Shown: positions 1 to 41,898 of the stretch, piece by piece | Layout: every line of letters starts with the position of its first letter | How positions within the stretch are numbered: the stretch's first letter is position 1 | Origin: Paludibacteraceae bacterium | GTDB lineage: Bacteria; Bacteroidota; Bacteroidia; Bacteroidales; Paludibacteraceae | Assembly: GCA_017557345.1 (NCBI GenBank) | Contig: JAFYZR010000008.1 | Location: 1-41,898 of the forward strand | Length of the DNA stretch: 41,898 nt | Direction: 5' to 3' | Translations under genes and position numbers: made by a program | Notes under the pieces: model-generated | The model's database searches: none | The model's input: the letters and a program-made list of their open reading frames with translations, nothing else | What the model was told of the DNA's origin: nothing

Positions 1-128
1 CATAATGTGGCTTACGGGTACTGATTATGTCCGTTTTGAAATCTCCATGTCAGTTTTTATAGTTTTCTGCCCCCAAGTCCATCTTTGATGACAAAATTAT
101 TACGTTTTAAGGCTTTTATGATGATTTA

Positions 129-160
129 CTTGTATATGTCAGATTTTTTTTGTACCTTTG
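129..160 (+). promoter_or_regulatory. Bacteroidetes-type promoter of the NUDIX gene
   Basis: A -7 box TACCTTTG lies at 153-160. CTTG at 129-132 sits 20 bases upstream in the -33 position. The form matches the Bacteroidetes sigma-A consensus TTTG-N20-TAnnTTTG. Transcription should begin near 167, giving a leader of about 20 bases with a purine-rich AAGGAG before the ATG at 187. I see no gene in bases 1-128. Confidence 0.65.
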
Positions 161-186
161 CGCAAAATTTGCGCAAGGAGAAACAA

Positions 187-642
187 ATGAAAGACTATCA
201 ATTGACATCGGACGGGCTGTATGCCTATCGTTGGCCGCGGGCAAGTGTGACGGCGGATGCCGTGCTCTTTGCCGAGAAAAACGGACAGATGCATGTGCTG
301 CTCATCCAGCGCGGCAATGAACCATACAAAGGTTTCTGGGCTTTCCCCGGTGGATTCCTGGAGATGGATGAGACAGTGGCACATTGTGCCGAGCGTGAAC
401 TGGAGGAAGAAACCGGCATTCAGCTGACCGGCATGCAACTCGTTGGTATCTACTCTGACGTAGAACGTGACCCGCGTGGACGTGTTGTCACAGCTGCTTA
501 TGCTGCCATGACCACTATGCCGGAAGCCGTTGCTTCGGACGATGCTGCCGCCGCAAAATGGTGGCCACTCAATGCCCTGCCGGAATTAGCTTTCGACCAT
601 GATAAGATTTTAGCGGACGCCAAACAAGTACTAAAGATATAA
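187..642 (+). CDS. NUDIX hydrolase
   Basis: This 151-residue protein hydrolyses a nucleoside diphosphate linked to another moiety; its closest resemblance is to ADP-ribose pyrophosphatase-like or sugar-nucleotide NUDIX enzymes, but the substrate cannot be read from sequence. The NUDIX box is complete at about residues 54-77, running from GGFLEMDET through RELEEETG, so the metal-binding glutamates are present. I chose the ATG at 187 because AAGGAG lies 6 bases upstream and the promoter is just before it. The open frame extends to 85, but those codons overlap the promoter. The next gene follows after 16 bases and is probably co-transcribed. An ADP-ribose-cleaving role would fit the sirtuin/macrodomain pair 3 kb away, but that link is inference. 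Confidence 0.9.
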   Translation: MKDYQLTSDGLYAYRWPRASVTADAVLFAEKNGQMHVLLIQRGNEPYKGFWAFPGGFLEMDETVAHCAERELEEETGIQLTGMQLVGIYSDVERDPRGRVVTAAYAAMTTMPEAVASDDAAAAKWWPLNALPELAFDHDKILADAKQVLKI

Positions 643-658
643 TTGCACAACAAATATT

Positions 659-1282
659 ATGAAACGATTTGGATTATTTCTATTGAAGAACAACATCCAT
701 CTGATGACCTTAGTGTTCGTCGGATGGGCAGTATGGGCGGCATGCAACTGGGCAGAGCTCGCCTTAGTACAAAAACTGGTCATGGGCATGTACGCATGGC
801 TTATCGTGCATGAGTATGAAGAAGGCTACAAAGGTCGGTTTTTCGCACTCTTTGCGCAGGTCTTTCATTTCGATGTGGCAGCATTGTTGCCCGGTCTGAC
901 GCATATCGCACAGGCGGTATATATCACGGTCATGTTCTCGCTGGCTCTGATTTTCCCCGATGTATTATGGCTTAGTCTGGCGACGTTCATCTTAGGTATC
1001 TTCGAGGGCTTTGTGCATAATATGGGCATCTTTATATTCCGCTTGCGTGGCGTGAGTCCCGGATGGTACACAGCTGTACTGATGGCTGTTTATGCGATTT
1101 GGGCATTGGTGGTTCTTAATCACAACATTGACTATGCCGGCATCCAGTGGCTGTGGGCTGCGCTCTATTTTGTTGCAGGCTTTGCGTGTCTCGAAGTGTC
1201 CGTACAGAAAGCCCTTGGTAACACTTTAGAGCACTTGAAGACATCCGTCAAGGCTTTTGCTAAACAACGATTTGGAAAATGA
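659..1282 (+). CDS. HXXEE-motif integral membrane protein
   Basis: The 207-residue protein is strongly hydrophobic, with about five or six predicted membrane segments. It carries the H-E-Y-E-E motif near residue 46 that names the HXXEE family. A second His-rich patch, FVHNMGIF, lies near residue 118. The family has no established biochemical role; the conserved His and Glu residues suggest metal binding, which is inference. The C-terminal tail is basic and presumably cytoplasmic. It starts 16 bases after the NUDIX stop. Its TGA overlaps the ATG of a six-codon reading frame (MIEQKE) that recurs at 6430. A terminator hairpin follows. Confidence 0.8.
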   Translation: MKRFGLFLLKNNIHLMTLVFVGWAVWAACNWAELALVQKLVMGMYAWLIVHEYEEGYKGRFFALFAQVFHFDVAALLPGLTHIAQAVYITVMFSLALIFPDVLWLSLATFILGIFEGFVHNMGIFIFRLRGVSPGWYTAVLMAVYAIWALVVLNHNIDYAGIQWLWAALYFVAGFACLEVSVQKALGNTLEHLKTSVKAFAKQRFGK

Positions 1283-1302
1283 TTGAGCAGAAAGAATAAA
1301 CA

Positions 1303-1330
1303 AACCGCCAGGCATTGCTGCTTGGCGGTT
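1303..1330. terminator. Bidirectional terminator between convergent genes
   Basis: AACCGCCA at 1303-1310 pairs with TGGCGGTT at 1323-1330, with further pairing towards a TTGC loop. The hairpin lies between the stop of the plus-strand HXXEE gene and the stop of the minus-strand PNPOx gene, so it can serve both. The T tract is weak on either side. Confidence 0.6.
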
Positions 1331-1334
1331 GATG

Positions 1335-1787
1335 TTACTTGGCGAAGCGTTCGCCTACAAACCCATTGCCTGTCTCTCCGGTTATCAGGTCGAAGTGCTT
1401 GAAGATTGGTGGCGTCGGACCGAGGTCGTAATAGTCCAACTCCGCTATTGGCAGCACGAAATACACAAGGTCGGTATAGTGCGCATACAACCGCGGCAGG
1501 ACGGGGTTCGAGTCGTAAATCTCACGCTGCACAGCATCGGGCACATCGAACTGAACCATCCCTGCGCAACGAACGGAAATGCGGTTGTCTGTTGCCAAAA
1601 TCTCGATGTTCGGGTTCGCCTGCAATTGCCGCCACACACCTTTCTTGGGCGAGGTCGCAAAGTACAGCCGGTTGCCTTCCACTTTCATGATTTGGAACAC
1701 CCGCAGTCGCGGGAGATTACCCTCGCACGTGGCGAAGGCAACCTCGTTATGCGTTCTCAAAAAATCCAATGCCGTTTGCATGGTCAC
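1335..1787 (-). CDS. PNPOx-like FMN-binding split-barrel protein
   Basis: This 150-residue protein fits the pyridoxamine 5'-phosphate oxidase-like split-barrel fold. It begins with a short helix (ALDFLRTHNEVAFATCEGNLPRLR in outline), followed by the typical strand pattern through LYFATSPKKGVWRQL and NPNIEILA. Proteins of this size usually bind FMN or F420 and act as small reductases or oxidases; the substrate is unknown. It lies 15 bases after the SnoaL-type lipoprotein gene and is likely its operon partner, both under the promoter at 2728-2759 next to an HxlR regulator. HxlR proteins often respond to electrophile or redox stress, which would suit a flavoprotein target. An alternative start is the second Met, two codons in. 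Confidence 0.85.
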   Translation of the reverse strand: MTMQTALDFLRTHNEVAFATCEGNLPRLRVFQIMKVEGNRLYFATSPKKGVWRQLQANPNIEILATDNRISVRCAGMVQFDVPDAVQREIYDSNPVLPRLYAHYTDLVYFVLPIAELDYYDLGPTPPIFKHFDLITGETGNGFVGERFAK

Positions 1788-1802
1788 AGCGTTTTTAGTC
1801 AG

Positions 1803-2648
1803 TCAAAAACCAAATTTGCCGTTCTCGTTCTTCCACTCCTCACGTGCCGGAATAACCTCAGTTACATCCCAATGCTCGGCAATCTTGCCGTTCTCCACGC
1901 GGAAGAGGTCATAGAAACTCGTGTGCGCACCGCCAAACGAACCTTCGCTCACGCTGAGCACGAAATTGCCCTTGCCGAGGAGCTTATGGTTCGTGTCATA
2001 CACCATCGCCACGCCTGCCTCTGCCATTGCTGCCAGCGCTGCACCCAGACCGTCCAGACCGTCTGCAATCTGCGGGTTGTGCTGGATGTAGTTGTTGCCG
2101 TCGAAATAGGTCGGCAGGTTCTCCGGATGCTCGCCCATGAGCACGTCGTGCACGAAACCGCGAACGATAGCTTTGTTGGCTTCGGTCTTGTCAAGGTCAA
2201 CGATCTCCGTCGTGCCGTCAATCAGCGTGTGACCGCTCGGATTAGCCTGCGCAGGAGTGGTCATCAGGTTGTCCCAATGCTCCACAATCTTACCGTCCTC
2301 AAAACGGAAGATGTCGAAGCCGATCTTCGGACCGAAGAAGTTATACTCGGTCTGTGCCACCACGTAATCGCCGTCCTCAAAGATACGCACGGTGTTCACT
2401 TTGGCTGCCTCGGGGTACTCTGCCAACTGGCCGAGCAACTTACCGAAACCGGCGAGACCGTCCTCTGCGCCGAGGTTGTGTTGGATGTACTTGTCTGCGT
2501 TGATGTAGCCGACGGGTTCTTGTGCTCCTGTCTCAATGCTCTTGAGCACGTCATACACTTTCTGTTCGTTTGTCATAACTTGGTTCTCCTTTTTTGTGCA
2601 GGCTACGATACTCAACGCAGCGGCTGCGATTACGAATAATTTTTTCAT
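1803..2648 (-). CDS. Lipoprotein with two SnoaL-like (NTF2-fold) domains
   Basis: The 281-residue product has a lipoprotein signal, with lipobox SIVAC and the lipidated Cys at residue 17. Two homologous SnoaL/NTF2-like domains follow, about residues 27-140 and 155-270. Each contains a Y-I-Q-H-N motif (KYIQHNLGAEDG and NYIQHNPQIADG) and a matching EDGKIVEHWD or ENGKIAEHWD strand, so an internal duplication is visible. SnoaL-like domains are small-molecule binding or isomerase-like folds with no predictable substrate. It is probably periplasmic or membrane-anchored. It is transcribed divergently from the HxlR regulator and shares a 365-bp intergenic region with it, the classic arrangement for an HxlR target. 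Confidence 0.85.
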   Translation of the reverse strand: MKKLFVIAAAALSIVACTKKENQVMTNEQKVYDVLKSIETGAQEPVGYINADKYIQHNLGAEDGLAGFGKLLGQLAEYPEAAKVNTVRIFEDGDYVVAQTEYNFFGPKIGFDIFRFEDGKIVEHWDNLMTTPAQANPSGHTLIDGTTEIVDLDKTEANKAIVRGFVHDVLMGEHPENLPTYFDGNNYIQHNPQIADGLDGLGAALAAMAEAGVAMVYDTNHKLLGKGNFVLSVSEGSFGGAHTSFYDLFRVENGKIAEHWDVTEVIPAREEWKNENGKFGF

Positions 2649-2727
2649 GATTCTATTTATTTATAATGTTTATGTGCGTGTGTGAGGACTGTCGAAAATC
2701 GTTCATCTATTTTTCTGAAATCCGGTG

Positions 2728-2759
2728 CAAAATTACTACAAATTTCCGACATACACAAG
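2728..2759 (-). promoter_or_regulatory. Promoter of the SnoaL lipoprotein operon
   Basis: On the minus strand a -7 box TAATTTTG occupies 2735-2728 and CTTG occupies 2759-2756, with a 20-base spacer. The start would lie near 2721, giving a leader of about 70 bases. Confidence 0.65.
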
Positions 2760-2775
2760 AAGGCACGAGAAAGTG

Positions 2776-2896
2776 ACTTAGTTACCAAAAAGTAGGAATT
2801 GCGTATTTACTGGGCAAACGAGCAACAAAAAAAATGCACTTTTTTGAAAAATAATTTTGCCTGTTTAGAAACTTAGTATCTTTTGGTAACTTTTGG
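2776..2896. promoter_or_regulatory. Candidate HxlR operator pair in the divergent intergenic region
   Basis: TAGTTACCAAAAAGTA (2778-2793) and CTTTTGGTAACTTTTGG (2880-2896) contain the same GGTAACT half-site in opposite orientations, about 100 bases apart. They lie between the two divergent promoters, next to the HxlR gene. Binding by that regulator is inference. The rest of the 2649-3013 gap holds only the two promoters and A/T-rich sequence. Confidence 0.35.
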
Positions 2897-2905
2897 ACGA
2901 AAAAA

Positions 2906-2937
2906 TTTGGTCATGTCAAATATTTTTTGTAATTTTG
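2906..2937 (+). promoter_or_regulatory. Promoter of the HxlR-sirtuin-macrodomain genes
   Basis: TTTG at 2906-2909 and TAATTTTG at 2930-2937 are separated by exactly 20 bases, a textbook match to the Bacteroidetes consensus. The start would be near 2944, about 70 bases before the HxlR ATG. Confidence 0.75.
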
Positions 2938-3013
2938 CAGCCGAAAATTGAAAATAATCGTTCCCACAAGGGATAAGAAATAAATCGTACATCGTAAAAT
3001 CGTAAATGGCTTT

Positions 3014-3367
3014 ATGCGTAAGATTGTAAAGGAAGTGGATCCGCGCTATTTGGCTTGTCCGATACGCAATGTGATCGATAAGTTCGGCGACAAATGGTCG
3101 CTGCTGGTGCTATATCATCTGAACCAGTACGGAACAATCCGATTTAATGACCTTCGGCGCGATATGGCGGACTGCTCGCAGAAGATGCTTTCGCAGACGC
3201 TCAAACGCCTCGAACAGATCGGTCTGATTGACCGCAAAGTCTATCCCGAAGTGCCACCACGCGTGGAGTACTCGCTTACCGAACGCGGTTACAGCCTGAT
3301 GCCGCACGTGTCAGGACTGATTGGTTGGGCGGCGGAACACATGGACGAGGTGAAAGTTGAAAGTTGA
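3014..3367 (+). CDS. HxlR-family winged-helix transcriptional regulator
   Basis: This 117-residue protein has the full HxlR layout: CPIRNVIDKFGDKWSLLVLYHL at the N terminus, a wHTH with RFNDLRRDM and SQKMLSQTLKRLEQIGLI, then the wing with YSLTERGYSL. Cys15 in LACPIRN matches the conserved N-terminal cysteine that senses disulfide or electrophile stress in HypR and YodB. It should bind DNA as a dimer. Likely targets are the divergent SnoaL/PNPOx operon and its own operon, which may include the sirtuin and macrodomain genes. Its last codons (MDEVKVES) lie inside a TGAAAGT heptamer repeat that continues into the next gene's start. Confidence 0.92.
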   Translation: MRKIVKEVDPRYLACPIRNVIDKFGDKWSLLVLYHLNQYGTIRFNDLRRDMADCSQKMLSQTLKRLEQIGLIDRKVYPEVPPRVEYSLTERGYSLMPHVSGLIGWAAEHMDEVKVES

Positions 3368-3388
3368 AAGGTGAAAGGATGAAAGGAT
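3351..3388 (+). repeat. TGAAAG heptamer/octamer array at a gene junction
   Basis: Five units, TGAAAGT twice, TGAAAGG once and TGAAAGGA twice, run from the last codons of the HxlR gene to the ATG of the sirtuin gene. The units supply purine-rich, Shine-Dalgarno-like GAAAGGA sequence before that start. They are relatives of the CTTTCGA heptamers elsewhere in the window. Confidence 0.75.
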
Positions 3389-4226
3389 GAACGAGATTGA
3401 GCAATTACGGGAGGTGTTGCAGGCTGCAGATGCCGTGCTGATTGGAGCAGGTGCAGGACTGAGTACGTCGGCAGGAATGACCTTGTCCGGCGAACGGTTT
3501 GAGGCGCATTTCGGAGATTTTATCGCCAAATACCACTTTCCGAACGAGTACATCGGCGGCTTCTATGCTTTCCCGACACGCGAGGAATACTGGGCGTATT
3601 GGAGTCGCGTCATCTACTACGGACGCATTCAGATGCCACCCAAACCGGTTTATGAGCACCTCTACCAACTGGTGGCGGACAAGGACTATTTTGTGCTCAC
3701 GACCAACGTGGACCATTTCTTCCAGCGCACCGGTTTCGACAAGCAACGGCTGTTCTACACGCAAGGCGATTACGGGTTGTTGCAATGCCCGACACCTTGT
3801 CATCAGCAGACCTACGACAGCACGCAGATGGCCGAACGGATGTTCCGTGAACAGCACGATATGCGTGTGCCGACCGAACTGCTGCCGAGTTGTCCGGTCT
3901 GTGGAAAACCGATGATTCCGAACCTGCGTTGCGATGAGCGGTTCGTGCAGGACGACGGCTGGTACGCGGCGCAAGAACGCTACGAAGAGTGGCTGGAGAA
4001 CCACCGGACAGGACGCATCGTCTATCTCGACCTTGGCACAGGCGGTAACACTCCGGTCATCATCAAATACCCGTTCTGGCGCTTCACGTACGCCAACCCG
4101 CAGGCGACCTACGTCAGCATCAACCTCGGCGAAGCCTATGCGCCCAAAGAGATTGCCGACCGGTCGATTTGTATCAACGAGGATATAGGGGAGGCTCTTT
4201 TAAAGTTGAAAGGTGAAAGTTCTTAG
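3387..4226 (+). CDS. SIR2-family protein of the macrodomain-linked class (SirTM-like)
   Basis: The 279-residue protein has the sirtuin NAD-binding motifs GAGAGLSTSAG (residues 20-30) and TTNVDH (105-110). Cysteines at 134, 138, 169, 172 and 182 are candidates for the structural zinc site. The usual catalytic His of deacetylating sirtuins is replaced: the motif reads FYTQGDYG with Gln126. Gln at this place, with TNVDH and a neighbouring macrodomain gene, is the signature of class-M sirtuins, which act as protein ADP-ribosyltransferases on lipoyl-carrier GcvH-L in Staphylococcus and Streptococcus. No GcvH-L or lipoate ligase gene lies nearby, so the substrate here is unknown. The C-terminal KLKGESS is encoded by the heptamer repeat. 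The macrodomain gene follows after 44 bases. Confidence 0.88.
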   Translation: MNEIEQLREVLQAADAVLIGAGAGLSTSAGMTLSGERFEAHFGDFIAKYHFPNEYIGGFYAFPTREEYWAYWSRVIYYGRIQMPPKPVYEHLYQLVADKDYFVLTTNVDHFFQRTGFDKQRLFYTQGDYGLLQCPTPCHQQTYDSTQMAERMFREQHDMRVPTELLPSCPVCGKPMIPNLRCDERFVQDDGWYAAQERYEEWLENHRTGRIVYLDLGTGGNTPVIIKYPFWRFTYANPQATYVSINLGEAYAPKEIADRSICINEDIGEALLKLKGESS

Positions 4227-4262
4227 CCCATAAAGGGCACGATTATTTGAAAGGTGAAAGGA
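4205..4262 (+). repeat. TGAAAG heptamers between sirtuin and macrodomain genes
   Basis: Two short runs of the same heptamer family (GTTGAAAGGTGAAAG at 4205-4219 and TTGAAAGGTGAAAGG at 4248-4262) flank the sirtuin stop codon and precede the macrodomain ATG. The second run supplies the likely ribosome binding site. Confidence 0.65.
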
Positions 4263-4270
4263 CTTTCGTT

Positions 4271-5035
4271 ATGGATAAATTGACTTGGCTCATAGATTAT
4301 TTGCTGCGTGAGGAACCGCAGTATGCAGGGACACGTATTCCGGAGAACGTTGACGAGCAGCGGCAGTTGTTGCGTGCGCTGATGAATGTCCGTCCGCCGC
4401 GGCCTGTCTCCGATGAGTTCCTACGTATTCAAGATGCGTATCTTCAGGAGCGCCAACTTGAACGTGGCGTGGTGGAGGCCTCTAAACTCTCGACTCTTGA
4501 CGCTCGACTTTCCCTCTGGCAAGGCGACATAACGACTTTGAAGATCGATGCCATCGTCAACGCCTGCAACAGTCAGATGCTCGGGTGTTTTCAACCTCTG
4601 CACGGCTGCATCGACAATTTTATCCATACATATGCCGGCGTGCAACTGCGCCTGAAGATGCATGAACTGATGCAAGCGCAGGGACACGACGAACCTACCG
4701 GTCAAGCGAAGATCACACCGGGTTACAACCTGCCGGCTTCGTATATCCTGCACACGGTTGGCCCCATCGTGCAAGGTCCGCTGCGACCCGTCCACAAAGC
4801 GCAACTACGTGCTTGTTACCTTGCTTGCCTGCGCCTTGCCGAAGAGAATGGCTGCCGATCTATCGCCTTCTGCTGCCTCTCCACAGGTGTGTTTGGTTTT
4901 CCGCAACAACCTGCCGCCGAGATCGCCATCCAAACCGTCCGTGATTACCTCGCCGCCGGTTCGTCCATTCAACACGTGGTCTTCAATGTCTTCAAAGACT
5001 CCGACCGCGAAATTTATGAAGCGTTACTGAAATGA
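4271..5035 (+). CDS. Zinc-containing macrodomain protein (ADP-ribosyl hydrolase)
   Basis: I start this 254-residue protein at the ATG at 4271, with GAAAGG upstream; a TTG 24 bases earlier is less likely. After an N-terminal helical region (1-80) comes a macrodomain: WQGDITTLKIDAIVNACN (83-100), then GCFQPLHGCID with Cys106, His111 and Cys113 matching the zinc ligands of the SirTM-linked macrodomains. Family members remove ADP-ribose placed by the adjacent sirtuin, so this is the expected eraser. The loop STGVFGFP near residue 218 fits ADP-ribose phosphate binding. Its TGA overlaps the ATG of a 49-codon frame. Cytosolic. Confidence 0.92.
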   Translation: MDKLTWLIDYLLREEPQYAGTRIPENVDEQRQLLRALMNVRPPRPVSDEFLRIQDAYLQERQLERGVVEASKLSTLDARLSLWQGDITTLKIDAIVNACNSQMLGCFQPLHGCIDNFIHTYAGVQLRLKMHELMQAQGHDEPTGQAKITPGYNLPASYILHTVGPIVQGPLRPVHKAQLRACYLACLRLAEENGCRSIAFCCLSTGVFGFPQQPAAEIAIQTVRDYLAAGSSIQHVVFNVFKDSDREIYEALLK

Positions 5036-5181
5036 CCTACGACGAGTACATAGCGCAACAGCAACAAGCGATTGATGAGGAGCAGCAGGACAATGGACTT
5101 CGAGAAATTCCATCCGCTGGCGTTCGATTGGATGAACAAGATATATCTTACCCTGGGCGAGCAAGTAGGCCATGCCTATAA
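5032..5181 (+). CDS. Small overlapping ORF, possibly a frameshifted remnant
   Basis: A 49-codon frame begins at an ATGA overlap with the macrodomain stop and is rich in Gln and Glu (MTYDEYIAQQQQAIDEEQQ). A second frame at 5093-5203 (36 codons) begins MDFEKFHPLAFDWMNKI and continues LTLGEQVGHAYKDG. Joining the first half of frame one to frame two gives a more natural-looking acidic, aromatic small protein of about 57 residues. Either there are two tiny overlapping genes or one gene broken by a +1 shift. I recognise no family. Overlap with the macrodomain stop suggests translational coupling. Confidence 0.35.
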   Translation: MTYDEYIAQQQQAIDEEQQDNGLREIPSAGVRLDEQDISYPGRASRPCL

Positions 5182-5221
5182 GGATGGCGCTGCGCTTCGG
5201 TAAAAGAAAAAATAAAGCAAT

Positions 5222-5887
5222 ATGAGAAAAGTATTATTCACCCTGCTGGCGGCAACCATGATGGTTTCCGCGTCAGCCCAACAGAAAGTGCTCGTGGCGT
5301 ATTTCTCGTTCACGAATAACACCAAGGCGTATGCCGAGAAGATTACCGCTATCACCGGTGGTGACTTGTACGAGATTGTACCGCAAACAGCGTACGGCGG
5401 CGAGAACAGCAACTATTACGACGAGACCACACGTGCCTACAAGGAGCAGTATAACACCGGTGGCGAGCAACGTCCTGCCATCCACGCGACGCTGACCAAT
5501 GCGGCGCAGTACGACGTCGTTTTCCTCGGCAGTCCGATATGGTACAGCAAGTCGCCTCGCGTCATTCTGGCGTTCCTGGACACGTACGGCTTTGCAGGCA
5601 AGACAATCGTGCCGTTCGTGACCTCGGCTTCGACGGGTATCTCCAAGGTCAACGAGGAACTGCCGGCCACATATCCGAATATCTATTGGATAGAAGGCAG
5701 ACGGCTGAATGGCGTGTCCGATGCCGATTTGCAGACATGGGTACAAGGTGTGCTGGAGTCCGCAACAGGCATAGAGGATGTGCAAACCACTCAGTCCGAC
5801 GCGCCTGCTTACACTATGTCCGGCCAGCAAGCACCTGAAGGATATAAAGGTGTGGTGATTCAGAATGGAAAGAAACAAATCAAATAA
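5222..5887 (+). CDS. Exported flavodoxin-like protein
   Basis: The 221-residue protein begins with a Sec signal peptide (cleavage after VSASA, about residue 19), followed by a flavodoxin domain: VLVAYFSFTNNTK as the FMN phosphate loop, GSPIWYSKSPRVILAFLDTYGFAGKTIVPF, and a TSASTGIS loop. Secreted flavodoxins with this layout are common in Bacteroidales; partners are unknown. The C terminus (about 180-221) ends YTMSGQQAPEGYKGVVIQNGKK, resembling a recurrent C-terminal tail of exported Bacteroidales proteins. It is the first gene of a compact plus-strand run of flavoproteins. No clear promoter is visible in the 18 bases after the small ORFs, so it may be read through from upstream. Confidence 0.88.
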   Translation: MRKVLFTLLAATMMVSASAQQKVLVAYFSFTNNTKAYAEKITAITGGDLYEIVPQTAYGGENSNYYDETTRAYKEQYNTGGEQRPAIHATLTNAAQYDVVFLGSPIWYSKSPRVILAFLDTYGFAGKTIVPFVTSASTGISKVNEELPATYPNIYWIEGRRLNGVSDADLQTWVQGVLESATGIEDVQTTQSDAPAYTMSGQQAPEGYKGVVIQNGKKQIK

Positions 5888-5894
5888 CACATAT

Positions 5895-6410
5895 ATGCAA
5901 ATCCTTATTTTACAAGGCTCGCCGAGAGCCAAAGGTAATACCGCTTGGATGGCGGAAGAGTTTAAGAACGCAGCCGAAGCTGCAGGTCATCAGGTAACGC
6001 TCGTCAACGTGGCGCACAAGCATATTGCAGGCTGTCTGGCGTGCGAGTACTGCCACGGAAAGGGCAACGGTGCCTGCATTCAGAAAGATGATATGCAGGA
6101 ACTTTATCCGCTGATGGCTCAAGCCGAAGTGCTTGTGCTGGCTGCGCCTATTTATTACTTTACGCTCAGCGCACAGATTCAGACTCCTATCCAACGGATG
6201 TATTGCGTTAACGCACCGGCTAAGGTAAAGAAGATGGCGCTTTTGATGTCCTCGTATTCGCCCGCAGTCTATGATGGTGCACTCGCCGAGTTCCGCGATA
6301 TCTGCAATTACTGGCAGGTAGAGAACATCGGTCATGTATCCGCGAAGATCGATGAGCAGAAGACCGAAGCAACAAAACAGAAGATTGTGGACATAGTAGC
6401 TAAGTTATAA
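5895..6410 (+). CDS. NADPH-dependent FMN reductase / iron-sulfur flavoprotein-like
   Basis: I start this 171-residue protein at the ATG at 5895; codons back to 5865 overlap the previous gene. It opens with a flavodoxin-like phosphate loop, LILQGSPRAKGNTAWMAEEF. The CLACEYCHGKGNGACIQKDDM stretch (about residues 46-66) then gives the compact Cys motif typical of the Isf/NADPH-FMN reductase group. The loop APIYYF that contacts FMN follows near residue 90. The Cys pattern may bind an Fe-S cluster or be a redox-active remnant. It is likely cytosolic and co-transcribed with the exported flavodoxin 7 bases upstream. Confidence 0.88.
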   Translation: MQILILQGSPRAKGNTAWMAEEFKNAAEAAGHQVTLVNVAHKHIAGCLACEYCHGKGNGACIQKDDMQELYPLMAQAEVLVLAAPIYYFTLSAQIQTPIQRMYCVNAPAKVKKMALLMSSYSPAVYDGALAEFRDICNYWQVENIGHVSAKIDEQKTEATKQKIVDIVAKL

Positions 6411-6452
6411 TTCAGCCAAACTGATTAAAATGATTGAGCCGAAAGAATAATT

Positions 6453-6773
6453 ATGATAGTTACAACCACACCGACCATTGAAGGTCACACGATTAAGGAG
6501 TACAAAGGTCTTGTATCCGGAGAGGTTATCTTCGGTATGAATTTTCTCAAGGACATTGGCGCGTCGTTACGCGATTTCTTTGGAGGACGTACCGAGAGTT
6601 ATGAGAGTGCTATGCTCGAAGGACGCGAGACCGCGCAGAAAGAAATGCTGCAACGCGCTAAGGAGATGGGCGCCAATGCCATCGTAGGAGTTAGCTTTGG
6701 CTACGAGACGATGGGGCAAGGCAACAGCATGATTATGATTTCCATCTCCGGCACAGCTGTTGTGATTGACTGA
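6453..6773 (+). CDS. YbjQ family protein
   Basis: The 106-residue sequence matches the YbjQ family across its length: MIVTTTPTIEGHTIKEYKGLVSGEVI, then GGRTESYE, LQRAKEMGANAIVGVSFGYE and a terminal GTAVVI strand. The family forms pentameric rings and was once called a heavy-metal-binding domain, but its role is not settled. It is full length. Its TGA overlaps the ATG of the next gene by one base, so the two are translationally coupled. A six-codon frame (MIEPKE) ends two bases before its ATG. Confidence 0.9.
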   Translation: MIVTTTPTIEGHTIKEYKGLVSGEVIFGMNFLKDIGASLRDFFGGRTESYESAMLEGRETAQKEMLQRAKEMGANAIVGVSFGYETMGQGNSMIMISISGTAVVID

Positions 6774-6979
6774 TGAAAATCGAGGAGGCAATAACGTATG
6801 CGATCATGTCGGATGGTCATGGAAAGACGACTGACCAGATAGCTGCCGCTATCAACCGCAATGGTTGGCATATCCGTAAGGACGGCAAAACGGTTACCTC
6901 CGCGCAGGTCTATGCCTGCATTTGCCGCTATCCCTCAATCTTTACTAAAGAAGCCGGACGCATTTGTGTAATGTTATGA
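6773..6979 (+). CDS. Small winged-helix (HARE-HTH-like) protein
   Basis: This 68-residue protein looks like one winged-helix module: TTDQIAAAINRNGWHIRKDGKTVTSAQVYACICRYPSIF in outline. The RKDG turn followed by V-T-S-A-Q-V and a Y-P-x-x-F motif recalls the HARE-HTH-like domains attached to restriction and DNA-modifying proteins, but here it stands alone. DNA binding is inference. It overlaps YbjQ at its start and the amylase-like gene at its end (ATGA), so it sits within a coupled operon. Confidence 0.65.
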   Translation: MKIEEAITYAIMSDGHGKTTDQIAAAINRNGWHIRKDGKTVTSAQVYACICRYPSIFTKEAGRICVML

Positions 6980-8703
6980 AAAAGTTATTTACCCTTGTAC
7001 TGGCGGCGCTATCGCTGGCCGCTTGTACCCGACAACAGAAAGACATAGCGGATTCATTTGCCTGGAACAAAGCAACCGTCTATTTTGTGCTGGTGGATCG
7101 TTTCTGCAACGGCGATACCACCAACGACCAGCAATATGGCCGCTGCAACGACTACGGCAGCGAACGAATGAATGCCTCCACCTTTCATGGCGGCGACTAC
7201 GCAGGGCTCTTGCAAAAAGCCAAAGAGGGCTACTTCACCGACCTGGGTGTGGATGTGGTATGGCTGACCGATCCGTACGAGCAGGTGCATGGCTGGGTGC
7301 CCGGTAGCGGTTGGGTGGTCAATGACTTCCCGCACTACGGCTACCACGGTTACTACCCGCTGGACTACACCCAGATAGATAAGAACTACGGCACGATTGC
7401 CGAATACCGCGCGCTGATAGATGAATTGCACGCGCAAGGAATACGTGTTATGGAAGGAGCCAACATCAACGACATCGGTTATCCCACCTATCTGGATGCG
7501 TTGCAACAAGGGTTTGCCTCGGTACCGGGTATCCAAATGGAAGCTGAAGCTGTGAAACACCGCCGCGACATAGACTACGGTGCATGGTTGGAGTCGATGT
7601 ATGACCAACCCGATTGGTACACCACCGAATGGCTGCGCCGGCCTACCGAGACGGACGACCCGTGCCAGATGACCCTGTATGGTCTGCCGGATTACCTGAC
7701 GGAAAAGACGGAACCGGTTTCTCTTCCTACGTTCCTCCATCGCAAATGGCAACGGGAAGGCGATGACAATGATGCTTGGACCTGGCCGGCGATGAAAGCT
7801 TTGCGCAAGGACACCACGCTGGCACCGGACGATTATGTGATACGGTTTATCGCAGCGTGGGTAGAGGAATTTGGTATCGACGGTTTCCGTTGCGATGTGG
7901 TGGGTTACGTGCATCCCTGGCGCTGGAAACAACTGCATGACGCATGTAACGAGGCGCTGAACAGATGGCGTGCCAAACACCCCGAGCAGGCAGCGTCTCA
8001 TTGGACGGACGAAGTCATGTTCACCGGCGATTATGACGATGCGTATATCACACGACTGCCTTTGTACGAAGAGAACGGCTTTAACAGCATGGTGAACATG
8101 GTTTTCCCGAAGGATGGCGACCTGACCACTATCGCGCAGACATGGCAGGCATATAGCGATTCGATGGCGGTATGGCAGGCGGCGGGCTATGCTTGGTACC
8201 CCTTCTCGTACCTGAACAATGCCTATTTCCGCGAAGCGGACATGGAGCACATGGACCTGTGCGCTACCTGTTTCCTGCTCTCACCAGGGGCGGTGCAGAT
8301 CTTCTATGGTGACGAGGTGGCGCGTAAGACGTCAGACGCTATCTTGAATGTGGATGCGGCGCAGGGCTTCCGCAACGACTACGATTGGTCGGCTCCGAAC
8401 GAACCCCTCATGGCGCATTACCGGAAGTTATGCACGTTCCGTAAGGCTCATCCTGCGGTCGGCGCCGGACGACAAACCCTGCTGAACCCCACTACGGTTG
8501 TTCGAACATTGGGCAACGACACAATCGTCATCGCCTTGAATCCGCAGCCCGCGATGGGAATAACCCTTCCCTTTGCTGATGGTACCCACGTCAGAAATGC
8601 GTACAGCGGCGAAACAAGCACTATTCAAAACGGACAAGTGCTGCTCCAACAATCCTGCGGACACGTGGCACTTATCGAGAAAATGAGCATGCTTAATAAA
8701 TAG
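6976..8703 (+). CDS. MalS-like GH13 lipoprotein, catalytic residues degenerate
   Basis: The ATG at 6976 overlaps the previous stop and gives 575 residues with a lipobox LSLAAC (Cys17). The body aligns with periplasmic alpha-amylase MalS: DLGVDVVWLTDPYEQVHGW, HYGYHGYYPLDYTQIDKNYGT, the nucleophile region DGFRCD (Asp307) and FYGDE near residue 445. Other GH13 regions are altered. Region I reads RVMEGANIND, not a DVVxNH motif. Region III reads MFTGDYDD, with Asp352 where the acid/base Glu is expected. Region IV reads SYLNNAYF, not SYLxSHD, losing the third catalytic Asp. The enzyme may be inactive, a glycan-binding lipoprotein, or a divergent catalyst. Likely anchored facing the periplasm or cell surface. 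Confidence 0.85.
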   Translation: MKKLFTLVLAALSLAACTRQQKDIADSFAWNKATVYFVLVDRFCNGDTTNDQQYGRCNDYGSERMNASTFHGGDYAGLLQKAKEGYFTDLGVDVVWLTDPYEQVHGWVPGSGWVVNDFPHYGYHGYYPLDYTQIDKNYGTIAEYRALIDELHAQGIRVMEGANINDIGYPTYLDALQQGFASVPGIQMEAEAVKHRRDIDYGAWLESMYDQPDWYTTEWLRRPTETDDPCQMTLYGLPDYLTEKTEPVSLPTFLHRKWQREGDDNDAWTWPAMKALRKDTTLAPDDYVIRFIAAWVEEFGIDGFRCDVVGYVHPWRWKQLHDACNEALNRWRAKHPEQAASHWTDEVMFTGDYDDAYITRLPLYEENGFNSMVNMVFPKDGDLTTIAQTWQAYSDSMAVWQAAGYAWYPFSYLNNAYFREADMEHMDLCATCFLLSPGAVQIFYGDEVARKTSDAILNVDAAQGFRNDYDWSAPNEPLMAHYRKLCTFRKAHPAVGAGRQTLLNPTTVVRTLGNDTIVIALNPQPAMGITLPFADGTHVRNAYSGETSTIQNGQVLLQQSCGHVALIEKMSMLNK

Positions 8704-8718
8704 TAACCAAAGACCATA

Positions 8719-9246
8719 ATGGAACAGTTTGAAGAACTGATACATGGCGACTTGCAGCAGTATTTGCTGAGCGTGAATGAGGTAGATGAGCGACTGCCGG
8801 AGTGCCCAGATGTGGAAGGCAAATGGGAGGCGATTGCTAATGCGTATATCCCTGATGGAGTGCGTGAGTTTCAAAACTATCCGCTTGCATCGCTTGGTTG
8901 GATGATGTATATCGGAATGGCGTTGGCGAAGATGTGGGATGACGACTGGCAGTACTACGCTGCGAAAGATGACTTGTATGTTTATCTGCGTGACAAACGC
9001 GGCTACGATGCCATGGATGAGTATATCCGCAGAGACGTGCTCAAACTCAAAGGCAAGGATTTTGCTGCGACCGAAGAACTTGTTAGCGAATGTGCCTCAC
9101 GTGTGCATAGCACGCTGATGCATCAGGACATTGAACCGGGAACGAAAGAGGCGTTCCTTGCTTATGTTGCTTGCTTGCATCAGTTGTACCTCTTTGGCGC
9201 CGCTGTACAACTCAAACGCATGGGCTACCACATGACGAGAATATAA
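8719..9246 (+). CDS. Conserved protein of unknown function
   Basis: This 175-residue protein is soluble, acidic and rich in aromatic residues, with motifs such as YIPDGVREFQNYP, LGWMMYIGMALAKMWDDDW and KRGYDAMDEYIRRDVL. It appears mostly helical. I recognise it only as a conserved Bacteroidales-type protein without a named role. It has no signal peptide or membrane segment. It lies 15 bases after the amylase-like gene and 16 before the flavodoxin lipoprotein, so it is probably in the same operon. Confidence 0.75.
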   Translation: MEQFEELIHGDLQQYLLSVNEVDERLPECPDVEGKWEAIANAYIPDGVREFQNYPLASLGWMMYIGMALAKMWDDDWQYYAAKDDLYVYLRDKRGYDAMDEYIRRDVLKLKGKDFAATEELVSECASRVHSTLMHQDIEPGTKEAFLAYVACLHQLYLFGAAVQLKRMGYHMTRI

Positions 9247-9262
9247 AAATCAGATAATTAAC

Positions 9263-10081
9263 ATGAAAAAACTCATGACTATTGCACTGGCTGCGACGAT
9301 GCTCGCGGCGTGCGGACAGAAGAAAGATGCACAAAAGGTGCTGGTGTTGTATTACTCGCAGACCTCGAACACCAAAATGGTGGCAGAGGAGATTGCTAAT
9401 CGACTTAGTGCGGACATCGCGACGATTGAAGCTGTTGTGCCGTACGACGGCGATTTCCATGCGACGATTGAGCGTTGTATGAAAGAGCGGGAGATGGAGG
9501 TGTTACCGGACATCCAGCCGCTGACGGTTGACTTGGCGAAATATAATGTCATATTCCTCGGCTATCCCGTATGGTTCGGCACATACGCGCCGCCTGTGAT
9601 CACATTCCTGACACAGACCGACCTAAGCGGTAAGACCATTGTGCCGTTCTGCACGTTCGGTAGTGGTGGTCTGGAATCGAGCATGAACGATTTGGCAAAG
9701 GTTCAGCCCAATGCAGACATCCGTCCGGGTTATGGTGTACGTGCAGCGCGCTTGCAGGCTGTACCGCAAGAAGTAGAGCGGTTCTTGATTGCTGGAGGAT
9801 TCCTTGAGGGAGAATTGAAACCATTGGCAGAGTTCCCGGAGCAACATCCTGTAAGCGAAGAAGAGACAGTTATCTTCGATGCTGCAGTGAACGGTTATCC
9901 GATGCTTCATGCAAAAGCTGTGACGGTAGCTTTGCGTGCCGGTTACGACGGAACGGAATATCTGTTTGTGGCAGAAGACCTCCCGCGTGAAGGCGCACCG
10001 AAAATGCCCAAGCACGAAGTGCAAGTGTATGTATTAGTCGTTGACGGTCAAGCACCGGTATTCACGAAAGTTATACGATGA
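9263..10081 (+). CDS. Flavodoxin-domain lipoprotein
   Basis: The 272-residue protein has a lipobox MLAAC (Cys17), then a flavodoxin domain (about 25-175): VLVLYYSQTSNTKMVAEEIA as the FMN phosphate loop, FLGYPVWFGTYAPPVITFL, and CTFGSGGLESS. The final 80 or so residues (about 185-272) form an extra domain with HAKAVTVALRAGYDG and a strand-rich end not found in plain flavodoxins. It is probably anchored in the envelope as an electron carrier or quinone/nitro reductase; partners are unknown. It is the third FMN-fold protein in 5 kb. Its TGA overlaps the ATG of the esterase gene. Confidence 0.87.
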   Translation: MKKLMTIALAATMLAACGQKKDAQKVLVLYYSQTSNTKMVAEEIANRLSADIATIEAVVPYDGDFHATIERCMKEREMEVLPDIQPLTVDLAKYNVIFLGYPVWFGTYAPPVITFLTQTDLSGKTIVPFCTFGSGGLESSMNDLAKVQPNADIRPGYGVRAARLQAVPQEVERFLIAGGFLEGELKPLAEFPEQHPVSEEETVIFDAAVNGYPMLHAKAVTVALRAGYDGTEYLFVAEDLPREGAPKMPKHEVQVYVLVVDGQAPVFTKVIR

Positions 10082-10773
10082 AACAATCCATTGCCATCAA
10101 TGGTCGTGAGTGCCTATTGTATGAATGCGGAGAACAGCCGCAAGTGCTGCTTATTCAGCCGCTCGGAGAACATGAGCGAAGCACGATAGACAACGAAATC
10201 GCCCTCATCCAAGAGGCGGTGCATGTGCCGTTCGTCATGGTGGCATTGGCGATTAACGATTGGGAAAAGGAACTCACACCCTGGCATGATCCGAAACTCT
10301 CTACGCGCAAGGAAGTAGGAGACCATGTGTTTGAGACGCTGGACTACATTACCGAACATCTCATGCCGTACACGTTCGAGCGATTCGGCAAACTGCCGGT
10401 AGCGATCGGGGGCTACTCTTTAGCCGGTTTGTTCGCACGCTGGGCAGTATCTAAAGTGGAGTGCTTCGATGCCGTAGCAGCCGCTTCTCCGTCCCTTTGG
10501 ATTGTGGCATGGTGTGGCTTCTCTGACGCTCACGAAGTCTTTACTCGTTATGTCTATCTAAGTCTAGGTGAACGTGAGGAATTAGCAAAGAACAAAGCCA
10601 TTGCACAGGTTGGCAATAATGTCCGCTGGGAGTACGACCATCTACAACGTACCATTGGCGCAGACAACTGCATACTCGAATGGAATCCCGGCAATCATTT
10701 TCTAGACAATGACAAGCGCCTAGCACGCGCCTTCGCCTGGTGCGTGAATAAACTAACTGCGTGCAGCAATTAA
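10078..10773 (+). CDS. Alpha/beta-hydrolase, esterase-like
   Basis: The 231-residue protein has the nucleophile elbow GGYSLAGLFARWA, with the likely catalytic Ser near residue 112, and resembles the putative esterase / IroE-like alpha/beta-hydrolases. Downstream SPSLW and a C-terminal GNHF with a His near 215 fit the oxyanion-side loop and the catalytic His. There is no signal peptide, so it is probably cytosolic. The substrate is unknown. It overlaps the flavodoxin gene by 4 bases (ATGA), and the next gene starts 3 bases after its stop. Confidence 0.82.
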   Translation: MKQSIAINGRECLLYECGEQPQVLLIQPLGEHERSTIDNEIALIQEAVHVPFVMVALAINDWEKELTPWHDPKLSTRKEVGDHVFETLDYITEHLMPYTFERFGKLPVAIGGYSLAGLFARWAVSKVECFDAVAAASPSLWIVAWCGFSDAHEVFTRYVYLSLGEREELAKNKAIAQVGNNVRWEYDHLQRTIGADNCILEWNPGNHFLDNDKRLARAFAWCVNKLTACSN

Positions 10774-10775
10774 GC

Positions 10776-11969
10776 ATGGAAACAGATAGAATCATATTAC
10801 GACCATGGCGGGAGAGTGATGCAGAAGCGTTGTTCAAATATGCTTCTGATCCGAATGTGGGACCTCGTGCCGGATGGCCACCGCATAAGAGCGTGGAAGA
10901 AAGTCTGGAGATAATCCGGACGGTCTTTCACAATGATCGTACATGGGCGATTGAACTCAAGCAGACCGGCGAATCTATCGGTTGCATAGGCTATTATCTG
11001 TATAGAGAAAGCAACATAACCATCGGTGAACATGATGCAGAGGTCGGTTATTGGGTTGCCAAACCTTATTGGAACCAAGGTATATGTTCGGAGTCGTTGC
11101 GTCTGATGATTGACTACTGTTTCCAAGAGCAGCATTTCGAGGTGCTATGGTGTGACTGCTTTGTAGATAATCCAGCCTCTGAACGTGTGATGCACAAATG
11201 CGGCTTCCGCGAAACCGGTGCTTTCAATCTATGTAGCCATCTTTACCTCGGCGACGACCGTCTTGTGAAGATCATGCGGCTGGATGGATCTGCGTATATC
11301 GAGACTAAACTCTTTGCTTCGCAAGACAAGGCGTATGCTGACTTCCAAAGCAAGTTGCTGCCGACGGTTAAGCGCGAAACGATTATTGGTGTACGGACAC
11401 CGGACTTACGCAAAATTGCGAAGCAAATCTGCAAGACTCCTGCTGCGCAAGAGTTCTTGCATAGTTTGCCACATCGCTATTTTGACGAGAACCAATTGCA
11501 CGCGTTTATCCTGTCGGAAGAGAAAGATTTCAACATCTGTATCGCTAATCTAGAGCAGTTCCTGCCGTATGTAGATAACTGGGCGACCTGCGACCAACTA
11601 TCGCCTCGTTGCTTCAAGAAACATAGGACGGAGTTATTACCGTACGTTCGCAAGTGGATGAGGAGCAAACACACCTATACGAAACGCTTTGGAATATGCA
11701 CGCTGATGCGTTATTTTTGGGACGAGGCTTTTCGACCGGAATACTTGGAATGGGTTGCATCTATCAAGTCTGATGAGTATTACATCCGCATGATGCAGGC
11801 ATGGTTCTTTGCTACGGCGCTTGCCAAACAATGGGATGCCACGCTTCCCTATATACAGCAACAGCGTATGGAGAAAGAAACACACAACAAAACCATCCAG
11901 AAAGCCGTTGAGAGTTTCCGTATCGCGGACGAACAAAAGGCTTTGCTAAAGACCCTGCGAGTGAAATGA
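10776..11969 (+). CDS. Fusion of a GNAT acetyltransferase and an AlkD-like DNA alkylation repair domain
   Basis: I start at the ATG at 10776, directly after the upstream stop; a GTG at 10761 is possible. Residues 1-165 form a RimJ/RimL-type GNAT acetyltransferase (RIILRPWRESDAEALFKYA, EVGYWVAKPYWNQGICSESLRLMIDY, FVDNPASERVMHKCGFRETG). Residues 170-397 form an AlkD-type HEAT-like domain of the DNA alkylation repair family (LPTVKRETIIGVRTPDLRKIAK, DENQLHAFILSE, FLPYVDNWATCDQLSP). The acidic residue in VDNWATCD matches the catalytic Asp region of alkylpurine glycosylases. The frame is continuous with no sign of a frameshift. GNAT and AlkD domains usually sit on separate proteins; why they are fused is unclear. 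Confidence 0.88.
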   Translation: METDRIILRPWRESDAEALFKYASDPNVGPRAGWPPHKSVEESLEIIRTVFHNDRTWAIELKQTGESIGCIGYYLYRESNITIGEHDAEVGYWVAKPYWNQGICSESLRLMIDYCFQEQHFEVLWCDCFVDNPASERVMHKCGFRETGAFNLCSHLYLGDDRLVKIMRLDGSAYIETKLFASQDKAYADFQSKLLPTVKRETIIGVRTPDLRKIAKQICKTPAAQEFLHSLPHRYFDENQLHAFILSEEKDFNICIANLEQFLPYVDNWATCDQLSPRCFKKHRTELLPYVRKWMRSKHTYTKRFGICTLMRYFWDEAFRPEYLEWVASIKSDEYYIRMMQAWFFATALAKQWDATLPYIQQQRMEKETHNKTIQKAVESFRIADEQKALLKTLRVK

Positions 11970-12556
11970 AAAAGATTCTATTCCTACATGGCTTTTACGC
12001 AAGCGGACAATGTGTTCCGGCAATTGCGTTACTCGAAGCATTCGCAGGGCGTGCCGATGTGCTGACACCGGACTTGCCCATGCATCCGCAGGACGCGCTA
12101 TGTTTCATTCGCGAACTAATAGATAGCGAGAAGCCCGACTTGCTGATAGGGAATAGTTGTGGCGCTTTCTATGCGCAGATGATTGCTCCTGTTGTGGACA
12201 TTCCTGCTTTGCTTGGTAATCCGCATTTTCGAATGTCAGAGTTCCTAAAGCAGCGCATAGGTCAGCACGAGTATAAATCGCCGCGCAAGGATGGCAAGCA
12301 ATCATTCGTTATAGATGAAGCCTTGGTTGAAGAGTTTGCTGCACTGGAGGCAACTCAATTCGATAACTGCAATCCTCAATTCAGCGATCAAGTGTGGGGA
12401 TTATTCGGTGAGCAAGACACTTTAGCGCATTTCGAATCGCTCTTCTTAGAGCACTACAACCGTTCATTCCATTTCCCCGGAGGACATACTCCCACCGCTG
12501 ATGAAGTCCGCACATGGTATGTGCCGTTGGCAGAGAAGATGTTAACTGAACTATAA
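11966..12556 (+). CDS. YqiA/YcfP-like alpha/beta-hydrolase
   Basis: This 196-residue protein opens with ILFLHGFYASGQ and has the nucleophile elbow IGNSCGAFYAQ, with the candidate Ser near residue 53, in the pattern of the small YqiA/YcfP esterase family. GLFGEQDTL supplies the acidic-residue region and PGGHTPT the catalytic His near residue 171. No natural substrate can be inferred. It overlaps the GNAT-AlkD gene by 4 bases and is the last gene of the plus-strand run that begins at 5222. A hairpin terminator lies 70 bases downstream. Confidence 0.85.
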   Translation: MKKILFLHGFYASGQCVPAIALLEAFAGRADVLTPDLPMHPQDALCFIRELIDSEKPDLLIGNSCGAFYAQMIAPVVDIPALLGNPHFRMSEFLKQRIGQHEYKSPRKDGKQSFVIDEALVEEFAALEATQFDNCNPQFSDQVWGLFGEQDTLAHFESLFLEHYNRSFHFPGGHTPTADEVRTWYVPLAEKMLTEL

Positions 12557-12625
12557 TACACAAACGAGGTGTGAGGCGTTTGCTGTTTACTATCTAAATC
12601 ACTTTGACGTGTCCCGTTTCCGTCG

Positions 12626-12668
12626 CTACCGCGCTTTTCGTGATGAAACGTGCGGTAGTTTTGTTTAT
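12626..12668 (+). terminator. Rho-independent terminator after the plus-strand gene run
   Basis: CTACCGC at 12626-12632 pairs with GCGGTAG at 12652-12658, and pairing continues inward (TTTC with GAAA). It is followed by TTTTGTTT. It ends the operon before the repeat array. The overlapping TAGTTTTG (12656-12663) also fits a -7 box on paper, without a good -33 partner. Confidence 0.7.
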
Positions 12669-12669
12669 A

Positions 12670-13036
12670 GAAGACCTCAAAGGCGCGCGAGCGCAAGCGG
12701 ACTTGTGAGATGCGCGGAGCGGTTGAAGACTCGCGAGGTCGGAGAGTAAACGGAGACTTTTGAGGTCGCAAAAAGAGAAGACTTTCGGCACTCAAAAATG
12801 GAAGACTATTACGCGCGAAAAATGAGGTGACTTTTGAGGCTATTTTGGAATAGTGGAGACCTATCAATTTCATGCACAAAATGCGACTTGTGATGTAAGA
12901 AAATGAGTGAGACTTTCGTCCTAAAGATTTGAGCCGACTTCGGCAATAAGTTGAAAGTGTTGACTGCATATTCCGCTCAAAAAGAGCCGATTTTGGGCAA
13001 ATTAAGCAGGGCGGTTGGGGCTCTCCAGAGGGAAAA
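12670..13036. repeat. Degenerate tandem array with a period of about 26 bp
   Basis: A GAC-centred core (consensus GRAGACTTTYGAGG followed by an A-rich tail) recurs with GAC at 12673, 12700, 12728, 12755, 12780, 12804, 12829, 12858, 12885, 12911, 12936 and 12962. GAT follows at 12989 and a weaker unit near 13013. Spacings are 24-29 bases. The spacing is not a multiple of three and the plus strand is not open, so the array is not coding. Units share 8-14 bases around the core and differ elsewhere. The array lies between convergent genes, downstream of the terminator at 12626 and on the 3' side of the recombinase gene. Confidence 0.75.
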
Positions 13037-13062
13037 GACGAAAGATTTTGCTATCTTTCGTC
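13037..13062. repeat. Perfect 10-bp inverted repeat at the end of the array
   Basis: GACGAAAGAT (13037-13046) and ATCTTTCGTC (13053-13062) are exact reverse complements around a 6-base centre. The left arm's GAC falls 48 bases (two periods) after the last clear array unit, so the repeat closes the array in phase. There is no T tract on either side, so a terminator is unlikely. Confidence 0.7.
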
Positions 13063-13134
13063 GCTATCTGGCTTATTTACAGCGATTTATGATTTTATAG
13101 ACCGGAAAAACGGAATAAAATGAAAATCTTTTAG

Positions 13135-13169
13135 CACGAACACGCCAATTTTTTCAACGAGTGTTCGTG
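13135..13169. repeat. Perfect 9-bp inverted repeat with 17-base spacer
   Basis: CACGAACAC (13135-13143) and GTGTTCGTG (13161-13169) are exact reverse complements. They lie in the gap between the array and the recombinase terminator. The size and spacing would suit a recombinase or regulator binding site. An 11-bp direct repeat, GACCGGAAAAA, occurs at 13100 and 13276 on either side. Confidence 0.6.
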
Positions 13170-13234
13170 TATTTACAGGGGCGCACGAATTTTCTCCCTA
13201 CGCGCGCGTTCCTAACTTAATACGAATATACAAA

Positions 13235-13274
13235 AAAAGAAGCAGTATTCATGTCCTTGAACGCTGCTTCTTTT
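13235..13274 (-). terminator. Terminator of the recombinase gene
   Basis: AAAAGAAGCAG (13235-13245) pairs with CTGCTTCTTTT (13264-13274) around an 18-base loop. On the minus strand, the direction of the recombinase gene that ends at 13292, the stem ends in a T run. Confidence 0.75.
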
Positions 13275-13291
13275 CGACCGGAAAAAAGCTC

Positions 13292-14509
13292 TTATTTTAC
13301 CGGACGGAAACTGGTGCCGCACGAACGTATTTTCTCTATCATATTCGGGTCAATTTTACGAGCATATTTCATGGTCGTTGTGACATCTTGGTGACCAGCT
13401 GCCTGTTGTACCAGATGGATGTTCATATTATGGTCATCAATCATCTCGGTTATACCGTCATCCTTGAACGAATAGAGTTGCATTTCTTGCGGCAGGTGGA
13501 GTGCTTCACGTATCTTCATCCAGTCTTTCTTATACTTGCCGTGATAAGCCGGAGCCTCAGACGGAACATACTCGGTGCCTAACAGGTAATAATCCTGCGG
13601 ATACTTCTCCAAATGCATAGCTTTGAGACGTTCAATCAGTTCAGGTGATAGGGGCGCAGCACGCTCAATATGCGTCTTCGCTTTCTCTACCGGAATAAGG
13701 ATGTAACCTTCGTCCAGATGGATGTCACGTAGCTGAATAAGCGCAATCTCTTTCGGTCGGATGAGCGAGTAGTAAATGAGCATGCAGACGAGAATGTAGT
13801 TCGGCATGTTTTCTTCGCAGTAGTCGAAGATCTGACCACGAACTTCTGCCGGGATCAAACCACGGCGTTTCTCTTCTTTCTGCTTGGTTTTAATACGCTC
13901 AAACGGGTTCTCTTTGCAGTAGCAATGTTCCTCGAACCAACTGAAGATGGCGCGATACTTCTTGAGGTAGGTGTTCCAAGCGTTAGCAGACAATGCTTTG
14001 CGTGGCTGTTTCTTTTGCGCCTTTGCCTTTCGGATCTCTTCCTCTGTTGGTTCCGTAAAGAGGAAGTCCATGAAGCGAACCGCCAAAGCATGGTTGAACA
14101 TCGAAGCCGGACAGTCGGGAGAATGCAGTTCTTCGACGATCCAGTTGTTAAGGATGCTGAGAACCGATTTGTACGCTACCATCGTCGATTGACGTAACTC
14201 GCGTTTCTTAATACTGATGAACTCTTCGGTAGCTAAGTTCATCGGCTTAAAGAGGGAAGCATTCTGCTGCTCGATAAGCGGAGTCCAACCACCGGCTAAT
14301 TTAAGATTGATGTCTTGCACCATCTTATCCGCATAAGAACGGAAGTCGTTAAGGCGTTTAAAATTCTCGCGTACACCATTTAATTTGGTGCGTACACGTT
14401 CTAACTTGTTTGTGACTGGGGAATACACGTAGTACAGAATGTACCAACCATTGGTGTCGTGTTTCAGTGTCGCGGGTTTGTAACCCAAAATTTCTAAACG
14501 ATTTTTCAT
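13292..14509 (-). CDS. Tyrosine recombinase with atypical catalytic box
   Basis: The 405-residue protein has an N-terminal arm/core-binding part (to about 215, with a charged insert at 152-172) and a C-terminal tyrosine-recombinase domain. R251 in LIRPKEIALIQL is the first catalytic Arg, K278 in VEKAKTH may be the beta-hairpin Lys, H373 in AAGHQDVTTT and Tyr382 in MKYAR follow. The usual HxLRH box is replaced by LYSFKDDG (345-352), so the His and second Arg positions are Tyr346 and Lys349. Some Bacteroidetes recombinases carry similar changes; activity is uncertain. It is transcribed away from tRNA-Gln, 127 bases downstream of it, as for integrases at tRNA sites, but no other mobile gene is next to it. 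Confidence 0.88.
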   Translation of the reverse strand: MKNRLEILGYKPATLKHDTNGWYILYYVYSPVTNKLERVRTKLNGVRENFKRLNDFRSYADKMVQDINLKLAGGWTPLIEQQNASLFKPMNLATEEFISIKKRELRQSTMVAYKSVLSILNNWIVEELHSPDCPASMFNHALAVRFMDFLFTEPTEEEIRKAKAQKKQPRKALSANAWNTYLKKYRAIFSWFEEHCYCKENPFERIKTKQKEEKRRGLIPAEVRGQIFDYCEENMPNYILVCMLIYYSLIRPKEIALIQLRDIHLDEGYILIPVEKAKTHIERAAPLSPELIERLKAMHLEKYPQDYYLLGTEYVPSEAPAYHGKYKKDWMKIREALHLPQEMQLYSFKDDGITEMIDDHNMNIHLVQQAAGHQDVTTTMKYARKIDPNMIEKIRSCGTSFRPVK

Positions 14510-14516
14510 GTTTTTT

Positions 14517-14551
14517 AAAAAGCGCTGGCACCATTACTGATGTCAGCACTT
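14517..14551 (-). terminator. Hairpin between tRNA-Gln and the recombinase gene
   Basis: On the minus strand AAGTGCTG (14551-14544) pairs with CAGCGCTT (14527-14520), followed by a short T run. It would terminate the tRNA-Gln transcript just before the recombinase ATG at 14509, or attenuate read-through into it. Confidence 0.5.
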
Positions 14552-14636
14552 TTAGCCATGAAAATATTTTTTGACCCGATTTTGACACGGCCTTTTTTGA
14601 GGAATACCCCGTGAGGCCAGTATTTATCGGACTTTG

Positions 14637-14707
14637 TTGCTCAACCAGGACTCGAACCCAGACAGACAGAACCAGAATCTGTAGTGCTACCATTACACCA
14701 TTGAGCA
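14637..14707 (-). tRNA. tRNA-Gln (CTG anticodon)
   Basis: A complete 71-base cloverleaf can be folded. The acceptor is TGCTCAA with TTGAGCA, with discriminator A. The D arm is GTGT with GCAC, and the anticodon arm ACAGA-TTCTGGT-TCTGT with CTG at positions 34-36. The T arm is CTGGG-TTCGAGT-CCTGG, with two wobble pairs. CCA is not encoded. The 3' end faces the tyrosine recombinase gene, the usual geometry for integration at a tRNA. Confidence 0.95.
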
Positions 14708-14728
14708 GGGCTTTTTCAAAAGCGGGTG

Positions 14729-14760
14729 CAAAAGTACTACAAATTTTTGAAATGTGCAAA
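14729..14760 (-). promoter_or_regulatory. tRNA-Gln promoter
   Basis: On the minus strand TTTG (14760-14757) and TACTTTTG (14736-14729) are separated by 20 bases, an exact fit to the Bacteroidetes consensus. The start would be about 15 bases before the tRNA 5' end. Confidence 0.75.
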
Positions 14761-14810
14761 TTTTTTGCAAAAAAAATGAATTATACTTGTATAAAATGAG
14801 TTTTTTGAGT

Positions 14811-14848
14811 AAAAAAGTTACCGTTTGCACAAAAGTGCGAACGTAATT
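14811..14848 (-). terminator. Terminator of the pfp-TPR operon
   Basis: GTTTGCAC (14823-side arm) and GTGCGAAC form a stem around AAAA, extended by TTAC with GTAA (14818-14846). On the minus strand the stem is followed by TTTTTT (14816-14811). It lies about 60 bases after the stop of the gene at 14906. A promoter-like sequence between the two is discussed in the findings. Confidence 0.65.
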
Positions 14849-14905
14849 TCGGGGGAATGCGTAGCAGGCGGAGTCCGAAAGTACAAATTTTTGAAAAATG
14901 CAAAT

Positions 14906-15532
14906 TTATTGCTTTTTCAGTTTCTCTTGGCATTGACGGATATACATTTCCGTGGCTTCTCGAACCCAGCAGAATTGCCATTGTTCTCCATCAAAATGTG
15001 CCTTTGCTTTATTGAACCATTCCAACGCTTCTTGCTTGCTGCCGAAGGGTTTTGGAGCATAGAACATACATGTGCCGTAATAGGAAAGTACAAGCGGATC
15101 ATCAGGTGCAAGTTGCGTCGCTTCCTTTGCTAAACTCATCGCCTTGATGGGATGAAAAGACTCGCGTAACTTATATTCATAGATATACACGGCGCTCAAA
15201 TACATTTCGTAATAACCTGCCGGCAACGACTCTTTTTGCGCTTCTATATCTCGCCTGAACTGCTTAATATACGTCATGGCGTTTGTCTTGTCGCGATCCG
15301 CCATATACCCGCAGAAACCGTATTCGTAGAGTAGCAGTTTAGTGTTTGATGCCGAATGTTGTAAAGAAGCATTGTCAATATGCTTCTTCCAAACGGACAT
15401 GTCCTCTTTTTGATAGGCATCAAACAAATCCCTATCTGCCTCAAAATTTTGGGCAGACAGGGAAATGCAAATGCACAATGCGGCAATTATTTGCCACGCT
15501 CGAGCTGTAAAGTGCGAGTAGGTTGGTCGCAT
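14906..15532 (-). CDS. Exported TPR-like protein of unknown function
   Basis: I start this 208-residue protein at the ATG at 15532, which puts a signal peptide ([18 protein letters not shown], cleavage near residue 28) at the N terminus. An upstream GTG-type extension to 15598 would lie wholly inside pfp. The mature protein is helical, with TPR-like pairs such as [25 protein letters not shown] and [14 protein letters not shown] near the C terminus. The gene start overlaps the end of pfp by 46 bases, suggesting coupled translation, but a periplasmic TPR protein has no obvious tie to glycolysis. Confidence 0.75.
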
Positions 15533-17139
15533 ACTTCGGTTGGACCGTAGTATTGGATCGGGCCTGGATAAATATAACTTGTGTTGGCATCTGCCCACTC
15601 GGCACGATGAGCTTGCAGGTACTGGAACGGTTTGCCATCAAGTTCAACAAGAGCTTTTTGGATAACCGGTTTCATCTTACCGTTACGCTTCTCCATATTC
15701 ATCATCATCGTGATAGGCACACCACCTGCGAGCCACTCAGCGGCAGGTCTCGTCAGATTGCGGACAAGCGACATATAGCCGGTCTTGCCTGCTGCAATCA
15801 GATGAGTGGCGTTGACACCAATCGAGTAGCAGTAATCAGCATCGAAATTAGACGGCATAGCGCAACGGCCTTCATAACCAAAGAAGTGGTTGAGCGCGCT
15901 GAATTTACCTTTGTACTCGCCGTTAGCTTTCAAAACAGCCAAACGTTTCTGAACCATCTCAATGAGCAGTTTCTCGGTCTCAATTTGACTTACCATAACG
16001 TTTCCGTGAGGGTCACGATCAAGTGTCAGCTGACGAGCAATTCCTTTTGGCAGCGAGCGATAGAGTTCGCGTGACTCAGGCGTAAGCATGCTCTTGACAT
16101 ATTCGCGTTTAGCATCGTCGCCGTCAAGTTGTGCAAACTCTTCGTTAGCGGCAAGCATATCATTCAACTCTTGAATCAGTACGCGCATAGCAGGGATAAA
16201 TTCGATGAGTCCTTCCGGAATAAGAATCGTACCGAAGTTAAGTCCTGCGTTGGCGCGAGCAACGATTACCTTAACAATATCTTCAACGATATCATTGAGA
16301 GTCATTTTCTTTGCTTCTACTTCCTCAGAAATCAAGCAGATATTCGGCTGGCTCTGAAGTGCGCACTCCAATGCAATATGACTTGCCGAGCGACCCATCA
16401 AACGGATGAAATGCCAGTATTTCTTAGCCGAGTTGGCATCACGCTGGATATTACCGATAAGTTCTGCATAGGTCTTGCAAGCGGTATCGAAACCAAACGA
16501 TGTCTCAATCATCTCATTCTTCAAGTCACCGTCAATAGTCTTCGGACAACCGATAACTTGAATGCCGCATTGTTTCTGCAGATAATACTCTGCCAATACG
16601 CAAGCGTTAGTGTTTGAATCATCACCTCCGATGATAACTACTGCTTTGATTCCCAGTTGTTTACAAACCTCAATACCATTGTCAAACTGCCAAGTCTCTT
16701 CGAGTTTGGTACGGCCGGAACCGATGATGTCGAAACCACCGGTATTGCGATATTCGTCAATAATAGCACCGGTCAACTCTTGATATTTGCCGTCAATAAG
16801 ACCTGAAGGGCCACCCAGAAATCCATAGAGTTTGTTTTCCGGATTCAAAGCCTTCAGACCGTCATAAAGACCTGAAATAACATTGTGTCCACCGGGAGCT
16901 TGACCGCCTGAGAGAATAACGCCAACGTTGAAAGGCTTGTCGCAATGATTCTTGCCTTCCATCGGTTCCATGGTGATAAGAGGCAGACCGTAAGTGTTAG
17001 GGAAGAGCTTTTTAATCTCTTCTTGGTCGGCTACTGAGTGTGTTTTCTCGCCTTCAACAAGACGAACCGCGCCCTGCAATGCCTTTGGCATTTTTGGCTG
17101 ATAAGCCTGACGGGCAATTTGTAATGGAGATTTTTGCAT
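15487..17139 (-). CDS. pfp: Diphosphate--fructose-6-phosphate 1-phosphotransferase
   Basis: This 550-residue enzyme transfers phosphate from PPi to fructose 6-phosphate, reversibly, in the cytosol. The motifs are clear: GGQAPGGHN (78-86), GGDDSNTNA (171-179), [12 protein letters not shown] (199-210) and [13 protein letters not shown]. Asp in GGDD and Lys in PKTIDGD are the residues that set PPi rather than ATP use in the PFK family. The length fits the long PFP form of plants and Bacteroidetes. It is downstream of ispG, separated by an 11-bp tandem repeat, and overlaps the exported TPR gene. Confidence 0.96.
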
Positions 17140-17156
17140 AGTTGTACGTTTAAATC

Positions 17157-17211
17157 TTTAGTTCTTATTTAGTTGTTATTTAGTTCTTATTTGGTTCTTG
17201 TTTAGTTCATC
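17157..17211. repeat. 11-bp tandem repeat, five units
   Basis: Five consecutive 11-base units: TTTAGTTCTTA, TTTAGTTGTTA, TTTAGTTCTTA, TTTGGTTCTTG and TTTAGTTCATC. They fill the gap between pfp and ispG; the last unit contains the ispG stop codon. The period equals about one DNA turn. Confidence 0.9.
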
Positions 17212-18557
17212 ACCTGGTCTTGCTCTATCAAAGCAAGTAGTTTATCAACTGCTTCTTCTTGCGGGATGTTCTTCATAACACACTCTTTGCCGCGGTAGAG
17301 GGAAATGCGGCCACGACCTGCGCCTACATAGCCATAGTCCGCATCTGCCATTTCACCCGGACCGTTCACTATACATCCCATCACGGCAATCTTGAGACCT
17401 GTTAGATGACTTGTGGCGGCTTTTACTTTGCGGATAGTTTCTTCAAGGTTAAACATCGTTCGTCCGCAACCGGGACAGGAAATATACTCCGTCTTATAAA
17501 TGCGTACGCGTGCCGCCTGTAGGATATCTTTGCTCAAAAAGTTGAGTTTTGTTTCTGAGAAATTAGGATTGACAAGTGTCAATTCGGTTGCTTTGAATTC
17601 CCATAAAAGTCTTCCACATTCTGTCGCCGCTTGCAGAGCGAAAGTATCCCATTCGCTCTCAAAGGAGGAATAGCGAATCTCTGCATCACCGCCGATATTA
17701 TCTAATACTTCGGCGCGGACTGAGCCATCATAACGAATAGAGTCTTCATCCGCAAAATAATCCACTAATTCCTGTGCAACTGGTATCTCGTTTTCCGGTG
17801 CTTCGCTCAAACTCACACGAATAGTATCTCCTATTCCTTCCGCCAACAACGCACCGATACCTACTGCCGATTTGATACGTCCGTCTTCGCCTTCGCCGGC
17901 TTCGGTAACACCCAAATGCAACGGAAAGGCCATATGCTCTTTCTTCATCGTTTTGACGAGCAGACGAACCGTTTCTACCATCACACGGGTATTAGACGCT
18001 TTGACAGAAATAACAATATCGTTGAACTCATGTTCCACGGCGATGCGTAGGAATTCCATCACACTCTCTACCATTCCTTGCGGAGTGTCGCCGTATTTAT
18101 CCATCATTCGTTCGCTCAACGAACCATGATTGACGCCTATGCGAATCGCTGTCTCATGCTCTCGGCAGATATCAAGCAGATGAACAAAACGTTCCTCTAA
18201 TTTAGATGCATCTTTGCTGTAGTTCCCGGGATTGATACGAACCGCTTCTACTACTTGCGCAGCTGCATCGGCCACATCGGCCTGAAAATGCACATCAGCC
18301 ACCAATGGCACAGCGGTCAATACCTGTGCATGAATCTCACGTAGCGATTCCACTTCTCGCAAACCTTGTGTGGTGAAACGCAACAGCTCTGCACCTGCTT
18401 CTATGCAACGACGAGCCTGCTCTACCGATGCGTCAATATCGTTTGTGCTGGTGTTTGCCATCGTTTGCACACGAATAGGATAGTCGGAGCCTAAAAAAAT
18501 ATTCCCGACTTGCACTTGTGAGGTCTTTCTGCGACTATATGTCAGTTTGATTTCCAT
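17202..18557 (-). CDS. ispG: 4-hydroxy-3-methylbut-2-enyl-diphosphate synthase
   Basis: IspG (GcpE) makes HMBPP from MEcPP in the non-mevalonate isoprenoid pathway, using a [4Fe-4S] cluster. The N-terminal TIM-barrel part is intact (PIRVQTMANTSTND, LLRFTTQGLREVESL, INPGNYSKD, IRIGVNHGSLSERM). The cluster ligands are Cys361, Cys364 and Cys395 with Glu402 in CPGCGRT and GCIVNGPGE. The protein has 451 residues, longer than the roughly 370 of E. coli IspG but shorter than the roughly 600 common in Bacteroidetes. The inserted domain (about 258-345) is therefore much reduced. Its start faces the tRNA-Lys promoter. Confidence 0.95.
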   Translation of the reverse strand: MEIKLTYSRRKTSQVQVGNIFLGSDYPIRVQTMANTSTNDIDASVEQARRCIEAGAELLRFTTQGLREVESLREIHAQVLTAVPLVADVHFQADVADAAAQVVEAVRINPGNYSKDASKLEERFVHLLDICREHETAIRIGVNHGSLSERMMDKYGDTPQGMVESVMEFLRIAVEHEFNDIVISVKASNTRVMVETVRLLVKTMKKEHMAFPLHLGVTEAGEGEDGRIKSAVGIGALLAEGIGDTIRVSLSEAPENEIPVAQELVDYFADEDSIRYDGSVRAEVLDNIGGDAEIRYSSFESEWDTFALQAATECGRLLWEFKATELTLVNPNFSETKLNFLSKDILQAARVRIYKTEYISCPGCGRTMFNLEETIRKVKAATSHLTGLKIAVMGCIVNGPGEMADADYGYVGAGRGRISLYRGKECVMKNIPQEEAVDKLLALIEQDQVMN

Positions 18558-18625
18558 ATATTGCAGGCAAAAATGCCCTAAAATTAACTATTTTGATGTT
18601 TTTTTGCTAAAAAAATGCAAAATTA

Positions 18626-18657
18626 TTTGGTCATGTCAAAAATTTGTAGTACTTTTG
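18626..18657 (+). promoter_or_regulatory. tRNA-Lys promoter
   Basis: TTTG (18626-18629) and TACTTTTG (18650-18657) are separated by 20 bases. The tRNA begins 25 bases downstream. On the opposite strand TAATTTTG (18625-18618) could act as the ispG -7 box, but no -33 box lies at the right distance. Confidence 0.8.
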
Positions 18658-18681
18658 CACGCTTTTTCGGTGAAAGAGCGG

Positions 18682-18754
18682 GAATCAGTAGCTCAGCAGG
18701 TAGAGCACATCCCTTTTAAGGATGGGGTCCTGGGTTCGAGCCCCAGCTGGTTCA
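18682..18754 (+). tRNA. tRNA-Lys (TTT anticodon)
   Basis: A full 73-base cloverleaf is present. The acceptor is GAATCAG with CTGGTTC and discriminator A, the D arm GCTC with GAGC, and the anticodon arm CATCC-CTTTTAA-GGATG with TTT at 34-36. The T arm is CTGGG-TTCGAGC-CCCAG. CCA is not encoded. It lies between divergent ispG and convergent leuS. Confidence 0.97.
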
Positions 18755-18755
18755 C

Positions 18756-18787
18756 AAGGGAGACGAGGCAACTCGCCTCCCTTTATT
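18756..18787. terminator. Bidirectional terminator between tRNA-Lys and leuS
   Basis: AAGGGAG-A-CGAG pairs with CTCG-C-CTCCCTT around a GCAA loop, one base pair opposed by a mismatch. TTTATTT follows on plus and TTGTGAA on minus. It lies 2 bases after the tRNA and abuts the leuS stop codon. Confidence 0.75.
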
Positions 18788-21540
18788 TATACCACAATAT
18801 TTACAATTCTTCCGGGCACAACGATAACGCGTCTGGGCGCTTCTCCATTGAGATATTTCGCTGTTTCCTCAGAAGCCATTACCAGTTTTTCTACTTCTTC
18901 TTTCGGTGTGTCTTTCGGACATTCGAGCGTAAAGCGTACTTTGCCGTTGAACTGTACTGGATATTTCTGCGTGTCCTCAACCAAATATGCCTCGTCGCAG
19001 ATTGGCCATGCGGCATCAATAACAAAACTCTCATTGCCGCAGCGATGCCACATCTCTTCTGCAATATGCGGAGCATAAGGCGCTAATAATATGGCAAACT
19101 GTTCCAAAATCGCACGTTTGTTGCATTTCAAAGCCGCCAATTCATTCTGCGCAATCATGAATGCAGGGATGGAGGTGTTAAACGAGAAGTTTTCGATATC
19201 CCACGTAATCTTCTTGATAAGTTTATGCAGGCTGCGGAGTTCTTCTTTCGTTGGTGCTTCATCCACAATATTTTCGTACATGTTCCATAAACGTCTGAGG
19301 AAATGGTGTACTCCATCGATACCGTTTGTGTCCCATGGCTTGCTCATTTCCAGCGGACCGAGGAACATCTCATACAGACGTAGCGTGTCAGCGCCGAACT
19401 TGGCAATCACGTCATCCGGATTAACCACGTTGAACATCGATTTACTCATTTTCTCTACCGCCCATCCGCAGATATATTGTTTCGGACCGGCGAGATAAGG
19501 ATTGTCCTCTACCGTCGTACCATCGGCAAAAACGAACTGGGCATTTTTAAACTCAGGCATCCAAAGACGGAAGGCATTAATATCCAGAACATCGTTGTTA
19601 ACTAAATTCACGTTCACGTGAATAGGTTGCACTTTATCCTTGTATTCCGGGTTCTCGATGAGGTTGTACGATATATAGAGATTGCCCGTTGCCCCTTCGC
19701 CGATGTAACGATAAACGAAGTTCGAACGGCCTTGAATCATGCCTTGATTAATCAACTTTTTGAACGGCTCGTCCTCACAAACATAACCTAAATCATAGAG
19801 GAATTTGTTCCAGAAACGGCTATAAATCAAGTGTCCTGTTGCATGCTCTGAACCTCCTAGATACAAATCCACTTGGCGCCAGTAGTCATTGGCTTGTTTG
19901 CTAACCAACGCTTCATCGTTCGTTGGATCCATGTATCTCAAATAATATGCAGAACTGCCTGCAAAGCCTGGCATGGTACACAACTCAAGCGGATAGCCTT
20001 TATATGTCCAGTTTTCTGCATTTCCCAGTGGCGGACGACCGTCGGCGGTGGGTTTGAAGTCACGCACTTCCGGTAGTGTAATTGGCAGGTCTTTTTCGTC
20101 TACGGTATAAGGCATACCGTCCTTATAATATATCGGGAATGGTTCGCCCCAATAACGCTGACGACTAAAGATGGCATCACGCAGACGATAATTCACTTTA
20201 ACGCGGCCGATGCCGGTGTTCGTGATATATTCCTTCATCGCCTGGATGGCATCTTTGACCTCCATGCCGTTTAAGAAACCCGAGTTCATCATGATACCTT
20301 CCTTGGCATCGAACGACTCTTCGCTTACATCTGCACCCTCAATCAACGGGATAATCGGCAGTTTGAAATGCTTGGCAAAGGCATAGTCGCGACTATCATG
20401 TGCCGGAACGGCCATGATGGCACCTGTTCCATAACCAGCCAAAACGTAGTCGGAGATATAAATAGGAATCTCACCTTGTGTAAGCGGGTTGATAGCATAC
20501 GAGCCGGTAAAGACACCCGTCACGCGACGATCTGCTATACGCTCACGTTCTGTGCGGTTCTTGCAGCGGGCAAGATAAGCATCTACTTCTTCGCGTTGTT
20601 CGGGCGTAACGACTTTCTGCACGTATTCGCTCTCCGGAGCCAACACCATAAATGTCACGCCAAACACCGTATCCGCGCGAGTCGTGAAGATGGTGAACTG
20701 CAAGTCTTTTCCTTTGATGGCGAATTGCATTTCTGCGCCTTCTGAACGACCGATCCAGTTACGTTGCGTCTCTTTGAGACTATCGGTCCAATCGAGGCGA
20801 TCGAGACCTTCAAGCAGACGACCTGCGTAGGCACTCACGCGCAAGCACCACTGGCGCATTACACGTTGCTCTACCGGATAACCGCCACGCACGCTGAGGC
20901 CTTCACTTACTTCGTCATTCGCCAAAACGGTACCTAATGCCGGACACCAGTTAACCTTCGTGTCTGCAAGGTACGCTATTCTGTAGTTCATCAGTCGTTC
21001 CTGTTGCTCTTTCTCGCTCAACGTCGGCCACTTTGGGTCATTCGCTTCCCATTCTGCAATCAGTTTGCTGATGGGTTGCGCTTTCTGTGTCTTTGGATCG
21101 AAATAGTTATTGAACATCTGCACGAACGCCCACTGAGTCCAGTGGTAGTACTTCGGATCGCATGTGCGTACTTCGCGACTCCAGTCGTAACAGAAACCGA
21201 TCTTCTTGAGTTGGCTGATATAACGGTCGATGTTCTCGAAGGTTGTTTTTTCCGGATGTTGACCGGTCTGAATAGCATATTGTTCTGCCGGCAGACCATA
21301 ACTGTCAAAACCCATCGGGTGGAGTACATTAAAACCTTTAAGACGTTTGTACCGCGAGTAGATATCGCTCGCAATATATCCTAACGGATGGCCGACATGC
21401 AATCCTGCTCCTGACGGATAAGGAAACATATCGAGTACGTAGTAATGCGGCTTTTCTGACTCATTAGAAACTTTATAGGCTTGCGCTTTTTCCCATTCCG
21501 CTTGCCATTTTTTCTCTATGTCACTAAAGTTATAATCCAT
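18787..21540 (-). CDS. leuS: Leucyl-tRNA synthetase
   Basis: This 917-residue class I synthetase charges tRNA-Leu in the cytosol. The HIGH region reads [16 protein letters not shown] (about 37-52) and the KMSKS loop is present as [16 protein letters not shown] in the second half. The editing (CP1) domain carries [19 protein letters not shown], with the Thr-rich editing site, and the hallmark [20 protein letters not shown]. Length and domain order are normal. The gene starts 5 bases after the tkt stop codon, so the two are probably co-transcribed. I see no T-box leader, as expected outside Firmicutes. Confidence 0.97.
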
Positions 21541-21545
21541 TTATT

Positions 21546-23555
21546 TTATAAAAGTTTCTTTACTTGTTCATATACATTTTGGGCGGTGAAACCGAGTTTC
21601 TCGTCGAGCACCTTATAAGGAGCGGAGAATCCGAAACTGTTGAGTCCCCATACAGCACCGTTCTCGCCGACAAGTCCTTCGAGTGTGCAACTCAGTCCTG
21701 CGGTCATACCGAAGCGTTTGAGCCCTTTCGGTAATACTTCTTCCTGATATTCTTTGGGTTGCTGACGGAAGAGCCCTTCAGAAGGCACGCTTACTATCTG
21801 CAGGCGAATACCTTCTGCACGCAGCAGTTCAGCACCTGCAAGGAGAGTAGACACCTCCGATCCGGAAGCCAGCAGTACAATCTGCGGATTCTTATCTTTG
21901 GAAACGACATAGGCTCCTTTGCGGAAGCCCTCGAGGTTAACATTAGGAACAGGAGCGATGTCCTGACGACTCAGGATGAGTGCGGTCGGAGTCGAAGTGT
22001 TCTCTATGGCTGCACGCCAAGCGAGAGTTGTCTCTTCGGCATCTGCCGGACGAACCACAAGCATCGATGGAGCACCGTGATGGTTGTGCAGTTTCTCCAT
22101 CAGTCGAATCTGTGCTTCTTGCTCAACCGGTTCGTGTGTCGGACCATCTTCGCCTACACGGAAAGCATCGTGACTCCAGATAAACTTAACGGGCAGTTCC
22201 ATCAGAGCAGCCATGCGGACAGCTGGTTTCATATAATCGCTGAACACGAAGAACGTGCCGCAAGCAGGGTTAATACCGCCGTGTAGCGCCATACCGATCA
22301 TCACACAAGCCATAGTGAGTTCGCTTACTCCGGCTTGCAGGAATTGACCGCTGAAATCGCCTTTCTTGATCGCATGAGTCATCTTCAAGAATCCATCGGT
22401 CTTGTCCGAGTTGCTCAAATCGGCCGAACTGACAATCATGTTACCTACGTTCTCTGCGAGGAACGATAGAACAACACCGCTTGCGTTACGTGTTGCTGCA
22501 CCTTCTTTCTGACGAATCAGACTCCAGTCGATGCAGGGCACTTCGCCGGACATGAAAGTCTCATATTCATTGGCTGCCAGCGGATTAGCATGTTTCCATT
22601 CATAATAAGCGGCATAACGCTTATCTGCCAAATCGCGCAATTCTGCTGCACGATCATCATATAGTTTCTGAACCTCAGGGAAGATGACAAACGGATTTGT
22701 CGGGTCGCCGCCAAGGTTCTCTATAGTCTTTTCGAAAGAAGCACCTGCTTTGCTGAGTGGAGCACCATGGGTAGAGCATTTGCCTTCCCAGTTAGCGCCT
22801 TCGGCGGTTACGCAGCCCTTACCCATCGTTGTATGACCGATGATGAGTGACGGACGGCCTTTTTCTGCTTTTGCCTTGATGATGGCCTCGCGGATTGCAT
22901 CTGGATCGTTGCCAGGAATCTCTTGAACAAACCATCCCCATGCTTTGTATTTGGCTGCCACATCTTCCGATGTTACTTCGCCGCATTCGGTGGACAACTG
23001 AATCGTGTTGCTGTCGTAGAACATAACGAGATTGTCAAGCCCGAGGTGTCCGGCCAGACGACCTGCGCCTTGCGAAATCTCTTCTTGTACACCGCCATCG
23101 GAAATAAAGGCATAAATCGTCGGGTTGTGAATCTCACCATAACGGGTGTTGAACCATTTTGCCGCAATCGCAGCACCTACGGCGAACGTATGTCCTTGAC
23201 CCAGCGGACCGCTGGTGTTCTCAATCATGCGGTCTATCTCACGCTCCGGGTGACCGGGTGTAACCGATCCCCATTGACGCAAGTTCTGCAGGTCTTCCAA
23301 CGTAAACTTACCGGCCAAGCAAAGTTGACCATAAAGCATCGGAGCCATATGTCCGGGATCCAGGAAGAAACGGTCACGCGCTTCCCAACCTGGATTTTCG
23401 GGGTCATACTCCAAAAACTCAGAAAAGAGAACGTTGATGAAATCTGCGCCACCCATCGCACCGCCCGGGTGACCACTTTTTGCTTTCTCTACTGCTGCTG
23501 CGGCCAGGATGCGAATGTTGTCTGCCGCACGATTCATAAGTTGTGTCTTGTTCAT
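21546..23555 (-). CDS. tkt: Transketolase
   Basis: The 669-residue enzyme moves two-carbon ketol units between sugar phosphates in the pentose phosphate pathway, using thiamine diphosphate and a divalent metal. SGHPGGAMGGADF lies near residue 27, LGQGHTFAVGAAIAAKW supplies the pyrophosphate-side loop, and SDGGVQEEISQGAG with FYDSNTIQLST forms the ThDP/metal motif. The pyrimidine domain has FSDYMKPAVRMAALM and HDAFRVGEDGPTHEPVEQ. Full length. It lies between the DUF6048-like gene, 12 bases upstream, and leuS, 5 bases downstream, in a minus-strand operon. Confidence 0.96.
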   Translation of the reverse strand: MNKTQLMNRAADNIRILAAAAVEKAKSGHPGGAMGGADFINVLFSEFLEYDPENPGWEARDRFFLDPGHMAPMLYGQLCLAGKFTLEDLQNLRQWGSVTPGHPEREIDRMIENTSGPLGQGHTFAVGAAIAAKWFNTRYGEIHNPTIYAFISDGGVQEEISQGAGRLAGHLGLDNLVMFYDSNTIQLSTECGEVTSEDVAAKYKAWGWFVQEIPGNDPDAIREAIIKAKAEKGRPSLIIGHTTMGKGCVTAEGANWEGKCSTHGAPLSKAGASFEKTIENLGGDPTNPFVIFPEVQKLYDDRAAELRDLADKRYAAYYEWKHANPLAANEYETFMSGEVPCIDWSLIRQKEGAATRNASGVVLSFLAENVGNMIVSSADLSNSDKTDGFLKMTHAIKKGDFSGQFLQAGVSELTMACVMIGMALHGGINPACGTFFVFSDYMKPAVRMAALMELPVKFIWSHDAFRVGEDGPTHEPVEQEAQIRLMEKLHNHHGAPSMLVVRPADAEETTLAWRAAIENTSTPTALILSRQDIAPVPNVNLEGFRKGAYVVSKDKNPQIVLLASGSEVSTLLAGAELLRAEGIRLQIVSVPSEGLFRQQPKEYQEEVLPKGLKRFGMTAGLSCTLEGLVGENGAVWGLNSFGFSAPYKVLDEKLGFTAQNVYEQVKKLL

Positions 23556-23567
23556 AATATTATAGTA

Positions 23568-24242
23568 TTAAAAATTCCAACCTAAATAATAATTTACTCC
23601 CCATCCGAGGTTATTCCGGTTTCCGAAGCCGGGGATGTAAATTGCGCTCATCTCATAGGCGGGAAGCCCGTCTGGCTCGCGCGTAAAGAGACATTTCAGT
23701 CGTCCTAACCAACCTATATAAAAGGCTGTGTTGTTCACTTTGGCAATTTCCACTTGGCATCCCAATACAATCTCTCCCCAGCAATCGGCATTAATGCCGC
23801 TAATCCGACTGTTCTGTATGCCCGAACCGGTCTGTGTCATTTCCTGTACCGCCGTTCCCAGACGCACTCCGACTAACAAAGCATGCGGACTTTCGGGATG
23901 CTTCTTTAGCGGGCATATATCCACGCCCACGCGAAAAAAACCTCCATGACCGGCATAGGCTAAACTGTCGCCTTTTGTCGTGTTTCCGCCTGCATAGCCC
24001 AATTCCAGCGTAGGATAAAAGCGTTGAGCCAGACGCACGTTCACGCCTAATTCATAGTGCTGTAACGCCCCTTTGCTCGTTCCCGCTACGATTGCCGGCG
24101 ACAAAATGTCCAACTTTACCTGTGTGCCATTGTACACGCTTGCTTTCGCTGCAGGAACTTCGGCTATGCTGTCCGTTTGAGCGAAAGAGTAGGGAACAAA
24201 GAGCAGAAGCAGCAATATGTTACATAAGATCTTTCGCTTCAT
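23568..24242 (-). CDS. Exported beta-barrel-like protein (DUF6048-like)
   Basis: The 224-residue protein begins with a signal peptide ending near FAQ (residue 22). The mature part is strand-rich with alternating hydrophobic residues and ends NNLGWGVNYYLGWNF, with a terminal aromatic Phe as in outer-membrane proteins. The layout (YNGTQVKLDILSP, YPTLELGYAGG, GWGVNYYLGW) resembles the Bacteroidetes family DUF6048, but I assign this from memory of the pattern. No function is known. Its start overlaps the end of the next upstream gene by 23 bases. Confidence 0.7.
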   Translation of the reverse strand: MKRKILCNILLLLLFVPYSFAQTDSIAEVPAAKASVYNGTQVKLDILSPAIVAGTSKGALQHYELGVNVRLAQRFYPTLELGYAGGNTTKGDSLAYAGHGGFFRVGVDICPLKKHPESPHALLVGVRLGTAVQEMTQTGSGIQNSRISGINADCWGEIVLGCQVEIAKVNNTAFYIGWLGRLKCLFTREPDGLPAYEMSAIYIPGFGNRNNLGWGVNYYLGWNF

Positions 24243-24750
24243 CCTTCAGGTACTCCAGCGCTTTGTCGGTTGGCGTTGTGCCATTCGACGCAAAAGCGGA
24301 AATAAGAGTGGTAGCGTATGTCTGAGCGTTGGCATCTTTGGGCAATTGACTGGAGATGGCGATGACAAAGGCTGCCATTTGGTCGCGGGCGTTTATCACC
24401 ATATCCCATACCTCGTCGCTCACATATACTTGTTGACTCTCGTTATGGTCAAATTCTGCACGGATGGTTTGCAGCAAGTATTGCTGAACTTGCAGGATAG
24501 TCCAAGTACTGAGTGCGTCAGGTTCTTTGGCGCGCAACTCCATAATCATATGCTCAGGTTTCGTACGTTCCAACAAAAGCGTCAGGCGCTCGTACGCGCG
24601 TAAGCGAATAGGAGAAATAGTCTTTTGACTCTCACGCTTTAATTCCCATTTGCGCTTCTTTTCCTCGTTGCGGAAATTCGAGTACTGGATCAGCCAAAAG
24701 CCGAAAATCAGCACAATAACGACCAGAATAATCAACAATGTATTTGTCAT
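24220..24750 (-). CDS. Membrane-anchored cytoplasmic protein (DUF7935-like)
   Basis: The 176-residue protein has one N-terminal transmembrane helix (LLIILVVIVLIFGFWLI, about 5-21), then a basic stretch and a helical cytoplasmic domain. That domain contains PIRLRAYERLTLLLERTKPEHMI, TILQVQQYLLQTIRAEFDHNESQQVYVSDEVW and a C-terminal helix pair. This matches the pattern of a conserved Bacteroidetes family of unknown role (DUF7935-like; from memory). It is the first gene of a minus-strand operon that continues through the DUF6048-like gene, tkt and leuS, under the promoter at 24777-24808. Confidence 0.72.
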   Translation of the reverse strand: MTNTLLIILVVIVLIFGFWLIQYSNFRNEEKKRKWELKRESQKTISPIRLRAYERLTLLLERTKPEHMIMELRAKEPDALSTWTILQVQQYLLQTIRAEFDHNESQQVYVSDEVWDMVINARDQMAAFVIAISSQLPKDANAQTYATTLISAFASNGTTPTDKALEYLKDEAKDLM

Positions 24751-24776
24751 AATTGTTTAGTTCACAAATTTGCCTG

Positions 24777-24808
24777 CAAATTTACAACTTTTTTTTGATA
24801 TACGCAAG
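24777..24808 (-). promoter_or_regulatory. Promoter of the DUF7935-tkt-leuS operon
   Basis: On the minus strand CTTG (24808-24805) and TAAATTTG (24784-24777) lie 20 bases apart. The start would be near 24770, about 20 bases before the ATG at 24750. Confidence 0.65.
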
Positions 24809-24860
24809 TATTTTAAGAAAAAAGAGCCATAGAGGCTTCTTTTTTTATGATGGAAATTCT

Positions 24861-24955
24861 CAAAATGTTCAATTTTACGGTATATCGAGGTTTCATCGGT
24901 ATTATGTCGAGGTTTTGACCTAAATTTTTCCTACCAAAATGTTCAATTTTTCTTC
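24861..24955 (+). repeat. TGTTCAATTTT repeats and a GGTATTATGTCG repeat
   Basis: CAAAATGTTCAATTTT (24861-24876) and CAAAATGTTCAATTTTTC plus TTC (24935-24955) flank GGTATTATGTCGAGGTTT (24898-24915). The 21 bases at 24935-24955 recur exactly at 34641-34661. The middle element recurs with one change at 34374-34391. The rest of the 24751-25115 gap holds the sigma-54-like promoter, a terminator and one promoter on minus. Confidence 0.75.
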
Positions 24956-24970
24956 TGACAAAAATAACTT

Positions 24971-24985
24971 TGGCACGGTATTTGT
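24971..24985 (+). promoter_or_regulatory. Candidate sigma-54 promoter
   Basis: TGGCACGGTATTTGT matches the -24/-12 consensus TGGCACG-N4-TTGC at every defined position but the last (T for C). The start would be near 24997. No plus-strand gene follows: the next plus-strand signal is the terminator at 25061. An exact copy of a dispersed repeat ends 15 bases upstream, in a plausible activator position. Confidence 0.5.
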
Positions 24986-25060
24986 AAGATAGAAAGTGAA
25001 AAAGAAAAAAATCACTTAGTAAGTAGTGAATTCTATAGAGATTGTTTGTTATTTTGATTG

Positions 25061-25090
25061 AAAAAGGTTCGTCGGGAGATGAGCCTTTTT
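25061..25090. terminator. Strong bidirectional terminator
   Basis: AAAAAGGTTCGTC (25061-25073) pairs over its whole length with GATGAGCCTTTTT (25078-25090), with two G-T wobbles, around GGGA. It can end the minus-strand operon that stops at 25116 and any plus-strand transcript from 24997. Confidence 0.85.
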
Positions 25091-25115
25091 TATTTTGATT
25101 CCAGACTGCTGGATG

Positions 25116-26165
25116 TTACTCAAACATCAAACTTACGCCTATCTGGCTGTAGTTGCTGATCGAGCGAAATTGTCCGTATGGACAATTGCCGTGGTAAGCG
25201 CGAATGCCCAAAGCGATACGAGAGAATGGACCATCGTAATTGGGCGTGTTATAGCGCGCTCCGACGAATATGTTGTATGTAAAAACGCGTTTTTCTTTTT
25301 GAAGGTTTTTCGGATCGTCCGTCGCCAAGACGGATAAATCATAGCCGTAGCATTCGCGGTTACGGATTTCAGCAGATGCAATACCTTGAAAACCATGCTT
25401 GCTGCTGGGCGATTGATATTGATATTGAAGGTATAGTTCCCATGGATTGCGTTTGCCGTAAGGAACATCTTTCATGCCGTTTGGGTCTAAAATCGATGCG
25501 TCGCCGGCATCAGGATCCATATTAAACCAGCCGCCGTGCCACAGTAGCATTAAACCCAACCGAAAACAATGGTTTTCGGCAAATCGGTCTTCGGCTTCAT
25601 TAAGCGTGAAGACGAATTCGGTGTAGTTATACGACACGTTGACACGACGAATCGCGTAGCCACGGTCGATATAACGAATCTGTAACTCATCGCCCAAATG
25701 CGTACTTTCATGCTTGAACGGACTCCATTGAACGGAGTAGTTCTTCGCAAAACCGCGGTTGAGACGATGCAAAAAAGTGATAGTGGGAAAACCGATACGA
25801 TAGTCCGTATCTACGATAGGAGAGGTGCTCCAATCGTAAAAATCCATCCAGAGGTTTGCGCTTAGATGCATATTCACGCATAGCGCATAGGTGGAATCCA
25901 CAATATTTCCTGTCCATACCGGCAGACTGAGTCCGAAAAGACCCATGGTATGCCATCGGTAAGCGTCTGGATGCATACTGTAGTCATATACCGGATTATT
26001 CGTGCAATACGGTATATCCATCCTCGGAAAATTGGGATGCATGTCGGCATATAGACTATGCCCGAACTGCGCATAGCGGAAGAGCCCACGACCAAACGTC
26101 GTGGACTCTGCGCTAAGCGTTATCGCTGTTAGCGCACATAGCACTATGAGCGATAAGCGTTTCAT
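25116..26165 (-). CDS. Outer-membrane protein, DUF1207-like
   Basis: The 349-residue protein has a signal peptide (cleavage after LSA, about residue 19). The mature chain is strand-rich with many aromatic residues and ends in SLMFE. The segment SPFKHESTHLGDELQIRY (about 167-184), with conserved His and the HLGDE motif, resembles DUF1207-type outer-membrane proteins. No function is known for them. It starts 4 bases after the stop of the small barrel protein gene, so the two are likely one operon. It contains a number of DxD and NP turns typical of barrel loops. Confidence 0.72.
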   Translation of the reverse strand: MKRLSLIVLCALTAITLSAESTTFGRGLFRYAQFGHSLYADMHPNFPRMDIPYCTNNPVYDYSMHPDAYRWHTMGLFGLSLPVWTGNIVDSTYALCVNMHLSANLWMDFYDWSTSPIVDTDYRIGFPTITFLHRLNRGFAKNYSVQWSPFKHESTHLGDELQIRYIDRGYAIRRVNVSYNYTEFVFTLNEAEDRFAENHCFRLGLMLLWHGGWFNMDPDAGDASILDPNGMKDVPYGKRNPWELYLQYQYQSPSSKHGFQGIASAEIRNRECYGYDLSVLATDDPKNLQKEKRVFTYNIFVGARYNTPNYDGPFSRIALGIRAYHGNCPYGQFRSISNYSQIGVSLMFE

Positions 26166-26169
26166 TTAC

Positions 26170-26739
26170 TTAAAATTTGTAGCGTACGCCAAGAGCAACG
26201 CCAATTACATCCCAGTAAAGACCGGTGTAAGTTCTGTCTGCTTCTCCAAAATGAGCGAAAGCCGGACCTAATGTTGGACGATAGTCCAAAGAAATTTGCA
26301 GAGGGAACCAGAAGTCATACTCAACACCTACGCGACCGGTACCACCTACAAAGCCTACCCAGTTGCTCCATGTCCAACCATAGAAATTCTCGTTCCACCA
26401 GCCGTAACCACCGGTAGCACCAAGACCTAAATACCAGTGCCATTCGCCTTTTGGCATCGATGGGAATGTTGCACCGAACGGATCAATCCAGTCGTATGTT
26501 ACAGCGGCTTGGAAACTGTTCATCCAATGACGGTATTTAGCGTTGAGATCGTGATCCCATACTGTAAAGCGGTTTCCGAATCCCCAACCTGCCTCGATTT
26601 CCAACATGTTGCTGTCGCCCAGACCATGTTCATAACTCAATCCGTTAAATGAACCTAAACGCACACCGATTGCACGCGGTTGTGCATAAACCATTACGCT
26701 TGCAAATACAAGCAAGGCTGCAAAAAGAATCTTTTTCAT
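26170..26739 (-). CDS. Small outer-membrane beta-barrel protein
   Basis: This 189-residue protein has a signal peptide (MKKILFAALLVFASVMVYAQ) and a mature part of about 170 residues. That part is dominated by alternating hydrophobic strands with GYGWWNENFYGW and a C-terminal VIGVALGVRYKF ending in Phe, the usual signal for barrel assembly. Eight strands would fit the length, as in OmpA/OmpX-like barrels. It has no periplasmic domain. It lies between the GGGtGRT gene and the DUF1207-like gene; the 75-base gap upstream contains CTTTCGA repeats and no clear promoter. Confidence 0.82.
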   Translation of the reverse strand: MKKILFAALLVFASVMVYAQPRAIGVRLGSFNGLSYEHGLGDSNMLEIEAGWGFGNRFTVWDHDLNAKYRHWMNSFQAAVTYDWIDPFGATFPSMPKGEWHWYLGLGATGGYGWWNENFYGWTWSNWVGFVGGTGRVGVEYDFWFPLQISLDYRPTLGPAFAHFGEADRTYTGLYWDVIGVALGVRYKF

Positions 26740-26790
26740 TCGTTTATAAATTGTTTGTCGTTGATTTTAAAATAGTCTTTATGCTTTTTT

Positions 26791-26813
26791 CTTTCGACTT
26801 TTTTCTTTCGACT
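26791..26813. repeat. CTTTCGAC repeats downstream of the GGGtGRT gene
   Basis: Two CTTTCGAC units are separated by TTTTTT in the short gap between the stop at 26815 and the outer-membrane protein gene. They belong to the CTTTCGA family listed elsewhere. Confidence 0.65.
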
Positions 26814-26814
26814 A

Positions 26815-27825
26815 TTATTTGCTGAGCGCCAACGCTACATTTACTGCGCAAGCAACGGTACATCCTACCATCGGGTTATTACCGATACCCAGGAAGCCCA
26901 TCATCTCAACGTGTGCCGGAACAGAACTTGAACCTGCAAACTGAGCGTCGCTGTGCATACGGCCAAGCGTATCTGTCATACCGTACGAAGCAGGACCTGC
27001 TGCCATGTTATCCGGGTGCAAAGTACGGCCAGTACCACCACCTGAAGCTACGCTGAAGTAAGGCTTGCCGGCCAATACGCGCTCTTTCTTATATGTTCCT
27101 GCAACAGGGTGTTGGAAACGCGTCGGGTTCGTTGAGTTACCGGTGATGGAAACGTCAACGTTCTCATGCCAAAGGATAGCCACACCTTCGCGAACATCGT
27201 CTGCGCCGTAGCAGTTTACTTTCGCACGCGGACCATCGCTGTAAGCTTTCTTGCGAACGATCTTCAACTCGCCCGTGAAATAGTCGAACTCAGTCTGTAC
27301 GTATGTAAATCCGTTGATACGGCTGATGATCATAGCGGCGTCTTTGCCCAGACCGTTCAGGATGCAACGAAGCGGGTTCTTACGAACTTTGTTCGCCATC
27401 TCTGCGATCTTGATAGCACCTTCAGCGGCTGCGAAACTCTCGTGGCCTGCTAAGAAAGCAAAGCATTGGGTCTCTTCGCGCAACAGACGGGCTGCCAAGT
27501 TTCCGTGACCGATACCTACTTTGCGGTCGTCAGCTACAGAACCCGGGATACAGAATGACTGCAGACCGATACCGATAGCCTCGGCTGCGTCAGCAGCGTT
27601 CTTGCAACCGCGTTTCAACGCGATAGCTGTACCTACTACATATGCCCATTTAGCATTCTCAAAACATATACGCTGGGTCTCCTCGCACGTCAAATACGGA
27701 TCGAGGCCATATTGCTCGCAAATCTGATTTGCCTCCTCGATGGAAGCGATTCCGTTCGCGTTCAAAGCGGCGAGAATCTGTTTCTCGCGGCGGTCTTGCG
27801 ACTCAAATTTTACTTCACGAATCAT
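26815..27825 (-). CDS. GGGtGRT family protein
   Basis: The 336-residue cytosolic protein carries the name-giving motif ASGGGTGRTLHPDN near residue 270. Other conserved stretches are IPGSVADDRKVGIGHGNLAARLL (114-136) and STNPTRFQHPVAG. The family has no proven activity. Members are found next to a NifU-like Fe-S scaffold protein, as here: the scaffold gene ends 12 bases upstream. This suggests a role in cluster metabolism or a cluster-dependent reaction (inference). Several Cys residues (about 30, 39, 45, 53, 73, 112) could take part. Full length. Confidence 0.85.
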   Translation of the reverse strand: MIREVKFESQDRREKQILAALNANGIASIEEANQICEQYGLDPYLTCEETQRICFENAKWAYVVGTAIALKRGCKNAADAAEAIGIGLQSFCIPGSVADDRKVGIGHGNLAARLLREETQCFAFLAGHESFAAAEGAIKIAEMANKVRKNPLRCILNGLGKDAAMIISRINGFTYVQTEFDYFTGELKIVRKKAYSDGPRAKVNCYGADDVREGVAILWHENVDVSITGNSTNPTRFQHPVAGTYKKERVLAGKPYFSVASGGGTGRTLHPDNMAAGPASYGMTDTLGRMHSDAQFAGSSSVPAHVEMMGFLGIGNNPMVGCTVACAVNVALALSK

Positions 27826-27837
27826 AACGTCTCCTCC

Positions 27838-28539
27838 TTAGTTTTTGCGTGGATCAATCGATTTAACTGCACCTTGCTCTTTGGTCGTGCGGCCATAAGT
27901 GCCGGTAACGCTCTTCAGAGCCTCCTCTGCCGGAACGCCTTTCTTTACAGCGTCCATGAATTTGCCCATATGAACATATTCATATCCGCAAACCTCGTTA
28001 TCTTCATCCAGGAACTCCTTGGTGATATAACCTTCGGTTAACTGCAGGTAACGAACGCCTTTGGCCTTGGTCGAATACAACGTACCGCATTGGCTAACAA
28101 GACCTTTACCGAGGTCTTCCAAACCTGCGCCGATAGTCAGACCGCCTTCTGAGAACGCACTCTGCGTACGACCGTAAACGATCTGCAGGAAGAGCTCACG
28201 CATAGCCGTGTTGATAGCGTCGCAAACAAGGTCGGTGTTCAGAGCCTCAAGAATCGTCTTGCCCGGCAGAATCTCTGCAGCCATTGCAGCCGAGTGAGTC
28301 ATGCCCGAACAACCGATAGTCTCAACGAGTGCCTCTTCAATAATACCGTCTTTTACATTCAAGCTGAGTTTGCAGCAACCCTGTTGAGGTGCACACCAGC
28401 CGATTCCGTGCGTCATACCTGAGATGTCTTTTATCTCGGTGGCTTTTACCCATTTGCCCTCTTCGGGGATTGGAGCTGGACCGTGTTTCGGACCCTTTGC
28501 CACTACGCACATTTCTTGTACTTCTTTCGAGTAAATCAT
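27838..28539 (-). CDS. NifU-like iron-sulfur cluster scaffold protein
   Basis: This 233-residue protein has the core of the NifU/IscU N-terminal fold. It includes GIGWCAPQQGCCKLSLNVKDGIIEEALVETIGCSGMTHSAAMAAEIL, with Cys residues near 49, 54, 55 and 76 in place of the usual three scaffold cysteines. The C-terminal half has a further Cys in LVSQCGTLYS and GYEYVHMGKFMDAV. It is longer than IscU (about 125 residues). It is the first gene of an operon with the GGGtGRT gene, under a clear Bacteroidetes promoter at 28642-28673. It probably holds an Fe-S cluster for a partner that is not the house-keeping Isc/Suf system. Confidence 0.85.
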   Translation of the reverse strand: MIYSKEVQEMCVVAKGPKHGPAPIPEEGKWVKATEIKDISGMTHGIGWCAPQQGCCKLSLNVKDGIIEEALVETIGCSGMTHSAAMAAEILPGKTILEALNTDLVCDAINTAMRELFLQIVYGRTQSAFSEGGLTIGAGLEDLGKGLVSQCGTLYSTKAKGVRYLQLTEGYITKEFLDEDNEVCGYEYVHMGKFMDAVKKGVPAEEALKSVTGTYGRTTKEQGAVKSIDPRKN

Positions 28540-28641
28540 GTGGATTTTAATTAGTTATTTGTTATGTTAAAATTGGTTTGTTATTCTTTATATATCGGTA
28601 TCCTTTTCTTCCGGAATACCTGCTTACATCTTTTGCGACTG

Positions 28642-28673
28642 CAAAAGTACTACTTTTTTTTGACATATGCAAG
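28642..28673 (-). promoter_or_regulatory. Promoter of the NifU-like/GGGtGRT operon
   Basis: On the minus strand CTTG (28673-28670) and TACTTTTG (28649-28642) lie 20 bases apart. The leader to the ATG at 28539 is about 95 bases and can form a hairpin (GGTATTCC with GGATACC, 28590-28613). Confidence 0.7.
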
Positions 28674-28680
28674 AGTTAGG

Positions 28681-28701
28681 ACTATTTTTTGCAAAAATAG
28701 T
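28681..28701. repeat. Perfect 9-bp inverted repeat
   Basis: ACTATTTTT (28681-28689) and AAAAATAGT (28693-28701) flank a TGC centre. It lies just upstream of the NifU operon promoter and may be an operator, or a terminator of low GC. Confidence 0.5.
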
Positions 28702-28808
28702 GTACTTTATTGGTTATTTGTTCTCTTCTTGTTTCTTCTCTTCCGCTTGTTGTGGGTTCGGGGATAGGCGGTTTACCCCTTCGCTGTCCTCTTTATACGA
28801 AACATTCG

Positions 28809-28833
28809 GTATTATATACTATGTATATAATAC
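28809..28833. repeat. 25-bp palindrome with 3-bp centre
   Basis: GTATTATATAC and GTATATAATAC are exact reverse complements around TAT. It is A/T-rich and lies 22 bases before an 11-bp tandem repeat. It could be a regulator site or a cruciform-prone sequence. The remainder of the 28540-28933 gap holds the promoter, this palindrome and the repeat, and no gene that I can see. Confidence 0.75.
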
Positions 28834-28854
28834 TAACGAAAATAAATGCTAAAA

Positions 28855-28909
28855 TTAGTGCGTGATAAGTGCGTGATAAGTGCGCTATTAGTGCGCGATA
28901 AGTGCGTTA
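28855..28909. repeat. 11-bp tandem repeat, five units
   Basis: Units are TTAGTGCGTGA, TAAGTGCGTGA, TAAGTGCGCTA, TTAGTGCGCGA and TAAGTGCGTTA. It ends 25 bases downstream of the GH10-like gene's stop codon at 28934. The period matches the array near pfp, but the sequence differs. Confidence 0.9.
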
Positions 28910-28933
28910 TTCTCGGTGTCAAGTAACTCCTTT

Positions 28934-30166
28934 TTACTCCCAAGGTAATAACAGCGGTTCTGTTTGTGCCTCATCGCTATAGATGGCGCGAATGGTCTGG
29001 CAAACACCCCGCGGATTGCGCAATAATGGTCTGGTTGAGTAGAAACATTCGCCTGTTATCTCGGGAATAGTACGGTTGAGTTGCATTTGTCGTTCTATCT
29101 CATTACCCATGCCCCAAGGATTGGATTTTGAGCTTTCGACTTTCGACTTTCGACTTTCGACTAACCTGTATGGCGCCATGCCGATATATAACTTGCATTT
29201 TGTCCCGCGAACTTCGTTCGCCCACCAATGGGCCAAAACCTCATAGTCCGCAGCCTTTTTGCCGATTTCCCAATATAACTGCGGTAGCACATAGTCAATC
29301 CAGCCTTCTTTTATCCAAAGCCGTATATCCGCATAAAGGTCATCATAGTTTGTGATGCCTGCTGTCGTCGCGCTTCCCGTACTGTCAACAGATGCATTTC
29401 TCCAAACGCCGAAAGGCGAAATACCGAACGCTACATTCGGCTTGCATTCATGGATCGTTTCGCTAATCTCTTGAATGGCTAAATTGACATTATCTCTCCG
29501 CCAATCGGCTATGTTTTCAAAACCGCGCGAATGATTCTTAAATGTCTCATTATCAGGAATTTGCAACTTGCCTGCAGGGTAGGGATAGAAGTAATCGTCC
29601 ATATGAATTGCCTGCACGTCATATCGCTCCAAAATATCTTGAACAATACCGCAAATCCATGCCCGGGTTATCGGCAATCCCGGGTCAAAATACCATTGTT
29701 TGTTATACTGCCAAAACCACTCCGGATGACGACGGAAAACATGCTCTTCCGCCAAGCTTGAAATATTCGTTGTGGCCAGATTGACGCGATACGGATTAAG
29801 CCATACATGCACTTCCATTTTCCGCTCATGGGCTTGCTCGATCGTCCAGGCTAACGGATCCCATGGCTCTTGTTCATTCCAGGAACCTTGTTTCCCGGTT
29901 AACCATTGGCTGACTGGCTCTAAATCGCTGATATACAGTGCATCTGCTGTCGGACGAACCTGCAGGATTATAGCATTCAATCCCAGACTTTGTAGCGAAT
30001 CCAACAGCCAAATCATTTCGTTTTGCTGCTTTTCCGTATTCCCCACAGCCTCTTTGGATGGCCAATCAATATTCGCCACCGTTGCTATCCATGCCCCGCG
30101 AAATCCTATCTCTGCATAAGCAGATACCGCCACAAAAAGCAATAATATGAATGTTATCCGCTTCAA
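28934..30166 (-). CDS. GHL10-type glycoside hydrolase-like protein
   Basis: The 410-residue protein has a signal peptide ending near SAYA (residue 18), followed by the glycosyl-hydrolase-like 10 pattern: FRGAWIATVANIDWPSK, GLNAIILQVRPTADALY, EVHVWLNPYRVN, YFDPGLPITRAWI, AIHMDDYFYPYP, and FGISPFGVWRN. The Asp pair in HMDDYFYP and the acidic residues near YWEIG are the likely active-site positions. Members are thought to cleave peptidoglycan- or polysaccharide-type bonds, but the substrate is unproven here. Near residue 335 the sequence [14 protein letters not shown] is encoded by the CTTTCGA repeat and probably is an insertion. Its ATG overlaps the recF stop by 4 bases. Confidence 0.88.
   Translation of the reverse strand: MKRITFILLLFVAVSAYAEIGFRGAWIATVANIDWPSKEAVGNTEKQQNEMIWLLDSLQSLGLNAIILQVRPTADALYISDLEPVSQWLTGKQGSWNEQEPWDPLAWTIEQAHERKMEVHVWLNPYRVNLATTNISSLAEEHVFRRHPEWFWQYNKQWYFDPGLPITRAWICGIVQDILERYDVQAIHMDDYFYPYPAGKLQIPDNETFKNHSRGFENIADWRRDNVNLAIQEISETIHECKPNVAFGISPFGVWRNASVDSTGSATTAGITNYDDLYADIRLWIKEGWIDYVLPQLYWEIGKKAADYEVLAHWWANEVRGTKCKLYIGMAPYRLVESRKSKVESSKSNPWGMGNEIERQMQLNRTIPEITGECFYSTRPLLRNPRGVCQTIRAIYSDEAQTEPLLLPWE
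29133..29163 (-). repeat. CTTTCGA heptamer array inside the GHL10 gene
   Basis: Four exact heptamers CTTTCGA plus CTA lie within the coding frame. On the minus strand they encode [10 protein letters not shown]. The same peptide is encoded by a related array in the response regulator gene. Confidence 0.9.
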
Positions 30167-31335
30167 TTTATCACTCCATTCTCAACATGGAAAATCTTTG
30201 CATTCTCATTCGGTTTCAGGATTTCCGTCAAATGTTGCCGATCCGTATCGGTAATGAAAATCTGCCCGAACTCATCGCCTTGTACCATTTCCACAATTCG
30301 TTCCACCCGCTCGCTATCCAATCGGTCAAAAATATCATCCAGCAACAGAATCGGCTTCCCGCTTTGAGCGAAGCGGTCTTTCGACTTTTGACTTTCTTCT
30401 TTGGATAAGTACAAAGCCTGTGCCAGTTTCATCGCCAGAACAAACGTCCGTTGCTGGCCTTGCGAACCGACTTGCTTAAGCGGCCATTCGCTCAGACGCA
30501 TGTCCAAATCATCTTTATGAATACCTTGGCTCGTCCAGCCTAATATCAAATCCCGTTGTCTTGTCCTAACAAATGCTTCGCGTAATTCACGGTCTTGCAA
30601 CTGACTCACATACCGCAAAACCGGTACTTCCGGATTATCAAGATTCTCCGGATTCTCTAGTCCGCTAATTCGCTGGTAAACCCGCTCAAAGAAGGGCTTA
30701 AAATCTTCAAAAAATTCCGTTCTTGCCTTAAAAATATACTCTGCAGGCTCAATCATTTGCTCTTCCAAAACCGCCAGCAAATCATCGGGTGGAAATCCTG
30801 CATCGGCATATTGTTTGAGTAAGGCATTTCGCTGTTTGAGTAGCGCGTTGTATTTTGTCAGACAATCCAGATAATGCCGGTCTAACTGACAAATCACAAC
30901 ATCCATAAACCGCCGCCGTTCATCCGAACCTTCGTCGATCAACTGCTGGTCGCTTGGACTAATCATCACCAGCGGAATCAAACCGATGTGATCAATCAGT
31001 CGCGGATAGTCTTTCTTGTCGCGCCTGAACTGCTTTTTCTGTCCTCTCTTTATTCCGCAAGAAATAGTCATCTGTTCCACTAACCCGCTAATCCGCTCAT
31101 CCCCTAATCCGGAATAAACGCCTTGAACGAAGGCCATCTCTTCCCCATGCGTGATATTCAAACTATCCTGACTCGTAAACGCCGATTTGGCAAAACTAAG
31201 CAGATAGATGGCATCTAAAACATTCGTTTTGCCTTGACCGTTCAATCCCACAAAGCAGTTAAGTTTGGGAGCAAACTCCAAACTCGCCTCACGTATATTC
31301 CGATAGTTTAATATATTCAGCTCCTGTAATACCAT
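30163..31335 (-). CDS. recF: DNA replication and repair protein RecF
   Basis: The 390-residue SMC-like ATPase loads RecA onto gapped DNA with RecOR. The N terminus, LNILNYRNIREASLEFAPKLNCFVGLNGQGKTNVLDAIYLL, contains the Walker A (GLNGQGKTN). The signature motif SQGQQRTFVLAMKLAQALYL and Walker B PILLLDDIFDRLD are in the C-terminal third. The length is close to normal. Short repeats have entered the frame: SKEESQKSKDRFAQSG before Walker B comes from CTTTCGA-like heptamers, and GLENPENLDNPEV from a 9-base in-frame repeat. It lies between the response regulator gene, 9 bases upstream, and the GHL10 gene, which it overlaps. Confidence 0.95.
   Translation of the reverse strand: MVLQELNILNYRNIREASLEFAPKLNCFVGLNGQGKTNVLDAIYLLSFAKSAFTSQDSLNITHGEEMAFVQGVYSGLGDERISGLVEQMTISCGIKRGQKKQFRRDKKDYPRLIDHIGLIPLVMISPSDQQLIDEGSDERRRFMDVVICQLDRHYLDCLTKYNALLKQRNALLKQYADAGFPPDDLLAVLEEQMIEPAEYIFKARTEFFEDFKPFFERVYQRISGLENPENLDNPEVPVLRYVSQLQDRELREAFVRTRQRDLILGWTSQGIHKDDLDMRLSEWPLKQVGSQGQQRTFVLAMKLAQALYLSKEESQKSKDRFAQSGKPILLLDDIFDRLDSERVERIVEMVQGDEFGQIFITDTDRQHLTEILKPNENAKIFHVENGVIN
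30378..30402 (-). repeat. CTTTCGA-like heptamers inside recF
   Basis: CTTTCGA, CTTTTGA and CTTTCTT are consecutive and encode part of EESQKSKD just before the Walker B motif. Confidence 0.7.
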
Positions 31336-31344
31336 TTTGCCTGT

Positions 31345-32535
31345 TTACGCGTATGCCTCTACATCTTCTTTCGTAATCTTGTTCCCTGCCAAAATGATTA
31401 GTCGCTCAATCACATTCCGCAACTGGCGGATATTTCCCGTCCATTCTTTGCTTTGCAAAGCCTTTATCGCCGCGGAGTCAAAAGTCTTGGCGGCAATACC
31501 TTGTTCGTTGCATATCTGGTTCGAAAAATATTCCACAAGTAACGGAATATCTTCCACGCGTTCATTCAGCGCCGGAACGGCAATAGGAATGACGTTCAAA
31601 CGATGGAACAGATCTTCGCGGAAATTACCTTTTTCTATCTCTTTCGCCAAATCCTTGTTCGTCGCCGCCAAAACACGCACATTCACTTTTATCGCCTTGT
31701 CCGAACCCACACGCGTTATCTCATTCTCTTGCAGAGCACGAAGTACTTTTGTCTGGGCAGCCTGACTCATATCGCCTATTTCATCCAAAAACAACGTACC
31801 GCCGTCGGCTTGCTCAAACTTACCGGCACGATCTTTCACAGCGCCGGTAAACGAACCTTTCATATGGCCGAAAAGTTCACTTTCTATCAATTCCGAAGGA
31901 ATGGCAGCACAGTTCACTTCCACCATCGGACCGTTTGCGCGAGCCGATTGTTCGTGAATCAGATGAGCCACTACTTCTTTTCCCGTTCCGTTGGGACCGG
32001 TTATCAGAACGCGAGCTTCGGTCGGCGCCACCTTATTTATAATTTCGCGTACGCGTGAAATGGCAGCCGATTCTCCTACCATCTGTAATCCTTTTGCCGC
32101 TACTTTCTTGCGTAATTGCTTCGTCTCTTGTTTCAGACTCTTGCTTTCTAAGGCATTCTTTGTCGTTATCAGAATACGATTCAGATCCAGCGGTTTCAGC
32201 AAGAAATCATACGCACCCATCTTCAACGCTTGCACAGCCGTTTCTACATCGCCATGACCCGTAATCAGCACAACCTGTGCTTCAGCGCTCTCAAAAGAGT
32301 CCGTGCTTTCGACTTTTGACTTTCGACTTTCGACTAAGTGTTCTAACAACTCCATGCCATCCATCTCCGGCATCTTGATGTCTGAGAAAATCAAATCATA
32401 TGATTTGGCTTGCGCCATTTCCAGACCTTGCTTGCCGTTTTCGGCAACATCTACTTCATAACCTTCATCGGTCAATATCTCACGGAGCGTATTACGGATA
32501 CCGCGCTCATCGTCTATAAGCAATAATTTTGCCAT
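31345..32535 (-). CDS. Sigma-54 activator response regulator lacking a DNA-binding domain
   Basis: I start at the ATG at 32535 ([10 protein letters not shown]); the frame extends to 32589 without reason to start there. The 396-residue protein has a receiver domain (1-125) with phosphoacceptor Asp52 in [11 protein letters not shown]. An AAA+ sigma-54 activator domain follows, with Walker A GPNGTGKE (180-187), GSFTGA (227-232, one change from GAFTGA) and Walker B GGTLFLDE (245-252). It ends [21 protein letters not shown], with no C-terminal Fis-type helix-turn-helix. Residues 69-86 contain [11 protein letters not shown], an insertion in the receiver encoded by the CTTTCGA repeat. No histidine kinase gene is in the window. 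recF follows after 9 bases. Confidence 0.92.
32306..32336 (-). repeat. CTTTCGA heptamer array inside the response regulator gene
   Basis: CTTTCGA, CTTTTGA, CTTTCGA, CTTTCGA plus CTA lie in frame and encode part of [11 protein letters not shown] between the third helix and fourth strand of the receiver. Confidence 0.9.
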
Positions 32536-32580
32536 AAAATTATCAGTTCCTCTAAAAAACGCTGCAAAGTTACAAAAAAA

Positions 32581-32612
32581 TTTGCACATATCAAAATATT
32601 TTCGTAATTTTG
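32581..32612 (+). promoter_or_regulatory. Promoter of the OB-fold secreted protein gene
   Basis: TTTG (32581-32584) and TAATTTTG (32605-32612) are exactly 20 bases apart. The leader to the ATG at 32661 is about 40 bases. Confidence 0.8.
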
Positions 32613-32660
32613 CGCCAGAATTGCAAACTAATCATTTAATCAACTAAAATTCTTATTATC

Positions 32661-34238
32661 ATGAAGAAATTTTTCGCATTTGTGACAGTTGCTTTAATGT
32701 CCATCTCGATGTTCGCGGAAAACATTACTGTTGCACAAGCCATCGAAATCGGTAAAAAACTGGCAGCTAAGGCAGAAACAGCGGAGGAGTATACCGTGGA
32801 AGGATATGTTGGAAAGGCGTATACTTTCAATTCTACCTTAAAAACACAAACATTCTACATGACCGATGACGCAAATGCTGATCCTGAAGCCAATTTCGAC
32901 TTCCAGGCTTATTTGTGTAAATTGGACAAAGCCGTAACTACAGGCACCAAAGTTACCGTTACTGGTAAAATCTCAAACCATATTTCTGCGAAAGGTGGCC
33001 AAACCATTCGTATCAAAAGCGGTAAAGGTGCTACGGATGGCGGAGAAACGCCTCCTGTGCCCATCGGAGATGCTTTGACCGTGGCGCAAGCTATGGCAAT
33101 CGCAGGAGCTTTGGCACAAGGCGCTGCTACTACCGAGGAATACGAAGTTGTTGGATATGTAACCGGTTATGCCGGCAAAAACGAAGATGGCGGTTGGGCA
33201 CAATATGGCAACCAAAACTTCTGGATTGTGGATGACAAATCCGGTACGGCTACTTCGACGGCGGATGGCGCACTTCAGGTTTACCAAGGTAAAGCTGAGG
33301 AAAAAGTGCTCATCGGAGACCGCATTAAAGTAAAAGCTACGCTTTCTAACTATAACGGCACGCTTGAGACATCCAAAGGTGGTGTCGTAACGTTTGTTGA
33401 GAAAGTGCCTCGTGGTGATGAACCTCCTACGCCGGTGGATTCTGCAGATGTTACTTTCCTGCCTGCTGATTTCGAGGGACAAGGACAAGCAGCTACGCTG
33501 GAAACACCGGGTGGTTCGGTAACGCAGACCAAAAATGGTGTGACAGTTTCTGCTGATAACGCATATGGCCATAATCTGGCACTCCGCGTATATAAAGGCG
33601 CTAACTTGTCCATCGTTTCCGAAACGGAGCAAATAGGTAGAATTGTCTTCCAATTCTATAGCACATATACCGGCAATCTCGACACAGAAGTCGTTGTGAA
33701 TGCTAAAGAATGGACTGTCACTTTAGGCTCGCAAGCTCGTATCGAAAAACTGCAGATTTACTTCGGAACGGCAGAAGAAAAACCGAAACCTGAAGTAGAA
33801 GCAATCTCTGTCGCTGAGGCTATGGCCATCGGCGAAGCGATTGATGGAAGCGGCAAGACTTCTGAGAAATATTCTGTAAGAGGTTATGTTGCCAGCGCAA
33901 AAGGTTTTGGTGAGAAATATGAAGGCGCACAGACATTCTATATGTCTGATGATCCGACCGCAACACGTGGCGATTTCACGGCTTACAACTGCAAAGTGGA
34001 AGCTCCGGGTGTTGGCGTTGGAGACTTGGTTGTCGTTACTGGCCTGATTCAGAAGTACGTTTACGACAGCGGAGATTATGTTATCGAAATCACCAGCGGA
34101 GATGTTACCATCGAGTCGAAACAGGCAATTGAGAACGTAGTTCTCACAGAGCAAGCGCAGAAAGTGCTGATCGATGGTGTGATCTACATCGTTCGCGATG
34201 GCAAGATGTTTAACTTACAAGGCGCACAAGTGCATTAA
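32661..34238 (+). CDS. Secreted protein with three OB-fold-like repeats
   Basis: The 525-residue protein begins with a signal peptide (MKKFFAFVTVALMSISMFA) followed by three related modules at about 20-125, 138-250 and 372-490. Each begins ITVAQAIEIG-like (ITVAQAIEIGKKL, LTVAQAMAIAGAL, ISVAEAMAIGEAI), then Y-x-V-x-G-Y-V and a strand-rich part (QTFYMTDD, QNFWIVDD, QTFYMSDD). They resemble the OB-fold DUF6359-type repeats of Bacteroidales secreted proteins. A different beta-sandwich lies at about 262-370. The C terminus, KVLIDGVIYIVRDGKMFNLQGAQ, resembles a recurrent C-terminal tail of exported Bacteroidales proteins and may be a sorting or anchoring signal. Function unknown. Confidence 0.82.
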   Translation: MKKFFAFVTVALMSISMFAENITVAQAIEIGKKLAAKAETAEEYTVEGYVGKAYTFNSTLKTQTFYMTDDANADPEANFDFQAYLCKLDKAVTTGTKVTVTGKISNHISAKGGQTIRIKSGKGATDGGETPPVPIGDALTVAQAMAIAGALAQGAATTEEYEVVGYVTGYAGKNEDGGWAQYGNQNFWIVDDKSGTATSTADGALQVYQGKAEEKVLIGDRIKVKATLSNYNGTLETSKGGVVTFVEKVPRGDEPPTPVDSADVTFLPADFEGQGQAATLETPGGSVTQTKNGVTVSADNAYGHNLALRVYKGANLSIVSETEQIGRIVFQFYSTYTGNLDTEVVVNAKEWTVTLGSQARIEKLQIYFGTAEEKPKPEVEAISVAEAMAIGEAIDGSGKTSEKYSVRGYVASAKGFGEKYEGAQTFYMSDDPTATRGDFTAYNCKVEAPGVGVGDLVVVTGLIQKYVYDSGDYVIEITSGDVTIESKQAIENVVLTEQAQKVLIDGVIYIVRDGKMFNLQGAQVH

Positions 34239-34269
34239 ATAAGCGACATTTTTTCGAAACGATTCGAAA

Positions 34270-34299
34270 GAAAAAGGGAAGTTTTGGCTTCCCTTTTTT
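34270..34299 (+). terminator. Terminator of the OB-fold protein gene
   Basis: AAGGGAAG and CTTCCCTT form a perfect stem around TTTTGG, extended by A-T pairs, and end in TTTTTT. It lies about 30 bases after the stop codon at 34238. Confidence 0.9.
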
Positions 34300-34306
34300 C
34301 ATGCCT

Positions 34307-34391
34307 AAAAATGTTCAATATTTCCTCTCTTGATTTGCTAATTCGAAAATCGCTAATTCGCTAATCGTTAATTGGTATTATGTCGGGGTTT
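34307..34391 (+). repeat. TGTTCAAT and GGTATTATGTCG repeat copies
   Basis: ATGTTCAATATTTC (34311-34324) and GGTATTATGTCGGGGTTT (34374-34391) are copies of the elements at 24861-24955. Between them lies a run of GCTAATTC/GCTAATC units (34333-34372). Confidence 0.65.
34333..34372. repeat. GCTAAT(T)C short repeats
   Basis: GCTAATTC, GAAAATC, GCTAATTC, GCTAATC and GTTAATTG follow one another with a 7-8 base period. Related runs of CCGCTAAT occur inside recF at 30657-30675 and 31081-31108. Confidence 0.6.
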
Positions 34392-34462
34392 AAAAACATT
34401 GCTAGCCCATTCTCCCATTCATCCCTTTTGGATATAAAAAATTTTTTTATGTTTATTGCTGA

Positions 34463-34612
34463 CGCTAAGTAATTAGTTCTTTTGAAGGTGAGGTGTAGCC
34501 GCAAGGGCTACCGTAAAGTTTACTTTTAAGGGAGCATCTGGCGGATCCAACTCGTTGCCCCTATGGCGATTACTTTGCGGAAGGGTTTATCTATGTTTTT
34601 TTTACTTTTTTA
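34463..34612 (+). ncRNA. Candidate structured RNA of unknown type
   Basis: The 34239-34789 gap is A/T-rich except for 34465-34590, which is GC-richer and foldable. GTAGCC with GGCTAC is a local hairpin at 34495-34511. CCGCAAGG (34499-34506) can pair with CTTTGCGG (34573-34580), and GCTAAGTAAT (34464-34473) can pair with ATTACTTTGC (34569-34578) with one mismatch. The two long-range pairings exclude each other. T-rich sequence (TTTTTTTTACTTTTTT) follows at 34596. A weak promoter with TTTTG at 34426 and TATGTTTA at 34448 precedes it. I recognise no known RNA family. Confidence 0.3.
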
Positions 34613-34640
34613 ACTATAATAAAAAGACAAAAAACGTGTA

Positions 34641-34661
34641 CAAAATGTTCAATTTTTCTTC
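34641..34661 (+). repeat. Copy of the TGTTCAATTTTTC dispersed repeat
   Basis: Identical over 21 bases to 24935-24955. It lies about 80 bases before the promoter of the first endonuclease I gene, and about 20 kb of this window contains only these two exact copies that I could find. Confidence 0.85.
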
Positions 34662-34717
34662 CTTAAAATGCCCAAAATTCCCAAAATCAATAAAAATATA
34701 AAAATTTTTATTATTTA

Positions 34718-34749
34718 CTTGTGTATTTGAAAAAAAAGTAGTATCTTTG
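34718..34749 (+). promoter_or_regulatory. Promoter of the first endonuclease I gene
   Basis: CTTG (34718-34721) and TATCTTTG (34742-34749) are 20 bases apart. The start would be near 34757, giving a leader of about 30 bases. Confidence 0.7.
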
Positions 34750-34789
34750 CACGCTTTTTATGAGTTAATATTGATGTTACAACCTGTAA

Positions 34790-37700
34790 GTGCTTTTGAA
34801 AAACACTAAATACATATTTCTTCTGTTTGGCCTAACCGCCACGCTCTTCTCCTGGGCAGTTGATGCCAGTTATTATTCCTCGTTGAATGGAAAGAAGGAC
34901 AGCGAACTCCGTTCCGCTTTAACGCAATTATTATATAATAAGCATACTTTGTTCTCTAAGTATGACTGGAATTTCCCCATGGATTTGGATGACAGTGGTA
35001 ATGTGATAGATATTTATACTACGGGTTGTGGTTTTACGAATTCGTCGGCTCATACCTACAAATGTTGTTGTGATGGGTTGAACCGTGAACATGTGGTCTG
35101 TCAATCAACTTTTGATCCGGATGACCAAGCACAAGATAAACGCCCTCAGTTTTCTGACCGTCATCATTTATACCTTGTGGATGGGATGTCTAATACGCAC
35201 CGTAACAATCATGCCTTCGGCGAATGTACAAGTGGGGCGCATGGCTCTTGCAAGACTGCAAGTACTGTAATACCATCTGAAGGAACATCCACTTGCTCAA
35301 ACCATGAATTGGGAAAATTAGGGGCGATAACTAGGTTTGCCGATTTGTACGAATCTACAGATCAGGTATACGAACCTGCGGATGAGTATAAGGGCGATAT
35401 TGCGCGTGCTATCCTGTACATGGTAGTGCGTTATGCAGAATCAACATACTGCCGTTTGCCGGATAATGCTGCATATTGTACTTCCAGCGGAGGTGGATCT
35501 ATAGCTAGTTCGCACGCTTTAAAAACAGCTAATGCATATCCAGTAACTACTTGGAAAAATTCCTCCACACAAAATGATGTTGGACAAATGTTCAGTACTA
35601 GTCTTAGTACAAACTATGGTCTCTCTGCTTATGGTAAGGCCATTTTGCTTGCATGGCATCGAGAAGATCCTGTGTCTCAACAAGAAATACGGCGTAATGG
35701 ATTAGTGGAGGCAGATCAAGGCAACCGTAACCCGTTTGTGGACTATCCTTGCTTGGTGGAGTATTTGTGGGGTGATTATACAGGACAAAACTTTAGTACT
35801 TCTGTGGCTGCGGGTTCTTTCCAGACAGACATCTTTGTTGTAGGCTCAAGTAATGGGTGTTCTTGCTCTACAGATCCAATGATTACGAGACCGACGGGAA
35901 CAATTGATTTTGGGTCAACCAATACCAGTGTTCCTCTTTCACAGACTATAACCGTTCAAGGAATCCATCTTGAGAGTGATAATTTGACCTTGACTTTGAG
36001 CGGAACAAATAGCAGTATGTATAGCCTTAGCAAAACAAGCTTAACGAAAGCACAAGCAGAAGCCGGTTATGATATAACAATTACTTACACGCCGACTGCA
36101 AATGGCACTCATACTGCTACGTTGAAGATTTATGGTTGCGGTATTGCGCAATCATCAGCACATACTGTCACGCTTACAGGTACATGCGCAACGCGCCATA
36201 CGATAATATGGTCGGCTAATGGCAGTACATATCATACTAATACGGTTGCTAATAATAATCGTCCTGATATTCCGGGATCACCTGATGATTGTAGTGCTAC
36301 ACGCGTCTTCATGGGATGGACAGCACAAAGTAACTATGAGAGTGCTTCTGCTGCACCGAATGACTTGTTTACCACAACTGCACCGGTTGTAACTCAAGAC
36401 AAGACTTTCTATGCCGTTTTTGCAACAGCAACTATAAGTGGCAGCTCCACTGACTACGAATTATTCTCTAGTGGGATTGAAGAAGGCGATTATATTATTA
36501 TGGCTAATAATTATGCGATGAAAGCTTCAGTTGCCAACGGACGCCTTCAATATGCAGATGTAACTCCAACTAATAACATTATTAGCAATCCTGATGCAAA
36601 CATTATTTGGCATATCGCTCCAAATGATAATAAATGGACCATATATAATCAATCTGTAGGCAAGTATGCTGCTAGTACAGGTGTTGCCAACAAGGCACAA
36701 CTTGTTACAAATGTGGATGATAAAGCACTCTGGACGGTTGGCAGTCCTTCTTCGAACACATATGAGATTGTTAATAAATATAATGCGGATAGTGCAGTTA
36801 ATGCTAATCTTCATAATAACGGAACATATGGTTTCGCGTGCTATTCGTCTACTTACGGTACGACACCTTATCTCTACAAAAAGACTGAAAACATCGTATA
36901 TTCACAATATTCCGTAAATTGCTCCTCCGCAGCAAACGTAACAATTACCTTCCATGCTAATGATGGTACGAACTCTACAACAACCCAGTCTATACCCAAA
37001 AATGTGAATATCGCATTAGTGGATAATTCGTTCGCTTATGCACATCATGCGTTTGTGGAATGGAATACGCAGGCAAATGGAGGTGGAACTTCTTATGCTA
37101 ATGGCGCAACTGTAAACATAGATGGTAATCTTGACCTGTATGCTATTTGGTCTGAAGATCCAAAATACACCGTCACTTTCAAGAATAACGGTGCAACCTA
37201 CGCTACTTATACCAACTACGCAGGCGAGACAATCACAGGAATCGAAACTCCGTCCCTGACTAATTGCGATGATTATACATTTGAAGGATGGAGCACTTCT
37301 ACTTATGGTTTGACAAATACCGCAACTCCTACACTTGTCTCAGCAACTACTGTTCCTGCGTCAAACACTACTTATCACGCGGTATATTCCTACTCTCAAA
37401 CTTCGGGTAGCGGCGGAAGCGCATCGTTGACACAACTTGGATCATCCAGTACTTTTGCGGCAGGTGACCAAATTGTTATCGTGGCGAAAGGTTTTACATA
37501 CGCCCTCTATCAAGAGACCACAAATAGTTCATATGTTAAGAACTGGGACTTTGAGAATAGTGCTGCAACTGTAAGTGCAGATGATAAGAACTATGTAACG
37601 CTTTCCGTTGCAACGAACAACAACTGGTATTTAGGAGATGCTACAAATGGCTATTTGTACACTAGCGGTAGTAATAACCTGGCATGTTCTACTACAAACA

Positions 37701-37993
37701 AAACAGAATGGACGATTGCTTGGAATTCTACAGAGAGCGCATTTACGATTGCTGGAAATAGTCGGTATCTGTCTTGTAGAACAGATCTTACTTCTAGCAA
37801 TGCTAACTTATACCGTATGGGCGGTACAGGAACTACTACAGGAACAGCGTTCTTCAATCTTTACAAATACGTTGCTGCATCAAGTTCTGGTTCCACAACA
37901 TACCATACTACTTCGCCTGATTGCACTACATGTACGGCAACGATAACAATAAAATCAAGCGATAATACGAAAGGTACTGTGAGTTTCGAATAA
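34790..37993 (+). CDS. Secreted endonuclease I-like protein with adhesin-like tail (first copy)
   Basis: No ATG fits this frame; the start is GTG at 34790 or TTG at 34796. The 1067-residue product has a signal peptide (to about 24, SWA), then an endonuclease I (EndA/NucM-type) domain at about 27-335. That domain contains LNREHVVCQSTF, DRHHLYLVDGMSNTHRNNHAFGE, EPADEYKGDIARAILYMV and AWHREDPVSQQEIRRNGL, with NRNPFVDYP. NREH and the second His-rich motif carry the metal and catalytic residues; this copy is more diverged than its neighbour. An Ig-like domain (about 360-465), InlB-type repeats (HTIIWSANGSTYH, ITFHANDG, YTVTFKNNG) and two carbohydrate-binding-like modules follow. It ends TITIKSSDNTKGTVSFE with no obvious sorting tail. 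Confidence 0.85.
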   Translation: MLLKNTKYIFLLFGLTATLFSWAVDASYYSSLNGKKDSELRSALTQLLYNKHTLFSKYDWNFPMDLDDSGNVIDIYTTGCGFTNSSAHTYKCCCDGLNREHVVCQSTFDPDDQAQDKRPQFSDRHHLYLVDGMSNTHRNNHAFGECTSGAHGSCKTASTVIPSEGTSTCSNHELGKLGAITRFADLYESTDQVYEPADEYKGDIARAILYMVVRYAESTYCRLPDNAAYCTSSGGGSIASSHALKTANAYPVTTWKNSSTQNDVGQMFSTSLSTNYGLSAYGKAILLAWHREDPVSQQEIRRNGLVEADQGNRNPFVDYPCLVEYLWGDYTGQNFSTSVAAGSFQTDIFVVGSSNGCSCSTDPMITRPTGTIDFGSTNTSVPLSQTITVQGIHLESDNLTLTLSGTNSSMYSLSKTSLTKAQAEAGYDITITYTPTANGTHTATLKIYGCGIAQSSAHTVTLTGTCATRHTIIWSANGSTYHTNTVANNNRPDIPGSPDDCSATRVFMGWTAQSNYESASAAPNDLFTTTAPVVTQDKTFYAVFATATISGSSTDYELFSSGIEEGDYIIMANNYAMKASVANGRLQYADVTPTNNIISNPDANIIWHIAPNDNKWTIYNQSVGKYAASTGVANKAQLVTNVDDKALWTVGSPSSNTYEIVNKYNADSAVNANLHNNGTYGFACYSSTYGTTPYLYKKTENIVYSQYSVNCSSAANVTITFHANDGTNSTTTQSIPKNVNIALVDNSFAYAHHAFVEWNTQANGGGTSYANGATVNIDGNLDLYAIWSEDPKYTVTFKNNGATYATYTNYAGETITGIETPSLTNCDDYTFEGWSTSTYGLTNTATPTLVSATTVPASNTTYHAVYSYSQTSGSGGSASLTQLGSSSTFAAGDQIVIVAKGFTYALYQETTNSSYVKNWDFENSAATVSADDKNYVTLSVATNNNWYLGDATNGYLYTSGSNNLACSTTNKTEWTIAWNSTESAFTIAGNSRYLSCRTDLTSSNANLYRMGGTGTTTGTAFFNLYKYVAASSSGSTTYHTTSPDCTTCTATITIKSSDNTKGTVSFE

Positions 37994-38042
37994 TAACATT
38001 CGCATCTCGTTCGCATCCCGTACATGACCGAAGGATGACAAA

Positions 38043-41000
38043 ATGAAGAAAATATATAACACAATGAATAAAAAATTTACTTTAATAACGAACATGACGC
38101 GCCTCCTCGCGCTCATCTTCCTCTTCTCGCTCTCCATTCAATCCTGGGCGGTAAGTTCGTCGGACTATAGCAGTCTGAATGGAAAGAGCGGTTCTACACT
38201 ATGGGATGCAGTGCATTCTAGAGCGAAATCTGGCTATTCTACTCTTTCTTATGCCGGACTTTGGACGGCATATAAAACGACCGATGTTTATCCTACTGGT
38301 CATGCAAATGCCGGTAAGATCTGGGATATGTACGGAGGATGTTCTTTTACTTATTCCTCTGACCAATGTGGATCTTATTCTGGTGAATGTTCTTGCTATA
38401 ACCGAGAGCACTCCATTCCAAAATCATGGTTTGGCGGCTCAGAAGGCAGCAACTCTCCAGGAACGGATATATTCCATGTGGTACCGACAGATGGTAAGGT
38501 GAATGGTATGCGTAGCAACTACGCTTTTGGTGAAGTAAACTCTGCTACATATTCTTATAATGGCAGTAAATTGGGATCCGCTAAATCAATTACTATTGAG
38601 AATACGATGCTTGGAACTAGTGTAACCAAAAGTTGCAGTTCTTCTCCAGTATTTGAACCAATTGATGAATATAAAGGAGATTTTGCTCGTGGATATTTAG
38701 GAACCCTCCTTAGATGGAATAGCGATTATCAAGCGTTTACTTCAGGAGATGGTTCTTCTATCTTTAGTGGCACTTATACCGAAGCAGGACATTGGGGCTT
38801 GACGGAATATGGTATTGCTTTACTTCTCAAATGGCACCGCCAGGATCCTGTTTCTCAAAAAGAGATTGACCGTAATAATGGTATTGAAAGCACGCAAGGA
38901 AACCGTAACCCATTCATTGATTATCCTATCTTGGCTGAGTATATCTGGGGTAAATATGCCGGCAACTCATTCAATACGAGTAATGCGGTTGGTTCTTTTG
39001 AATCGGCTTTCACTCCTGGAGTAAGCGATGGAGATAAAAGTAGTACAACTCCAACACTTGCCGTTTCTGCTACTTCCATCACAATGGATCCGGTGGCCGT
39101 TAATGGAACGAGTACCGCAACCTTTACCGTTACCGGAGCTAACTTGACAAGTACTATTTCTATCAGTGTCAGTGGCTCTTATTATTCTGTTAGTCCAACA
39201 ACTATTACCGCAGCTAATGCTAATAAGACAAACACCATAACCGTTACTTATCATCCAACAGCAACAGGTACGCATAATGGAACAATAACCATTTCAAGTT
39301 CTGGAGCTACCAGCAAATCTGTTTCTGTTTCCGGTACTTGTACAACGGTTTATACGGCTACATGGCTGGCAAATGGTTCTAACTTCCATTCCAATACTGC
39401 CGCCAGCGGTACTTCTCCGTCTATGCCAAGCGATACTCCGGATGATTGTAGCGGAGGAAAGGTCTTCGTAGGCTGGACTGCTCAAAATAGTGTGAATGGT
39501 GACGCGCCAAGCGATCTGTTCACTTCTTCTGCTCCTGCTATCACAGCCAACACCACCTTCCGTGCCGTTTATGCTACTGCTACAACGGTAAGTGGTGGCG
39601 GAACCGTTAATGATACTATTAACAACGCTAAAACTACTTCTTCCTTGGGAGGAACTGCAACAAGTACATGGGTAAGTGAATTTACAATAACCGGTAATAC
39701 TGGCGCAAAATATACTATTCGTAGTATGGGTATTAACGGAGCTACTGATTACGCAATGCAGTGGAATGCTAATGGTTACCTCTATTGCTCACAATTACCT
39801 ACAAATGGCGGTAAACTAAAGAGCGTAACGGTTACAGCTAAAGCAACTAAAAATGTAACTATATACGGCAATTCTACTGCATACACGGCAAAAGCAACGG
39901 CAACAAGTTGTGGTACCCTGTCTGCCTCTACAAGTGGAGCAACTTACACCTTCGATACAGATTATTACGGAATTGGTGTTAACGGAGCTGCATCATCTAC
40001 GCAGATTGTTTCTATCATAATTTCCTATGATGGTGGTTCTTCTACAACTTACTCCGATTACAGTACATCGTGTTCTTCTTCCTCTTGCACCCCTGTTGCT
40101 GCAACAGCAAGTTTTGCAAGTTCTTCCAAGACAGCAACCTGCGGCGGTTCGGTAAGTAATACCTTTACTACCAACTCTGATGCTACACCAACCTTCACCA
40201 GTAGCAATACTTCCGTAGCAACGGTTGATAATTCTGGCGCAGTAACAGTCGTTGGACAAGGTTCAACTACTATTACCGGTTCTGTCGCAGCAACAACTTG
40301 CTTCACTGGCGGAGCTTCAGCTTCATATACACTTACCGTAAATCGTACAACGACAACAGCTACCTTTAATTCGCCGACTACAACGTTGAACAAAGGCGCA
40401 TCGGCAACGAATGTAGTAACCACTAATTCAGATGCTACGGTAACATATACGAGCAGTAATCCTTCAGTAGCAACAGTAAATAGCAATGGTAAGGTAACAG
40501 CAGTTGGAGCAGGAACTACGACCATTACAGCTACTATTCCGCAAAATAGTTGCTATACCTCAAAAACAGCAACATATACGCTTACCGTTTATGATTTCCA
40601 GGCTACTGCTGCTACGAATGTAACAAGTAGTTCCTTTACTGCCAACTGGACATCTGCTGGTGCAAACTCCTATTCGCTCGATGTCTACTACGGAACCATT
40701 TCTTCTACTACTGAAAATAGAGACACTACATGGGTTAGTGAGTCTTTTGATAGTAATCAAGGGGACTTTACTATCGAAAATGTTAGCATAGGTGGTTTGT
40801 CTTATGTATGGAGTCGAAAAACATATAACAACAATGGTTATATGAATGGCTCGGCATATGTTTCCAATACCAATAATGCCGCGGAAAGTTGGTTGCTTTC
40901 TCCGGAAATTGATTTGACGAATGCAACCTCTGTGACGGTAAGTTTCGAAGGTGCAGCAAAGTACCAAAACGGTACACTCAGCGATGAAATTACGTTATGG

Positions 41001-41453
41001 ATTGCAGAAGAGCCGAGTAGTACTTTCAATAGTTCCGAATGGACACAAATCACTATTCCGACATATCCAACAACCGGATCTTGGACTTTTGTCTCAACGG
41101 GTAATATAGACATAACCGCATATAAAGATAAAAAGATTAAATTGGCTGTGAAATATCTTTCAACTTCATCAGCAGCAGATACATATGAGTTGGATAATTT
41201 CTTAGTCACTGGTAAATATAACAAAATAACAAATACTTCTAGTATCACGCATGTAACAGGCTATCCGAAATCTGTAACCGGCACAAGTGCTTCTGTAACG
41301 GGTTTGAATGCCTCTACTACATATTACTATACTGTAACGCCTAACGGTGGTAGTGAATCGAATGTAATTGAAGTAACTACTTCCGAAGAGGCTTGTTCAG
41401 CAACTCTAACCGTTCAATACGAAGATACACAAGGAACGGGAGCAATCCAATAA
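38043..41453 (+). CDS. Secreted endonuclease I-like protein with adhesin-like tail (second copy)
   Basis: The 1136-residue product has starts at 38043, 38064 or 38094; the signal peptide (LLALIFLFSLSIQSWA) is near residues 21-36. The endonuclease I domain (about 38-330) is canonical: CYNREHSIPKSWFGG (118-132), DIFHVVPTDGKVNGMRSNYAFGEV, EYKGDFARGYLGTLLRW and KWHRQDPVSQKEIDRNNG. Next come an Ig-like domain, an InlB-type repeat (TATWLANGSNFHSN), and two BIG2 domains ending in ATYTLTV. A fibronectin-III-like domain is interrupted by a choice-of-anchor J-like module (ESFDSNQGDFTIEN to YELDNFLVTGKY). It ends CSATLTVQYEDTQGTGAIQ. It probably degrades extracellular DNA at or beyond the cell surface. 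It lies 49 bases after the first copy, with no visible promoter between. Confidence 0.88.
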   Translation: MKKIYNTMNKKFTLITNMTRLLALIFLFSLSIQSWAVSSSDYSSLNGKSGSTLWDAVHSRAKSGYSTLSYAGLWTAYKTTDVYPTGHANAGKIWDMYGGCSFTYSSDQCGSYSGECSCYNREHSIPKSWFGGSEGSNSPGTDIFHVVPTDGKVNGMRSNYAFGEVNSATYSYNGSKLGSAKSITIENTMLGTSVTKSCSSSPVFEPIDEYKGDFARGYLGTLLRWNSDYQAFTSGDGSSIFSGTYTEAGHWGLTEYGIALLLKWHRQDPVSQKEIDRNNGIESTQGNRNPFIDYPILAEYIWGKYAGNSFNTSNAVGSFESAFTPGVSDGDKSSTTPTLAVSATSITMDPVAVNGTSTATFTVTGANLTSTISISVSGSYYSVSPTTITAANANKTNTITVTYHPTATGTHNGTITISSSGATSKSVSVSGTCTTVYTATWLANGSNFHSNTAASGTSPSMPSDTPDDCSGGKVFVGWTAQNSVNGDAPSDLFTSSAPAITANTTFRAVYATATTVSGGGTVNDTINNAKTTSSLGGTATSTWVSEFTITGNTGAKYTIRSMGINGATDYAMQWNANGYLYCSQLPTNGGKLKSVTVTAKATKNVTIYGNSTAYTAKATATSCGTLSASTSGATYTFDTDYYGIGVNGAASSTQIVSIIISYDGGSSTTYSDYSTSCSSSSCTPVAATASFASSSKTATCGGSVSNTFTTNSDATPTFTSSNTSVATVDNSGAVTVVGQGSTTITGSVAATTCFTGGASASYTLTVNRTTTTATFNSPTTTLNKGASATNVVTTNSDATVTYTSSNPSVATVNSNGKVTAVGAGTTTITATIPQNSCYTSKTATYTLTVYDFQATAATNVTSSSFTANWTSAGANSYSLDVYYGTISSTTENRDTTWVSESFDSNQGDFTIENVSIGGLSYVWSRKTYNNNGYMNGSAYVSNTNNAAESWLLSPEIDLTNATSVTVSFEGAAKYQNGTLSDEITLWIAEEPSSTFNSSEWTQITIPTYPTTGSWTFVSTGNIDITAYKDKKIKLAVKYLSTSSAADTYELDNFLVTGKYNKITNTSSITHVTGYPKSVTGTSASVTGLNASTTYYYTVTPNGGSESNVIEVTTSEEACSATLTVQYEDTQGTGAIQ

Positions 41454-41516
41454 AATTGACAAAACAATCAAACAAACTAACATATTTATTAACAAATCAA
41501 ACCAAAATTTATTAGT

Positions 41517-41898
41517 ATGAGAAAATTCTTTACTTTGGTTCTGGCTACAGTAGCCGCAACCACATTGGCTTCCGCCGCAGTTCAACAAACATCCGCTTCA
41601 GTTGATTGCGGTACAAGTAAAACAATCGTTGCAACTCCTGCAACAGGTTATCATTTCGTTCGTTGGGAAAAAGATGGTGTTGCCATTCAGGGCGATGCAA
41701 CTCTTACTGTTACAAACATCACTGCTGATGCTACTTATGAGGCAATTTTTGCTGCTAACACGAACACACAGTACACAGTAAAACACTGGCTACAGGACAT
41801 TTTGAATGACAACTATATTGGTTATCCTACTACTCCTGATGATACCGAAACCTTAGAAGGTACTACCGGTACCGCTACCGCTGCTGAGGCTAAAACTA
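41517..41898 (+). CDS. Partial secreted protein with InlB-like repeats, runs off the window
   Basis: The visible 127 codons begin with a signal peptide (RKFFTLVLATVAATTLASA) followed directly by a divergent InlB-type repeat, SVDCGTSKTIVATPATGYHFVRWEKDG to TYEAIF (about 27-80). A second Ig-like or InlB-type stretch (YTVKHWLQDILNDNYIGYP) follows. The frame is open to the end of the window. The 62 bases after the previous stop hold no clear promoter. It is likely part of a cluster of adhesin-like secreted proteins. Confidence 0.8.
   Translation, partial: MRKFFTLVLATVAATTLASAAVQQTSASVDCGTSKTIVATPATGYHFVRWEKDGVAIQGDATLTVTNITADATYEAIFAANTNTQYTVKHWLQDILNDNYIGYPTTPDDTETLEGTTGTATAAEAKT

Follow-up and report, generated by a model that had tools for sequence, protein, structure and literature searches.

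What the degenerate array of short GAC-centred units beside a tyrosine recombinase gene is, and whether it serves that recombinase, is the question raised by a 41,898-nucleotide contig of a Paludibacteraceae bacterium (the whole stretch analysed, hereafter the window). An earlier sequence-only reading had proposed arm-type sites, a cassette array built by the recombinase, iteron-like sites or a decayed tandem duplication.

The array is the variable part of a larger non-coding element

The array (12670–12964, plus strand) consists of RRACY/GACY units 24–29 bases apart, as seen from spacing and unit comparison. All twelve GACs listed in the sequence-only reading were confirmed with this spacing, at 12673, 12700, 12728, 12755, 12780, 12804, 12829, 12858, 12885, 12911, 12936 and 12962; the GAT described after them is present, but at 12990, one base off the 12989 given. 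Within 12660–13062 the longest GAC chain at 24–29 spacing has 12 units, compared with a mean of 1.4 and a maximum of 4 in dinucleotide shuffles (n = 1,000; 0/1,000 reached 12) and a longest chain of 3 in the rest of the window on both strands. Tandem Repeats Finder did not report the window array, even at a score of 30. Among 162 units from 12 loci, gathered by their GACY, the preceding base was A in 75% and a weak tail followed; gaps in ten loci were mostly 24–30 bases, with some GAC sites placed at half steps, as 13 gaps measured 13–15 bases.

A coding array, also dismissed in the earlier reading, was rejected: the period is not a multiple of three, and a 171-codon minus-strand frame that spans the array, parts of which are still open in close relatives, is not kept; because units are swapped and lost between loci, we take this frame for chance. 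A CRISPR-type array was rejected as well, as it needs near-identical repeats of fixed length, whereas here GACY alone is strongly shared and spacing is 24–30 bases. The array lies between two inverted repeats that had been noted as terminators, namely a hairpin with a T run (12626–12662) and an inverted repeat found by inverted-repeat search (13235–13274, minus strand), the probable terminator of the integrase gene.

We found that the array is the variable part of a larger non-coding element of ~0.45 kb, at about 12626–13112. Its 5′ boundary, read from the sequence, is the first of these hairpins (CTACCGC/GCGGTAG, plus strand), which contains a TACCGC motif. With exact duplicates (first 60 or 50 bases) removed, TACCGC occurred within 1.1 kb before the conserved end in 40 of the 45 distinct elements that could be assessed and its reverse complement in 14 of 45. 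RRACY chains at 23–31 spacing, counted after the same removal and leaving out elements with less than 400 bases upstream, were significant on the forward strand in 29/48 distinct elements and on the reverse strand in 1/48, related elements included; in 19/48, cores and spacing were not significant. True GAC arrays belong mainly to Paludibacteraceae loci. Among Prevotellaceae phages, some carry GAGACC or GAAACC units and others no clear units, and best-4-mer periodicity was significant (at most 5/100 resamples) in 8 of 30 loci picked mainly for lacking GAC arrays.

Units that multiply by slippage and then decay, as in a neutral minisatellite, would account for higher-order duplications in three loci (L049, L059, L063) and for near-identical units in L194. 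This explanation is nevertheless barely credible: GACY is held while the rest of the unit drifts (partly by construction, because GAC was required to collect the units), and the units lie on the same strand beside the same end. Plain decay of a tandem duplication is disfavoured too.

The 3′ end of the element (12961–13076, plus strand) is conserved, and we described it by a covariance model, R1, built from six sequences. It runs, in order, through CATATTCCGC, 24–40 variable bases, CAGGGCGGTYGGGG and two hairpins, P3 and P4; the blocks recognised by sequence comparison in the window are CATATTCCGC at 12967–12976 and GCAGGGCGGTTGGGG at 13006–13020, both on the plus strand. P3 (13021–13030, plus strand) has a stem of at least 3 pairs in 33/39 elements (letter shuffles: mean 13.1, maximum 20), and P4 (13037–13062, plus strand) one of at least 6 pairs in 39/39 (shuffles: mean 3.4, maximum 10); related loci are included in both counts, while L069 (chance), L058 (deletion), and L016 and L130 (near-identical) are not. 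In the window P4 pairs 13037–13046 with 13053–13062 at 10/10 positions, and is the perfect inverted repeat that had been said to close the array. An additional conserved stretch (13077–13112, plus strand) ends near GACCGGAAAAA, and islands whose integrases differ stay homologous as far as 13110.

The element might instead be a structured non-coding RNA, made of array and hairpin end, that regulates or counters the development of the phages in which it also occurs (see below), and that would act in islands as a regulator, a decoy or a phage defence. This fits the one-strandedness of the RRACY units and the pairing of P3 and P4, which is kept while the stem sequences change, giving many different stems. 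Among 32 distinct P4 stems (L069 and L058 left out) the mismatches were 7 A–C, 1 G–T and 1 C–T; the seven A–C and one G–T fit G–U pairs of a minus-strand RNA and give a weak hint of one, although the bias comes from partly related stems. Against an RNA, Rfam matched tRNAs alone in the window and, in L017, L049 and 12500–13320, no family above cut-off except a tRNA in that set; RNAalifold returned 0 pairs on a 34-row MAFFT alignment, which leaves the P3/P4 helices unaligned; and the hairpins might equally act in DNA. We consider the RNA reading possible but rather unlikely.

Several loci carry further features near the array. In L017 (4201–5850), and also in L055–L057 and L066, TACCTCCGGTGG / TACCTGCGGTGC units form a second array, which is placed before the GACT array or substitutes for it. 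Upstream of the conserved end in L194 there is an almost homogeneous 28-base array with GAGACC / GTAACC cores that looks recently expanded. A tRNA-His gene with a host-like promoter stretch is situated between phage lysis genes and the array at L049 4929–5001, and just upstream in L060.

The element faces integrases in islands and precedes a tail gene in phages

A blastn search with 12560–13290 in 61 genomes (36 other genus members and 24 genomes of other families) matched 8 genomes including its own, all within the genus. Related copies keep the 5′ hairpin and the 3′ end, and their middle units differ in number, order and content, the between-locus variation about which the earlier reading had asked; some island pairs have their first units in common and then diverge. 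R1 matched 29 places in 22 of 101 genus genomes, of which 16 adjoin a convergent tyrosine recombinase and 13 lie in phage surroundings. Five of these recombinases are of the window type and nine belong to a second type (81–100% identical to the L010 protein); one more is at 48% to the second type, and the last is a remnant, judged as such by eye (L013). In phage surroundings, 11 of the 13 elements are directly upstream of a tape-measure gene, mostly after genes for an amidase and a small lipoprotein; the remaining two (L062, L068) belong to another phage type without an adjoining tape-measure gene. An order-wide pattern search matched 3 of 393 genomes, one of them outside the genus (G407), and the reversed control pattern matched 2.

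Both contexts recurred in a pattern scan of a named genome collection. Among its 53 matches, the element precedes a tape-measure gene in 25 and faces an integrase in 22; L194 faces an IS66 transposase, the sequence following the match is too short to judge in L174, L199 and L202, and L172 and L176, from other phyla, are probably chance. The counted loci include broken or short frames (integrase in L178 and L195, tape measure in L180 and L187) and, in L182 and others, frames that end at the edge of the stretch analysed. The facing integrase is similar to the genus types in 21 of the 22; that of L191 (Bacteroidaceae), with tRNA-Asp behind it, has the same Pfam domains and no BLAST similarity to the others. 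These counts and those for the genus are not additive, because many records are the same genomes. Records with the element come from bins of Paludibacteraceae, Bacteroidales, Prevotellaceae and Bacteroidaceae, for the most part of rumen and hindgut origin, and also from Leyella stercorea DSM 18206, in whose genome the element stands before a tape-measure gene (L184).

The phage carriers are a group of temperate Bacteroidales siphophages with the element before the tape-measure gene, assigned by PF10145 and by the PHROG tail tape measure. We found the tape-measure protein at 30 IMG/VR loci. In 19 of these the record includes the start of the gene together with 1 kb or more before it (the same or near-identical phages being among them), and 16 of the 19 carry the conserved end, exact or altered, mostly 190–400 bases before the gene and in L126 about 850 bases before it. 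The conserved end is absent upstream of the gene in 3/19 (L132, L133, L137); the L137 record has a match elsewhere to a loose viral pattern, which gave many evident chance matches and was left out of the counts. Fourteen such phage records contained a terminase match in 12 and a tyrosine integrase in 13, which in all of the 13 but G502 lies near one end and is encoded on the other strand from the tape-measure gene, kilobases from the array; the element is also far from the terminase gene. In an annotated collection of isolated phages, 38 records matched the tape-measure protein, all below 60% identity and none over more than 80% of its length. Tandem repeats inside a tape-measure gene, reported in PMC8143477, are different from the present element.

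These contexts bear directly on whether the units are arm-type or other recombination sites of the adjacent recombinase, or cassettes assembled by it. In islands the array is always near the integrase, and unit content varies by locus, with the same first units followed by different ones, as either version of this idea would have it. Both versions, put forward in the sequence-only reading, are very improbable because in phages the array stands before the tape-measure gene and kilobases separate it from the integrase; moreover, integrases without BLAST similarity face the same end, and the att repeats are located in the tRNA. The positional link to a recombinase proposed earlier thus stands for the 16 non-phage loci, one of which keeps a remnant only, but not in phages, where arrays adjoin the tape-measure gene. 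Of the two outcomes that the reading had named as speaking against it, a lack of periodicity is not seen, the array lying far above shuffled sequence, but arrays do occur with no adjoining recombinase, so the array is not tied to one.

The recombinase belongs to an island at tRNA-Gln as its integrase

The recombinase gene (13292–14509, minus strand) encodes a tyrosine integrase of 405 aa, matching PF00589, PF13102 and the PHROG integrase. It had been called 'lone'; rather, an island at tRNA-Gln has it as its integrase. The tRNA-Gln (CTG) gene was predicted at 14636–14707 (minus strand), 127 bases from the integrase. A candidate attR core of 30 bases from the tRNA 3′ end (14635–14664) was found by sequence match to have an exact copy without a tRNA on contig C10, and the motif CGATTTTGACACG (14578–14590) is, by eye, common to the candidate left end on C10.

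A tRNA lies beyond the integrase in 14/16 genus loci, at 76–256 bases where the integrase is intact; ARAGORN found none in L009, and the L058 contig ends too early to show one. This tRNA is Gln (CTG) where the integrase is of the window type, Asp (GTC) or Leu (GAG) where it is of the second type and Pro (CGG) in the 48% case. In a check of named genomes, 7/7 integrase-type loci had a tRNA (including Lys in L192 and Asp in L191), compared with 0/5 tape-measure loci. Five types of integrase, located at tRNAs for Gln, Leu, Asp, Pro and Lys, retain this layout. Integrase dN/dS in four pairs was 0.013 (window integrase versus L054), 0.036, 0.049 and 0.053, with dS saturated in the last two, showing that the integrase is under purifying selection. 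Relatives of the window integrase at 35–43% face phage-like genes in L111–L115, and in IMG/VR no relative of the island integrases was confirmed. L015 has a partial copy of the tRNA-Gln 3′ end between integrase and tRNA; a search for a second att copy inside single contigs, up to 24 kb, found none.

A candidate far end carries a repressor-like gene and a primase

Contig C10 of the same genome holds two more copies of the tRNA-Gln 3′ end. The copy that is identical over 30 bases follows a host gene and a terminator, no tRNA comes after it, and it probably marks the far end of the window island. We infer from such matches that the two ends, the element side on the window contig and the C10 arm, belong to one element; they sit on separate contigs of a metagenome bin whose contamination is 6.84%, and none of the contigs analysed contains both. 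Left and right island ends have short motifs in common, as judged by eye. Two genomes have an intact tRNA-Gln with ~143 bases to its left that match C10 (90% in G002, 81% in G066) and, to its right, genes that match the window (81% across 1391 bases in G002, 74% across 1491 bases in G066); by this comparison, both are probably sites without the island.

Inside the C10 repeat we found an HTH repressor-like gene, a DnaG-type primase, ArdA, ZacA/B/C, WYL, ADP-ribosylglycohydrolase and type I restriction genes, and a PHROGs search of 19 of the 20 ORFs there, the middle of the island being outside this view, returned no head, tail or packaging family; no structural or lysis gene was recognised in these ORFs or in the window cargo searched. 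ZacA/B/C together with type I restriction genes were also noticed as a feature of this candidate left arm (G000:C10; L332, L333). In G064 and G110 a matching 30-base tRNA-Leu repeat stands where there is no tRNA, and homologues of the HTH and primase genes come next; G064 has ArdA there as well. A candidate attL with an HTH gene and a DnaG-type primase therefore occurs in three genomes (G000, G064, G110), and the repressor–primase left end is common to two different tRNA sites, Gln and Leu. A search for the tape-measure protein found a homologue in G014 and G064 and none in G000 and G110, so that island and phage occur together in one genome, G064.

Islands of this kind could be decayed prophages in which element and integrase survived by chance. 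The order of element and integrase is that of a prophage right end minus the tape-measure and tail genes, and the G101 island matches the phage L120 in array, end, integrase and flank. However, the layout is constant across several integrase types and tRNAs, the repressor–primase left ends are retained, and the integrases are mostly intact and under purifying selection, a few being broken (L013, L178, L195); we judge this origin improbable.

The islands may be satellites that share a mobilisation signal with helper phages

The architecture of the islands is satellite-like, a conclusion that is fairly well supported: a site-specific integrase stands beside a candidate att site, and a repressor and a replication gene stand beside the candidate attL in three genomes, their linkage to the element side being deduced from the matching repeats. 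Island integrases differ, yet the element stays beside the integrase, and therefore we suggest that something from the phage acts on it. From these sequence comparisons, we put at an even chance the reading that the tRNA-integrated islands are phage satellites sharing a cis-acting mobilisation signal with helper phages. The islands would keep the element as the site on which helper-phage machinery acts in cis, most likely in packaging or replication initiation, and the island, once excised, would then be packaged or copied. Proteins would bind at the RRACY units, and the hairpin end would be the start structure. A cis-acting packaging or replication signal is the function we would prefer, with an RNA as its main rival, and an iteron-like site, as raised earlier, is possible. 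For a packaging site, a location far from the phage terminase gene would be unusual, which counts against that role.

When four islands were compared with 21 phage pieces, they had in common the element, the stretch of the integrase and short matches resembling tRNA promoters; the G064 island also had a WYL-type gene in common with G014. Because islands and phages also share the integrase stretch, the WYL-type gene and ArdA, common descent of whole modules is possible. We propose, tentatively and at about one chance in three, that a previously undescribed Bacteroidales phage element, with a TACCGC boundary, a one-stranded RRACY ladder and a two-hairpin end, has been acquired by islands with several different integrases and would let them travel with helper phages. 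It would be a novel RNA, or a novel signal for packaging or helper recognition, with a changing ladder and a core that is held.

Relation to known systems

Iteron-type origins and terminase-bound packaging sites likewise have several short direct repeats beside a structured region; here, by contrast, up to 25 loosely conserved units with variable spacing lie beside a tail gene. Tycheposons, in other hosts, are tRNA-integrated islands with a tyrosine recombinase and cargo, as here, and we know of no such array in them. They are named in a review (PMC11389934), which also describes cos/pac-like motifs in common as a mark of helper and hitcher pairs.

PICI-type satellites and PICMIs (PMC10111431, PMC10803314) resemble the islands in their integrase, divergent repressor, primase, probable tRNA att site and defence cargo, and in the parts of the islands searched no structural gene was recognised either. 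In the present islands, unlike these, integrase and repressor would be at opposite ends of a likely larger element, helper dependence is a proposal from sequence, and a repeat-array element is shared with phages. Other tRNA-/tmRNA-integrated islands (Islander, PMC4383910; islands transduced by jumbo phages, PMC12595487) are alike in having a tyrosine integrase beside the target gene, direct repeats, and accessory and defence cargo, whereas the present islands have a particular non-coding element in common with a group of phages. GOLLD and ROOL, large structured phage RNAs (PMC12286853), are also conserved structured non-coding stretches linked to phages, but the present element has no Rfam match, a much smaller conserved core and a variable array upstream. 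In our literature search (other papers and preprints lay outside its scope), we found no description of the element, nor of satellites in Bacteroidales.

The element offers a sequence handle on a likely phage-satellite family of rumen and hindgut Bacteroidales, and connects islands that bear genes for restriction and other defences with particular phages as their candidate helpers. As a conserved non-coding element of a large phage group, its role as DNA or RNA is testable.

Accessory genes of the window island

On the far side of the element from the integrase, a run of accessory genes (85–12556, plus strand), forming the island's cargo side, was annotated from Pfam and PHROGs as NUDIX, HxlR regulator, Sir2-like, macro domain, flavodoxins, alpha-amylase, a GNAT/DNA-alkylation fusion and UPF0227; in the ORFs searched there, neither database returned a head, tail or packaging family. 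By eye, these genes almost abut and point towards the integrase, and no common attC-type site was noticed at their junctions. Sharp-bordered, gene-sized modules (187–638, 6442–6773, 8716–9246, 10771 and 11307) are reshuffled or absent in related islands, and the module at 187–638 is joined straight to 6442 in G064, G003 and L015. The right part of the window holds CTTTCGA heptamer repeats at 26784–26813, 29133–29162, 30378–30396 and 32306–32335.
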